Assembly (NCBI GenBank): GCA_028690055.1
Contig: JAQVBZ010000010.1
Location: 1-50,560 of the forward strand
Direction of reading: 5' to 3'
Length of the DNA stretch: 50,560 nucleotides
DNA from: Minisyncoccota bacterium
GTDB lineage: Bacteria > Patescibacteriota > Minisyncoccia > JAHIHE01 > JAGLIN01
The stretch's first letter is position 1. The number at the start of each line of letters is the position of its first letter. This document shows, piece by piece, positions 1 to 50,560 of this stretch. The position numbers and the translations under genes were made by a program. The notes below the pieces were generated by a model. That model did no database searches. It saw only the letters and a list, made by a program, of their open reading frames with translations, and was not told where the DNA came from.

Positions 1-203
1 AGATAGCTTTCTATCCTTTCTCTTTCAAAAAAGGTTATTTCTCTTCCTTTAGGCATAGGCATAAACTTCATATTAGTTAACCTAATATGTTACCACAGAA
101 AAAGGGGCTTCGGGGTTTGAATTCGGCTCCGTATTTTTGTTGTTGTCTTTTTTCCTCTTTTCAACTAGAATTAAGATAGCTATAAACTTTTAATCAATAC
201 AAT
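1..203. other. Upstream region of pilB, no gene seen
   Basis: This is the AT-rich left edge before pilB. A perfect 8-bp inverted repeat (CATATTAG at 69-76, CTAATATG at 82-89, 5-nt loop) is the only clear structure. It has no T-tract, so it is not an obvious terminator and could be an operator. I see no convincing -35/-10 pair and no Shine-Dalgarno sequence before the pilB ATG. Confidence 0.4.
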
Positions 204-1913
204 ATGCAAGTCATAGGCGGAAAAGATAAAGAGGGAGAAGAAAGAAATAATCTTCGCGATAGTGTCCAGAAAGAAACCTTGAGGCAGCTTTATCAAAAGA
301 GCGCGGAAGAAAAAGCGATGAGCATGGCCACAGAAAACAATCTTCCTTATGTAGACCTCCATGTCATCCCAACCAATCCCGAGACCGTGAACGCCATCCC
401 CGAAGAGAAGGCGATCAAGGCCAACATGGCAATCATCTATCGTGTGGGGAAAAAGTGGCAGATTGCCGTTTCTGATCCGGAAGACATCGAAACCAAAAAG
501 ATGTTGGAATATTTGAAGACCACAGAAGGCATCACCTACAATCTGGTGGTTGTGTCTGAGGACGGACTCAAGAAAGCGTGGGAGCAGTACCGCTTCAAGA
601 CCGTCACCGACAATTTCGAGAACGAAGGGGTATCCCTGAAAAGCGGAGATCTCACGGATTTTGAAAAAGGAATCACGGGACTCATCGACCTCAAGAAAAG
701 AATCGCGGAAATAAACACCACGGAGATCTTCAATATTATTCTTGCGGGAGCGGTAAAGACGCGAGCGAGCGATATCCACATCGAACCGGACAAAGAGACT
801 ATCCGCTTGCGCTATCGTATCGACGGTGTGCTGCAAGATATCGTAAAGTTCCCCAAAAGCGTCCACAAGACCATCATCTCGCGTATCAAGATGCTCGCCA
901 AGATGAAGCTCAATATCACCGACATTCCGCAAGATGGAAGTTTCAATGTGAGTTTGGAAAATAATGCCCTTAACGTCCGTGTTTCCATACTACCGACCAC
1001 TTATGGCGAAAGCGTGGTAATGCGTGTCCTTTCGGAAAATGCCGAGGGGCTAGATATCGACCAGATCGGACTCAACGAATACTATCTGGATATGATTCTA
1101 AAAGAAGTGTCGAAGCCGAACGGTATGATCCTTACCACCGGTCCTACCGGAAGTGGAAAGACCACCTCGCTTTACTCATTCGTCCGTAAGGTCAACGATC
1201 CCGGTATAAAAATCATTACATTGGAAAATCCCGTGGAATACCGTATCGAAGGAGTGACCCAGACACCGGTGGAACAAAACGAAGAGTTCACTTTCGCCAA
1301 CGGTCTGCGCGCCGTAGTTCGGCAAGACCCGGATGTGATAATGGTCGGAGAAATCCGCGACGACGAAACGGCCGCAATCGCTGTCCAGGCGGCACTCACC
1401 GGACACTTGGTACTTTCTACACTGCACACCAATAATGCTGCCGGTGCTATCCCCCGTCTTCTGCACTTGGGAGTAAATCCCGCGCTCATCGCCCCGGCCA
1501 TCAATGCCGTAATCGCGCAAAGGCTCGTGCGTAGGCTCTGTGAACATTGCAAGGAAGAATACGTGCCGTCCGAAGAAACTATGAGCTCGCTCCGGAAAAT
1601 TTTGGCGGGAATACCGAAAAATGACAAGATGCAATTCCCCGACAAGTTCGACAAACTGTATCGCAGTCATGGCTGCTCAAAATGCAATTTCATCGGCTAT
1701 ACCGGACGACTGGGTATCTATGAGATTTTCTCGATGAGCACCAACATAGAAAAAATCATCCTTGCCAATGTCTCCACCGGAGATATGCTCGCTGCCGCAC
1801 GAGCGGAAGGAATGATATCGATGGGCGAAGACGGAATATTGAAAATGATTCAGGGTGTAACCTCGGTGGAAGAAGTCCACAGAGTAACCGGAATCATGGG
1901 AGATGTCGCCTAA
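204..1913 (+). CDS. pilB: Type IV pilus assembly ATPase PilB / GspE family
   Basis: A 569-aa cytoplasmic hexameric ATPase that powers type IV pilus extension or type II-like export. Residues about 40-140 look like the N-terminal T2SSE_N/MshEN domain. The Walker A motif GPTGSGKTT is at residues 313-321, followed by the Asp box and the Walker B/His-box region starting DPDVIMVGEIRDDETA near 375. A four-cysteine zinc site (C446, C449, C491, C494) is the C-terminal hallmark of PilB/GspE and is absent from the retraction ATPase PilT, so the assembly type is favoured. Length matches the family. No pilC, pilT or pilin gene follows; the gene ends at a strong terminator. The start is the first ATG of the frame; there is no clear Shine-Dalgarno sequence. 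Confidence 0.93.
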   Translation: MQVIGGKDKEGEERNNLRDSVQKETLRQLYQKSAEEKAMSMATENNLPYVDLHVIPTNPETVNAIPEEKAIKANMAIIYRVGKKWQIAVSDPEDIETKKMLEYLKTTEGITYNLVVVSEDGLKKAWEQYRFKTVTDNFENEGVSLKSGDLTDFEKGITGLIDLKKRIAEINTTEIFNIILAGAVKTRASDIHIEPDKETIRLRYRIDGVLQDIVKFPKSVHKTIISRIKMLAKMKLNITDIPQDGSFNVSLENNALNVRVSILPTTYGESVVMRVLSENAEGLDIDQIGLNEYYLDMILKEVSKPNGMILTTGPTGSGKTTSLYSFVRKVNDPGIKIITLENPVEYRIEGVTQTPVEQNEEFTFANGLRAVVRQDPDVIMVGEIRDDETAAIAVQAALTGHLVLSTLHTNNAAGAIPRLLHLGVNPALIAPAINAVIAQRLVRRLCEHCKEEYVPSEETMSSLRKILAGIPKNDKMQFPDKFDKLYRSHGCSKCNFIGYTGRLGIYEIFSMSTNIEKIILANVSTGDMLAAARAEGMISMGEDGILKMIQGVTSVEEVHRVTGIMGDVA

Positions 1914-1941
1914 TACACCAAGTAAAAAAATCAGGGAACAT

Positions 1942-1976
1942 AAAAATAAACGTCGAGAGGACGTTTATTTTTTTAC
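1942..1976. terminator. Bidirectional intrinsic terminator between pilB and the TPR gene
   Basis: A perfect 11-bp stem (AAATAAACGTC at 1944-1954, GACGTTTATTT at 1960-1970) with a 5-nt loop is flanked by an A-run on the left and eight T on the right. It can stop the plus-strand pilB transcript and the convergent minus-strand TPR transcript. Confidence 0.9.
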
Positions 1977-1994
1977 ATTAATTCTGATCTGAAT

Positions 1995-2948
1995 TTATTT
2001 TACTAATTTTTCATATCTGATTGCAAATTCTTCCGCCTTTTCCCTGTCACCCGCAGCCTCATAGAGTTTGCCTAAATAAAAAACGGCTTCGATATTATCG
2101 ACGTCCAGCTCCAGACATTTTTCAAAAGCTTCCTTTGCAGAAACGTAATCGTGAGCGGCGGCGAAAGTTTTCCCGGAAACCAGATAAGCATCGCGATATT
2201 TGTTACTGCGTGATAGTACGATATCCAGATTTGCAAACGCAAATTCTTCCTCGCCTAACTTACGAAAAAGCTCGGCCGATTTGACCAGACCGTAGTCGGA
2301 ATCGGCACGCACGTCATCACCCGCATGAAAAATATATTCCTCGATAATAGCTATCTCGCTTGCATATTTTCCGTTCCTGATCGAAGCAAAATCTTCCGTA
2401 GAATATTTGCCCTCATCCAACCTGACCAGCCCCAAATAATAGACGACGTCTTCACTGGAAATTCTTTGCTGCGCCGTCTGCAGTGCCGTTTCCGCCTCGG
2501 TAAATTTTCCGCCTCGCACCAGATTTCCAGCCCTCTCGACTGCAGATTTGGCAGTGGGATCCATCTTGAACGCTTGAGAAAAATATTTCTCCGCCGACGA
2601 ATAATCCCCCTGTGCATATTTTACTCTGCCCATCCAGCCATTGAGCGCGGAGGTTCCCCTGCCGGACTCCAACGGCCGTGCCAATTCCTGTTCAGCTGCG
2701 GTATAATCGCCACGGCCATAAAGCAATTCCGCCCGTTTGATAACGATTTCAGCATCTCGGCCTTGTTCATCCAGAGAGGAAGCAAAGATAAGATTCTCCA
2801 ACGCCACACCCTCGTCACCCGCCCGCTTCGCGTTACTGGCATTGCTGATATACCCCTGGAAAGAAGTTTCACGGAAAAAATAAAAAAATCCAAAGATGGC
2901 TAGGACTAGCAAAGAAACGGTGATTTTTCGCGAAAGGGTCTTCTGCAT
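1995..2948 (-). CDS. Membrane-anchored tetratricopeptide repeat protein
   Basis: A 317-aa protein with a basic N-terminus, one membrane segment at residues about 9-26 and then several TPR-like helical pairs, for example GRGDYTAAEQEL, AQGDYSSAEKYFSQA and the C-terminal YVSAKEAFEKCLELD repeat. TPRs are protein-protein scaffolds, so an extracytoplasmic scaffold role is inferred; the partner is unknown. The open frame extends to 3029, but I start at the ATG ending at 2948: it gives a normal signal-anchor and has an AAGGAG-type Shine-Dalgarno 13 nt upstream, while the extra 27 residues would overlap a terminator-like RNA (2988-3178). That RNA lies directly upstream and may control the gene by attenuation. 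Confidence 0.8.
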   Translation of the reverse strand: MQKTLSRKITVSLLVLAIFGFFYFFRETSFQGYISNASNAKRAGDEGVALENLIFASSLDEQGRDAEIVIKRAELLYGRGDYTAAEQELARPLESGRGTSALNGWMGRVKYAQGDYSSAEKYFSQAFKMDPTAKSAVERAGNLVRGGKFTEAETALQTAQQRISSEDVVYYLGLVRLDEGKYSTEDFASIRNGKYASEIAIIEEYIFHAGDDVRADSDYGLVKSAELFRKLGEEEFAFANLDIVLSRSNKYRDAYLVSGKTFAAAHDYVSAKEAFEKCLELDVDNIEAVFYLGKLYEAAGDREKAEEFAIRYEKLVK

Positions 2949-2987
2949 AAAATTTATCTTACTCCTTTCATTATACATTTTCCAGAA

Positions 2988-3178
2988 AAAAAGAAAACAA
3001 AAAAATGCCCAACAATTTGTAGACAGCAAATCCCTGACTTTGCAAGAAACCCAAGGTTGGAGAATTTCCGAGGAATAGACCAGTATTCCAGTATTAGTAA
3101 CCCAGACTACCCGATACTAAGATAAGACCCCGCTGTCTACAAATTGTTTGGCACTTATGTTGGCTTTTTCAACCCAAC
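2988..3178 (-). ncRNA. Structured small RNA or attenuator leader upstream of the TPR gene
   Basis: Read on the minus strand, a TTGACA/TAGTAT promoter places a start near 3178. The transcript then has a 5-bp hairpin (GTTGG/CCAAC), a 22-bp closing stem with one mismatch (arms 3132-3153 and 3006-3027) and a run of T7-G-T4-C-T7. The 104-nt interior holds two perfect 6-bp hairpins (TTAGTA/TACTAA at 3094-3120, GGAATA/TATTCC at 3072-3089) and a weak AACC/GGTT hairpin near 3050. The result is a roughly 185-nt multibranched RNA whose ends pair and which terminates just before the TPR start. It could be a free-standing sRNA (6S RNA has similar size and end pairing, but this one branches) or a transcription attenuator for the TPR gene. 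I do not recognise the family. Confidence 0.6.
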
Positions 3179-3184
3179 TGGATA

Positions 3185-3213
3185 TACTAGCACACTATAA
3201 AGAAGTTGTCAAT
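3185..3213 (-). promoter_or_regulatory. Sigma70-type promoter of the 3.0-3.2 kb RNA
   Basis: On the minus strand, -35 TTGACA (3208-3213) is a perfect match, the spacer is 17 bp and the -10 is TAGTAT (3185-3190). Confidence 0.7.
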
Positions 3214-3286
3214 ACTCACCGAATGGAGGCAAACCATATAAAAAAACAAAGTTTATCCCGCACAATTATCCCAGACCGCTAAACAA

Positions 3287-3318
3287 AAAAGGCGAGGTAT
3301 TTTTACCTCGTCTTTTTT
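3287..3318. terminator. Bidirectional terminator downstream of the chitosanase gene
   Basis: A 9-bp stem (GGCGAGGTA at 3291-3299, TACCTCGTC at 3304-3312, one G-U pair) with a TTTT loop is flanked by A6 on the left and T6 on the right. It lies 28 bp beyond the stop of the minus-strand gene ending at 3346. Confidence 0.85.
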
Positions 3319-3345
3319 GAATCATTAGTGCGGCATTGTTGTTAA

Positions 3346-6300
3346 TCACCTCAACTCTCCCCCATTCTGGTACCAGTTGAATTCTGTTTGATTTACAGAA
3401 AGAACGTATTCCCAATTAAACTTGTATTTATTGAAGATTGTTGGATCGGGGATACGTCTTTTGACATTGCCCTCGATAAGATAAACATCATTTGTTCCTT
3501 CCAACCTGACAAGATTGGAAAGAGTATAAGCATTCATCTCGTTTTGAGAAATGATTTGGACATCTTCCCATTTGTCATCGTAAGAGTTGAAGATGTCTGT
3601 GGTGGGGATGTGCTTGCGGATGCCCGCGGGGGTCAGGTAGTATACGGATTCTTTGCCTGACTCTCTGATGAGATAGACATCTTTGTATTTGTTGAAAATC
3701 GATTCATCCACTTCTTTGACATCGTTCCAATTGAAACCGTAGTTAAGGAAGACATCGGGGTTGGGGATGTGACGTTTGGTACCGTTGGTAACCAGATAGA
3801 TTTTGAAGTCTCCTATGAGACGGATCAGATTATCTTCGATGTCTTCAAGAGTACTCAGTATCTCTTCGGTGACAGTCTGTACCTCTGTCCATTGATATCC
3901 CAGTTGTTCGAATTGTTCAGGGGTAGATATCCATTTCTTTTCTCCATTGGTAATGACATATATCTTGGGAGAATCCGGGAGCTTGATGAGAGTACCGTCG
4001 GGATAATTGCCATTATTGTTTTTGTCTTTGTAGGTGGCAGTCAAGGTGATAGATAGCGACGGCATCGTAACGGTGGCAGTGGCTGAATCGATGTCGTTGA
4101 TGTAAGAGGTGCTGCCTGTCCATCTGCTGAAGATCTTACCGGTAGGAGGAGCGTCGGCTTTGATAATGATTTCAGAGCCGGGAAGGTAAGAACCGTTACC
4201 GGTGCCGTTCCTTACGGTAAGCAGGTATTCTCCTTGGTTTATGGTTTTGTATGTAGCAACCAGAGTAATGTCTTCTTCGGGCATAGTTACGATAGCTATG
4301 GCTTTGCCGGTATCATCGATATGGCTGATGTCTCCCACCCATTGATCGAAGACTTTGTTGGTATCGGGAGTGTCGGCGGTAATGGTAACTTCTGTGCCGG
4401 GGAGATAATCATCTCCTCCAGTACCACCGGATACTACCAGTCTGAAAGTCTCATCATCGGATCTCTCGTATGAAGCAACAAGGATGATGCCGTGATCGGG
4501 GATGGTAACTGTAGGTGTCGTGCTGTATATGTCTGAAACGTATTCAGTGTCTCTTGTCCATTTGTCAAAGACCAATCCCTTGGCAGGTTCATTGGCGGTG
4601 ATGGTAACTTGTGTACCCACAGGGTAAGCACCGTCACCGGAGCCGTAGCCTATCATCAGGAAGCTGGTAGAAGGATCAAGAAGATCGGAATCTCTGTAAG
4701 TGGCAGTGAGGGTAATGGATGAAGCTGGCATCGTTACGATAGTGGTTGGTGATATCATGCTAGAGATGTAGGTGGTACTGCCTGTCCATTTGTCGAAGAC
4801 TTTGCCGGTGGCGGGAGTGTCGGCGGTGATAGTCACTTGCGTGCCTGCGTGGTAAGAACCGCCTCCTGTTCCGTTGGTTATGGTGAGGTTGTAGGTAGAG
4901 ACGGTAGCATCTTTGTAGGTAGCAGTGAGGGTTACTGATGAAGCAGGCATTGTGACTGTGGCAGTGGAAGTGTAGATGCTAGAAATATAGATAGTACTGC
5001 CTGTCCATTTGTCGAATACTTTGCCGGTGGCGGGAGTGTCTGCGGTGATAGTCACTTTGGTTCCTAGAGCATAAGAACCGTCTCCGTTTCCACTAATAAT
5101 GTTGAGAGTATATTTGGCAGCATCCTTGTAGGTAGCGGTTAATGTGATATTCAAAGATGGCATCGTGACTGTGGTGGTTGCGGACGTCGTGCTGGTTACG
5201 TATGTGGTAGCGCCTGTCCATTTGTCGAATACTTTGCCGGTGGCGGGAGTGTCTGCAGTGATGGTTACTTTCGTGCCTGCTTTGTAAGAACCGTCACCCG
5301 TTCCGTTAGTTATGGCAAGAGCGTAAGAAGGAGCGTCTTTGTAAGTGGCAGTTAGAGTTATAGATGAGGCTGGCATCGTTACGATAGTGGTTGGTGATAT
5401 CGTGCTAGAGATATATGAAGTAGCACCTGTCCATTTGTCGAAGACTTTGCCGGTGGCGGGAGTGTCTGCGGTGATCACTGTTTCCGCGCCTTGGGCGTAT
5501 GAGCCGTCGCCGGTACCGTTTGCTACTGTCAGAATATACTTAGGAGCTTCTTTGTAATTGGCAATTAAAGTGATATCCGCAGATGGCATCGTGACTGTAG
5601 TGGTCGATGATGTCGTGCTGGCTATACTGGAAGTACCGCCTGTCCATTTGTCGAATACCTTGCCGGGAGCGGGAGTGTTGGCGGTGATAGTCACTTGCGT
5701 GCCTGTAGTGTATGCTCCGTCACCGGAGCCGTTGGTGACAGTGAGGGCGTAGGTGGCGGGGGCTATGTTTTGATAGGTTGCAGTAAAGAATATGTTTGAT
5801 GCGGGCATGGTGAAAGTATTGGTATATGAAGTGATGCTATCAAGATATTGAGTACTTCCTGTCCACCTGTCAAAAGCTTTGCCGGAAACAGGCAGATTAG
5901 CTACAATAGTCACCTCTTCTCCCGCCGAATAGGTTCCTCCGCCTAGGCCGTTATTTACTGTGACGGTGTAAGTGGTAGCGGGAGGGTTAGAAGTGGAACC
6001 TTTAATCGTGAACGAATCTCCGTAAGCGGTAAAGGTATACGGCGTATTCAAATTCACGTTGCCGCTATTGAGCACCAGTTTGAATCCGTCGTTCCTGTCC
6101 ACATCGCCCAAACCTTCATCCTCCAAGACGTCATCTCTTACAGAAAACACCTCGGCAAGAAAAGTGTTTTCATTCACGCCGTCGGCAGGAGTTCCACCCA
6201 CATTATCCGTAGCCTCATCAATTATATCTTGAGCGCCGTCCGGACCCTGCCGCACACACATATCATAGATATAAGCCATAGTAAGATTATTCTTCCCACC

Positions 6301-6801
6301 GATATCGTTGAATATTTCGAGCGCAGGATCCCAATAGAGTTCGTCCAGCATATCTATCTGAGCTTGGCGGAACAGGGGGTCAGTATTACTCTCAACCGCT
6401 TCGATAAAGCCTGAAAGCCCTGTCGTGCTTGCGTTCCCATCCCCGTCAGCCGAATTATGAGGACCATCATCAATGGCATTGAGCGCCGGAATATATTTTG
6501 CCAGATTATTATTTGGATTCAGCGTGGTGTAATGTTTTATTAATATATTACCGTCATAGGTACCGGTACAGAATCCGATAGCACCAAAAGTTATGCCGCG
6601 ACCATCATTGATATTTTCGGCATAATTATATTGTAGCTCAGTGGTACTGTTCTCAAGCGTAGCCGTCATCTGTAACGCCGCATTCTTAGCAACGCTTTCC
6701 GAAAAAGGCGCAGCCTCGGCAACTCTGCAGAAAGGGGTAAGATTCGCAAAAACACCCAGAAACAAAAACGCACAGACTGACAATACCTTTGTACCCTTCA
6801 T
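3346..6801 (-). CDS. Secreted GH46 chitosanase with nine InlB-like repeats and a four-unit C-terminal array
   Basis: A 1151-aa secreted protein. Residues 1-31 are a signal peptide ending near AEAA. Residues about 38-265 match family GH46 chitosanases, which cut beta-1,4-linked glucosamine polymers: the ENSTTELQ and INDGRG segments carry the two family catalytic acids (E50 and D66), followed by IGFCTGT and DPALEIF-type segments. Residues 278-932 are nine repeats of about 71 aa of the divergent InlB-B/Flg_new type, with GKVFDKWTG and TVTMP as the most constant words. Residues 933-1151 are four repeats of about 55 aa with pattern VYxIxxGxKRxIPxPxxFxxY. The ATG at 6801 is chosen over the longer frame to 6924 because it begins a clean signal peptide and lies downstream of the promoter at 6887-6916. 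Chitosan cleavage is inferred; a related wall or biofilm glycan is possible. Confidence 0.88.
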   Translation of the reverse strand: MKGTKVLSVCAFLFLGVFANLTPFCRVAEAAPFSESVAKNAALQMTATLENSTTELQYNYAENINDGRGITFGAIGFCTGTYDGNILIKHYTTLNPNNNLAKYIPALNAIDDGPHNSADGDGNASTTGLSGFIEAVESNTDPLFRQAQIDMLDELYWDPALEIFNDIGGKNNLTMAYIYDMCVRQGPDGAQDIIDEATDNVGGTPADGVNENTFLAEVFSVRDDVLEDEGLGDVDRNDGFKLVLNSGNVNLNTPYTFTAYGDSFTIKGSTSNPPATTYTVTVNNGLGGGTYSAGEEVTIVANLPVSGKAFDRWTGSTQYLDSITSYTNTFTMPASNIFFTATYQNIAPATYALTVTNGSGDGAYTTGTQVTITANTPAPGKVFDKWTGGTSSIASTTSSTTTVTMPSADITLIANYKEAPKYILTVANGTGDGSYAQGAETVITADTPATGKVFDKWTGATSYISSTISPTTIVTMPASSITLTATYKDAPSYALAITNGTGDGSYKAGTKVTITADTPATGKVFDKWTGATTYVTSTTSATTTVTMPSLNITLTATYKDAAKYTLNIISGNGDGSYALGTKVTITADTPATGKVFDKWTGSTIYISSIYTSTATVTMPASSVTLTATYKDATVSTYNLTITNGTGGGSYHAGTQVTITADTPATGKVFDKWTGSTTYISSMISPTTIVTMPASSITLTATYRDSDLLDPSTSFLMIGYGSGDGAYPVGTQVTITANEPAKGLVFDKWTRDTEYVSDIYSTTPTVTIPDHGIILVASYERSDDETFRLVVSGGTGGDDYLPGTEVTITADTPDTNKVFDQWVGDISHIDDTGKAIAIVTMPEEDITLVATYKTINQGEYLLTVRNGTGNGSYLPGSEIIIKADAPPTGKIFSRWTGSTSYINDIDSATATVTMPSLSITLTATYKDKNNNGNYPDGTLIKLPDSPKIYVITNGEKKWISTPEQFEQLGYQWTEVQTVTEEILSTLEDIEDNLIRLIGDFKIYLVTNGTKRHIPNPDVFLNYGFNWNDVKEVDESIFNKYKDVYLIRESGKESVYYLTPAGIRKHIPTTDIFNSYDDKWEDVQIISQNEMNAYTLSNLVRLEGTNDVYLIEGNVKRRIPDPTIFNKYKFNWEYVLSVNQTEFNWYQNGGELR
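3349..4005 (-). repeat. Four-unit C-terminal repeat array in the chitosanase gene
   Basis: Four consecutive coding units of 52-59 codons. Each has a VYLI-type strand, a basic KRxIP turn, a Phe, then a Tyr/Phe-x-W motif and a valine-rich end. The same unit recurs at the C-terminus of the secreted protein at 34876-36045, suggesting a common surface-attachment or wall-binding role (inference). Confidence 0.75.
4006..5970 (-). repeat. Nine tandem InlB-B-like coding repeats
   Basis: Nine units of 71-77 codons lie in tandem. Units 3 to 6 are the most alike, including long identical nucleotide stretches around the GKVFDKWTG codons, which fits recent expansion by unequal recombination. Units 1, 7, 8 and 9 are more diverged. 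The repeats act as a stalk between the catalytic domain and the C-terminal array. Confidence 0.9.
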
Positions 6802-6886
6802 ATTTTTTTGAAAAGATAAAAATAAAACGCACCGAAGCGATTTTGTGCATGACGTAAAAACCGAAAACACGTTATCTATTAGCACT

Positions 6887-6916
6887 ATTATACCAATTAT
6901 ATCTCTTTCTTGTGAA
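6887..6916 (-). promoter_or_regulatory. Promoter of the chitosanase gene
   Basis: On the minus strand, -35 TTCACA (6911-6916) is followed by an 18-bp spacer and a perfect -10 TATAAT (6887-6892). It leaves a leader of about 80 nt before the ATG at 6801. Confidence 0.65.
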
Positions 6917-6983
6917 AAAAGCAATATGCGTAATCCATATCCGGACTAGTAGCTTTCGTCCCGCCTCCGTAAAGCTATGGCGA

Positions 6984-7039
6984 GGTTTAGTCTGTGCGCA
7001 TTTAGGGGAATGTTATTTTCGCGTTGGATGGTCACGCGG
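6984..7039. repeat. Degenerate family A paired-hairpin repeat (A1)
   Basis: The stretch from about 6984 (TTTAGTCTGTGCGCATTTAG) through 7039 matches the spacer of the repeats at 36094-36179 and 38317-38400, including GTTATTTTCGCGTTGGA. Its outer arms are decayed. It lies in the 366-bp gap between the chitosanase and ruvB; the rest of that gap holds only the two promoters. Confidence 0.6.
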
Positions 7040-7108
7040 AATGAATCACTCGTTGGTGCGCTTGATTCATGCCATTTCTGACTTAATCTGGGATATAAAC
7101 CCTCTCTC

Positions 7109-7137
7109 TTATCACCCGACCAAAAAAAGGGTATAAT
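7109..7137 (+). promoter_or_regulatory. ruvB promoter
   Basis: -35 TTATCA (7109-7114), 17-bp spacer, perfect -10 TATAAT (7132-7137). The predicted start is near 7144, leaving a leader of about 24 nt. Confidence 0.65.
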
Positions 7138-7167
7138 TGAAATATAAAAAGAAATAACCTTATCGAT

Positions 7168-8175
7168 ATGGATTTGACCGACCCACAAGAACAAAACGAG
7201 GAAGAGAATTTCGAGCTGTCGCTCCGGCCGCGAGTATTAAAGGAATTCACCGGACAGGAAAAGATCAAGAACAACTTGGAGATTTCCATAGAGGCCGCCA
7301 AAAAGCGCAACGAGCCCATCGAGCACATACTTTTCCACGGACCGAGCGGGCTGGGTAAAACCACGCTCTCCTATCTTATTGCCAATGAAATGGGCAAGAA
7401 TATCCGTGTCACTTCCGGACCGACCGTGGAGAAAGTCGGCGACTTGGGCGCGATACTTACCAACCTGGAAGACGGAGATATTTTATTCATCGATGAAATC
7501 CACAGGCTGAATAAGCTTATTGAAGAAGTTCTATATCCCGCGATGGAAGACTACGCTCTCGACATTATCGTGGGCAAGGGGCCTTCCGCGCGTACCATCC
7601 GTTTGGATCTGCCGAAGTTCACTCTCATCGGAGCCACCACCCGCATCGATCTTATCTCCTCACCACTCCTGAACCGCTTCGGCATCACCCATCATCTTGA
7701 TTACTACAAAAACGAAGAGATAAAAGATATTATCACCCGCTCCAGCCGAGTGCTGGGGGTGGAGATGGAATCGGAAGCGGCCGAGCGGATTGCCGAGAGT
7801 TCTCGCCAGACTCCCCGTATCAGCAACCGACTGCTGCGGCGAGTGCGCGACTTTGCCGAAGTGCGAGGAAACGGGACCATCGACAAAAGCGCGGTGGAAG
7901 AAACTTTCAAGCATTTGGAAATCGACTGCTATGGACTTGATCCGACAGACCGAAAAATATTGGAAACCATCATCCATAAATTCGACAACAGCCCGGTGGG
8001 CCTCTCCACACTGGCGGCCAGTATGGCGGAGAGTCGCGACACCATCGAAAGTATCTACGAACCGTATCTCTTGCAATTGGGATTTCTCATCCGCACTCCG
8101 CGCGGACGACGCGCCACCAAGCTCGCTTATGACCATCTCGGAATCAAATATCCAAGCGAAGGGACGCTGCTGTAA
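7168..8175 (+). CDS. ruvB: Holliday junction branch migration helicase RuvB
   Basis: A 335-aa AAA+ motor, the usual length for RuvB, which drives branch migration of Holliday junctions with RuvA in recombination and repair. Visible motifs are the LRPRxLxEFxGQ N-terminal signature, Walker [10 protein letters not shown], Walker [11 protein letters not shown], sensor IGATTR and the C-terminal winged-helix domain ending in RTPRGR. It is separated from ruvC, which lies at 27.4 kb, and ruvA is not in the window. The start ATG has only a weak AAAGAAA upstream purine run. Confidence 0.96.
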
Positions 8176-8192
8176 GTAGAGCTCTCTGCTGT

Positions 8193-8353
8193 TGTCATCC
8201 CGAAAGGCGTACTCGCCTGAGGGATCCGGTAACTGTAAAAACCCCGAAAAACATTATCTTTATAAAAATACGTTTTATATTCTATGGACTCTTTCCCGGA
8301 TTTCTCAGTTGCAGAGGGCACAAGATATTGTGCCCCTACAATTCGAAATGACA
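8193..8353. repeat. Family B paired-arm repeat (B1) with a nested palindrome
   Basis: The left end TGTCATCCCGAAAGGCG and the right end ATTCGAAATGACA are inverted, with the inner arms GAGGGATCCGG and CCCGGATTTCTC also complementary. A perfect 8-bp palindrome, GGGCACAA-GATA-TTGTGCCC, is nested at 8316-8335; a relative of it is at 12718-12739. It fills the gap between ruvB and the next gene. Confidence 0.7.
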
Positions 8354-8423
8354 GCAATACTGGGTGACGCTGCTGTTATTCAAAACCTTCCAACCCTAAC
8401 ATATTAAACCTAATTCCACGCAG

Positions 8424-8693
8424 ATGAACCTCATACTTCTTTACGCCTTGATTTTCGTCGCAATCCCCCTCGGATTCTATTTCCTGTTCGCGTACATAAT
8501 AGTCTTTCACCTCGTGAAATACGGATTGGAAAAGGATGTTAGAAAAAGAGCGGCACTGGTTTTCTGTATAGGACTACTCGCCCTCTCTATCACCATTATG
8601 CAAAAATTTTTCGCAGTGAATTGGAACCGGGCCAGTATAACTCAATTTATGGAGTATTCAGATATTAATATTTTTTATACAAACTATGACTGA
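8424..8693 (+). CDS. Small two-helix membrane protein, unknown function
   Basis: An 89-aa protein with two strongly hydrophobic segments (residues about 3-30 and 46-62) and a short polar tail. I recognise no family. Its stop overlaps the start of the PH-domain gene by 8 nt (ATGACTGA), so the two are almost certainly translationally coupled and probably act together at the membrane. The start ATG is the first in frame; Shine-Dalgarno support is weak. Confidence 0.7.
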   Translation: MNLILLYALIFVAIPLGFYFLFAYIIVFHLVKYGLEKDVRKRAALVFCIGLLALSITIMQKFFAVNWNRASITQFMEYSDINIFYTNYD

Positions 8694-9264
8694 GACTAAA
8701 CAGTCCCCCACGCCATCGATAGATTATCACTTCCCGGGACAAAGGGACGACGAAGAGATAAAATTTATACTGCGCCGCCACAGGATCACTCTGCTGCCGA
8801 TGGCATTGTTTTTCTCCGGTATGGCGTTCTTGCCTCTGGCATTTTATTCGCTTCTTGTTCCTTATACACTGACCGCTTTCGCGTACAGGCCTTACAGCGA
8901 TATCTATTTTCTATTGATGACAATTTATTACGGTTTCCTGTGGATTATTTTCTTTATCGAATGGCTGGATTATTATCTGGATATCTGGATCATCACCGAC
9001 CAAAGGATTATAGATATCCAACAAAAAAACCTCTTCCACCGCGTCGCTTCCGAGATCGACCTCAAGCGAGTGCAGGATATCAGCAGCGCTGTGGAAGGTG
9101 TCTTTCAGACCTTCTTCCAATTCGGCGACATCAAAGTCCAGACCGCCTCGGAAGAAAACAGCATCAACCTCAAACAGGTCCCCCGCCCCGTCACCGTCCG
9201 CAGAGAAATTATGGAATTGTGCAAGGCGGCGCAAGAAGAATCAGGATGGGGATTCGGACATTAA
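8686..9264 (+). CDS. Membrane protein with bacterial PH (YdbS-like) domain
   Basis: A 192-aa protein with two membrane helices (residues about 36-62 and 74-98) followed by a bacterial PH-like domain (bPH2/DUF304 type): WIITDQRIIDI, the VASEIDLKRVQDIS strand and the FGDIKVQTAS segment are typical. Such proteins are membrane-associated and of largely unknown function. It overlaps the upstream 89-aa gene by 8 nt and ends just before a strong terminator, so the two form a compact two-gene operon. Confidence 0.82.
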   Translation: MTETKQSPTPSIDYHFPGQRDDEEIKFILRRHRITLLPMALFFSGMAFLPLAFYSLLVPYTLTAFAYRPYSDIYFLLMTIYYGFLWIIFFIEWLDYYLDIWIITDQRIIDIQQKNLFHRVASEIDLKRVQDISSAVEGVFQTFFQFGDIKVQTASEENSINLKQVPRPVTVRREIMELCKAAQEESGWGFGH

Positions 9265-9269
9265 ACTTC

Positions 9270-9297
9270 AAAGACACGAGCTATCGTGTCTTTTTTT
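9270..9297 (+). terminator. Terminator of the PH-domain operon
   Basis: A perfect 10-bp stem (AAAGACACGA at 9270-9279, TCGTGTCTTT at 9284-9293), loop GCTA, with seven consecutive T starting inside the stem end. Confidence 0.9.
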
Positions 9298-9313
9298 GCC
9301 ACGCTTTTTAGAT

Positions 9314-9369
9314 TGTCATCCTGAAACAATACCGGATCGTAGTCCGGTATGACATGGTTCAGGATGACG
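9314..9369. repeat. Nested palindromic repeat (family C)
   Basis: An outer inverted repeat GTCATCCTGAA/TTCAGGATGAC encloses an inner hairpin ATACCGGA-TCGTAG-TCCGGTAT. It sits between two convergent terminators and is one of several TGTCATTCC-type elements in the window. Confidence 0.75.
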
Positions 9370-9393
9370 GAATACTTAGAAGTATATCCCTAT

Positions 9394-9428
9394 AGAAAAA
9401 AACAGCTTTTTAAAAAGCTGTTTTTTCT
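9394..9428. terminator. Bidirectional terminator of the PBP gene
   Basis: A near-perfect palindrome centred at 9411/9412 (CAGCTTTTT/AAAAAGCTG extended by A and T runs) lies 14 bp past the stop of the minus-strand PBP gene. Confidence 0.85.
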
Positions 9429-9441
9429 GATCCGATAAATA

Positions 9442-12400
9442 CTACTTGATTTCAATATATCTTTCGTTGCTGCGAAGTTGTTGATTCTTGTCGGTTATCA
9501 GCAGGGCATAGATCTTATATTTTCCGGAGATAAAATACCGTTTATCTTCCTGCCACGAGACCTGATATATATTGCCGGTACCGGGTGCCACCGCACGGCT
9601 TTCGGCAATCTTTGATACCGCTCCAGGCTTATTCACCAGATTCATATCCGAATCATAGATACTGTCGAGCTGATAATAGAATTCCACTCGCTTCACACTG
9701 CTCTCATCGACAGAGACTGCCGATGCCAGAGTAAGGGGGAAGTCTCCCGTAATCGGTTTGAGATAAACGGAGTCCGCACCGCTATCGCCGCTGCCGCTAT
9801 TGATAATGATCGTAACGTCCCTCTCCGTCACACTATCGATATTGTCGTAAGCCTTCACTTTCAGGGTGTGTTCACCATCGTCGATATCGCCGTTGATACG
9901 GAAGGTCCCTTCATAGGGCGACTCGGCATCTATCTTTAAGAGATTATTATCGAGATAAAATTCCACCTGCTTAACGCCGCGCGCTGCGAAGACATGAGCT
10001 TCGACATCGATCTTGCCATCCTTGATGATCTGATTTTCATATGGACTGGCAATTTGCACATTGGGAGAATTTTCATCGCTTCTGAGTTCACAGACCTCAG
10101 TCGGAGCAATCTGATTGACTCCTTCTCCCATACTTTGCTGCGCCCAAGCCAGCACGCCACTCTCCCAGCGGGAGAACTGCGGATCGTCCTGTGGCTTCTT
10201 CGGATAATCACCCTGAGGATCGTCTTTGTTCACATAATAAAGGATAGTATGCACTTCGGAATAAGTTCTCTGTTCTTTCTGCTCTGCGGGAGTATTCTCG
10301 CTCGCCAGCTTATCTCCGCAAGCCTTGTCGATTTCCACGACCACCTCAGTCTTGCTGGCACCGTTCAGAACCGCTTTTCTGGTAGTAATCTTTTCCGGTG
10401 CCGTGAACTGTTCGACCGGTTTATCCGCCAAAACGCGAGAGAGAAAATCATTCCAGATCGGAGTGGCGGCGCTCACACCTCCACCGCTATTCATCTCCGC
10501 ACCGCTATTATTACCCGCCCAAACCCCCACCGAGATGCTCGGAGTATAACCTACTGTCCACGCGTCCTTGTAATCGCTGGTGGTTCCGGTCTTGGCCGCT
10601 ACCGGACGACCCGGGAAATAAAGTTTACTGCTGGCACCGAAAGTCGGCGTACGCGCCACGTTGTCGGAAAGGACACTGGTGATATTGCGCGCAACCTGCG
10701 TATCCAGAACCTGTTGAGGATTGGAGGTAAATTCCTTGAGGACCTTGCCCTCCGAATCTTCCACTTTCATAATACCCGTCACGGCGTTCTTCTGCCCATC
10801 ATTGGCAAAGACGCTGTAAGCCCCCGTCATATCCAGAAGTTTTACTTCGCCCGACCCAAGCACCAGAGAAAGCCCATAATTGGAACCGTTCAAAGTCGTA
10901 ATTCCCATATCATGCGCCGTCTGAACACTCTGATTAGTACCGGCAAGATACAGTGTCTTCACTGCCGGAACATTAAGAGAACGAGCCAGGGCGGACCTGA
11001 TAGTTACCGGACCGGAATAACTCAAATTGTAGTTCTTCGGTTCATAGTCTTTGCCGCTCCCGTCCGGACCGAAATTGGTCGGCACATCAAACAGAATCGT
11101 GTCTGGCGTATATCCTTTGGAAAAAGCAGTGGCATAAACAAAAGGTTTGAATGAGGATCCCGGCTGACGATCGGAAATCGCCACATTGACATTACCCTCC
11201 GCTTCCAAATTAAAATAGTCTTTGCTGCCCACCATCGACAGAATCTGCCCCGTCTTAGGGTCGGTCGCCACCAGCGCGGCGTTGGTAGCCTTGTAATGTG
11301 TGGTGTTATATTCCACGCCTTTTTTCACGGCGTCCTCGGCTACGAGTTGCATATCATAATTGAGCGTGGTCGTAACTTTGAGCCCTCCCTTTTCCACCAT
11401 CTCCTCGCCGTATTCCTCCACCAATTTATCCTTGATATACATCACGAAATGTGGCGCTTTTATCGAAGAAACGAAGGGTTTCAAACGAGAAAATATATTT
11501 ACCTCGGAAGCCTCCTTAGCCTCGGCATCGGTAATATATCCATCCTGTCGCATCTCCTCGATGATATACTGGCGGCGTTTCTCGAGTGCGTCCGGATGTG
11601 AACCGTAAGGAAAATAATAAGTGGTCGCCTGCGGGATAGCAGCGAGCATTGCCGACTCGGCGATATCCAGGTCCTTGGCGCTTTTGCCGAAGAAAGTCTG
11701 TGACGCCACTTCCGCGCCATAGAGGTTGGAGCCGTAAGGAATCTGGTTGAGATACATTTCCATAATCTCGTCCTTGCTAAATTTCTGTTCGGTCTCCAGC
11801 GCCAGAATGATTTCTTTTATTTTTCGAGTATAAGCTTTCTCGGAAGTCAGCACCGAATTCTTGATAAGTTGCTGGGTAATGGTCGAGGCTCCTTGGGCCT
11901 TTTCGTGACGGATGATATCGATATAGATAGAGCGAGCGATACCTTTCAAGTCGATGCCATGGTGCTTGTAAAATTTCTTGTCCTCCGTCGCTACCGAGGC
12001 CTTCACCAGATAGGGAGAAATCTGATCCAAATCCACGAGAGTGCGTTTTTCGTCGCCATGTATTTCATAAAGGAGAGTCTCTCCCGTGCGATCATATATC
12101 TGCGTAGACTGTGCGACGCTCCGATCCGCAATCTTGTCCGGGTTAGGGATGTCCTTGGAAAAATAGATAAACGCCGCAGCCATAGCAAGGAAGCCGAGGA
12201 TCAACATCACGACCGAAAGCTTGATAAAAGCGCCCCAGAATTTCTTGTGTTTATTTTTTTTCTTTTTCTTCTTTATGTCCTCCAGCTCAAAGCCTTTCTT
12301 GCGCGAGCCGATATGCAGCGCGGAAAAGATACCCCGCTTCTTCTTGTAAGATTTGCTTTTGTGATTTTCCTGGAGCGCGCTTAAAACTGAACGGTTACTT

Positions 12401-12465
12401 TTCGCCCCATTCGAGCGGTTTTCCGTATTACCGGAGCCCACCCTATACTTTTTCCTTACCGCCAT
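9442..12465 (-). CDS. Class A penicillin-binding protein (PBP1A type) with C-terminal Ig-like domains
   Basis: A 1007-aa bifunctional peptidoglycan synthase. The cytoplasmic N-terminus (1-78) is very basic, including a run of Lys at 65-75; a signal anchor spans 80-102. The GT51 glycosyltransferase domain has catalytic E161 in EDKKFYKHHG and the GASTITQQLIKN motif. The transpeptidase domain has SSFK (S437-K440), SLN (496-498) and KTGTT (625-629). After about residue 740 come two Ig-like modules, one beginning near SPYENQIIKDGKI, which are not part of the minimal PBP1A and may bind wall or surface partners. All catalytic motifs are intact. It has its own promoter at 12499-12527 and its own terminator. 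A 386-aa antisense frame inside it is a shadow. Confidence 0.95.
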   Translation of the reverse strand: MAVRKKYRVGSGNTENRSNGAKSNRSVLSALQENHKSKSYKKKRGIFSALHIGSRKKGFELEDIKKKKKKNKHKKFWGAFIKLSVVMLILGFLAMAAAFIYFSKDIPNPDKIADRSVAQSTQIYDRTGETLLYEIHGDEKRTLVDLDQISPYLVKASVATEDKKFYKHHGIDLKGIARSIYIDIIRHEKAQGASTITQQLIKNSVLTSEKAYTRKIKEIILALETEQKFSKDEIMEMYLNQIPYGSNLYGAEVASQTFFGKSAKDLDIAESAMLAAIPQATTYYFPYGSHPDALEKRRQYIIEEMRQDGYITDAEAKEASEVNIFSRLKPFVSSIKAPHFVMYIKDKLVEEYGEEMVEKGGLKVTTTLNYDMQLVAEDAVKKGVEYNTTHYKATNAALVATDPKTGQILSMVGSKDYFNLEAEGNVNVAISDRQPGSSFKPFVYATAFSKGYTPDTILFDVPTNFGPDGSGKDYEPKNYNLSYSGPVTIRSALARSLNVPAVKTLYLAGTNQSVQTAHDMGITTLNGSNYGLSLVLGSGEVKLLDMTGAYSVFANDGQKNAVTGIMKVEDSEGKVLKEFTSNPQQVLDTQVARNITSVLSDNVARTPTFGASSKLYFPGRPVAAKTGTTSDYKDAWTVGYTPSISVGVWAGNNSGAEMNSGGGVSAATPIWNDFLSRVLADKPVEQFTAPEKITTRKAVLNGASKTEVVVEIDKACGDKLASENTPAEQKEQRTYSEVHTILYYVNKDDPQGDYPKKPQDDPQFSRWESGVLAWAQQSMGEGVNQIAPTEVCELRSDENSPNVQIASPYENQIIKDGKIDVEAHVFAARGVKQVEFYLDNNLLKIDAESPYEGTFRINGDIDDGEHTLKVKAYDNIDSVTERDVTIIINSGSGDSGADSVYLKPITGDFPLTLASAVSVDESSVKRVEFYYQLDSIYDSDMNLVNKPGAVSKIAESRAVAPGTGNIYQVSWQEDKRYFISGKYKIYALLITDKNQQLRSNERYIEIK

Positions 12466-12498
12466 TTTGAATATGTTAATTTTATATTATCAACCGAT

Positions 12499-12527
12499 AT
12501 TTTACATCGAATAGGAGTTTTGGTCAA
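12499..12527 (-). promoter_or_regulatory. Promoter of the PBP gene
   Basis: On the minus strand, -35 TTGACC (12522-12527), 17-bp spacer, -10 TAAAAT (12499-12504). Confidence 0.7.
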
Positions 12528-12795
12528 TACTTCCATTATAGTATATTTTAGAGAATATTAGAAATTTTTTGTATTTCGGATTCGGACCATACGGACCAAA
12601 TCTTTCGACCACGCACACATCGTCCCACCTTCTCTTCTCAATCTTTATCCGCTTTCCCGTACTATTTCTGGTGCGGTCCCGAGAATACGCGACAGTACTA
12701 TCTGTCATCGCGAGCCGTAGGGGCATAATATCTTGTGCCATCTCTCTTCAGCCCGTCCACGCAAAGCAAGAATAATTCTTTTGATTCCATAAATA
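12528..12795. other. Intergenic region without a gene
   Basis: Between the PBP and tyrS promoters I see no coding frame with family signals. It contains a decayed CTGTCATCGCGAG repeat end near 12705 and a fragment at 12718-12739 related to the GGGCACAA palindrome at 8316-8335. Confidence 0.4.
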
Positions 12796-12824
12796 TTGTC
12801 CTTGCGGCAAAAAACAGTTATGCT
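12796..12824 (+). promoter_or_regulatory. tyrS promoter
   Basis: -35 TTGTCC (12796-12801), 17-bp spacer, -10 TATGCT (12819-12824). The predicted start near 12831 leaves a leader of about 36 nt, too short for a T-box. Confidence 0.6.
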
Positions 12825-12866
12825 AGACTTAATTTGAAATATTAAACTCGCTAAATATCAACCACA

Positions 12867-14075
12867 ATGGAAGGAATTAATACCGATCCGGAAAAGATCA
12901 AACAACTCTTGAGCCATAACGTCGAGGAGCTGATAGTCAAAGAGAGTCTGGAAGCAAAGCTCAAATTAGGCAAAAAACTGCGTATCAAACTGGGCTGTGA
13001 CCCTTCGCGACCCGATCTCCATCTCGGACACTCTATCGCTATCCGGAAGCTACGTGAATTCCAGGACCTCGGACATCAGGTGGTTTTCATCATCGGCGAC
13101 TACACGGGAATGATCGGCGACCCGACCGGAAAATCCAAAACCCGTAATGCGCTCACCCGAGAAGAAGTGGCGGAAAACGCCAAGAGCTATCTCGAACAAG
13201 TCGGACAGATTTTAGACCTCGAAAAAACTGAACTTCGCTACAACAGTGAATGGTTTGCCAAGCTCACCTTCGAAGAAGTTTTGAAACTGACCGGTAAATT
13301 CACAGTGGCACGGATCTTGGAACGGGATGATTTCGACAAACGACTCAAAAGCGGCACTGACATCGCCGTTACCGAAATGCTCTATCCGATGATGCAGGCT
13401 TATGATTCCATAATGGTAGAAGCGGACATAGAAGTCGGCGGCACCGATCAGAAATTCAATCTGCTCGCCGGGCGCGAATTGCAGAAGAAGATGGGAATGG
13501 CGCAACAGGATGTTATGACCTGCCCCCTTTTGGTCGGACTCGATGGCGTAAACAAGATGAGCAAGAGCCTCGACAACTACATCGGCATCACTGAAGACGC
13601 CAATTCGATGTTCGGCAAAATCATGTCGATCGGCGATGATATGATATTTTACTATTTTAAATTACTGACCACGAAAACGCCGGAAGAATTAAAAACGATA
13701 GAGGAGACTCTATCAGACAAAAATCAGAATCCGCGCGATTTGAAAGTCGAACTGGCTAAAGCAGTGATTGCCATCTATCACTCGCCGGAAGAAGCAGTAG
13801 AAGCAGAGCAAGAATTCAACCGCATCTTCCGCGAAAAACAAAAGCCAACCGAAATACCGGAAATAAAACTCACACAGAAAGAATATCCGATTTTGGATTT
13901 GCTGACCGAAGCAAAAATGATTACTTCCAAAAGCGACGGAAGGCGGCTTATCGAACAAGAAGGCGTACGTGTAAACGACGAAGTGCAGAGTGATGTGCAG
14001 AAGAATATTACGGTTGAGAACGGCATGGTGATACAAGTGGGAAAAAGAAAGTTTGTGAAGATTAGCGTATCTTAG
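12867..14075 (+). CDS. tyrS: Tyrosyl-tRNA synthetase
   Basis: A 402-aa class I aminoacyl-tRNA synthetase that charges tRNA-Tyr. The HIGH-type signature is HLGH (52-55) within GCDPSRPDLHLGHS, and the KMSKS loop is exact at 230-234. The C-terminal 65 residues form an S4-like RNA-binding domain (the SDGRRLIEQEGVRVNDE segment). The DPTGKSKTR insertion and the length point to the TyrZ-like subgroup rather than the E. coli-type enzyme. It is monocistronic, with a promoter at 12796 and a hairpin after the stop. Confidence 0.95.
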   Translation: MEGINTDPEKIKQLLSHNVEELIVKESLEAKLKLGKKLRIKLGCDPSRPDLHLGHSIAIRKLREFQDLGHQVVFIIGDYTGMIGDPTGKSKTRNALTREEVAENAKSYLEQVGQILDLEKTELRYNSEWFAKLTFEEVLKLTGKFTVARILERDDFDKRLKSGTDIAVTEMLYPMMQAYDSIMVEADIEVGGTDQKFNLLAGRELQKKMGMAQQDVMTCPLLVGLDGVNKMSKSLDNYIGITEDANSMFGKIMSIGDDMIFYYFKLLTTKTPEELKTIEETLSDKNQNPRDLKVELAKAVIAIYHSPEEAVEAEQEFNRIFREKQKPTEIPEIKLTQKEYPILDLLTEAKMITSKSDGRRLIEQEGVRVNDEVQSDVQKNITVENGMVIQVGKRKFVKISVS

Positions 14076-14121
14076 TCAAGCTGCAGTTTTGCACCCCCTA
14101 TATCGATTCATTCCCGCATCA

Positions 14122-14152
14122 GTCCGGTCGTCTCGACCGGACCTTTGATTTT
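14122..14152 (+). terminator. Hairpin downstream of tyrS
   Basis: A perfect 9-bp GC-rich stem (GTCCGGTCG at 14122-14130, CGACCGGAC at 14134-14142) with loop TCT is followed by an imperfect T-tract (CTTTGATTTTG). A likely but not ideal terminator. Confidence 0.6.
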
Positions 14153-14181
14153 GATTGGAATAAAATCGCCGTCTGTAAAAG

Positions 14182-14210
14182 TTGACCGCCAGAGAAAGTT
14201 CTGGTATCCT
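14182..14210 (+). promoter_or_regulatory. Promoter of candidate RNA 1
   Basis: -35 TTGACC (14182-14187), 17-bp spacer, -10 TATCCT (14205-14210). Confidence 0.55.
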
Positions 14211-14213
14211 CCA

Positions 14214-14430
14214 TATTACCTTCTCAAGATCAAACCATCTTGAAGAGGTAATAAGTCCTCTCGCCTTTCTTTCCGTGGGAAGAGAGAAAAGGCAAGCAAT
14301 GCAAAAAAATATGCCGAAAAGATGGGCATCCTTCGGCATAAATGAGAAAATAGAGCAGGATATCATGACTTACAAGACAGGATTCTTCTCTATTTTCTCA
14401 AAACCAAACCCGCACTAGCGGTGTTTTTTT
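14214..14430 (+). ncRNA. Candidate structured small RNA 1 (about 215 nt)
   Basis: Four consecutive hairpins lie between a promoter and a terminator. H1: arms 14214-14230 and 14237-14253, 16 of 17 positions paired with one G-U and one C-A. H2: GCCTTT 14263-14268 with AAAGGC 14288-14293, plus an inner TTCC/GGAA. H3: TATGCCGAA 14310-14318 with TTCGGCATA 14332-14340, perfect. H4: a 13-bp perfect stem, 14343-14355 with 14388-14400. A short GC hairpin (CCGC-ACTA-GCGG, 14410-14421) and seven T end it. A 78-codon frame (14182-14418) crosses the region, but it starts inside the -35 box and has no recognisable content. I do not recognise the family; it is not tRNA, tmRNA, RNase P or SRP RNA by visible signatures. 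Confidence 0.6.
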
Positions 14431-14446
14431 ATGCATATCAAAAAAT

Positions 14447-14474
14447 TTGACAAGAAAGCTGATGAGCGTAAAAT
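14447..14474 (+). promoter_or_regulatory. Strong promoter of candidate RNA 2
   Basis: A perfect -35 TTGACA (14447-14452), 16-bp spacer and -10 TAAAAT (14469-14474), directly downstream of the RNA 1 terminator. Confidence 0.7.
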
Positions 14475-14480
14475 TACAAA

Positions 14481-14610
14481 TAATAAAGATAAAAAGGCAA
14501 GGGGGAGTCGTCGCCTCCAAGCCTGTTTCACATGGCGGCAGTAAAAACCAAACCCGGTAGGCTGTCGCCTTCCTCTTAACATTACAACTCCACATAAGTG
14601 GTGTTTTTTA
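14481..14610 (+). ncRNA. Candidate small RNA 2 (about 130 nt)
   Basis: An A-rich 5' end is followed by a hairpin with AGGC (14495-14498)/GCCT (14521-14524) enclosing GGAG/CTCC, then a 7-bp stem GGCGGCA (14534-14540)/TGTCGCC (14563-14569), then a terminator hairpin AACTCCAC (14586-14593)/GTGGTGTT (14598-14605) with loop ATAA and six T. The terminator resembles that of RNA 1 (AAC-n-stem-TGTT), so the two RNAs may be related. There is no coding frame with family signal. Family not recognised. Confidence 0.55.
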
Positions 14611-14697
14611 TTTCTACGAAAACCATACAATCCGTCACCAAAAAAAACGGGGTGCTATAACATAAACAACAGTACCGAAGAAATAGCTCCATACTTT

Positions 14698-14740
14698 TGT
14701 CATCCTGAGCGAAGCAGGGCGGAGTCGAAGGATCCCTCCA
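14698..14740. repeat. Single-arm family B repeat (B2)
   Basis: TGTCATCCTGAGCGAAGCAG followed by GGAGTCGAAGGATCCC is one arm of the widespread family B type. The gap 14611-14851 otherwise shows nothing. Confidence 0.55.
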
Positions 14741-14851
14741 TTCCCACCCAGCTCATCATATAATCAATTTTAGACGGCCGCACAGGTTAAAACCCGCGAC
14801 TACACCCCGAAACCACACTTTTTAAAAAATCAGAAATCAACGGAAAATCTC

Positions 14852-14887
14852 TTGACAGGCTATATTCGTGCGACAAACTGATACTAT
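14852..14887 (+). promoter_or_regulatory. Promoter region of candidate large RNA 3
   Basis: A perfect -35 TTGACA (14852-14857) is followed at 16 bp by CAAACT (14874-14879), a weak -10. An alternative extended -10, TG-A-TACTAT, ends at 14887. The first option would start transcription at the base of a perfect 10-bp hairpin. Confidence 0.5.
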
Positions 14888-15499
14888 CACTTGGAGAAAA
14901 GGTATTAAAGTCCCAAGTGATATGCCACCTAGTACGAAAGAACCACCCTTTTTAGGTAAAGGGACAGCGGATGTTGCCGAAAAGAATGTGATTTAAAATG
15001 GAGGTAAAGAATGGACCCGCCATGTTTTTCAACCACAGAAACAAGCGGATGGTTCGCGGATAAGTTCGATGAGACCACTGCCAGCGCTTGAAGCATCCTG
15101 GACAAGCTTCAAGGCTCGAGCAAGAAAGGGCTTAATGGCGAACGAACAAGGAAGCCACCCTTTGCCCATGTAAAGGGACAACGAATATTGCCAAAAAGAG
15201 GAGAAAACAATTGGAGGCAAAAATGATAGCAACAAATAAAATTAGAGCTAAAATCACAACACTCGAAGAAGCCGAAGACTGCTGCTGAGCTATACACACA
15301 ACCCAGACTCAACCAGCAAAAGAAGTGCCAAAGAGCCAAAATAGGAGGAACCAACAATGGGTTAAACCTGCCCCGTCTATACGATGGGGACAACGAAACA
15401 CAAAGGATAGACCAAGACCACAATAAAAGACAAAAGGAAGAAATACACAGGACACTTCCACACTAAAAAACGTATTTTAAAAATCCTGTTTTATTTTAT
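14886..15499 (+). ncRNA. Candidate large structured RNA with a duplicated module (about 610 nt)
   Basis: The plus strand is A/G-rich and T-poor, unlike its surroundings. Stems seen: 14885-14894/14913-14922 (10 bp, perfect), CTTGAAGC/GCTTCAAG near 15087-15112, and CCCCGTC/GATGGGG (15371-15389). AGTACGAAAGAACC near 14931 resembles a sarcin-ricin-type GNRA loop. A module of about 70 nt occurs twice (14944-15013 and 15156-15225). Both copies have CCCTTT/AAAGGG with different loops, then TTGCC that can pair with GGTAA or GGCAA (a G-C to G-U change that keeps pairing), then GGAGG-spacer-ATG. A third GGAGG-ATG is at 15344-15359. The frames that follow are only 26, 21 and 2 codons. The 3' end is uncertain: ACAGGA/TCCTGT (15447-15489) then a T-rich run. 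A decayed protein gene cannot be excluded, because T-poor DNA has few stops. Confidence 0.5.
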
Positions 15500-15628
15500 C
15501 CATTTTTACCACCCGGCAAAATTTAATCAATAATATTTTATATCATTATACATAATACCTTTAAACAAACAGCATTGTCTCATTTTCACATTCTACGGCA
15601 CAAACCCGATTACCTCGCTCTTTTTTCA

Positions 15629-15656
15629 TGTCATTCCGGGCTTGACCCGGAATCTG
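15629..15656. repeat. Short family C hairpin repeat
   Basis: TGTCATTCCGGGCTTGACCC followed by GGAATCTG forms a 7-bp hairpin (TTCCGGG/CCCGGAA) with loop CTTGA. Confidence 0.6.
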
Positions 15657-15669
15657 CAGGATATTATAC

Positions 15670-15798
15670 CAAATTAACTAAATCTGTTCTACAATCCTTT
15701 TATAAGGCATTTGGAATCTCCCCCTCTCCTACCGGGAGAGGGTCGGGGTGAGGGGGGAATAAAAGTGGAATCATTACGTCACAGATTAAGTTAATTTG
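15670..15798. repeat. 129-bp element with 18-bp terminal inverted repeats (family E)
   Basis: The ends (15670-15687 CAAATTAACTAAATCTGT and 15781-15798 ACAGATTAAGTTAATTTG) are inverted with one mismatch. The core is a hairpin CCCTCTCC/GGGAGAGGG followed by TCGGGGTGAGGGG. The left end and core recur at 31324-31412; the core alone is at 27131-27170 and 28056-28097. MITE-like. Confidence 0.7.
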
Positions 15799-15909
15799 TC
15801 ATCACCACATTGTTTTACTTATCGCACCGCACACATTCTTTCGCTCTCAAAATGCCGTGAAATCATTTCATCTATTTCAAAAAATAAAGTATCAACGTAA
15901 TATACCATA

Positions 15910-15936
15910 GATTCCGGCTCGGAGGCCGGAATGACA
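15910..15936. repeat. Short family C hairpin repeat
   Basis: GATTCCGGCTCGGAGGCCGG followed by AATGACA: hairpin TTCCGGC/GCCGGAA ending in the family TGACA word. A copy is at 48972-48997. Confidence 0.6.
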
Positions 15937-15980
15937 AAATCAAAAGTTTTTTCTAAAATACCCCTAGCTAAACAGATAAA

Positions 15981-16010
15981 ACAAAAACCGCCGATTAAGG
16001 CGGATTTTTG
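15981..16010 (-). terminator. Terminator of the ROK kinase gene
   Basis: CCGCC (15988-15992) pairs with GGCGG (15999-16003), extended by A-T pairs. On the minus strand the stem is followed by T5-G-T4. It lies about 26 bp past the ROK stop. Confidence 0.8.
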
Positions 16011-16035
16011 GAAAATATAAATATTATTTTAAAAA

Positions 16036-16923
16036 CTATTCCAGCGCCGCTCCCAGAAGAAAAGCGTCATCACCCAGAGAAGAATTCACCACCTTCACTT
16101 TGCGCGCCGAAGGCAGGACTTCTTTTTTTATAAAAGGCATCGCCAATTTCAATAATCTTTTTTCCTTGACCATACTGCCACCGATAACAGCGATTTCGGG
16201 ATTCAGGATATTCACCACATTGGCAAAGCCGATGGCAAAATAGGAACTGGCCTTCTCCATGATGGCACGCGACTTCTCATCTCCTCGCACCGCGTCAAAG
16301 ACGATATCTTTGGCGCCTTTTTTTTCGCCATAAACTTTTTCATACATTTTTTCCACACCCGGTCCGGCAACGTATCTTTCCCAACACCCTTTGCGTCCGC
16401 AATTGCACTGCTCACCACCAACCTCGATCACCATATGCCCGAATTCGCCGGCGATGTTGTCCTTACCGAAATAGAACTTGCCATTCATCTTTATCGCTCC
16501 GCCCACGCCCGTACCGACCGCAATAAAAACCGCATCGTCATATCCTTTGTATTTTCCAAAGTTATCTTCGCCATAAGCGAAAGCGCGGATATCGTTTTTG
16601 AGTGTGACTTCCAAACCGGTTTTTCTGGAAATGATTTTTCCCAGCGCGAAATTATTTAGCGATGCGATATTGGGCGCGCAAACCACAGTATCCCCCTTTT
16701 TATTCACTTGCCCCGCCACCGCAAAACCGATTTTCTTGAAGGTATATTTTTTCCGATAAGATTCCACCAATTCCAAAATCTTCGCTATTATGTCCTCTCG
16801 CGTTTTCGGTGTTTCATTCCTTTCGTAACCAAGGATCTTATAATCGCCGCCGCTGATTTCCACCAGCGCCGAAGCGATTTTCGTCCCACCCATATCGAAC
16901 GCCAGCACCTTGATATTTTTCAT
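16036..16923 (-). CDS. ROK-family sugar kinase (glucokinase-like)
   Basis: A 295-aa cytoplasmic kinase of the ROK family, most likely phosphorylating glucose with ATP. Visible are the N-terminal phosphate-binding loop FDMGGTKI (9-16), the catalytic Asp in KNDIRAF (D111), the GTGVGG adenosine motif (137-142), the sugar-binding EFGH (160-163) and the zinc site CNCGRKGCWE (C173, C175, C180). No N-terminal winged helix is present, so it is an enzyme and not a ROK repressor. It is the last gene of a minus-strand alpha-glucan cluster, so glucose released by the GH57 enzyme is a plausible substrate. It also has its own -10 TATAAT. Confidence 0.88.
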   Translation of the reverse strand: MKNIKVLAFDMGGTKIASALVEISGGDYKILGYERNETPKTREDIIAKILELVESYRKKYTFKKIGFAVAGQVNKKGDTVVCAPNIASLNNFALGKIISRKTGLEVTLKNDIRAFAYGEDNFGKYKGYDDAVFIAVGTGVGGAIKMNGKFYFGKDNIAGEFGHMVIEVGGEQCNCGRKGCWERYVAGPGVEKMYEKVYGEKKGAKDIVFDAVRGDEKSRAIMEKASSYFAIGFANVVNILNPEIAVIGGSMVKEKRLLKLAMPFIKKEVLPSARKVKVVNSSLGDDAFLLGAALE

Positions 16924-16973
16924 AAATTTATATGATTAGGGTTATAAGCTCCGACCATCACAGTTACCTCTTC

Positions 16974-17002
16974 ATTATACTCCATAGTTTACGACCTATA
17001 AA
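16974..17002 (-). promoter_or_regulatory. Internal promoter before the ROK gene
   Basis: On the minus strand, TTTATA (16997-17002), 17-bp spacer, perfect -10 TATAAT (16974-16979), overlapping the end of the GH57 gene. The -35 is weak. Confidence 0.45.
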
Positions 17003-18161
17003 ATTTATTCCAATGGCTATCCCAAATATTTTTTGCTATCTCTAAAAACCTCTTTTCTGCCTCCATCCTCCGAGAAGTCTCCAACGTGGATAGCGAGCGC
17101 ATCGCCTTTATAAGAAACATATTACCTCTTTCGATAGAGTCAGGATTCCAAATCGTGTCTTTCCAAATCGCGGACTTTTTGCCGGATGCCGCCCAAAAAT
17201 GGCAACTAGACAATCCCTGATCCAAAAAATTGCGGGAAACCTTATAATTCTTATCTTCTTTATTTTTTGAAATTTCCCCTATTGCAAAATTCGCAAATCC
17301 CCAAAGATCTCCTTGTATAGAGTTTCCGGGAAAATCCCAATAAGAGAACGGAATATTTTTCGCAAGATCATCTTCCGTTGATTCCCAATTGGAAGCGACA
17401 GGATCTATCTCTTGCAAATCACCTTTACCGAATTCTTCGATAAACTCCGAAATTCTCAGGGAACGGATATTCCCGTCAGTAAAAGCTTCCTTGGTCTTGC
17501 TATAAAAATCATGATGATGATGCCCATAAAGTTCTCCGTCAGTGGCGGTTATGATATTCATGCCCCCCCGCGTCGCCTCATCGGAAATCTCATTGATTTT
17601 TTCCGGAACAAAATAATCCGATACTTGGCGATCGCGAAAAACAACTTTCATATTCAGATCTTTCACTTTGAAGATTTTTTCCTTGTCAAAACTGTTGAGT
17701 TTACCACAATAGGATATCTCATCGAGAATAATCCACTCAAATCCCATCTTTTCTAAAACTTCAGCAACTCTCCTACTATAGGCCATCTCCGGAAGATAGA
17801 ATCCGCAGCGTTTATATTCTCCTCCGAAAATTTCTTTTTTTATTTTTTCATCCAGAAGTATCTGTCTCTCAATCTCTTCCTCCGGCAGCAGCGGCAGAAT
17901 CGGATGATACATAGCGCTACCCACCAGCTCTATTTCTCCATTCGAAAAAGCTCTTGAAAAATCCTCCAAAAGACCGTCATAATGATATACCACGAGCTGC
18001 TCCAAAAGCGAACCGCTCAGATTCATCGTGAGCTTTAGCCCGTCATACAAATCAAAAAATTTGGCAATTTCAAAATAGCTCTCGCGCGCCACCTGATGGA
18101 ATACCTCTTCTTCCTGTTCCGGTGGCTGATAGATATGTAAAAAGTTTATCCAGTTTATCAT
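16989..18161 (-). CDS. Glycoside hydrolase family 57 (alpha-amylase or glucanotransferase type)
   Basis: A 390-aa retaining alpha-glucan enzyme. The N-terminal NFLHIYQPP (6-14) is the first conserved GH57 region. LPEMAYS (123-129) carries the likely nucleophile E125, and ATDGELYGHHHHD (206-218) the likely acid/base D208. These enzymes hydrolyse or transfer alpha-1,4 or alpha-1,6 glucans. At 390 aa it is shorter than typical branching enzymes (over 500 aa), so amylase or a small glucanotransferase is favoured. It sits in a cluster with glycogen synthase, glycosyltransferases and a ROK kinase. The spacing to ROK is 65 bp. Confidence 0.85.
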   Translation of the reverse strand: MINWINFLHIYQPPEQEEEVFHQVARESYFEIAKFFDLYDGLKLTMNLSGSLLEQLVVYHYDGLLEDFSRAFSNGEIELVGSAMYHPILPLLPEEEIERQILLDEKIKKEIFGGEYKRCGFYLPEMAYSRRVAEVLEKMGFEWIILDEISYCGKLNSFDKEKIFKVKDLNMKVVFRDRQVSDYFVPEKINEISDEATRGGMNIITATDGELYGHHHHDFYSKTKEAFTDGNIRSLRISEFIEEFGKGDLQEIDPVASNWESTEDDLAKNIPFSYWDFPGNSIQGDLWGFANFAIGEISKNKEDKNYKVSRNFLDQGLSSCHFWAASGKKSAIWKDTIWNPDSIERGNMFLIKAMRSLSTLETSRRMEAEKRFLEIAKNIWDSHWNKFYRS

Positions 18162-18204
18162 ATTGAAGGATTAGCTTATATTCAAGGTATGAATCAGAAC
18201 AGGC

Positions 18205-18774
18205 TTATTCCTCGCCGATCCAATCTAATATTTTACGAGTCAAACTGTCATCCGGCAAAACTTCAGTTTCTATGATTAAGTACGGTAACTTAGAATTTTC
18301 TATTTCCTCCTTGTACTTTCGCTGCTGCGAGATATACCAATCTGGAGTTTTTAAAATCCGCGCATAATGGGGGTATAGCCTAAGGCGATCATCAATCCTT
18401 TTTTGTAAAAGCTCTTTATCCTCTGGAAAAGTTACCAAAACCATTTTAAAATCAAGGTCACTCAGCCTGTTCTCTACCTGGGCATAATTAATATCTTGGT
18501 TTCGATAAAGCTGATTATATATACGATCAGACAAATACATTTTTTCAACAAGCAAATTCTTTTCTTGAAGTTCTTTAAAAATATTCACGTAGTTTTCAAT
18601 TACAATTTTGCCATGCTCGGTACCATAAAACCCCAAATCACAATTAAACCAATGACATCCGTCTAAAATCACTTTTTGCTGATTATACTTGGGTTCTAAA
18701 AAATTATATACTTGCGAAGTTAACCAGCTCTTACCGGCAAGCTCCGCTCCCTCAAAAATAATATGATGCGCCAT
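18205..18774 (-). CDS. P-loop nucleoside/nucleotide kinase-like protein
   Basis: A 189-aa protein with a Walker A motif GAELAGKS (9-16), a DGCHWFNCD segment, SDRIYN (a DR-type motif near 83) and a lid-like KRIDDRLRLYPHY region. The order fits the deoxynucleoside kinase/thymidylate kinase superfamily, but no exact family match is visible and the substrate is unknown. It lies between the GH57 and glycosyltransferase genes with short gaps (43 and 42 bp), so it is probably co-transcribed; its role there is unclear. Confidence 0.65.
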   Translation of the reverse strand: MAHHIIFEGAELAGKSWLTSQVYNFLEPKYNQQKVILDGCHWFNCDLGFYGTEHGKIVIENYVNIFKELQEKNLLVEKMYLSDRIYNQLYRNQDINYAQVENRLSDLDFKMVLVTFPEDKELLQKRIDDRLRLYPHYARILKTPDWYISQQRKYKEEIENSKLPYLIIETEVLPDDSLTRKILDWIGEE

Positions 18775-18816
18775 ATAAAAATATTAAATTAATGAAGCCT
18801 GAAAGATTTTATCACT

Positions 18817-19884
18817 TTATTTTCTAAAGTTTGTTGCTGTTTTTTGATAAATTTTCTCATAACTATCTGCCATTTTTTCCACAGAAAAATTTTTCTCAAC
18901 ATGATTTCGACAATCTGCACGTTTAATCAAATCGACATTTTTTATTGCCATCTCCATTTCATGAATATTTTCCACCACGAACCCAGTTTTCCCATTTTTT
19001 ACTACTTCCGAGACTGCGGCACGATTAAGCCCAATGACTGGCGTGCCACAGGCCATGGCTTCAATCATTACCAAACCGAACGGTTCCTCCCAATCAATCG
19101 GAAAAAGAAGCGACTTGGCATTTCCCAAAAATTCATTTCTTTCCTTCGGGTCCAACACTCCCACATACTCTATTTGCCCCTTTTTAAGATATGGACGTAT
19201 TTCATTGTCGAAATATGCTTCACAACCGTAATAGCTCCCTGCAAGTTTGAGCTTCACGCCGGCCTTCCTTGCTGCTTGAACCGCAAAATGCGCTCCCTTC
19301 TCCTTAGTGAGATATCCAAGATAAGCGAAATATTCTTCCCCTTCAGACTGGAAAGTAAAATCCGCCAGTTTTATACCGTTATGGATTACGGAAGAATTCG
19401 AAGCGGGTGCGAAGCATTCTTTCTGACTGCGACTTACAAAAGTATGATGGAGTTTATAAAATCTGCTCTTACGGTCGACACAATACCTCTGCAGATGTTT
19501 TTCCTGTTTTATACAAGCAACATCCCGATGCGCACTGTGTACCGTCTCGACAATCGGCGTGTCAATAAGATTGGGGAAATAATATGCCGGTGAACCAAGG
19601 TGTGAATGGATGATATCGAATTCTTCCGCCATCTCGACGGCCTTGGTTATCACCGTCAGCGCGTAATGAGTGGAGGTTAATCCGAACAGATTACCGCGCG
19701 ACATCGGATAAGGCAGAATTTCTATCAACCGAGCACTCGTCACGGAATCGCTCGTGGCAAAAAGTGTCACCTCATGCCCGCGACTGACAAGCTCTTCGGT
19801 AAGATAATAAACCATATATTCCAAACCGTTTTTCCCTTTCGGTGGCACGCTCTCCTGAAGCGAAACCAATTGCGCAATTCTCAT
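18817..19884 (-). CDS. Glycosyltransferase family 4 (first of two)
   Basis: A 355-aa GT-B fold retaining glycosyltransferase. The N-terminus MRIAQLVSLQESVPPKGKNG with a glycine-rich acceptor loop and the C-terminal EPFGLVMIEAMACGTPVIG with the E-x7-E nucleotide-sugar motif are typical of GT4. The ATG at 19884 is chosen over the upstream one at 19950 because the protein should start directly with the first beta strand; neither has a good Shine-Dalgarno. It closely resembles the next gene in the C-terminal domain (EPFGLVMIEAMACGTPVI, SVEKM), so they are paralogues. Donor and acceptor are unknown; alpha-glucan or trehalose-like products are possible given the cluster. Confidence 0.85.
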   Translation of the reverse strand: MRIAQLVSLQESVPPKGKNGLEYMVYYLTEELVSRGHEVTLFATSDSVTSARLIEILPYPMSRGNLFGLTSTHYALTVITKAVEMAEEFDIIHSHLGSPAYYFPNLIDTPIVETVHSAHRDVACIKQEKHLQRYCVDRKSRFYKLHHTFVSRSQKECFAPASNSSVIHNGIKLADFTFQSEGEEYFAYLGYLTKEKGAHFAVQAARKAGVKLKLAGSYYGCEAYFDNEIRPYLKKGQIEYVGVLDPKERNEFLGNAKSLLFPIDWEEPFGLVMIEAMACGTPVIGLNRAAVSEVVKNGKTGFVVENIHEMEMAIKNVDLIKRADCRNHVEKNFSVEKMADSYEKIYQKTATNFRK

Positions 19885-20016
19885 CGTATCTATTTGTAAA
19901 TTGATTAAAACTTTTTTATTCAAATATCTTATACATCCCAGAAGATTCAAGAAAGATATCTTTTGTTTACGGATATTCTATTCATAAAAATAATATTTAG
20001 TAGCATCTTATAATAG

Positions 20017-20048
20017 TCCCAGATTCCTCGCTTCGCTTCGGAATGACA
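20017..20048. repeat. Single-arm family B repeat (B3)
   Basis: CCCAGATTCCTCGCTTCGCT and TCGGAATGACA match the right arm of the family B elements. It lies in the 195-bp gap between the two GT4 genes. Confidence 0.6.
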
Positions 20049-20078
20049 TATAATAATCTTTGCCGTAAAAAAGTTTTA

Positions 20079-21161
20079 TTATCCCCGTTTTCTCGATTCG
20101 AGCATTCCTTTATAAGCCGCCAAATAATTGTCCGTCATTTTTTCTACAGAAAAATTCTCTTCCACATGCTTACGACAGTCTTCGCGTTTGATAGAATCGA
20201 TATTTTTTATCGCCTCCATCATTTCCTCGGGTGTATCCACCACGAAACCTGTCACACCATCCTTCACCACTTCCGATACCGATCCTCGATTATAAGCGAT
20301 TACCGGCGTGCCGCACGCCATCGCTTCGATCATCACCAGACCGAAAGGCTCCTCCCAATCCAACGTATTAATGAACGCTTTGGAATGTCCGTAGAAATCG
20401 GGAAGATTATCTTGAGAAAAATAATCCAGAGTTATATCATCACCGAGAAGCGGCTTTACTTGTGTATTCCAATAACTTTTCTCGTTGCTCTTGTCAAATT
20501 CATAAATAAAACCGGCTATCTGCAATTTCAATCCCATTTTGCGCGCGATTTCCATCGCACCATGCGTCCCTTTCTCGCGAATAACTCGCCCTGATTGACA
20601 GAGCTTCTCCCCTCCTTGCGGATTGAATTTCCATTTTTTAAGGTTAATTCCATTATACACGTTATCGAAAATATTCAAATCCGGCATAGCTTTTCTCTGC
20701 GAGAAACTGATCGACGCAAAATTCAAATTTTCAAATTCATTATAAAGCTCCAATATCTTTAACGAGGAAAAGGTCAGCGGATCATGAATCGTCTGAAGCG
20801 TCGGCAGATGGCTCATTGCCGCAAAAGGCGCAACATTCAGAGGACGGAGGTGCATATGCAAAAGATCAAAATCGTTTTCTTCTGCATATCGATAAACCTT
20901 GGACACAAAAAGATTTTCGTAATCGAAGAAGGATTTATCATTGGTATAACGCCCGTAAATCAGAGGATTGGAAAAAGGTAGCATATCGAAGGTCACGAGC
21001 TTAGCTTTCGTTTCCGATCCGATTGGCGCAAAAAGTGTCACATCATACCCGCGAATCGCAAGCTCATCGGCAATCCATCCTGTTATATCTTGGTTGGCAT
21101 AAATTTCATTTTGAGGCACGGGCACGGGGATGGCGTTGGTGCAAGCGATTCCTATTTTCAT
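20079..21161 (-). CDS. Glycosyltransferase family 4 (second of two)
   Basis: A 360-aa GT-B glycosyltransferase. MKIGIACTNAIPVP starts at the first strand; QSGRVIREKG is the start of the C-terminal domain and EPFGLVMIEAMACGTPVIA carries the E-x7-E motif. The C-terminal half is nearly parallel to the neighbour at 18817-19884, down to IKREDCRKHVEENFSVEKM versus IKRADCRNHVEKNFSVEKM, so this is a tandem duplication; the N-terminal, acceptor-binding halves have diverged. The gaps on both sides hold palindromic repeats. Confidence 0.86.
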   Translation of the reverse strand: MKIGIACTNAIPVPVPQNEIYANQDITGWIADELAIRGYDVTLFAPIGSETKAKLVTFDMLPFSNPLIYGRYTNDKSFFDYENLFVSKVYRYAEENDFDLLHMHLRPLNVAPFAAMSHLPTLQTIHDPLTFSSLKILELYNEFENLNFASISFSQRKAMPDLNIFDNVYNGINLKKWKFNPQGGEKLCQSGRVIREKGTHGAMEIARKMGLKLQIAGFIYEFDKSNEKSYWNTQVKPLLGDDITLDYFSQDNLPDFYGHSKAFINTLDWEEPFGLVMIEAMACGTPVIAYNRGSVSEVVKDGVTGFVVDTPEEMMEAIKNIDSIKREDCRKHVEENFSVEKMTDNYLAAYKGMLESRKRG

Positions 21162-21194
21162 TTATTTATAAACTAAAAGAATTAATCGTCTGTA

Positions 21195-21301
21195 TGGAGT
21201 ATCGGGATTTATCCCGCGTCGTTGTCCAATGCGAATGAAATGAACGTCAACGACAGCTCTTCTACTCGGGGTAACAGCGCGAACTAAAGTTCGATACTCC
21301 A
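21195..21301. repeat. Family A paired-hairpin repeat (A2)
   Basis: Outer ends TGGAGTATCG/CGATACTCCA are perfectly inverted. Each arm folds on itself (CGGGATTTATCCCG and CGAACTAAAGTTCG). A second inverted pair lies inside. REPIN-like architecture. Confidence 0.8.
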
Positions 21302-21317
21302 TAATAAAATATATTTT

Positions 21318-22316
21318 CTACATAAAGTCCTCCCCCGCGAGTGCTTTCCGAAAAGCTTCCAGATTCGTTTCAAGCTTGGCGACTCCCTTTGGGGTAAGAT
21401 TGACGTAATAATCTTCTTTCTTCGGCTCCAAAATACCGAGAGCATCATAGAAAACATTTATTTTCTGAGGCACGAGACGCAATATATCGAGACGGAATAA
21501 ATGCCAAAACCCTGTCTTATCGACCTTCATCTTCTCAAAGAATTTTCCCAATACCTGCTTTTGAAATTCCCTATCAGAAATTTCAAGATAGAAAAATGCG
21601 ATATCGAACGCCATATTATTGAGATGCACATAATACCAGTCGATGATAGCGGCTTTCTCCCCGGGAGTGATAATCAGATTGCCTGGATGAAAATCTCCGT
21701 GAGTTATTATCCCGCTTTTTTCATCCAGAAGCTTTTTACCTGATTGCAAGATTTCCACCCCCTTCTCAATCTCCTCCTGCGCGAAGAACGGTGAAAGATT
21801 TCCGCGATATTTTTCATAAGCCTTTTTGAAGTCTGTATATTTTTGCGTTTTGAGCTTTATCTCTCCTTGTGCGAAAGCCGACATCTTTTGCATATTTTTG
21901 ATTCCAGAGATCAAATCCTCCAAAGGGAATTTATCGATATTACCTTTTTCCAAACCATTATAGAAATCCCCCGCTTCGTATCCTTCGATAAATCCATAGA
22001 CCATCCACTCCGGAACGTGTTCGCTGTCGCCATCTACGAATTTAGGAACCGAAAGTTTTTTGCTGCGCGCATAAAACTTCGTAAAGAGCTGATTGATTTT
22101 TATTTCCCTACGAAAAGATGCCTTTGTTTCCTGATAATCCTCTGTTCTCATCTTAAAAACCACCTTGTCGCCTTTCTTATCCCGGCAAGGAGCGGTATAA
22201 AATCTCTCCTGATGGATATTCGTATCAAAAATATATTTCGGATCGAACTCGAGCTCTGAAATCTTATCGTGAACCTTCTTCTCGATATCCGGCAAATACG
22301 GTCCGTATTTTGGCAT
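21318..22316 (-). CDS. Aminoglycoside-phosphotransferase-fold kinase
   Basis: A 332-aa protein with the APH/choline-kinase fold. The Brenner-type motif HGDFHPGN (206-213) carries the catalytic Asp, and IDWYYV (225-230) carries the metal-binding Asp. The N-terminal lobe has VVFKMR (52-57) with a probable ATP-binding Lys. It starts 4 nt from the end of glgA, so it is translated from the same transcript. A sugar-kinase role in alpha-glucan metabolism (as in maltokinases of this fold) is possible but the sequence is short for maltokinase; antibiotic resistance is not implied. Confidence 0.75.
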   Translation of the reverse strand: MPKYGPYLPDIEKKVHDKISELEFDPKYIFDTNIHQERFYTAPCRDKKGDKVVFKMRTEDYQETKASFRREIKINQLFTKFYARSKKLSVPKFVDGDSEHVPEWMVYGFIEGYEAGDFYNGLEKGNIDKFPLEDLISGIKNMQKMSAFAQGEIKLKTQKYTDFKKAYEKYRGNLSPFFAQEEIEKGVEILQSGKKLLDEKSGIITHGDFHPGNLIITPGEKAAIIDWYYVHLNNMAFDIAFFYLEISDREFQKQVLGKFFEKMKVDKTGFWHLFRLDILRLVPQKINVFYDALGILEPKKEDYYVNLTPKGVAKLETNLEAFRKALAGEDFM

Positions 22317-22320
22317 AAAT

Positions 22321-23799
22321 TTAATCTTTACTTTTTAAGGCCTTGCGATAAAGCGCCAGATATTTTTGTGCAGGCACATCCCAAGAAAAAGATTCTTCCA
22401 TGCCATTAATCGCGATCTTGCGCCAAATGTCACTATAGCGAAAAGTCTCCACTGCCCGTACAATGGCAGAGAAAAAAGCGAAAGAATCGTAAGTACTGAA
22501 AGTGAAACCGTTGCCCTTCCCCGTCTTGGGATTATAGTTATTGATCGTATCGGACAATCCTCCGGTCTTGCGCACGATCGGCACCGAGCCATAACGCAAT
22601 GAAATAAGCTGACCCAATCCGCACGGCTCGAAACGCGAAGGCATCAGGAACATATCGGAGGCGGCGTAAATGCGCGTCACATTCTTCCGTTTGAATTGCA
22701 TGGACGCCACCATCTTTCGAGGATGCTTGCTTTCCACTTTTGCGAAAAAATTTTTGTAACGCTTGTCGCCATCGCCAATGATGATAATCTGCAGTTTGAG
22801 CCGGAGCAAAGGCTCTATGACCTCCATCAACAAATCGAATCCTTTCTGTTCGGTGATGCGCGTCACCATTCCCAGTAGCGGGATATCCTTATCAACCTTC
22901 AACCCATACTCCTTTTGCAGGAGTGTCTTATTCTTGTATTTGTCATCAAAATTATTGGCATTGTATTTGGTGGCCAACCCGGGGTCAGTCCGAGGATTGT
23001 AAGCTTCATAATCTATCCCGTTCACGATACCGAAGAATCTCTTTTGCAGATGCTTCTCCGAAAGTTCGAGATGAAGACCCTGTCCGAATTTTTCTTGCAT
23101 AATTTCCTCAGCATAACACTCGCTCACGGTGTTCACCATATCAGCAAACAAAATCGCGCGCCGGGAAAAATTTATATTATTTATTTTTTTCTTGGTCAAA
23201 TTAACCAAAGGGCTCTGTCCATCGTCTACATTCTTTTTGGGAACAGTCCACCAATCATGCCCCATCTGAAAAGCAAGATTGTGAATCGTAAAAAGAGTCT
23301 TCAGATCTTTTATTTGTTCATCCGAGCTATACTCGGTTTTTATAAAATACGGGATAAGCCCAGTATGCCAATCATTGCAATGAACGATGTCCGGCTTCCA
23401 GCCTTCCAAAACCTCCAGGCTCTTGATTGTTTCCAGAACCGCCTTACAAAAAAACAAGGACCTCTTGTTTTCATCTTCATAACCGTATAAATGACTGCGA
23501 CTGCCAAAATATCTGTGTTTGTCGATGAAATATACGGGAATCTTTGTATCCAAATAAGACTTCTTGATTCTAAAAGAAGTTTCCTCACCCATCAGATCAA
23601 CCGTAAGATTATCTTGAATTATTTGGATATTGTATTTTTCTTCATCTATAACACCGTGTCTCGGCATGATTATTCTCACGTCGTAGCCCATCTTAGAGAG
23701 CGCTTTAGGAAGATCCCTTGAAACGTCCCCCAAACCTCCCGCCTTACAGAATGGGTCCAAATCGGTAGTCACAAAAAGAATTCGTAATTTTTTTTTCAT
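22321..23799 (-). CDS. glgA: Glycogen (starch) synthase, GT5
   Basis: A 492-aa GT5 enzyme that extends alpha-1,4-glucan chains from ADP- or UDP-glucose. The substrate-binding KAGGLGDV (19-26) is the conserved KxGGL signature; VHCNDWHTG, GIDYEAYNPRTD and GMVTRITEQKGFDLL follow in order, and the C-terminal PSRFEPCGLGQL with GSVPIVRKTGGL completes the donor site. Length is normal for the family. It heads the minus-strand alpha-glucan cluster. No glgC (ADP-glucose pyrophosphorylase), branching-enzyme or phosphorylase gene is seen in the window. A possible -10 TATACT lies on the minus strand at 23824-23829. Confidence 0.93.
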   Translation of the reverse strand: MKKKLRILFVTTDLDPFCKAGGLGDVSRDLPKALSKMGYDVRIIMPRHGVIDEEKYNIQIIQDNLTVDLMGEETSFRIKKSYLDTKIPVYFIDKHRYFGSRSHLYGYEDENKRSLFFCKAVLETIKSLEVLEGWKPDIVHCNDWHTGLIPYFIKTEYSSDEQIKDLKTLFTIHNLAFQMGHDWWTVPKKNVDDGQSPLVNLTKKKINNINFSRRAILFADMVNTVSECYAEEIMQEKFGQGLHLELSEKHLQKRFFGIVNGIDYEAYNPRTDPGLATKYNANNFDDKYKNKTLLQKEYGLKVDKDIPLLGMVTRITEQKGFDLLMEVIEPLLRLKLQIIIIGDGDKRYKNFFAKVESKHPRKMVASMQFKRKNVTRIYAASDMFLMPSRFEPCGLGQLISLRYGSVPIVRKTGGLSDTINNYNPKTGKGNGFTFSTYDSFAFFSAIVRAVETFRYSDIWRKIAINGMEESFSWDVPAQKYLALYRKALKSKD

Positions 23800-23840
23800 T
23801 GAAAGATCTGTTAGCTTTCTTTAAGTATAGCTCAATTCGG

Positions 23841-23880
23841 AAAAAAACAAAAACAGCGCTTATTAATGGCTGTTTTTGCT
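23841..23880 (-). terminator. Terminator of the ATP-grasp operon
   Basis: AAAAACAGC (23849-23857) pairs with GCTGTTTTT (23869-23877). Read on minus, the stem is followed by T5-G-T7. It separates the ATP-grasp operon from glgA. Confidence 0.85.
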
Positions 23881-23908
23881 GAGATAATACAAAAAATATA
23901 GAAACAGA

Positions 23909-24925
23909 CTATTTCTTCGTCTCAGGAAACAAAAGGTCGATGATGCCTTCGGCGACAGGCCTCGGCCTCCCTTCATAAGGAAAATGATGCATAAATATGC
24001 CCGGAGAAGGATTCATTTCCAAAACGGCATAGCTAAAATCCTTAGGTTTCTGCGAAATATCTCCTTTTACCATAATATCAACTCCCGCATAAGAAAGTCC
24101 GGGAATAGCGCTTACTGCTTTTACGGCTATCTTCTTGAAATAAGGATGAACCTTGTCGGTGAAGTCAACGCTATCCCCTCCAGTCGACAAGTTGGAGTTA
24201 TTTCGCAGATAAACCTTCTCGCCTCTGGTAATGATAGAATTGACATCAATCTTCTGAATTTTCAACTTTGCCCGGACACGATCATCAACTTCAATCGTAA
24301 TCAGGGGCTTAGAATAATTCAATCCTCTTTGAGGATCTTCATTTTTTTTCACAATCAATTCTTTGACACTGCTCTTGCCGTCACCCACAATGTTCGCCGG
24401 TTCCCGAAAGGTAACGGCCAAAACTTTCTTCCGCGTAGCTATAAATCTGAATTCCCTCCCCTTGAATTCTTTTTCGATTAATACGTATTTTTCTTTGCTA
24501 AAATATTTTTTTAAAACATTCGCGACTTCAGCGAAGTTTTTCATTCCGACAAAAACAAGATCACCGTGAGTGCCGTTAAATTTTTTTACGACGACAGGAT
24601 AAGTTATTTTCTCACAAAAGTTCCTAATATCTTCCGTGTCTCCGCAAAGGAACAGTTTTCCCTCCGTAGGACATATTCCTTTCTCTCGCAAGAAATCCTT
24701 GGTTAACATTTTATTTTCCAAAATACGATCAGCCGTGACAGAAGTCTGCGAGCTTTTGCTTCCCTGAATATATTCGCGATGCTTTTTGAATCTAAGCTCG
24801 ATGAAGGCATTCTCCTCTTGATAATCATTTATATGATTAAGCTTGATGCCTCGTTCTAATGCCGCCTCTGCCAACAACCGCGACGAAAACATTTTTATAC
24901 TCTCTGGGATTCGAATATCATTCAT
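23909..24925 (-). CDS. ATP-grasp ligase, cyanophycin-synthetase-like
   Basis: A 338-aa ATP-grasp enzyme. The YPVVVKKFNGTHGDLVFVG segment (about 110-128) is the nucleotide-binding lobe; REPANIVGDGKSSVKELI is close to the conserved VGDG-x-ST-x-x-ELI word of cyanophycin synthetases and GshF-type ligases. YAGVDIMVKGD and VLEMNPSPGI supply the Mg-binding acidic residues. It has only the ATP-grasp core, without the Mur-ligase-like half of true cyanophycin synthetase, so it is likely an amino-acid or peptide ligase of unknown substrate. It lies 19 nt after the RimK-like/protease fusion gene, at the end of a three-gene operon. Confidence 0.8.
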   Translation of the reverse strand: MNDIRIPESIKMFSSRLLAEAALERGIKLNHINDYQEENAFIELRFKKHREYIQGSKSSQTSVTADRILENKMLTKDFLREKGICPTEGKLFLCGDTEDIRNFCEKITYPVVVKKFNGTHGDLVFVGMKNFAEVANVLKKYFSKEKYVLIEKEFKGREFRFIATRKKVLAVTFREPANIVGDGKSSVKELIVKKNEDPQRGLNYSKPLITIEVDDRVRAKLKIQKIDVNSIITRGEKVYLRNNSNLSTGGDSVDFTDKVHPYFKKIAVKAVSAIPGLSYAGVDIMVKGDISQKPKDFSYAVLEMNPSPGIFMHHFPYEGRPRPVAEGIIDLLFPETKK

Positions 24926-24944
24926 TTTAGTGATAATAAACTAA

Positions 24945-26444
24945 TTAGCTTCCAGCGCTTTTGGAGAGTTCTTTCAAAGACTTAGATGGATCCACCAAAA
25001 AATGACCGAGGCTTTTCCTGCCGATGATTACGGGAAATTTCAAATCAGAACGCTCTATGACCGTAACTGGAGTATTAATCTTGATACCGGATAAAATCAA
25101 GTCCATCTTGATAATGAGACGATAAGATACTCCATGACTTGATCTGATGATTACGTTACTAAACCCTTCTCCCCATTTTGCAAATTGATCACGCAGAAGA
25201 GTATCTCTTTCTTCCTGAGAACCGGTACGCTGAAGAATATCCTTAGAGACCGCATCGAACTCATCAATGACATCACCATAGCCAAGTTCTCTGGCTAGGC
25301 TCTTGTCAATTGAAGAATAACCGGCGCCGGTGTCTACTTTGGCGCGAAGTCCTATATATTCTTTGGCGCGCTCTTTTTGAAGATTAGCCTTATCTTTTTT
25401 GGACAGCGTGCTCTCATCCGATCCTTCAGTCCGAGAGTCGACACGCCGACGTATACTGACATCCTCAATTATGCCCAAAATCTGCTTTCCGGAAATCTCC
25501 TCAATCTCCTGCTCGATCTCTCCTCCGAAAAGATCCTGCGCCACGCGGATAGCGTGCGCTTCGTTCTTGATCTTGAGTCCCTGCACTTTTTGCAGCCGAT
25601 ATTTGAGCGGTGCCAAATTGGCAATCTGGATGGAAAGTCCCGCGTGCGCGTTGATCTCCAATACCACCGGCCCCTTCTCCTTGTCGATGGCGATATCGAC
25701 TCCTACGTAGCCCAAACTGGAAGTCTTCTGGCATTGGATGGCGATTTCCAAAATAGTTTTCCAATACGGAACACGGATACCGCTCAGCTTGAGTTTGGCA
25801 TCGGGTGTCCTTTCGGTAATCTGGTCGTGCTGTATTGCCTGTGTGGTAATACCGGTCGCGATATCGATACCGACTCCGATTCCACCCTGATGCAGATTGG
25901 CTTTCCCACCAGATTCTTTGGTTGAAAGCCGAAGCATCGCCATCACCGGAACGTTGTTATAAACGATGACTCGGATATCCGGTATGCCCCGAAAAGAGTA
26001 CGGCTTTAGCGAATTATTGATTTTTATCCGCTCTTCAAAAAAGGCGATATCCTCTCCACCGAAGAGAGAATAGAACCCATCGAAAATATTAAAAATATGG
26101 CTACGAAAATCTTCCACCCCCACAGTCCGGCCTTCGCTCAAGATCCATTTGTCATTTTTCTTACCGTAAATGATCTTGATGCCATCGCCCCCCATTCCAC
26201 GGTTAGGTTTCAAAACGAAACTCTTGGGTAGACTCTCCCATTTGAAATTTTCCAGTTCCTGACGATTACGGATGATACCGTAAACTTCCGGCACGGGAAT
26301 TCCGGCCGCACGAAGAACCTCCTTGCTGCGCAATTTGTCGTTGGCAAGATCGATTGCTTTTTTGGTATTATTGGGTCCGATGTAGGAAAGATTGCGCGCG
26401 TTCATCCCCAATATGGCCCGGCTTTTTTTAATCAACGTCAACAT
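24945..26444 (-). CDS. RimK-like ATP-grasp ligase fused to a RimB-type aspartyl protease domain
   Basis: A 499-aa two-domain protein. Residues about 1-310 form an ATP-grasp ligase of the alpha-L-glutamate-ligase-like (ATPgrasp_ST/RimK-related) group: FVLKPNRGMGGDG (77-89), GYVGVDIAID (245-254) and VVLEINAHAGLSIQ (260-273). A linker of about 50 polar residues follows. Residues about 360-490 are a retropepsin-like domain of the RimB/zinc-protease-annotated family, with the active-site motif VDTGA (370-374) and the terminal VIIGRKSL. In other bacteria these are usually separate genes next to a 7TM protein; here they are fused. Its start overlaps the 7TM gene by 17 nt. Likely role: ATP-dependent addition and trimming of amino-acid tags on a membrane-associated target (inference). 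Confidence 0.82.
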   Translation of the reverse strand: MLTLIKKSRAILGMNARNLSYIGPNNTKKAIDLANDKLRSKEVLRAAGIPVPEVYGIIRNRQELENFKWESLPKSFVLKPNRGMGGDGIKIIYGKKNDKWILSEGRTVGVEDFRSHIFNIFDGFYSLFGGEDIAFFEERIKINNSLKPYSFRGIPDIRVIVYNNVPVMAMLRLSTKESGGKANLHQGGIGVGIDIATGITTQAIQHDQITERTPDAKLKLSGIRVPYWKTILEIAIQCQKTSSLGYVGVDIAIDKEKGPVVLEINAHAGLSIQIANLAPLKYRLQKVQGLKIKNEAHAIRVAQDLFGGEIEQEIEEISGKQILGIIEDVSIRRRVDSRTEGSDESTLSKKDKANLQKERAKEYIGLRAKVDTGAGYSSIDKSLARELGYGDVIDEFDAVSKDILQRTGSQEERDTLLRDQFAKWGEGFSNVIIRSSHGVSYRLIIKMDLILSGIKINTPVTVIERSDLKFPVIIGRKSLGHFLVDPSKSLKELSKSAGS

Positions 26445-27078
26445 GTTTTATTACATTCCTAAATCTTAAATATTCGCTGAGGCGAAGTCCGGACCATTTA
26501 CCCAAGAGAAAATCGATAACTAGAAGGCCGAATACGTAATAGGGATATTCCAGGACAAACCGCTGGAAGGCCCCCCAGCTGAGCACGAAATATCCTGCGA
26601 TAGATATACTGAGCGTTTCAAGAGAAAGAAATGCGGCAGTACGGAAACCTTTTTCCACCTGCGCAGAGATGAATTTCTCGATAAGTACGATCATAATCAG
26701 AATAGGCAAGATAGAAGTAGAAGAAAGCCCATAACGCTGAAAATGCCCGCCGATAGTGATGAGTGCCAGAACGGCGATGCTGATAAGCGTGAGCACGATC
26801 GCCATACGCGGCATATAAAGGAGCCGCACTTTCTTGAGAATATAGCGCGCGATGGTGCCGGTAGTAAAAATCACCAAAAAAATCGCCACCCCGTATTTGA
26901 GGTCGGTCGCCCAAAAAGCGAACGTAAGCACCAGCGGCGAATAGATACCGAAAGATTTGATACCGATAATCTGACGGAAGCCGGCGATAAGAGTCGCGAT
27001 AAACGGAAGCGCCAACAAGAGGAATACCGTGTTGATGTCGACATGCTGGGCCATAATGAAACTCACTAGCTCTGACAT
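26428..27078 (-). CDS. Seven-helix membrane protein, 7TM_transglut type
   Basis: A 216-aa polytopic membrane protein, almost wholly hydrophobic, with the GFRQIIGIKSFGIYSPLVL segment (about 33-51) and LLYMPRMAIVL typical of the 7TM domain that in proteobacteria is fused to an inactive transglutaminase. No transglutaminase-like part is present here. It is the first gene of the operon with the two ATP-grasp ligases and overlaps the second gene by 17 nt, so it probably anchors the ligase/protease at the membrane. Confidence 0.8.
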   Translation of the reverse strand: MSELVSFIMAQHVDINTVFLLLALPFIATLIAGFRQIIGIKSFGIYSPLVLTFAFWATDLKYGVAIFLVIFTTGTIARYILKKVRLLYMPRMAIVLTLISIAVLALITIGGHFQRYGLSSTSILPILIMIVLIEKFISAQVEKGFRTAAFLSLETLSISIAGYFVLSWGAFQRFVLEYPYYVFGLLVIDFLLGKWSGLRLSEYLRFRNVIKHVDVD

Positions 27079-27130
27079 AAATTAGATTTAAATTTATATA
27101 ATCTGAACCTTAATAAAACTTTTGAGAATC

Positions 27131-27270
27131 GTCCCCTCTCCCATCGGGAGGAGGTTAGGATGAAGGGGAATAAATAATTTGAAATCTGCTTGTCATCCCC
27201 CGCTCAGAGCCTGTCCTCGACCTGATCGAGGATCGAGGGTAGGCCCTGAGGTACTCCGAAGGATCCCATT
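27131..27270. repeat. Adjacent family E core and family B repeat
   Basis: 27131-27170 has the CCCCTCTCCC/GGGAGGAGG core, followed at 27191-27270 by a TGTCATCCCCCGC...GAGGTACTCCGAAGGATCCC element with an internal hairpin CCTCGA/TCGAGG. This fills the 304-bp gap between the 7TM gene and ruvC; no gene seen. Confidence 0.55.
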
Positions 27271-27382
27271 ATGTCCCGTATAGTATTGATATCCCTCACT
27301 CCGCGGAATTTATCCTTGCGAAAACGGGGGTTCCCATTCAAGATAGTAAGAAACATAAAATAATATTCAAAACGCGCAAACC

Positions 27383-27883
27383 CTATCTCGTTTTATCCTG
27401 CACCTTCCTTTCGAAATTGATAGATGAAGCGCAACAGATTGCAACCGCCAAAGCGTCGGCAGCATCGTCAGGCTTGGGAATATCTTTGAGTTTGAGAATA
27501 CTCTTTACCATCAGCTGCACCTGCTTTTTCTCGGCGCGCCCATAACCGGTCACCGCCTGCTTCACTTGCAGTGGCGTGTATTCATGGATTCCAAGTCCGG
27601 CATTCTTACCTACAAAGACCGCCACCCCGCGCGCCTGCCCCACGGAGATAACCGTCTTCTTATTTTTGAAAAAAAACAGTTCTTCAATCGCCATAACCTC
27701 AGGAGAAAATCGGTCGATAATACCCCTGATACCCCGTCCCAAAATGTCCAATCGCTCCGGCATCTCCAATCCCTTGTCAGTCAACAAGCAGCCATTCTCA
27801 ATCATCTTCAATTTGCCGCCTTCACTTTCCAAAACCCCATATCCCGTAGTGGCTGTGCCCGGGTCTATTCCCAGAATAATCAT
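27383..27883 (-). CDS. ruvC: Holliday junction resolvase RuvC
   Basis: A 166-aa RNase H-fold endonuclease that cuts Holliday junctions symmetrically. The catalytic acids are all visible: D7 in GIDPGT, E67 in AIEELFF, D140 and D143 in KPDDAADAL. Length is normal. It follows yebC on the same strand, the common yebC-ruvC order, though the 242-bp gap is filled with repeats, so read-through or a separate promoter is needed. Confidence 0.95.
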   Translation of the reverse strand: MIILGIDPGTATTGYGVLESEGGKLKMIENGCLLTDKGLEMPERLDILGRGIRGIIDRFSPEVMAIEELFFFKNKKTVISVGQARGVAVFVGKNAGLGIHEYTPLQVKQAVTGYGRAEKKQVQLMVKSILKLKDIPKPDDAADALAVAICCASSINFERKVQDKTR

Positions 27884-27959
27884 ATGTTAGTCTTATTTGT
27901 TACGATTGGCAATGACCACTTACTTTATGCAAAAACACGATATTTTTTCGCTTACCGCT

Positions 27960-28097
27960 TGTCATTCTGAGGTACCCCGAAGAATCCCGTTATGCCTCGT
28001 GTAGCAATAAAACCCCTTACTCCTCCTTACATTGGAATCCACACAATATTGTCATGTCCCCTCTCCCACTGAGAGAGGGTCGGGGTGAGGGGTAATA
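27960..28097. repeat. Family B fragment plus family E core between yebC and ruvC
   Basis: 27960-27993 (TGTCATTCTGAGGTACCCCG and AAGAATCCCGTTATG) is the reverse complement of 31461-31498. 28056-28097 repeats the CCCCTCTCCCACTGAGAGAG-type core and its GTCGGGGTGAGGGG tail. Confidence 0.6.
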
Positions 28098-28125
28098 ATA
28101 AACCATTATTCCTTTATAGCATTTT

Positions 28126-28845
28126 CTAATCCTCCAAGTTCGAATAAACTTCATTCACGTCTTCCTGTTCGTCCAGCGCATCAAATAGCGCATCGATTTT
28201 GCCGACCAGCTCTTCGCTCGCCTTAACTTTTTCTTTAGCCTTCCATTCAAAACCGCTCTCAGAAATTTCAAACCCCTGTTTTTCGATTTCACTTTTCACT
28301 TGATACAGATCTTCAGGTTTCATATAAACCACGACGACCGAATCCAGCGCGCTGATATCCTCCGCCCCCGCTTCTATCGCCGCCATCTCCACCATTTCCA
28401 TATCCATCGTCGCCGTACGTGTGATTTCGGCATAGCCGAAACGATCAAACATCCACTTGACACTGCCACTCTCGCCCAAGCGCCCGCCATTTTTGGAAAG
28501 AATATGTTTCACTTCCGAAACCGTACGGTTATTATTATCCGTAGTCGCCTCGATAATCAAAGGGGTACCTTCCGGACCATAAGCCTCATAAAGAATCTCT
28601 TCGATAGTTCCACCCGCCAATTCGCCCGTCCCTTTCTGAATAGCCTTCTTGATAACATCCGCCGGCATATTGGATTGTCTGGCTTTATCGACCGCGATTT
28701 TCAGCGTCGGGTTCATCTCAACTTCGCCTCCATGCTTAGCTGCCATTGTGATCAGCTTGCCCAACTTGGCAAAAACCTTGGATCTCTTGGCATCATTAAC
28801 GCCTTTCTGTCTCTTGATCTGAGACCATTTATTGTGTCCACACAT
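28126..28845 (-). CDS. yebC: YebC/PmpR/TACO1-family protein
   Basis: A 239-aa protein of the universal YebC/TACO1 family, regarded as a transcription regulator and more recently linked to translation of proline-rich stretches. The N-terminal MCGHNKWSQIKRQKGVNDAKR and the KHGGEVEMNPTLKIAVDKAR region are diagnostic, as is YEAYGPEGTPLIIEATTDNN. Length is normal. A strong promoter lies at 28901-28930. Confidence 0.95.
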   Translation of the reverse strand: MCGHNKWSQIKRQKGVNDAKRSKVFAKLGKLITMAAKHGGEVEMNPTLKIAVDKARQSNMPADVIKKAIQKGTGELAGGTIEEILYEAYGPEGTPLIIEATTDNNNRTVSEVKHILSKNGGRLGESGSVKWMFDRFGYAEITRTATMDMEMVEMAAIEAGAEDISALDSVVVVYMKPEDLYQVKSEIEKQGFEISESGFEWKAKEKVKASEELVGKIDALFDALDEQEDVNEVYSNLED

Positions 28846-28900
28846 ATTTGTGAAAATAAATATTTAATCAAAAAATATCCTTGATCCTTCCTTCATGTAC

Positions 28901-28930
28901 ATTATATCAACTTGTGTCTTGAAAGGTCAA
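28901..28930 (-). promoter_or_regulatory. yebC promoter
   Basis: On minus, -35 TTGACC (28925-28930), 18-bp spacer, perfect -10 TATAAT (28901-28906). Confidence 0.7.
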
Positions 28931-28995
28931 ACAAATCAGGAAAGACCCATAAATATAGCTTGAAACTACGCTTTAGTCAATTTACTTTTCGACAC

Positions 28996-29037
28996 AAAAA
29001 AAGAACAGTCCTTGCGACATCAAAAAGACTGTCCTTC
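28996..29037 (-). terminator. Terminator of the bactofilin-like operon (family D hairpin)
   Basis: AAGAACAGTC (29001-29010) pairs with GACTGTCCTT (29028-29037), one mismatch. On the minus strand the stem is followed by a T-rich run (T7-G-T-G-T). The same hairpin recurs at 34411, 34833, 38404 and 38665. Confidence 0.75.
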
Positions 29038-29065
29038 TTGTATTTTATTGGCACACACCTCTATC

Positions 29066-29262
29066 TGTCATTCTAAAATTTTGGTATCCCAAAATATCCA
29101 GAACCCCCGTGCTATGCCGGAAAAATCTCATATTCGAAATAATTTATTGCTCTCAAGGAATGGCGGGATTCATCCCGCGCGGTTGACTTAGACCACTAAA
29201 TGCGATATATACATTTGTTGTTTTTGTATGGGACAGCAGCGCAGACTAAAGTCTGCTACTCC
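29066..29262. repeat. Family C fragment followed by family A repeat (A3)
   Basis: 29066-29110 matches the left part of the elements at 34522 and 38761. 29161-29262 is a family A unit with arms CGGGATTCATCCCG and GCAGACTAAAGTCTGC and the end CTACTCC. Confidence 0.7.
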
Positions 29263-29277
29263 ACGATTAGAAATACT

Positions 29278-30417
29278 TTATCCGTTTTCCTTGACCGCCG
29301 CCGCGACATATTTCGCCACTCTTCCAAAAGAGAAGAGGAAAAGAAGGAGAAGCGCCAAACTACCCAGAACAGGAACGAGCCCGATAATCTGCATCGCCAC
29401 GTAACCCGAGATAAAATCTTTCCAAAGGTTCTTATCCGCTTTAACATACAGACGCAACCTCTCATTAACCATATTCCCCAAGAGCATGGGAGAAATTGCC
29501 ATCGCACAAATGATAAGCACGATATAAACAAACAGAATCATCAACGCCAGCGGCGCACCGACGACAGTGAGTATAGCAACAAGGATAACAATCGGATTTA
29601 CAACAAGCCATATAAAACCGGTAGCGATACGTTGCCAAACTTCCTTTTTTGTAATAGGTACTGTGAGCGCCTTTACTTGCTTGGCAAAAAGGCTGGTCAG
29701 GACCAATACCACCATCAAGAGACTCAGGAATTGCCAGATAACAACACCGGCTCCGGTAGTTGAGCCCTTGGTGTAATTGTCAGTGAGATTCTTCATCGGC
29801 TCCTGAGTTACACTGCCTTTGACCACCCCCTCACCCACCACAAAATCCGAGCTGCCGGTGGCATAAGTGAAATTGCCGTCGATGACAGAATCTTGAAGCA
29901 CAGAAGTCGTGTTAGAACGGAAGTCGGCATCACCGCCCACCTTGCCGGAAAAAATCAAATCAGAACAATAGATTTTGGCGATGCCTTTGACCTCACCGCG
30001 AAGATCTACCTTGCCTCCCGCAACATAAAGATTTCCCTCAATCACACTACTCTCGTTAATAATCACATTACTGCCGATGATAGTAACGTTTTTTGCCACG
30101 CTCCCCTCCAGAATAATACTGCCTCCCACGATGCGGACATCGCCCAAACTATTTCCATTGACGCGTGCGTCACTAGCCGCAATCAAGATATCTCCATCCG
30201 CATTGCCCGAAAAATCCACATTGGATCCGGCCAAAATAACATCGCCTCTCACATTACTGCTTATATCAACAGTGTCTCCGGCAGCGATATAATCCGTCCC
30301 GATTTCTTGCCCAATCGGCATAGAAACATTAGTATTCTCCGCATAGACAGCCGCTCCAGATAAAAGACAGAAGACAAAAACGAACGCGAATAGCTTTTTT
30401 AAGATTTTGTTTTTCAT
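29278..30417 (-). CDS. Secreted bactofilin-like beta-repeat protein with C-terminal membrane helices
   Basis: A 379-aa protein. A signal peptide covers 1-26 (ending VYAEN). Residues about 38-210 are a right-handed beta-helix of the bactofilin/polymer-forming type, with repeating words such as GDVILAGSNVDFSGNADGDI and GNLYVAGGKVDLRGEVKG. From residue about 227 there are four to five membrane helices, including a long LALLLLFLFSF stretch. Such proteins are usually annotated as polymer-forming cytoskeletal; the signal peptide and helices suggest an extracytoplasmic fibre or scaffold tethered in the membrane (inference). It is the last gene of a three-gene operon with two small unknowns, 13 and 17 bp apart. 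Confidence 0.75.
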   Translation of the reverse strand: MKNKILKKLFAFVFVFCLLSGAAVYAENTNVSMPIGQEIGTDYIAAGDTVDISSNVRGDVILAGSNVDFSGNADGDILIAASDARVNGNSLGDVRIVGGSIILEGSVAKNVTIIGSNVIINESSVIEGNLYVAGGKVDLRGEVKGIAKIYCSDLIFSGKVGGDADFRSNTTSVLQDSVIDGNFTYATGSSDFVVGEGVVKGSVTQEPMKNLTDNYTKGSTTGAGVVIWQFLSLLMVVLVLTSLFAKQVKALTVPITKKEVWQRIATGFIWLVVNPIVILVAILTVVGAPLALMILFVYIVLIICAMAISPMLLGNMVNERLRLYVKADKNLWKDFISGYVAMQIIGLVPVLGSLALLLLFLFSFGRVAKYVAAAVKENG

Positions 30418-30430
30418 GTTTTTTGATTAT

Positions 30431-30679
30431 CTATTTAGCTTTATCTATCGCCATCTGAACCGTTTTAAAATCTCCAGGCGATGAAATCCTGTCTCCGTCA
30501 TAGCACATTGTATGCACCCACTTATTAAAATCGGTAATTGACGGATTGGAAGTCGAATATTTTTGACTGACACTTTTACAGAATCTATCTTTCACATCAA
30601 AAGGCACTTTTCCTGTCAAAAAATTTTTAAACCCTCCGGTATACACTTTGTTATCTTTAAATATTTCACTTTTTATCAT
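30431..30679 (-). CDS. Small hypothetical protein (82 aa)
   Basis: An 82-aa soluble, charged protein with two Cys (KDRFCKSV and HTMCYDG). I recognise no family. It lies 13 bp upstream of the bactofilin-like gene and 17 bp after the 97-aa gene, so it is very likely part of the same transcript. Composition and operon position support coding. Confidence 0.6.
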   Translation of the reverse strand: MIKSEIFKDNKVYTGGFKNFLTGKVPFDVKDRFCKSVSQKYSTSNPSITDFNKWVHTMCYDGDRISSPGDFKTVQMAIDKAK

Positions 30680-30696
30680 TTTCTTAATTTAACTTT

Positions 30697-30990
30697 TTAA
30701 AATTTATACTCCTTATCCAAGAGCACGCTCGCAATCGTCTGCAGCTCGCGCTCGTCCACGATGTCGGTATGATCCCTGCTTATAATAGTTATAATCTCCT
30801 GCATTTCGTGATGATCTATGCGATCCAGAAATTCCCTGTGCCTTTCCGATATGACCTCTTCAAAAGCGTTTATAAATACCCCAATCTCACTATCTTCCAC
30901 TCCGTGCAAATTCCCCTTGATTTTAGCGTGATGAAGTGCCAGTCCCAATTTATCTTTTTTAACATAACCATTCAGGTATAAATGTTCCAT
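30697..30990 (-). CDS. Small hypothetical helical protein (97 aa)
   Basis: A 97-aa, mostly helical protein rich in His and Glu (HHAKIKGNLHG, SERHREFLDRIDHHEMQEI). No family recognised and no membrane segment. It is the first gene of the operon leading to the bactofilin-like protein. The His/Glu clustering could bind metal, but this is only suggestive. Confidence 0.6.
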   Translation of the reverse strand: MEHLYLNGYVKKDKLGLALHHAKIKGNLHGVEDSEIGVFINAFEEVISERHREFLDRIDHHEMQEIITIISRDHTDIVDERELQTIASVLLDKEYKF

Positions 30991-31088
30991 AAGAATATAT
31001 TATTAAATTAATTATGACGAATGGATTAAATTTGCCCCACCACATTTACCAAGGTATATTTAGTTTCTAGTGAGTTTGGGTTTACAGA

Positions 31089-31293
31089 TTCCCCTCTCGA
31101 GAGGGGTGGCACCAACATAAACGTAGTGTTGTTGTCGTGCGGGGTGCGTGGGAACGGTCTGTTACTCATAACTCTAATGTTACAAAGCAATTATGTTTAT
31201 CAGGTGTAAATCGTCAGCCACCCGCCATTTCAACACACGCCTCGCAACGTTATAGCTGTCGCCATAACGGCTCTTCCCCTCTCAAGAGGGGAA
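31089..31293. repeat. 205-bp element with 20-bp terminal inverted repeats (family F)
   Basis: GATTCCCCTCTCGAGAGGGG (31089-31108) and CCCCTCTCAAGAGGGGAATC (31274-31293) are inverted with one mismatch, and each is itself a palindrome. The interior (ACGTAGTG..., CAACACACGCC) shows partial inner symmetry. No transposase inside: a MITE-like element. Confidence 0.7.
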
Positions 31294-31323
31294 TCAAAAT
31301 ACATCGTATCACTACTTTTATAC

Positions 31324-31498
31324 CAAATTAACTAAATCCGTTCTACGATCCAGCCATACAGTATTTAGAATTTCCCCCTCTCCCATCGGGAGAGGGCCAG
31401 TGTGAGGAGGAGTAGATGATTTTAAATCTAATTAAGAATTTTTTTATTACGTATTATGCGGGATATAACGGAATTCTTCGGGGTACCTCAGAATGACA
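31324..31498. repeat. Family E element followed by reverse family B fragment
   Basis: 31324-31412 repeats the left end and core of the 15670 element. 31461-31498 is the reverse complement of the fragment at 27960-27993. Together with family F it fills the 612-bp gap 30991-31602; I see no gene or good terminator there. Confidence 0.65.
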
Positions 31499-31602
31499 GC
31501 AAGGCGTGGCGTTTAACCGCATCTACTTAAAAACCCATAAGTCCTACTTTTATAAAAGAGTGTCACGTTTTACAACCTCCGCAATTTTTCGCTCTTTATA
31601 CT

Positions 31603-34248
31603 TCAGGCAATTTTCTTATTCCCGGCTCGATTAAAATACCGCCGAAAAATAATTATTGATATAGCCAACCCAAAAGCCAGTCCAAAGAACAACGTCAAAC
31701 CGCCATTCTTCACCGCACCCCCTTCGCTTCTTGATATTATACCACCATTCTCGCTTTCCAAAAAGCGGATATCCGATTTAAAGCGTGGTAAGAGCCGATA
31801 TCCCAATGAAGTACGGCTGAATATGCCGATAATCGCCACTTTCTCACCCGATTTGATATCCGCAAAAGAAATACCCGTTTCCGGCTCGGCATAAACTTTC
31901 AGCTCTCCATCCGCAGTCTTTAAATATAAGATGTTATCTCCCGCGATATCAATCACCTCACCCTCCACCTCCACCAAACCTCCCAAACCGCCTTCCAAAT
32001 CCGCAAAATCCAAAGCGAAAATTTCTAACATATTATCGCCACTTATTTTTTCAGCCGAACCCGTTTCCGCCAATAACCTCTTTTCTCCACCCACTTCACC
32101 CAGCTGTCCGGAAATTTTTACCTCGTCACCCAAAAGCAACACAGACAAATCATCGCCGACACCGAACATCTGGACTCCCTCGCCCGAATCTTTATCCAAA
32201 ATATACAAAACATCTTTACCCAAAATACCGCGCGGCACAGAAACCAGTCCTGACAATTGCACCGCACTTCCCGATAGGAGTGTTTTGGCTTCCGCAATGG
32301 TCGCGGTAGCGTATTGCTCCTCGGTCAAAGTCGCCGTGGATAAAACTTTCCCGACCGCCTCTTCGCTTCGAGCAGTGATACTCGCCAAAGAATAATTTAC
32401 GGACGACGCCGTTTTGTTCACCACACTAGGCAGCTTAGCGTTCACAGCCGAAGGCGTTATTTTGTTTATCCAGATCCAAGACCCATCAGCACTAAGACTA
32501 TAAGAAAATCCTTCCTTAGCTTGTTGGTATGATGCGCTATCAACTACCCTCTTATCCGGCCAGAGCAGGTTAACTTCCTCATCTGAATTATTAAAGGCTA
32601 TCTTTGTCTCAGAACTACTGACAACCAAAAAACTTTTTGCGGCAATAATCCTATCGCTTGAAAAACAAAAAATCTTACTGCCCTTTTCCAAAATATCATC
32701 CAAACACCAACCTCTTAAATTTACACTTCGAGCATTCTCATTAAAAAGTTCAACCCATTCAAAACTATTACCTTGGTTGTCTCTGCCGACCGGATCGGGA
32801 AATATTTCATTGATAATCACTCCGTCAGAAAAATCATAAGATTCATCGATATCAATATTTTCTACGTCAGCGACATCATCATTAATAATCTCAACCTCCG
32901 ATTCCGACATAGTGATTATTTCCTCAGCGGCTTCAGATATTTTAATCGACTGTTTCTCCTCCGCCTCTTTTTCCTTGATAATATTTTTACCACCTGGCGT
33001 AGAAACAGAAGTCCAAAACCAACTATTATTTTCCGATGCAAAAGAAACACCCTCTTTTGCCTCATCGCTGAGAGGAGTCTTAAAAATCAGATCACCCGCA
33101 GCATCTTTTAATGCCGCACCGTCTCCCATATTATTAAGAGAAAGCTTGGTCTGGTTACTATAGAATGCCCGATACTCTTCCGGATTTATTTTTATCCCGG
33201 AAGGAAAAATATATTTACCTGTCCTACCCGCTTGATCTTCCAAGCTCCATCCGCCAAGATCCGCCGTGCCGGTGCCGGTATTATATATCTCTATAAATTC
33301 CAATTTGGCATCATCCCCCACAGGGCTTATCATGATTTCACTGATAATAATTTTCTTTTCTTCCTCTGCCACTACAACAGAAGAATCACCACTCGTGTCA
33401 GCGGGCAGAGAAGAGTCTGGCAAATTTTCATCGGACAGATTTTCTTCTATGCCGTTATCAACAACTTCAATCTCTTCGTCCGTTTCCGTCTCTTCCGCAG
33501 CCTCCCCAGCACTTCCAGAAACCTCTTCGTTTTTCTCACTCTCTACATCACCGCCCGCTCCCATCAGGCTTTTGGAATTACACGGATTCGGTAAATCTTG
33601 TATAAGAAAATCACGAGAGATATCTCCCGTGTCTTGCATTTTCCCCTCAATAATCCTGCGTGCCAAACTTTTCCCCACCGGAATGTTTTCAACAAAAACA
33701 TCTCCCACAGAAGCGGCCACCTTTCCCCAACCGACTTGATCCACCAAAACTTTTTCGCCGTCATACAAAGCAATCGAATTATCATCCGCGATAAACAATC
33801 CTTTCACGGAATAAAAATTATCCGGTTCTACCTCCCCCAGATAACATCTTTCATTTTCACCTGCTCCACACGAGTACCGAGGCGCAATCAAAAAATATCC
33901 ACCGGGCAAAATTTCCAAGCTCACATCAGAATCGTCACGATACCCCATAAGCGGATCGACTTTCGTCCCCACATCAGACAAGAGATTATATTCCGTCACT
34001 CCTGCCTTCGTTTTTTTCTTGAGCAACCAGCCTTCCAAACTTACAACAGACTCGCTCGGATTATAAAGCTCAATAAACTCATCACCAGCTTGCTCCCCGC
34101 CCGTCATAATTTCAGAAATCAAAACCTTACCCACATTATCATCTCCATTATTTTCCGTTTGCGCAAGAATGATTCTCCCGAGCACAAAAAAACTCCCACC
34201 AAGAAAGAGGAGCGCCAAGAAACTGCCTAATGTTTTTTTAAAGAGCAT
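31603..34248 (-). CDS. Secreted multi-domain lamin-tail-domain (LTD) protein
   Basis: An 881-aa surface protein. Signal peptide 1-29. Three LTD domains of the Ig-like fold begin with the same word: VLISEIMTGG (42), IIISEIMISP (300) and VIINEIFPDP (477), each with an EFIELYN or EWVELFN strand and a LxGWxL turn. Acidic Glu/Ser-rich linkers separate them (about 228-298 and 428-470). Residues about 660-830 hold two OB-like units of the kind often joined to LTDs (VLYILDKDSGEGVQMF and NILYLKTADGELKVY). A membrane helix at 850-868 with a basic tail anchors it. LTD proteins of this type are frequent in Parcubacteria; function unknown, probably adhesion or nucleic-acid/protein binding outside the cell. 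Its promoter abuts a G9 tract. Confidence 0.85.
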   Translation of the reverse strand: MLFKKTLGSFLALLFLGGSFFVLGRIILAQTENNGDDNVGKVLISEIMTGGEQAGDEFIELYNPSESVVSLEGWLLKKKTKAGVTEYNLLSDVGTKVDPLMGYRDDSDVSLEILPGGYFLIAPRYSCGAGENERCYLGEVEPDNFYSVKGLFIADDNSIALYDGEKVLVDQVGWGKVAASVGDVFVENIPVGKSLARRIIEGKMQDTGDISRDFLIQDLPNPCNSKSLMGAGGDVESEKNEEVSGSAGEAAEETETDEEIEVVDNGIEENLSDENLPDSSLPADTSGDSSVVVAEEEKKIIISEIMISPVGDDAKLEFIEIYNTGTGTADLGGWSLEDQAGRTGKYIFPSGIKINPEEYRAFYSNQTKLSLNNMGDGAALKDAAGDLIFKTPLSDEAKEGVSFASENNSWFWTSVSTPGGKNIIKEKEAEEKQSIKISEAAEEIITMSESEVEIINDDVADVENIDIDESYDFSDGVIINEIFPDPVGRDNQGNSFEWVELFNENARSVNLRGWCLDDILEKGSKIFCFSSDRIIAAKSFLVVSSSETKIAFNNSDEEVNLLWPDKRVVDSASYQQAKEGFSYSLSADGSWIWINKITPSAVNAKLPSVVNKTASSVNYSLASITARSEEAVGKVLSTATLTEEQYATATIAEAKTLLSGSAVQLSGLVSVPRGILGKDVLYILDKDSGEGVQMFGVGDDLSVLLLGDEVKISGQLGEVGGEKRLLAETGSAEKISGDNMLEIFALDFADLEGGLGGLVEVEGEVIDIAGDNILYLKTADGELKVYAEPETGISFADIKSGEKVAIIGIFSRTSLGYRLLPRFKSDIRFLESENGGIISRSEGGAVKNGGLTLFFGLAFGLAISIIIFRRYFNRAGNKKIA

Positions 34249-34313
34249 ATAGGTAAATTACTTATTTATATCCCGTCGGCTCACTCGCGATATAGACCCA
34301 AATCATTAACTGG

Positions 34314-34351
34314 ATTTTATAATAAAAATATTTCTCGCGCAAGGGGGGGGG
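34314..34351 (-). promoter_or_regulatory. LTD gene promoter abutting a homopolymer of nine G
   Basis: On the minus strand, C9 (plus G9 at 34343-34351) directly precedes a -35 TTGCGC (34337-34342), then a 17-bp spacer and -10 TAAAAT (34314-34319), leaving a leader of about 58 nt. The tract is in the position of an UP element, where slippage could tune expression. Confidence 0.55.
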
Positions 34352-34410
34352 TAAAAAAGAAGGCAAAGAAATTATCATTTTTAAACCTGAATATCTTTCT
34401 GTCATTCCAA

Positions 34411-34448
34411 AAAAGGACAGCCCTTACAGAATCAAAAGGACTGTCCTT
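34411..34448. repeat. Family D hairpin (D2)
   Basis: AAAAGGACAGCCC (34411-34423) pairs with GGACTGTCCTT (34438-34448). It is a second terminator-like hairpin beyond that at 34833 and begins a composite repeat block. Confidence 0.65.
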
Positions 34449-34521
34449 CCTGTTTAACGCTCTTTCTATCTAACCTTCTTTAAATATAATCATCACATCA
34501 ATTTGCAATACCCCCCTCACC

Positions 34522-34664
34522 TGTCATTCCGGAATTTCGTTACTGCGAAATATCCGGAATCCCAGTGCTATGTAAAGCAAACAGTATATTACATTCCAAT
34601 AATAATATCCTATCAACTTAGCCTCGGGATTCCGGATACTTGCTTTGCAAATTCCGGAATGACA
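34522..34664. repeat. 143-bp family C element (C5)
   Basis: It starts TGTCATTCCGGAATTTCG and ends GCAAATTCCGGAATGACA, inverted ends, with an inner hairpin pair TTTCGTTACTGCGAAA and the complementary words ATCCGGAATCCC/GGGATTCCGGAT. A close copy is at 38761-38903. Confidence 0.8.
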
Positions 34665-34674
34665 AATAAAAGAA

Positions 34675-34813
34675 TGTCATCCCGAAGGAGTACTCGACTG
34701 AGGGATCTGGGAAATGCGGAAGGCTCTAATATCATTATTTTTTAAAATAACATTATGATTACACAGTATCATTCCCAGATTCCTCAATCGGAGTACCTCA
34801 TTTCGGAATGACA
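34675..34813. repeat. 139-bp family B element (B7), best-preserved copy
   Basis: Ends TGTCATCCCGAAGGAGTAC and GAGTACCTCATTTCGGAATG plus ACA are inverted; the inner words GAGGGATCTGGGAA and TTCCCAGATTCCTC continue the symmetry, giving imperfect inverted arms of about 39 bp around an AT-rich centre. Copies are at 38508-38645 and 45424-45566. Confidence 0.85.
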
Positions 34814-34832
34814 AGACGGGTACGGACAAAAC

Positions 34833-34870
34833 AAAAGGACAGTCCTTACAGAATCAAAAGGACTGTCCTT
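34833..34870 (-). terminator. Terminator of the gene at 34876 (family D hairpin)
   Basis: AAAAGGACAGTCC (34833-34845) pairs with GGACTGTCCTT (34860-34870). On minus, the stem is followed by T4-G-T4. It lies just 6 bp past the stop codon. Confidence 0.85.
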
Positions 34871-34875
34871 GCTAC

Positions 34876-36045
34876 CTATTGCATCAACTTATACGAATCT
34901 CTATCCACCGCATTTATCTCATAGACAGAATCAGTATCGTAAGAAGTCGAAGTATCAAGATGCTTTCTTTCTCCTGTATCACCATTCGGGAATAATTGAT
35001 AGATGATGGTATCTAAAGTTTCTTTGACTAGATTGGAGGTAGTGAATTGACCTAGTTGTTCTTGAGATATAGTCTTTAAATCCTCCCATTTAAGATGGCC
35101 ATAACTGTTAAAAACGGAAGGAGACAAAATTAGCCTTTTATATTGTTTGTTATTCTTGTATTTTATTACATAGACATCAGGAGAGTTGGGGTTTTTGACA
35201 ATATCTCCGTCGTTTAGAGTCAGAGACGCAGCTTTGGGAGTATAGATTATTACGTCCGAGACTGCGCCTTGATTAGTACGAAACTTTACATAGAGAATTT
35301 CGGTAGTATCTCCAATAGTTACAAACTTTTCTTCTTCAAAATCTCTCCAAGAGACATCGGCGAAATCAGGGGTGCGGGAGATGGCGATTTGAGTGATGTT
35401 GGAAGGGAGGTTTTGGATGTTTAAAGTTTCATCGTCTGAAGCGGTGATCTCAGTGTTGGAAATATTGGGTTTGGAGGGGGCGATAAAAGGCGTGCCACCA
35501 GTATCAAGCTCCAAAGTGAAAGTTCGGGTAGAAGTAAGATTCTCACTGTACACAAAAGTTATCTCGCTTGAAGTGTCAGAGAATAAAGATTTTATAGCAA
35601 GACCATTCACCTTTACCGTGTATCTGGTATCAGCAGAAGGGACGCCCCAAATGATGTTAGCTGCTCCAGAGGCGCTGGAACTGGAAAGAGTCCAACTGGC
35701 AATGTCTCCTGCGATGAGATTGTTGCTTGAGAAGATTAGAGTAGTTGGATCATTGGAAGAAGTTATCTTAAGAGCGTTATTATGTTTGGTTGTTTTAAGA
35801 ATGAAACTTGATCCGGCGGGGATGGAGTTCGCTGTCAAGGTTGAATCTGAGATATCGATGGAATCACATTCTGAATTCTGGGCGATGTATAGATCTCCGT
35901 CAGAAATTCCCGTGAGGCTCGCAATCGTGTCGGAAGTGAATTGGACTTTCGATGGATCACTGGCTTGCAGGAAAAAAGAATAACCCAAGACAAAAAGGAA
36001 AGAGAGGAAAATAGGGAGAATTGTTTTGAGATTATACTTTGACAT
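34876..36045 (-). CDS. Secreted protein with the chitosanase-type C-terminal repeat
   Basis: A 389-aa protein. A signal peptide covers 1-28 (ending LQASD). The N-terminal 30-200 region is Ser/Thr-rich with beta-strand character; no catalytic domain is recognised. Residues about 277-340 (GDIVKNPNSPDVYVIKYKNN onward) match the first unit of the C-terminal array of the chitosanase at 3346-6801, including VYVI, an IxSP-x-x-F segment and GHLKWEDL; a second, more diverged unit follows. The shared module suggests both proteins attach to the same surface structure. Monocistronic, with a strong terminator. Confidence 0.72.
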   Translation of the reverse strand: MSKYNLKTILPIFLSFLFVLGYSFFLQASDPSKVQFTSDTIASLTGISDGDLYIAQNSECDSIDISDSTLTANSIPAGSSFILKTTKHNNALKITSSNDPTTLIFSSNNLIAGDIASWTLSSSSASGAANIIWGVPSADTRYTVKVNGLAIKSLFSDTSSEITFVYSENLTSTRTFTLELDTGGTPFIAPSKPNISNTEITASDDETLNIQNLPSNITQIAISRTPDFADVSWRDFEEEKFVTIGDTTEILYVKFRTNQGAVSDVIIYTPKAASLTLNDGDIVKNPNSPDVYVIKYKNNKQYKRLILSPSVFNSYGHLKWEDLKTISQEQLGQFTTSNLVKETLDTIIYQLFPNGDTGERKHLDTSTSYDTDSVYEINAVDRDSYKLMQ

Positions 36046-36093
36046 ATTTTGTGTTAAAGATTTTTAGTGGGAGTAGCGAAAGGAATAGCGTAG

Positions 36094-36179
36094 TGGAGTA
36101 GCCGACTTCAGTCTGCGCGCATTTATGGGAACGTTATTTTCGCATTGGACAACCGCGCAGGTTGAAACCTGCTACTCCG
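36094..36179. repeat. Family A paired-hairpin repeat (A4)
   Basis: GGAGTAGC...CTACTCC ends, arms GCCGACTTCAGTCTGC and GCAGGTTGAAACCTGC, spacer starting GCGCATTTATGGGAACGTTA. It is nearly identical to 38317-38400. Confidence 0.85.
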
Positions 36180-36205
36180 CGCGTTGTTCTTGCATTTGGC
36201 TTTAT

Positions 36206-36302
36206 GGACCACACCTGAAAGGGTGTGTGAACGCGGGAGAAAACGTGCTTGATAATATAGGCGTCTGACACGCGTGGTTCACGACCTTTCAGTCGTGGTC
36301 CA
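36206..36302. repeat. 97-bp paired-hairpin repeat (family G)
   Basis: GGACCAC at the start and GTGGTCC at the end are inverted. The arms fold as ACACCTGAAAGGGTGT and ACGACCTTTCAGTCGT, so stems differ while the CTGAAAGG loop word is kept. Confidence 0.7.
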
Positions 36303-36310
36303 GGATACAA

Positions 36311-36489
36311 GAGGTCGATCCTTGAGCATTTAGAAGGTCCGTCCTCAAAACGTTACAAATTATAGAGGTCGGTCCTCCGCATTTTAGAGGTCCGTCCTCA
36401 AAACGTTACAAATGCAATAATTTTTTTTAAATTTTATAAACGTTTTTTTTCGAGGTCTGACCTTTGAACATCTGAAAGAACAGACCTCT
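36311..36489. repeat. Two tandem 52-bp units followed by a related hairpin
   Basis: A perfect 25-bp word occurs at 36336-36360 and 36389-36413 inside units starting AGAGGTCG (36311 and 36364). A related hairpin GAGGTCTG (from 36453)/CAGACCTC (to 36488) follows; on the minus strand it is followed by A, not T, so it is not a terminator of the beta-helix gene. Confidence 0.65.
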
Positions 36490-36490
36490 T

Positions 36491-38236
36491 CTAATTCCCC
36501 TCTCCCACCACGGCGCGCCAATCGAAAGAGATATCGGAAGTATGAACGGAATCGATAGTGATAGTGAAAGTGGTGGCGGTTTTGGCGCTAATGTAATAAT
36601 CTTTACCATCTGTGAGAGTAGATGGAGTTAGTTGCACTCGAGTTGGAGTGGTCGCGAGACCGTGAGTGACGGTGATAGAGGTTTGTCCTGTGGCAATGGT
36701 AGAGGTGCCAGAGTTTTCGGTGGTGTAGCCGATATTTTGAGTAACCTTTGCTGATACTCGAGATTCTATAATCATATCCGCAGTATTATCCTCAAACACA
36801 TTATCAGAAACTAAAATATTTTCTCCATCATATAAATAAATGCCACGTTCACATCCGCTTACTATATTTCCAACAATCACAATATCGTGCGGACTTTTTG
36901 AGAAATCATCATCTCTATTATGGGTTACGATACCCCAGAAACAATTTTTAATTACATTTCCAGATATTGCAAAATGATGTGAAGTATCAGTACCGTGACT
37001 TAGTTTATACTCTATTTCAATTCCAGCCTCATCTGTCGTAGTTATATCGTAAATCAAATTATTTGATATCGTTCCATACGATGAGGGAGATGCAGCTATT
37101 GCCGAATGCCCAGTATTAACCATAGTGTTTTCCGTAACTACTAAATTTGTTGCACTACTACCATACAAGGCAACACCATTATATTTTGTATTTTGTATTA
37201 AATTTGAATTAATTGCTATATTGTTCACGCTACCCCATAAATGAATGCCGTATTCCATAGTCTCAGATGTACCAATTATACGATTATTGTATATTTTTAC
37301 ATTATCAACTTGGTGGGCACCCTCTCCCCAAATATGAATACCAATTGAGCTAGCTACATTATGAATATAACAATCTGCTACATCTGAATTAGACGCCGAT
37401 AATCTAATGCCTCCAATTGATTTTGCGTTTCCGTCAATTTCTAACCCGCGAATATGAATAGAGTTATGTGCATATGTTGAATGAAAATTAATAATTTGAT
37501 TAAAGGCGATATCGGACGGACCTATTAATTTTGCCCCATATCCAATCAACCAGAGATTCGTTCTCTGTGTTGTGGGATAAATACGATTAGTCAATAAATA
37601 ATTACCCTCCAGTAATAAAACAGTACCACCTGTTAACGGAACTGCACTGATTGCAGTTAATATCTCCACTTGGTCATCAACCCCATCACAAACATAATCC
37701 GCTTGTTGTTTGGAAAGAGTGGAACTGTCGGAAGCGGCAATTACGAAAGTGGCAGAGCGAGTAACATTTGCCCAACTTGGATTAGCCCCACCTCCTCCTG
37801 ATTGGAGAAACTGTCCTGCTGTTCCGGCGGAGAGAGTGGAGAGGATGCCTGTGTCAGAAAAATATGGAAAACTGCCTTGGGTGGCTGTTGACCAGTCTTG
37901 TCCTGTTCCTCCGTAGGCGATGTCGATGGCAGTTCCAGCCCAAGAACCAGAAGTTATTGTTCCTCCTACAGATAAGTCATTAGTGCTGATGTTTTCTCCG
38001 ATTGAGGTTGTAATGGGGTCTGCCTTGGTAAGGAAAGTGATACCGAAGACAATAATACAAACGCAACAAAAAACAGTCGTCATCCTCTCCCGAAGTCTTT
38101 GACCGTATGTTTTGAAATATTTATTTTTAAATTTTGGTGAATAGCAAGGCACAATTGTTTCGACAGTTTGCACAGACAGATTCTCAGAGGTGTTCCTTGG
38201 TCTGGTTTGGATTGAATCAACCTTTTTGTGAAACAT
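36491..38236 (-). CDS. Tailspike-like right-handed beta-helix surface protein
   Basis: A 581-aa protein with a basic N-terminus and a membrane or signal segment at about 52-70 (VFCCVCIIVFGITFL). Residues about 105-160 resemble phage tail-fibre sequence (IAYGGTGQDWSTATQG, GTAGQFLQSGGGGA). Residues about 165-500 are a right-handed parallel beta-helix (NosD/pectate-lyase type), with rungs such as NVKIYNNRIIGT and DIVIVGNIVSGCERGIYLYD. The last 60 residues (TSITVTHGLATTPTRVQLTP) look like a tailspike cap. No catalytic residues can be assigned. Likely surface glycan-binding. A shorter start at the ATG ending at 38083 would put the signal segment at the N-terminus and is a fair alternative. Confidence 0.75.
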   Translation of the reverse strand: MFHKKVDSIQTRPRNTSENLSVQTVETIVPCYSPKFKNKYFKTYGQRLRERMTTVFCCVCIIVFGITFLTKADPITTSIGENISTNDLSVGGTITSGSWAGTAIDIAYGGTGQDWSTATQGSFPYFSDTGILSTLSAGTAGQFLQSGGGGANPSWANVTRSATFVIAASDSSTLSKQQADYVCDGVDDQVEILTAISAVPLTGGTVLLLEGNYLLTNRIYPTTQRTNLWLIGYGAKLIGPSDIAFNQIINFHSTYAHNSIHIRGLEIDGNAKSIGGIRLSASNSDVADCYIHNVASSIGIHIWGEGAHQVDNVKIYNNRIIGTSETMEYGIHLWGSVNNIAINSNLIQNTKYNGVALYGSSATNLVVTENTMVNTGHSAIAASPSSYGTISNNLIYDITTTDEAGIEIEYKLSHGTDTSHHFAISGNVIKNCFWGIVTHNRDDDFSKSPHDIVIVGNIVSGCERGIYLYDGENILVSDNVFEDNTADMIIESRVSAKVTQNIGYTTENSGTSTIATGQTSITVTHGLATTPTRVQLTPSTLTDGKDYYISAKTATTFTITIDSVHTSDISFDWRAVVGEGN

Positions 38237-38316
38237 ATATGTTTTTTTAATTGGTTTATTATTGATTTTTTTCTTTGCCTATATCATATCACCAATCTAC
38301 CCCCCCGCAACCCCGC

Positions 38317-38400
38317 GGAGTAGCTGACTTCAGTCTGCGCGCATTTATAGGAACGTTATTTTCGCGTTGGACAGCAGCGCAGGTTGAAACCTGCTACTCC
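38317..38400. repeat. Family A paired-hairpin repeat (A5)
   Basis: GGAGTAGC...CTACTCC ends; the second arm GCAGGTTGAAACCTGC is a perfect stem. It differs from 36094-36179 at only a few positions. Confidence 0.85.
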
Positions 38401-38403
38401 ACC

Positions 38404-38645
38404 AAAAAAGGACAGTCCTTACAGAATCAAAAAGACTATTCTTGTTTATTTTTCAATCAGTTCGCATTTTCCTTTACCTGTTATTCCGGAATGACAAACA
38501 AAAAAACATCAGCGCAAAGGAGTACTTGATTAAGGGATTTGGGAAATACAGAAGGCTCTAATATTATTATTTTTTAAAATAAGATTATAATTACATAGTA
38601 TTATTCCCAGATTCCTCAATCGGAGTACCTTATTTTGGAATGACA
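38404..38645. repeat. Composite repeat block, copy 2 (D, truncated C, B)
   Basis: Family D hairpin (38404-38442), a minimal family C hairpin TGTTATTCCGGAATGACA (38479-38496) and a family B element (38508-38645) in the same order as 34411-34813. Confidence 0.7.
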
Positions 38646-38664
38646 AGACGTGTACGAACAAAGC

Positions 38665-39020
38665 AAAAGGATAATCCTTACAGAATCAAAAGGACAGTCC
38701 TTGCTATTTAACACCCTTTAAATATAATCATCACATCAATTCGCAATACCCCCTTTTATCTGTCATTCCAGAATTTCGTTACTACGAAATATCCGGAATC
38801 CCGGTACTATGCAAGACAAATAATATATTATATTCAAATAATGATATCCTACCGTCCTAGTCTCGGGATTTCGGATATTTGCCATGCAAATTCCGGAATG
38901 ACAGATATAATGACATAATATAAACAATGTCATCCCGAAGGAGTACTTGACTAAGGAATCTGGGAAATGCAGAAGGCCCTGATATAGATATTTTTTAAGA
39001 TAAAGATATATTTGCATAAT
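38665..39020. repeat. Composite repeat block, copy 3 (D, C, partial B)
   Basis: Family D hairpin (38665-38703), the same linker as after 34448 (including AAATATAATCATCACATCAA), a full family C element (38761-38903) and the left half of a family B element (38928-39020). A long segmental duplicate of 34411-34813. An 87-codon minus frame here is an artefact of the repeat. Confidence 0.75.
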
Positions 39021-39037
39021 AACCAAAAATCCGAGAC

Positions 39038-39328
39038 CTAAATCTCGAATCTTATCTTTCTAATTTTATCGCTCCGTCCTTGATTGATTTCTTTTTTTAT
39101 CTCTTCTTCTTTAAATTTGAATTCCTGAGCCAGCACCGGATTCAGGACTGCAACCGCAAGTACACCATCTTTGAAATACATCGCTTGAGATTGCCCAACT
39201 ACCTGCTCGCCGAAAATTTTGCATATGACTTTCTCCCATAAATCACAGACCTGTACCGCCTCGATCTGCTTGGAGATCCCCGCTTTGCCGAGAGATTTAA
39301 GTAAATCACCTCCGATAGAATTTAACAT
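39038..39328 (-). CDS. DUF721 / DciA-like replicative helicase loader
   Basis: A 96-aa small protein of the DUF721 family, whose studied member DciA helps load the replicative helicase DnaB. The words VCDLWEKVICKIFGEQVVGQS, YFKDGVLAVAVLNPVLAQEF and KIRKIRFEI fit the KH-like DciA domain. It is short, lacking the C-terminal tail of some DciA proteins. It lies 18 bp after dnaN and forms a dnaA-dnaN-dciA order on the minus strand, which strengthens the assignment. Confidence 0.8.
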   Translation of the reverse strand: MLNSIGGDLLKSLGKAGISKQIEAVQVCDLWEKVICKIFGEQVVGQSQAMYFKDGVLAVAVLNPVLAQEFKFKEEEIKKEINQGRSDKIRKIRFEI

Positions 39329-39346
39329 ATTACCTCCTTTTTTATT

Positions 39347-40483
39347 TTATCCCCGAATCGGCATAATAATATAAATAAAACTGTCATCTTTAACAGATTT
39401 GATCACTGAGGGAGCGTTCTCGTCGTTAGCATCCAATACTACTTCATCGCCGATAATACTATTCAGCCCGTCCATCAAGTATTTGTAGTTATACACCACT
39501 TCCAGATCCTTACCTGTAATCTTAGCCTCGATCTTGGCGTTATTATTTCCGATCTCGCTCGCCTCCGAACTTATTTCCACTTTATTATCAGCGCTAAGTA
39601 GAAATTTAACACTATTATTGGAAGAAGCAGAGAAAAAACCGGAGATACGCACCGCGTTAGTAATATCTTTGACATTAATAATCGCATTAGCCATGAATTT
39701 TTCAGGAACAATCTGCCGATAATCAGGATAACGACCTTCAATCAGCCGAGATAAGATATTAGCACTGCCAAAAGTAAAAACAATCTGATTCTCTGAAATA
39801 ATTATATCCAACATCTCATCTCCTTCCCCCAAGTCCCGCACAAGCTCTTGTACGGTACTGCGCGGGATAATTACACTCTTTAGGTCTCCCAATACCTCCA
39901 AGGCCTCTTGGCTGACATTTTCAGGCGAAACCTTGAGTGTTTTTTCCGCGAGACGATAACTGTCAGTTGAAACCAATACAATCTTATTTTTTTTGATTTC
40001 AGAAAGATCCAAAAGCACACCGGTGATTTCCATCCGCGATTCACTCACGGAAATCGCTGGGATAACCTGAGAGAGAGCCCTCTTGAAAATCTCACTCTTG
40101 ATCTTCAAAAAAGGCACGGCATCAATCTTAGGAGAAAGTGGATATTCTCGCGCATCCACTCCTTTGATATTTATCTTATAACCATTGCATTTGATATTGA
40201 CCATATCTTCCCGTGTTTTGATTTCCACATTACCATTAGGTAGATTGGAAATGAAGTTGGCAAAAAGTTTGGTTGGAACTGTGATTTCTCCATCCTCTTC
40301 GGTTTTTCCTCCTATCCAATAATTCACCGCTATTTCCAAATTAGTGGAAGAAAGCTGTAATCCTTTTTTGTCTGTTTTTAAAAGTACATTGTTAAGAATA
40401 GGTAAGGTGGTATTTTTATTTACAACCTTTCCAACGATACTCAATGCTTTGTTTAAATTCTCCTGTGTGCAAATTATTTTCAT
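39347..40483 (-). CDS. dnaN: DNA polymerase III sliding clamp (beta subunit)
   Basis: A 378-aa three-domain clamp that tethers the replicative polymerase. MKIICTQENLNKALSIVGKVV is the typical start; SSTNLEIAVNYW, VSTDSYRLAEKTL and the C-terminal YIIMPIRG are conserved positions (the C-terminal M-P-x-R is the clamp hallmark). Length is normal. It follows dnaA on the same strand with a 351-bp AT-rich gap that looks like part of oriC. Confidence 0.96.
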   Translation of the reverse strand: MKIICTQENLNKALSIVGKVVNKNTTLPILNNVLLKTDKKGLQLSSTNLEIAVNYWIGGKTEEDGEITVPTKLFANFISNLPNGNVEIKTREDMVNIKCNGYKINIKGVDAREYPLSPKIDAVPFLKIKSEIFKRALSQVIPAISVSESRMEITGVLLDLSEIKKNKIVLVSTDSYRLAEKTLKVSPENVSQEALEVLGDLKSVIIPRSTVQELVRDLGEGDEMLDIIISENQIVFTFGSANILSRLIEGRYPDYRQIVPEKFMANAIINVKDITNAVRISGFFSASSNNSVKFLLSADNKVEISSEASEIGNNNAKIEAKITGKDLEVVYNYKYLMDGLNSIIGDEVVLDANDENAPSVIKSVKDDSFIYIIMPIRG

Positions 40484-40834
40484 ATATTATGATTATTGTA
40501 TTGTATTTAAATTATTAATATATTAATAAAGTAGCAGTAGTAATAGAGAGGTTTTCGGTGGAAAAGTGTTTTGGGGCGCTTATCTTAGCCGAGAATGGGT
40601 TGCGTAAAATGTGTATATATCTTGTAGGAAGTTGTGTGGAAAACGGTTATATCTTTTGAGTTTTTTATATTATATCGGATATCGGATATTTATCAAGATT
40701 CTATCAACAGTTTATGGAATCTTTATCAGTAGGTTTTGAAAAGTTTTTCCATAGGATATCCACAGCTTGTGAACATATATAATAACGAGTCTTCAGTGTT
40801 GTTTATTTGGAAAACCGATATACTCCTTCGGTTT
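40484..40834. other. Probable replication origin region, dnaA-dnaN side
   Basis: AT-rich gap. DnaA-box-like 9-mers (consensus TTATCCACA or its complement TGTGGATAA): TGTGGAAAA (40635-40643, 8/9), ATATCCACA (40756-40764, 8/9), GGTGGAAAA (40557-40565, 7/9), TTTTCCATA (40745-40753, 7/9). Between them lies an AT-rich stretch with direct repeats (ATATCGG near 40673-40688) that could be the unwinding element. No perfect box here. Confidence 0.65.
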
Positions 40835-42193
40835 TTAATCGTTATATATCCTCTCGGTGATAAGATTGATCTCCTGTTCCACTACCTTGTCTTTTTCTAT
40901 ATCCTTAGATACTTTGTCGAAAGCGTGCATCGCGGTAGTATGGTCCCTTCCTCCTAGCCATGAACCGATTGAGGGAAAAGAGCTTTTAATTTCTTTGCGC
41001 ATCAGGTACATTGCAATCTGGCGCGGCTTTACATATTCCCTTTTACGGCTTTTGGTGATCATATCGTCGTGAGTGACTCCATAAAACTCAGCGACGTTCT
41101 TGATGATATCTTTAGGTGTGGTCGCTTTTTTGATCGGCTGGGAAACGATATTGGAAAGAATAGCTGTGGTCTTCTTTAAATCTGGATAACTGCCGTCCAA
41201 TTCACACACCGCCACGACGCGGTTGAGGGCACCTTGTAGCTCGCGGATATTTTTCTGGATATGTAGCGCGATATAGTTAAGAGACTCTTCCGGAATGTCG
41301 AATTTCTTTTCCTTTGCTTTGGCTTTCAGGATGGCGAAACGGATTTCATAGTCCGGAAAACCGACATCGGCTATCATTCCACCTTCAAAACGGGAACGCA
41401 GCCTTTCTTCCAGTGCCGGTATCGCCTTCGGTGGGCGATCGGAAGAGAGAACGATCTGCTTGCTGTTTTCATAAAGAGTATTGAAGGTGTGGAAGAATTC
41501 TTCTTGAGTTTTTTCTTTGCCCGCCAAAAATTGGATATCGTCAATTATTAATACGTCGATATCGCGATAAATATTTTTAAAGCTTTTGGTGTTTTTGCCG
41601 GAAATAGCTTCAATTAATTCATTGGTGAATTTTTCCGAAGAAGCGTATTTGATTTTTTTATTGGGGTCGTTCCTAAGAACTTCGTTGCCGATAGATTGCA
41701 AAAGATGGGTTTTTCCGAGCCCCACTCCCCCGTATATAAAAAGCGGGTTGTAACTTTGCCCCGGCTTTTTGCTGACTGCTACGCAGGCGGCATAAGCCAG
41801 TTCATTGTTTGGCCCGACTACGAAATTGTCGAAATTATAAGCGGAATTGAGAAAACCATCCGCATTTTTGGGTCGCTGTGGTGCATTTTCCCTTGTTGGC
41901 ACTTGCGACTCTGTTGAGTCTCTTTTGATCGGAGGGTTATCGCTAGGTTGTTGCCCGATCTTGTATTCTATAGAGGTAACCTCCGGGCAGACATTCTGTA
42001 TCGCTTTGAGGATTTCTTTATGATATTTGTTCTTAAGCCACTCTTTAGTAAAACCGTTAGGGACACTAATAATAATCTTCTCGTCCTGTATACTGGCAAT
42101 ACTGGTGTTTTTGAACCAGGTAATGAAGTTGGCTTTGCTGATGCAAAGTTCCAATTCACCCAAGGTGGCTTGCCAGAGTTGTTCGTTAGTCAT
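40835..42193 (-). CDS. dnaA: Chromosomal replication initiator DnaA
   Basis: A 452-aa initiator ATPase. Domain I (MTNEQLWQATLGELE), a linker with Pro/Asn, the AAA+ domain III with Walker A GGVGLGKTHLL and Walker B VLIIDDIQFL, then domain IV with the DnaA signature (KPRQIAMYLMRKE and GGRDHTTAMHA). The open frame runs to 42244, but the ATG at 42193 is chosen: domain I begins there, and the extra 17 residues would start upstream of the probable transcription start. The extended -10 (42233-42238) and a DnaA-like box overlap the leader. Confidence 0.96.
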   Translation of the reverse strand: MTNEQLWQATLGELELCISKANFITWFKNTSIASIQDEKIIISVPNGFTKEWLKNKYHKEILKAIQNVCPEVTSIEYKIGQQPSDNPPIKRDSTESQVPTRENAPQRPKNADGFLNSAYNFDNFVVGPNNELAYAACVAVSKKPGQSYNPLFIYGGVGLGKTHLLQSIGNEVLRNDPNKKIKYASSEKFTNELIEAISGKNTKSFKNIYRDIDVLIIDDIQFLAGKEKTQEEFFHTFNTLYENSKQIVLSSDRPPKAIPALEERLRSRFEGGMIADVGFPDYEIRFAILKAKAKEKKFDIPEESLNYIALHIQKNIRELQGALNRVVAVCELDGSYPDLKKTTAILSNIVSQPIKKATTPKDIIKNVAEFYGVTHDDMITKSRKREYVKPRQIAMYLMRKEIKSSFPSIGSWLGGRDHTTAMHAFDKVSKDIEKDKVVEQEINLITERIYND

Positions 42194-42219
42194 ATTTTTA
42201 AGCGGTAATGTCCTTTTAA

Positions 42220-42301
42220 AGTGGATAAGTGCATTATAGCACAACTCTTTTTGTTAAAGAAATGGCTTGTTTCCGTAGGGGGTGTGGATAACTTGTGGAA
42301 T
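42220..42301 (-). promoter_or_regulatory. dnaA promoter with DnaA boxes
   Basis: On minus, an extended -10 TG-C-TATAAT (42233-42238 plus upstream TGC) with a poor -35. A DnaA-like box AGTGGATAA (42220-42228, plus strand) covers the start site, a perfect box TGTGGATAA lies at 42283-42291, and TTGTGGAAT follows at 42293. DnaA autoregulation and a second origin cluster are both plausible. Confidence 0.65.
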
Positions 42302-42656
42302 AGGTGTGCAGGAGATGTGTAGATTTTATTGGTGTAAGATATGTTTTGTCAAGTCTGGATGATGTACGGTTTTCGGGGCGAAGCACGGTTTTCTGTTTGT
42401 TGTCCCGGAAGTCCAATGCTCTAAGACATCCATAATCCTGTGACTATACAAAGCAAGTGCCGTATTCTGATTATATTATTGTATATTATCCTTGTTTTAT
42501 ATCGTTTTAGGTGGGCGTCTTGCTTTGTCTGGACTTTTTTGATTTCCTACTGGGGACTACTCTTGTCCTTCCTCTCTTTCGCGGGGATAATCTCCGGCAA
42601 GGGTTATGATTCTTGTGGTATAAAAAAAGAGGAATTCAGCCTTTTATAAGGCGCCC
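42302..42656. other. Gap between dnaA and rpmH, left part
   Basis: No convincing gene. A 69-codon hydrophobic plus-strand frame (42440-42649, GTG start) has no Shine-Dalgarno and no family match, so I do not call it. GCCTT-TTAT-AAGGC at 42640-42653 is a small hairpin. Confidence 0.35.
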
Positions 42657-42945
42657 TCAGTTCATTTCACACATTATTCTTTTTGCTGCTCTCAATAGCA
42701 GCTCTTTTTGTTCTTGATATCCATTGGCTTTAAACCAACCTTTGATACTTATATATTCTGTAGTTGTTATTATTTCTTTGGCTCGTTCAAAAATCATAGT
42801 CGCGTATTGTTCCGTTTATTGTTCTTGGATAGGCACAAAAAGCTTCTCAACAGCTTCGGCTATCGTTAGGCTGCTTGTTTTTAGAGATTTTTGCTTGCTT
42901 GTTTAATAAGTCTGACACGGCTTCTTTCAGTGTCGGTTTTTTCAT
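42657..42945 (-). pseudogene. Decayed small gene near the origin
   Basis: On minus, GGAGG (42954-42958) lies 8 nt before an ATG at 42945 opening MKKPTLKEAVSDLLNKQAK. The frame stops soon, but the next frame continues with LTIAEAVEKLFVPIQEQ-stop, and a third with ATMIFERAKEIITTTEY through KELLLRAAKRIMCEMN-stop at 42657. Joined, these give one basic helical protein of about 95 aa, broken by two frameshifts or small indels. The family is not recognised. The strong Shine-Dalgarno argues that it was once a real gene. Confidence 0.5.
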
Positions 42946-43025
42946 ACATCGAACCTCCGTTTGTATTTGTATTATAATGAGAAACTGTGATTTGTCTATC
43001 CTTTATGCGGGGGCGCTCCTGCTTA

Positions 43026-43054
43026 TTGACTTAATCCTTTTCTTATACTATACT
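43026..43054 (+). promoter_or_regulatory. Promoter of the rpmH operon
   Basis: -35 TTGACT (43026-43031), 17-bp spacer, -10 TATACT (43049-43054); start near 43061, 32 nt before rpmH. Confidence 0.75.
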
Positions 43055-43092
43055 AATCCTAGTTTGTTAATTAGACATTTGTTTTAAATACT

Positions 43093-43227
43093 ATGAAAAG
43101 AACGTACCAGCCGAAGAAGAAGAAAAGGGCACGAACTCATGGATTCTTTGCAAGAATGCTAACTGTCGGGGGAAGAAGAGTTCTCTCCTCTCGCAGGAAT
43201 AAAGGCAGAAAGGCTCTGACTGTTTAA
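43093..43227 (+). CDS. rpmH: Ribosomal protein bL34
   Basis: A 44-aa basic protein starting [20 protein letters not shown] and ending GRKALTV, the full bL34 pattern. It is a component of the large ribosomal subunit. It is the first gene of the conserved rpmH-rnpA-yidD-yidC-jag string next to dnaA. Confidence 0.96.
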
Positions 43228-43259
43228 GTCTGAGCTCCTTTTGTTATAGGAAAAAAATA

Positions 43260-43610
43260 ATGCTGAGTAAAGAATTTAGGATTAGGAAACAAAAGGATTT
43301 TGATCATATCTTCGGAAAAGATGGATTCTTTTGTTCGCAGGACTTTCTAGCACTAAAAGCGATTCCTAATGGTCTGGCATATTCGCGCTTCGGTTTTATC
43401 GTGAGCAATAAGATCTCTAAGAGCGCGGTCAAGCGCAATCGCATCAAAAGGTTGTTGCGCGAAACAGTGCGCTTGAGATGGGAAAATATAAATCCGAGCT
43501 TTGACGTAGTGCTAATAGCAAGGGCGGATGTCTCGGAAAAGAGTTTCGAGGATGTGGATAAGACTGTGGATAGCCTGTTGAAAAAGTCCGGATTACTTAT
43601 AAGAAAGTAA
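43260..43610 (+). CDS. rnpA: Ribonuclease P protein component
   Basis: A 116-aa basic protein that assists RNase P RNA in tRNA 5' maturation. [13 protein letters not shown] at the start, the [18 protein letters not shown] core and the [10 protein letters not shown] signature are diagnostic. It lies 32 bp after rpmH and 13 bp before yidD. The RNase P RNA gene is not seen in this window. Confidence 0.94.
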
Positions 43611-43623
43611 AAAGTTCCTTTTT

Positions 43624-43860
43624 GTGGCAAAGAATATTATATTAAAACTTATACGTTTCTATCAAAAAACCTTATCTCTTGATCATGGTTTGTTTTCTTT
43701 TGTAAAAAACACCCAGGGCTGCTGCTTCTTTCCCTCTTGCAGCGAATATACCTATCAGGCAGTTGAAAAATATGGGATTTGGAAAGGCGGTCTTTTGGGG
43801 GTAAAGCGGATTTTACGGTGTCATCCTTTTGCTAAAGGAGGCATAGACCTTTTGAAATAA
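43624..43860 (+). CDS. yidD: Membrane protein insertion efficiency factor YidD
   Basis: A 78-aa protein with a short amphipathic N-terminus and the conserved Cys-rich core [15 protein letters not shown], followed by [12 protein letters not shown]. It assists YidC-dependent membrane insertion. It uses a GTG start at 43624, 13 bp after rnpA; no in-frame ATG would preserve the conserved N-terminal IRFYQKTLS motif. Confidence 0.92.
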
Positions 43861-43879
43861 ATAAAAATAATATAAAAAT

Positions 43880-44641
43880 ATGTTCATATTCACCGAGCTT
43901 ATCTATCGTCCACTTTTCAATCTGTTGGTTTTTCTTTATGATATTGTCCCTGGAAATGATATCGGAGTGGCAGTTATCGTATTAACGATTCTGGTGCGGT
44001 TGGCACTTTACAAAGTGAACGGCAGGGCTATTAAGGGGCAAAGAGAACTGCAGGAAATTCAGCCGGAAATCAAAGAAATCCAGAAAAAGTATAAAGACAA
44101 CAAGGAAAAACAGGCGCAAGAATTGATGGCGGTTTATCAGAAACGCAAAATCAGTCCTTTTTCAGGATGTTTGCCTCTTTTGATACAATTCCCGATCATT
44201 ATCGCTTTGTATCAAGTGTTTATGAATGGTTTTCGCGGTGAGAGCTTGGATCTGCTTTATTCTTTTGTCCCTAATCCCGGTCATCTGAACACTATTTCTT
44301 TCGGCGGTATAATCGATCTAGCTAATCCTAATTTGATTTTGGCGGTTTTAGCCGCTTCGTTACAGTATTTTCAGACCAAAAGTATAATGAGTGTGGCGAA
44401 TAAGAAGAAAGAGGATGTTGAACCGAAAAAAAAGAGCGAAATGACCCCGGAGGAAAAGATGCAGGATTTCACGCAATCACTCAGCAAGAATATGATGTAT
44501 ATGATGCCGGCCATGACTCTCGTTTTTGGTATGACTTTCCCCTCCGGACTGGCTCTGTATTGGTCTGTTACTACCCTATTTGCAATTGTCCAGCAATACC
44601 TTATAATTAAAAAGCGTAAAGGAGAAGAGGCAAAGTCGTAG
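43880..44641 (+). CDS. yidC: Membrane protein insertase YidC (Oxa1 family)
   Basis: A 253-aa insertase without the large periplasmic domain of proteobacterial YidC. The conserved Arg of the hydrophilic groove is in LTILVRLALYK, followed by a charged coiled segment (EIQPEIKEIQKKYK), FSGCLPLLIQFPIIIALYQVF and the last helices (FGMTFPSGLALYWSVTTLF). A Lys/Glu-rich loop precedes the fourth helix. It lies 19 bp after yidD. Confidence 0.94.
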   Translation: MFIFTELIYRPLFNLLVFLYDIVPGNDIGVAVIVLTILVRLALYKVNGRAIKGQRELQEIQPEIKEIQKKYKDNKEKQAQELMAVYQKRKISPFSGCLPLLIQFPIIIALYQVFMNGFRGESLDLLYSFVPNPGHLNTISFGGIIDLANPNLILAVLAASLQYFQTKSIMSVANKKKEDVEPKKKSEMTPEEKMQDFTQSLSKNMMYMMPAMTLVFGMTFPSGLALYWSVTTLFAIVQQYLIIKKRKGEEAKS

Positions 44642-44727
44642 ATGTATTAAGGAATGGAAGATTATCCTGGCAAAATGCTCTTACGGGAAAGGGCATAATT
44701 CACAGCTTATAAGTATATTCAAAAAAT

Positions 44728-45237
44728 ATGTACAACAAAACTCAAGAAATGGTCAGACAAACTTTGGTAGATCTGCTTACGGTGATGGGGGTGAATGCTT
44801 CAATCGACGAAGAAAGGATCGAGACCATTAAAGATGGTAAGGAAATCTTTACGTTGAATCTGAAGACGGAATATCCTAACTTGCTGATCGGGCAGTACGG
44901 AGGAAACCTGCAGTGTTTGCAACATCTGGTAGGAGTTATTGTTAAACATAAATTGCTCGCCGAAGGTGGTGAGGCGGCTAGTCTCGAGGACGAAGTGAAA
45001 TTCAATGTTGATGTTAATGATTACAAGAAACAGAAGAAAGAGACTTTGGTGAAGCTGGCAGAGACGATGGCGGACCAAGTGGTTTACAGCAAGAACTCGG
45101 TGGCGCTCCGGCCGATGTCTCCATATGAACGCAAGGTTATACATTTGGAATTGGCGGATCGCAAGAATTTATCCACGGAAAGTGTAGGCGAAAATCTGAT
45201 GCGCCGCGTAATCATCAAATATGTGGAAGGAGTATAG
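44728..45237 (+). CDS. jag: Jag/KhpB-like KH-R3H RNA-binding protein
   Basis: A 169-aa RNA-binding protein. A KH domain has the GxxG-type loop LLIGQYGGNLQCLQ (about 51-64); an R3H-like domain follows (LRPMSPYERKVIHLEL to the end). The N-terminal Jag_N domain is reduced. It lies in the conserved position after yidC, with an 86-bp gap. KhpB proteins affect division and small-RNA binding in Gram-positives; the role here is inferred. Confidence 0.88.
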   Translation: MYNKTQEMVRQTLVDLLTVMGVNASIDEERIETIKDGKEIFTLNLKTEYPNLLIGQYGGNLQCLQHLVGVIVKHKLLAEGGEAASLEDEVKFNVDVNDYKKQKKETLVKLAETMADQVVYSKNSVALRPMSPYERKVIHLELADRKNLSTESVGENLMRRVIIKYVEGV

Positions 45238-45258
45238 TCTTTCGGCAGTAGAATAAAT

Positions 45259-45325
45259 TGTAACTTGCAAGGAGTGTGAAAATAAGTTTTCCTTCTTGCC
45301 CGCAGTTGCAGTTTATTTTTTTATA
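45259..45325 (+). terminator. Terminator of the rpmH-jag operon
   Basis: TGTAACT-T-GC (45259-45268) pairs with GCAGTTGCA (45302-45310), inner AAGGA/TCCTT (45269-45273/45290-45294), followed by a T-rich run ending T7. Confidence 0.6.
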
Positions 45326-45423
45326 GAGAAATAGTCCTATTATATCGGAAGCTCTTGTAAGAGAGATATCAGGGGTTCTGATGCCAAGCCGGCAAAACTA
45401 TATCACTGCGGAATCATCTTTTT

Positions 45424-45566
45424 TGTCATTCCGAAATGAGGTACTCCGATTGAGGAATCTGGGGAAGCCGCCATAATGATAACAAGGTTATCTCTATAAA
45501 TAATATTCACAAGCTCTTATGTATTTCCCAGATCCCTCACAGGCGAGTACTCCTTTCGGGATGACA
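45424..45566. repeat. 143-bp family B element (B10), inverted orientation
   Basis: It begins TGTCATTCCGAAATGAGGTA and ends ACTCCTTTCGGGATGACA. Relative to 34675-34813 it is reversed. The rest of the 456-bp gap 45238-45693 holds the operon terminator and nothing else recognised. Confidence 0.8.
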
Positions 45567-45693
45567 GTTTATGGGCGAGATATTTGCTTCAATTAAAAAT
45601 TTGTCAGTCGGTCATTAAGCCTGTACGGCTCCGCAGTGAAAAATGAGCTGCCGATTGATTTTTCAAAATTAAATGTGTAATTTTTAAAATATC

Positions 45694-47130
45694 ATGCCGA
45701 AACTAGATAAATTCAATCTGACACAAAAGATTGCCTATAACGCCGCCTTCTCTACGATTGCTCGCGTGTTGGAAATGGCGATAGTTTTCGTGACCATCAA
45801 ACTTACCACGACCTATTTGGGAGTAGAAGGTTTTGGGGACTATGGCACGGTGCTGGCGTTTGTATATATATTTTCCGTGCTGGCGGATTTCGGCCTCTAT
45901 TCTATCGTAGTGCGAGACATCTCCTTGCCGGATGCGGACGAGAGCCGCATCGTTTCCGGCGCACTTTCCATACGCCTTTTTTTGGGAGCGGTAATTCTGG
46001 GTGCAGCTTATTTCTTTTCTTTATTTTTCCCCTATTCTGAAATTGTGCATACAGGTATTTTGATTGCGGCGGCGGGTTACTGGTTCCTTAATGGCGTGCA
46101 AGTTCTGATGGGGGTTTTTCAAAAACATCTTCTGATGGACAAGGTGTCGATGGCGGAAGTGATGGGACGGTTGGTACAATTCGTGGGTGTATATGCTGCG
46201 GTAAAATATGATTTGGGGTTTTTGTTTATTATTAGTACGGTTTTCTGGGGAGCGCTCCTTAATTTTATCATAGTGATTTTTTACGCTCGTCAGTTGGTCA
46301 AGATCCGCCTCAGTCTCGATTGGGAACTTTGGGGGGATATGCTCCGGCGTGCCTTTCCTCTGGCGGTATCGGCAGTATTGGTGCTTATATATTTCAAGCT
46401 GGACACGATTTTCCTTTCCGTGATGAAAGACAGTTCGGCGGTTGGAATCTATAGCTTGGCTTATAAGATTATGGAGAATCTCATCTTCTTTCCTTCGATG
46501 CTGGTGGGGCTGACAATGCCGTTGATGAGCCGGAGTGCTTTTACTGATAGAACGCAATTCAAATCGATTATGCAAAGAACACTTGATTTCTTGCTGGTGG
46601 CTATCGTGCCGATCGTACTGGGTATTTTCGCGGTATCCGATAAGCTGATTATGCTTCTTTCTAAGCCGGAATTCCGTGATGCGGCACCGGTGCTCAATAT
46701 CTTGATTGTGGCGCTTGCTTTTATTTTTCTGGGCGCGCTTTTCAGCAATGTCATAATCGCGCTTAAAAGACAGAAGAGTTTGGCTTATATCTATCTCTGT
46801 GGCGCGATATTCAATGTGGTGGCCAATTTTATCGTCATCCCCCGTTACTCGTATTTCGGAGCAGCTTTTTCCACATTGGTGACAGAATTCTTGGTGACAG
46901 CGCTGATGGTCGTTGTGATTTATCGGGAAATAAAATTCATGCCCTCTTTTAAGAATCTCCTGCGTACCGGCGCAGCGGGACTTTTGATGTTCTCGGTTCT
47001 GTCGGTACTTTCCTTTTTGGATATTTTCTCTATGATGATAGTAGGTGCAGTCGTCTATGTTTCAGCCGCTTATCTTATAGGAGCGGTATCAAAGCAGGAA
47101 ATGGAAAAGCTTTTACACAAGAGGGTGTAG
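45694..47130 (+). CDS. Polysaccharide flippase (Wzx/PST type, MOP superfamily)
   Basis: A 478-aa membrane protein with 12-14 hydrophobic helices. The N-terminal TQKIAYNAAFSTIARVLEMA and YLGVEGFGDYGTVLAF match the polysaccharide transport/flippase pattern (Polysacc_synt). It probably flips a lipid-linked glycan across the membrane. Two O-antigen-ligase-like genes follow on the same strand, so all three may build a surface polysaccharide. Confidence 0.88.
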   Translation: MPKLDKFNLTQKIAYNAAFSTIARVLEMAIVFVTIKLTTTYLGVEGFGDYGTVLAFVYIFSVLADFGLYSIVVRDISLPDADESRIVSGALSIRLFLGAVILGAAYFFSLFFPYSEIVHTGILIAAAGYWFLNGVQVLMGVFQKHLLMDKVSMAEVMGRLVQFVGVYAAVKYDLGFLFIISTVFWGALLNFIIVIFYARQLVKIRLSLDWELWGDMLRRAFPLAVSAVLVLIYFKLDTIFLSVMKDSSAVGIYSLAYKIMENLIFFPSMLVGLTMPLMSRSAFTDRTQFKSIMQRTLDFLLVAIVPIVLGIFAVSDKLIMLLSKPEFRDAAPVLNILIVALAFIFLGALFSNVIIALKRQKSLAYIYLCGAIFNVVANFIVIPRYSYFGAAFSTLVTEFLVTALMVVVIYREIKFMPSFKNLLRTGAAGLLMFSVLSVLSFLDIFSMMIVGAVVYVSAAYLIGAVSKQEMEKLLHKRV

Positions 47131-47160
47131 TGTCCGGTTTTCCGATTTCGTGATATAACA

Positions 47161-47267
47161 TGGAGTAGCGGGTTTTAACCCGCGCTGCTGTCCTAAGCCG
47201 ATAAGACCTTTTGCTATCGCACGTTTGTCTGCATCGGACAACCGCGTAGGCTGAAGTCCGTTACTCC
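47161..47267. repeat. Family A paired-hairpin repeat (A6)
   Basis: TGGAGTAGCGGGTTTTAACC and the end TTACTCC; arms GCGGGTTTTAACCCGC and GTAGGCTGAAGTCCGT. It separates the flippase from the first ligase gene. Confidence 0.8.
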
Positions 47268-47303
47268 GCTTAGGAACCTCTTTTTATTTATCGAAACAAA
47301 ACG

Positions 47304-48770
47304 ATGTCTGCCGATTTTATAAAAAACAATCTCATCATAGTTTCACTTTCTCTCATCGCCGGATTTTTGATTGCGGTCAATAATCTTTCGATGTTTTTTA
47401 TTCTGTTCTCTTTCGTTTTTTTCTGGTTCGTTCTGGAAAGATTCGAGAGCTCGTTGGTACTGCTTGTTTTCTATCTCCCCTTCCAGGTCGCACTCAATGT
47501 AGCGGCCGGATTCGATCTCGCTTCGGGAAGGGTTTTTATATTGTTTCTTTTTATGGTGTGGATTTTTCGCTCGCTCAAAAATAAAAAGTTAGAGATAGAC
47601 TTTTCACTTGAGACTCTGCTTTTGACTCTGTTTTTATTCTTCGCGATATTTTCTCTTTCGCAATCTTTTGAGATGGACCGGGCTATCAGAAAAATTCTGG
47701 TTTTTCTTTCTGTCTTTCCTCTCTATTTCGTGCTTACCTCTCTTCCCGGCAGGAAAGATTTTATCTTGAAAATCGTGAAGGCGCTACTAGCGGGCGGACT
47801 GATTATCTCTCTTTTCGGCGCGATACAATTTTTTGCGCAATTCTTTTTTGGCATCAACCCGCTCTTTGATTGTTTTGCGAAAATCATCGCGCCGGTTTTC
47901 TACGGCAATACTTTCGCCGCCGAGGTCGTGGCCAATCCGAGCTGGCTGGTGAATGTCGGCGGCACGACGTTGCTGCGCGCTTTTGCCATCTTTTCCGATC
48001 CACATATCTTTTCTTTTTATTTGGGATTGATTACCCCGATCGCTTTTGCGGTCGTGATGCTTCCCTCAGATAATTTGAAAAAAGCGGGACTCGGGGGCAG
48101 TAAAAAATTTGTTTATCTGGCCTTCTTATTCCTTACTCTCGCCGAACTACTCACCTTTTCGCGTGGCGGTTATATGGGAATGTTCGCGGGATTTTTCACC
48201 TTGATTGTTTTGTTTTGGAAGCGCTTCGCCTCAGGACAGAAGAAAGCTTTACACACACTTTTAGTCATCGGAATCGTTTTTGCGACTACTATCAGCAGTT
48301 CGGTGCTGACTCGTTTCTTTTCCAGCTTCGATCTTACGGAAGGCTCGAATATGGAGCGGATGAAAAACTGGCGGCAGGGTCTCGATATCTTTTCAGATAA
48401 GCCTCTCACCGGAGTCGGTATCGGCAACTATTCTTTTTATCTTGATCCCACAACGGCTTATCGTACCCCCATTTACGCACACAACCTTTATCTCGACTTA
48501 GGGGCAGAGCTGGGAATTTTCGCGCTCCTCGCTTGGGTATTGCTGATTGTTGTGATCGTCGTGGAACTTTTTATTGCGAGCAGGCGGACTTCGGACAAGA
48601 CGCTTTCTTATCTCGCGCTGGGCCTCATCGGTTCATTTGTCTGGTATTCGGTCCATTCCTTCTTTGACACCTCGATTTACGCACCTAATATCCTGGCGAT
48701 ACTCACAGCAATACTCTCTCTAGCGGTTTTAGTGATAAGATATGTTAAAATGGAAGAAGGAAAGGTTTAG
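47304..48770 (+). CDS. O-antigen ligase-like membrane protein (first)
   Basis: A 488-aa protein with about 12 membrane helices and the Wzy_C/O-antigen-ligase region: FSRGGYMGMFAGF, then the long outer loop with LTGVGIGNYSFYLDPT and the conserved His in YAHNLYLDLGAELG. It probably polymerises or transfers a surface polysaccharide. The ligase His/Arg positions appear present. No polymer can be predicted. Confidence 0.82.
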   Translation: MSADFIKNNLIIVSLSLIAGFLIAVNNLSMFFILFSFVFFWFVLERFESSLVLLVFYLPFQVALNVAAGFDLASGRVFILFLFMVWIFRSLKNKKLEIDFSLETLLLTLFLFFAIFSLSQSFEMDRAIRKILVFLSVFPLYFVLTSLPGRKDFILKIVKALLAGGLIISLFGAIQFFAQFFFGINPLFDCFAKIIAPVFYGNTFAAEVVANPSWLVNVGGTTLLRAFAIFSDPHIFSFYLGLITPIAFAVVMLPSDNLKKAGLGGSKKFVYLAFLFLTLAELLTFSRGGYMGMFAGFFTLIVLFWKRFASGQKKALHTLLVIGIVFATTISSSVLTRFFSSFDLTEGSNMERMKNWRQGLDIFSDKPLTGVGIGNYSFYLDPTTAYRTPIYAHNLYLDLGAELGIFALLAWVLLIVVIVVELFIASRRTSDKTLSYLALGLIGSFVWYSVHSFFDTSIYAPNILAILTAILSLAVLVIRYVKMEEGKV

Positions 48771-48781
48771 TCTACGTGTTT

Positions 48782-48997
48782 TGGAGTAGCGGGTTTTAAC
48801 CCGCGCGGTATTCTGCCTATTGTTTGTCATTGCGAGGAGGTACTCCGACGTGGCAATCTCGTAACTACAATTCATGGCGCGGTATCCTTTTGTCATTTTG
48901 AACTTGTTTTAGTATCCTCGATATAGCACGCATAAGCGATATATTGTACAGCGTTAACGTTATAAAGCGAAGATTCCGGCTCAAGGCCGGAATGACA
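48782..48997. repeat. Three adjacent single-arm repeats (families A, B, C)
   Basis: 48782-48808 is a lone family A arm (GGAGTAGCGGGTTTTAACCC). 48824-48860 is a family B arm (TGTCATTGCGAGGAGGTACT). 48972-48997 is a family C hairpin (GATTCCGGC...GCCGGAATGACA). They fill the gap between the two ligase genes. Confidence 0.65.
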
Positions 48998-49026
48998 AAC
49001 GAAGTTTTCTAAAAAATAATACAATT

Positions 49027-50397
49027 ATGCCGATTATCTATCAAATCTTTCTATCTTTTTTCTTCCTTTTTTTTGCGTATCTTGCGCACAAGGACATAAA
49101 AAACGGCATCTATGCGGTTATTTTCTTATTGCCGATATACCTTCTCCGCTTCACTCTTTCCGATATCCCGACGACGGCGTTGGAGATTATAATTTATATT
49201 TTGTTTTTCCTATGGCTTATTAAAAATAGAAAGAATCTAGATATACGCAAAAGCGTTTCAGATTTTTTCAGAAACGATAAGATTTTGGCCGTGGGCACGA
49301 CGCTCCTCTTCTTCGGAGTAATCTTATCGACAATCCACTCTTCCGATTTACGCACGAGCCTTGGCGTGCTCAAGGGTTGGTTCGTGGATCCTTTTTTGTT
49401 CTTTTTGGTTTTTATTGATGTCATAAAAAATCAGAAGCAAATTGTAATTTTGCTTCGGAGCCTTATCCTCTCCGGGTTTGCCGTGGCTTTAGTGAGTATC
49501 GGTTATGCCTTATCCGATATCCTGACTTTCGACGGTAGATTGCGAGCCATTTATGAATCTCCCAACTATCTAGCGATGTATCTTTCTCCGGCATTTCTAT
49601 TCGCGGTTTATCTTTTTATTTTTCAAAAGGGTCCTCTTTTGTCATTCCGAACGGAGGTGAGAAATCCCTCTGTAGAAAAAAATTATTATAATGTTTGTTT
49701 AAACGCAGTAAAGAGATTCTTCTTTTCGCCACTCTCCCCGCAGAATAACAAAAAGGGGCAGGCTATAATCTTACTGAGCCTTGCAGTCGTTCTTTTGCTC
49801 ACCAAATCCTACGGTGCAATACTCGGAATCGCGGTAGCACTTTTCTGTTTCTCACTGAAGAGATATCAGAACAGAAACACTAAACTTTTTTCAGGCTACA
49901 AAAAAACGCTTACGGCTTTAGCCGTCGTAGCGTTGGTATTGTTTTCTTTTTTATCTTTTCAGAAATACGAGCAGCTCTTAAACGCAGGTGAGAGGTCATC
50001 GCTTGCCTCGCGCTTTATGATCTGGGACGCCTCGCGCGAAATGCTCGAGGACAGCCCCATCTTCGGCATCGGTCCGGGAACTTTCCAAAAAACCTATCTC
50101 GATTATCAAAGCCGCTTCACTGTCCCCTATCTTGAATGGGCAGTTCCTCAGCCGCATAACACTCTCTTGGCTTTTTATCTCCAGTCGGGATTGATCGGCC
50201 TCGTCGGTTTCGTCCTGATTTTGTTCTGGCTGTGCAAACGCGCCAAAGCCAGCGATATCGTTTTTATTTTCCTGATATATTTTCTCATCCACGGTCTCGT
50301 CGATACACTCTATTGGAAAAATGATTTGGCGATGGTTTTTTGGTTGGTGGTGGGGGTTGGATTTTTAGATAAGAAAAAGTTCAACTCGTTGAATTAG
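49027..50397 (+). CDS. O-antigen ligase-like membrane protein (second) with a repeat-derived insert
   Basis: A 456-aa polytopic protein with about 11 helices. FGIGPGTFQKTYLDYQ and the conserved PQPHNTLLAFYLQSGLIG are typical of the Wzy_C/O-antigen-ligase family. Residues about 205-241 (from LLSFRTEVRNPS to SPQNNKK) are polar, lie between two helices and are encoded by a family B repeat inserted in frame (49640-49750, 111 bp). The insert lies in a loop, so the enzyme may still work. Parallel function to the first ligase gene upstream; the pair may be polymerase plus ligase. Confidence 0.82.
   Translation: MPIIYQIFLSFFFLFFAYLAHKDIKNGIYAVIFLLPIYLLRFTLSDIPTTALEIIIYILFFLWLIKNRKNLDIRKSVSDFFRNDKILAVGTTLLFFGVILSTIHSSDLRTSLGVLKGWFVDPFLFFLVFIDVIKNQKQIVILLRSLILSGFAVALVSIGYALSDILTFDGRLRAIYESPNYLAMYLSPAFLFAVYLFIFQKGPLLSFRTEVRNPSVEKNYYNVCLNAVKRFFFSPLSPQNNKKGQAIILLSLAVVLLLTKSYGAILGIAVALFCFSLKRYQNRNTKLFSGYKKTLTALAVVALVLFSFLSFQKYEQLLNAGERSSLASRFMIWDASREMLEDSPIFGIGPGTFQKTYLDYQSRFTVPYLEWAVPQPHNTLLAFYLQSGLIGLVGFVLILFWLCKRAKASDIVFIFLIYFLIHGLVDTLYWKNDLAMVFWLVVGVGFLDKKKFNSLN
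49640..49750. repeat. Family B element inside a coding gene (B11)
   Basis: The left end TGTCATTCCGAACGGAGGTG and the right end CCGCAGAATAACA are the inverted ends of a family B element; inner words GAAATCCCTC and AGAGATTCTTC continue the symmetry. Its length, 111 bp, is exactly 37 codons, so the frame is kept. Confidence 0.7.
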
Positions 50398-50448
50398 TTT
50401 GCGAATAAAACATCCAAGTTTTTAAATGAGCTTTTTCTCGGCTCCCCG

Positions 50449-50560
50449 TCAACAAGTGTGATAGTTCATAATCCAAATCAGCGGTAAGAAAGCTAATGTA
50501 ATCTTGGCGATATAGTTATTGATATTCCTAAATCCGAATGAAACCCTCTTAATCATCTTG
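50449..50560 (-). CDS. Transposase C-terminal end (ISL3-like), partial
   Basis: The minus strand is open from the window edge to TGA at 50449, reading KMIKRVSFGFRNINNYI and then a hydrophobic tail. KRxxFGFRNxxNY is typical of the last residues of ISL3-family and related DDE transposases. The gene continues beyond 50560. GAGCTTTTTCTCGGCTCC (50430-50447) just past the stop may be the element end. Too little is visible to say whether the element is intact. Confidence 0.5.
   Translation of the reverse strand, partial: KMIKRVSFGFRNINNYIAKITLAFLPLIWIMNYHTC

Follow-up and report, generated by a model that had tools for sequence, protein, structure and literature searches.

The three genes at positions 23909 to 27078 of the window analyzed here (50,560 nucleotides of contig JAQVBZ010000010.1, from a Minisyncoccota bacterium) are, by comparison of sequences, a Patescibacteria form of the rlo system, for which the Pseudomonas rlo operon is the closest known relative. 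An RloC-type ATP-grasp ligase and a retropepsin are joined in a single chain and encoded together with a 7TM membrane protein, and in this group the ligase and protease normally occur fused in this way. Taken together with what is known of the Pseudomonas proteins, the evidence leads us to favor, by a modest degree, the view that the locus encodes a single machine, associated with the membrane, that builds and trims an acidic, poly-glutamate-like peptide.

The locus and its relation to known systems

The genes, domains, coordinates, and spacing given in the initial annotation were confirmed by an open reading frame (ORF) check, Pfam, and NCBIfam, and the features are as follows:

26428..27078, minus strand: 7TM_transglut membrane protein (RloB-like), 216 aa (ORF list and Pfam)
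24945..26444, minus strand: RloC-RloA fusion, 499 aa, ATP-grasp ligase followed by retropepsin (Pfam and NCBIfam)
25581..26396, minus strand: ATP-grasp ligase domain of the fusion (ATPgrasp_ST/TIGR02291), residues 17-288 (Pfam and NCBIfam)
24978..25355, minus strand: retropepsin domain of the fusion (RimB/RloA-type), residues 364-489 (PF05618 and profile against PDB)
25326..25334, minus strand: catalytic DTG of the retropepsin, residues 371-373, next residue A as in retropepsins (sequence)
23909..24925, minus strand: second ATP-grasp ligase, 338 aa (Pfam and NCBIfam)
23838..23880, minus strand: terminator-like hairpin and T run, 3' of the third gene (-13.7 kcal/mol, z=-5.7)

The 7TM gene overlaps the fusion gene by 17 nt, and a gap of 19 nt separates the fusion from the second ligase. 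As a hairpin with a T run follows the third gene, the operon probably closes there, ahead of the glycogen-type genes. That cluster (16036-23799) encodes a GT5 glycogen synthase, GH57, a ROK kinase, GT4 enzymes, and an APH-type kinase. Upstream of the operon lie ruvC and yebC (27383-28845), apparently as in about 25 relatives, a figure that stands for two gene clusters (26 and 22 loci) whose example members match in length and position. The window also encodes a 1192-aa protein (3346-6924) that combines a GH46 chitosanase domain with nine InlB-type B repeats, and an 881-aa protein with three lamin-tail domains (31603-34248).

All three domains previously named for the first two genes (7TM_transglut, ATPgrasp_ST, and a RimB-like protease) were matched in domain-wise HMM searches. 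The 7TM protein matches PF14402 in Pfam (E=1.3e-25; 90.8 bits against a cut-off of 25), has six hydrophobic segments above threshold in a hydropathy analysis, and is encoded by a single-copy gene in the source genome. The ligase half of the fusion matches ATPgrasp_ST in Pfam (E=4.6e-74, residues 17-288) and TIGR02291 in NCBIfam (317.6 bits, above the cut-off of 314.2), and its residues K37, K79, D250, E263, and N265 are invariant in 23 relatives. The C-terminal half matches PF05618 (Zn_protease; E=1.5e-8, residues 364-489) and scores below the NCBIfam cut-offs for RloA and RimB. As a profile built from 23 relatives finds the solved RloA-like retropepsins 9g59 (E=5.8e-9) and 9g58, the structure 2pma, and also DDI1 (E=0.005), this domain can be assigned as a retropepsin, in keeping with the fold first proposed for it. 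AlphaFold models made from three sequences reached a pLDDT of 58 for the 7TM protein and 47 for the fusion and were not used.

Conservation of individual amino acids adds to this assignment. Among the relatives that carry no fused MATCAP domain (described below), D371 and G373 of the D-x-G motif are kept in 57 of 59, R442 in 54 of 59, and R465 in 45 of 59. By their spacing (23 residues in both proteins) and in an alignment to 9g59, the two arginines correspond to R114 and R137 of Pseudomonas RloA; RloA cuts runs of at least eight glutamates, and both of its arginines are needed (PMC12239564). No relative of the fusion was found on a viral contig.

The rlo operon (RloA-RloB-RloC), described in 2025 from Pseudomonas and other Gammaproteobacteria, consists of separate genes that are genetically linked and has been connected to the cell wall and osmotic stress: its mutants show shape, osmotic, and ampicillin phenotypes, and the operon affects biofilm and antibiotic tolerance (PMC12239564). 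Shared with the present locus are the RloC-type ATP-grasp ligase, the RimB-type retropepsin, and the 7TM domain, all encoded together, as well as the catalytic and glutamate-binding residues. The kinship with a proteobacterial operon of separate genes, suggested at the outset, is also seen in Legionella, where the three parts are separate genes and a true inactive transglutaminase is present. The locus differs from the rlo operon in that the protease is fused behind the ligase and apparently cytoplasmic, rather than separate and secreted, in that the inactive transglutaminase domain is missing, and in the presence of a second ATP-grasp ligase.

The probable difference in compartment can be read from the fusion itself. 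Secreted RloA of Pseudomonas has a signal peptide and a disulfide formed by conserved cysteines, and cytosolic RimB has neither (PMC12239564). Hydropathy analysis revealed no signal peptide, transmembrane helix, or hydrophobic segment in the fusion, and its retropepsin domain contains zero cysteines; for these reasons the protease and the ligase probably both lie in the cytoplasm. As protease and ligase are placed on opposite sides of the membrane in Pseudomonas (PMC12239564), the fused layout here may reflect a different job.

A retropepsin and an ATP-grasp ligase on one chain are also known from the RimBK hybrids, for example DP2392 of Desulfotalea psychrophila (PMC11957791). There the protease is N-terminal and the ligase belongs to the RimK subfamily, whereas here the protease is C-terminal and the ligase is of the TIGR02291 type; no 7TM partner is described for the hybrids. 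With the CphA-type ATP-grasp of the third gene, a precedent exists for each element of the locus. In the literature searched, we found neither their combination, nor a phylum-wide fusion without transglutaminase, nor the peptidase exchange and archaeal 7TM-ligase fusion reported below, and Iyer et al. 2009 may cover some of the neighborhoods.

Distribution of the fusion and absence of the transglutaminase

The 7TM domain was found in 87 of 287 genomes of the phylum, and a strong RloC-type ligase occurs in exactly the same 87. These counts rest on a stricter ligase profile, used because the first ATP-grasp profiles drifted into each other; weaker ATP-grasp matches elsewhere are other ATP-grasp proteins. 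Gene order was read in 86 loci of the 87 genomes, together with contigs from Falkowbacteria and Moraniibacteriota and the window. The ligase ORF was readable in 85 loci, and in 83 of them the protease region lies within the same ORF rather than in a separate gene, the remaining two having a different peptidase at the protease position. The fusion, present in about 30% of the sampled phylum genomes, is seen again in Falkowbacteria at 51% identity, in Moraniibacteriota at 44%, and in about 80 further genomes. At class level, the ligase occurs in 36 of 142 genomes, including five others of the window's own family; in all four own-family loci that were read, of which one is truncated at a contig end, the 7TM gene stands beside the fused ligase, with identities of 61-76% for the 7TM protein and 63-73% for the fusion. 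It is because 83 of 85 loci and the own-family loci carry the fusion that we regard it as the standard form, and an assembly error as its source was rejected on the grounds of this recurrence. The initial annotation had called the fusion unusual, which does not hold: it is the normal form in the phylum, and the reverse-order RimBK is published (PMC11957791).

A second kind of fusion is found in an archaeon. On a plasmid of Halobacterium sp. DL1, a 584-aa protein joins the 7TM and ligase domains, both of which score over the Pfam cut-offs. Its ORF (CP007061.1; locus L125, 4839-6593) is absent from the PLSDB gene table, contains no protease, and is flanked by a transposase gene.

The transglutaminase partner is indeed missing, as had been noted, but its absence is general in the phylum. 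The 7TM protein of the window has neither a transglutaminase (PF14400) nor a PKD domain. The PF14400 model, which does detect the transglutaminase in Legionella, gave no match in the source genome, as in the control genomes, and failed to match any of 60 long 7TM proteins from the phylum, 36 of which have a PKD domain. The long N-terminal extensions of these proteins were considered as candidate transglutaminases and rejected, since they are PKD domains; a loss peculiar to this locus was likewise rejected, as the domain is absent throughout the phylum sample. The length of the 7TM protein varies with the genes that follow it: extra ATP-grasp ligases lie directly downstream in 22 of 29 loci with a short 7TM protein, against 14 of 56 with a longer one bearing the PKD-type extension.

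A relationship between the 7TM protein and PgsC/CapC (PF14102), suggested on visual comparison, gained no support. Pfam gave no match, and the hhalign score against PgsC fell within the range of shuffled profiles, in a comparison that used a thin PgsC alignment whose Bacillus row was checked by Pfam match only. CapC was found in only one sampled genome of the phylum (G006), in which a Mur-ligase-like (PgsB-type) gene precedes one whose product has a tandem pair of CapC domains (L120:167-2490) and which also holds a 7TM/ligase locus.

The second ligase and apparent exchange of the peptidase

The added second ligase of the initial annotation is present. Pfam assigns the third protein as a RimK-type ATP-grasp, the EMNPSPG...MH motif is found in it, and it resembles the G domain of cyanophycin synthetase and the C-terminal domain of GshAB, its ATP-grasp domain aligning with the CphA1 and GshAB structures over 300 residues (E about 1e-48). 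It differs from both in being a stand-alone ATP-grasp, with neither the N or M domain nor the GshA part, and the NCBIfam cyanophycin synthetase model is matched only at positions 160-475 of 862 (275 bits against a cut-off of 850). The best relatives, which share 28% identity with it and occupy the same operon position (L146 and L147), belong to other families in the class. In close relatives the second ligase is absent, or other ATP-grasps or a second retropepsin gene stand in its place; the latter occurs in a locus of the window's own family (L142:1932-2468), as a stand-alone gene directly behind the ligase-protease fusion.

Related operons hold further enzymes. A conserved operon of family f38 (L071-L086) combines the 7TM protein and the ligase-protease with three more ATP-grasps (about 328, 565, and 318 aa), and a convergent MATCAP gene often accompanies it. 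Amide hydrolases of other kinds are encoded inside further operons (L077:9898-10875 and L096:9604-11442), namely an AAT-type Ntn hydrolase and a protein resembling N-formylglutamate amidohydrolase.

In many relatives the ligase is fused to, or lies beside, a member of the family that includes the MATCAP/TMCP tubulin carboxypeptidases and bacterial QEGLA (PF08014). The human MATCAP relatives are tubulin carboxypeptidases and deglutamylases (PMC10499314). MATCAP/QEGLA forms the third domain of the ligase-protease chain in 25 of 85 loci, and here, as in all MATCAP and retropepsin counts, the rows are related by descent and are not independent events; the ligase-domain tree places these 25 proteins in two groups, of 23 and 2. 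HExxxH is intact in 24 of the 24 full-length fused proteins scanned. The retropepsin domain shows the opposite pattern, with D-x-G kept in only 3 of the 25 and the equivalents of R442 and R465 in none. As the MATCAP-fused proteins almost always lose the retropepsin site and the glutamate-binding arginines, one eraser seems to replace another.

In two further loci (L110 and L117), the retropepsin aspartate is lost and a separate MATCAP gene adjoins. A separate nearby MATCAP ORF occurs in about 17 loci, many of them with an active-type retropepsin, and within the window's own family L144 has a fused MATCAP with the metal motif HEIIH and an intact retropepsin. Since some relatives (L144, L093, and L096, for example) carry both MATCAP and an active-type retropepsin, the replacement is not strict, and the two can also act side by side. 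The source genome itself gave no MATCAP match, as was the case for the control genomes.

Proposed function and alternatives

In Pseudomonas, loss of the proteases is suppressed by loss of rloB or rloC (PMC12239564), as would be the case if RloA has to remove a product of RloB and RloC. From this suppression, the cutting of poly-glutamate, and the matching arginines, a membrane-bound writer and trimmer of acidic chains can be proposed. The 7TM protein would hold the complex at the membrane and would probably present or move the product. Facing the cytoplasm, the RloC-type ATP-grasp domain would spend ATP on adding amino acids (most likely glutamate) to the carboxyl terminus of a peptide or of a peptide-tagged acceptor. 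The fused retropepsin, predicted to be active only as a dimer, would cut acidic chains and so set their length, and may also stimulate the ligase by analogy with RimB. The second ATP-grasp ligase could start, cap, or diversify the chain. We infer glutamate as the substrate from RimK/RimB and RloA, and infer also the acceptor, the direction of transport, the role of the second ligase, and a purpose in the cell envelope. As a type of activity, the building and trimming of peptides at the membrane proposed in the initial annotation is well supported, with protein tagging only a candidate role. That the pathway is streamlined is doubtful, as many relatives of this type have more, not fewer, ligases and peptidases.

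A serious rival, though on balance an unlikely one, is modification of cell-wall precursors: a lipid-linked or peptidoglycan peptide, displayed by the 7TM protein, would receive amino acids from the ligases, and the peptidase would edit them. It draws its weight from the Pseudomonas shape, osmotic, and ampicillin phenotypes and from penicillin-binding proteins: a class A enzyme with Big_7 lies directly downstream in about nine loci (identified by Pfam in one and by cluster and length in the others), and the window has its own (9442-12465), about 11 kb away. D-Ala-D-Ala ligases, moreover, also belong to the ATP-grasp enzymes. This adjacency is mostly confined to one family (f30), however, the operon has no Mur or lipid-II enzyme, and the protease pocket suggests acidic chains.

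It is distinctly less probable that the locus performs RimK/RimB-type addition and removal of glutamate on ribosomal protein S6 in the cytoplasm, with the membrane protein incidental. RimK and RimB do make and cut poly-alpha-glutamate, RimB stimulates RimK, and RimBK hybrids are known (PMC11957791); both window ligases fall in the RimK superfamily, and the genome has no other RimK-like match. Yet the fusion ligase is TIGR02291, only distantly similar to RimK, and the 7TM protein and the ligase are never separate in 87 genomes. The long encoded Lys/Glu-rich tail of the genome's S6, moreover, ends in ...LEDTIV rather than Glu, with short Glu runs compared with the eight required by RloA. The S6 encoded on contig C34 of genome G000 (L127:1042-1842) carries a C-terminal extension that is rich in Lys/Glu and about 130 residues long.

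A cyanophycin-like poly-amino acid, retained by the cell for storage or osmotic purposes and depolymerized by the protease, is improbable: the second ligase does equal the G domain of CphA1, whose role is to extend the aspartate backbone, but there is no Mur-ligase-like M domain to add arginine, and the CphA-like gene, missing or swapped for other ATP-grasps in close relatives, is therefore not core to the system.

A membrane-associated machine for acidic peptides thus remains our preferred reading. The ligase-protease and 7TM-ligase fusions indicate that all three components act together and give single-chain enzymes open to direct assay, and the peptidase exchange points to an acidic peptide as the shared substrate. 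This bears on the function of the rlo operon, whose published picture separates protease and ligase across the membrane. RloB-like proteins, reported as 96% proteobacterial (PMC12239564), are extended here to archaea and to a large group of bacteria with reduced genomes. More tentatively, Patescibacteria may commonly hold a membrane-anchored write-and-erase machine for acidic chains, with the eraser fused to the writer and exchangeable between unrelated peptidases (a retroviral-type aspartic protease in some lineages, MATCAP in others). If true, such a machine would parallel, in prokaryotes, the cycle of ligases and carboxypeptidases that acts on tubulin tails.
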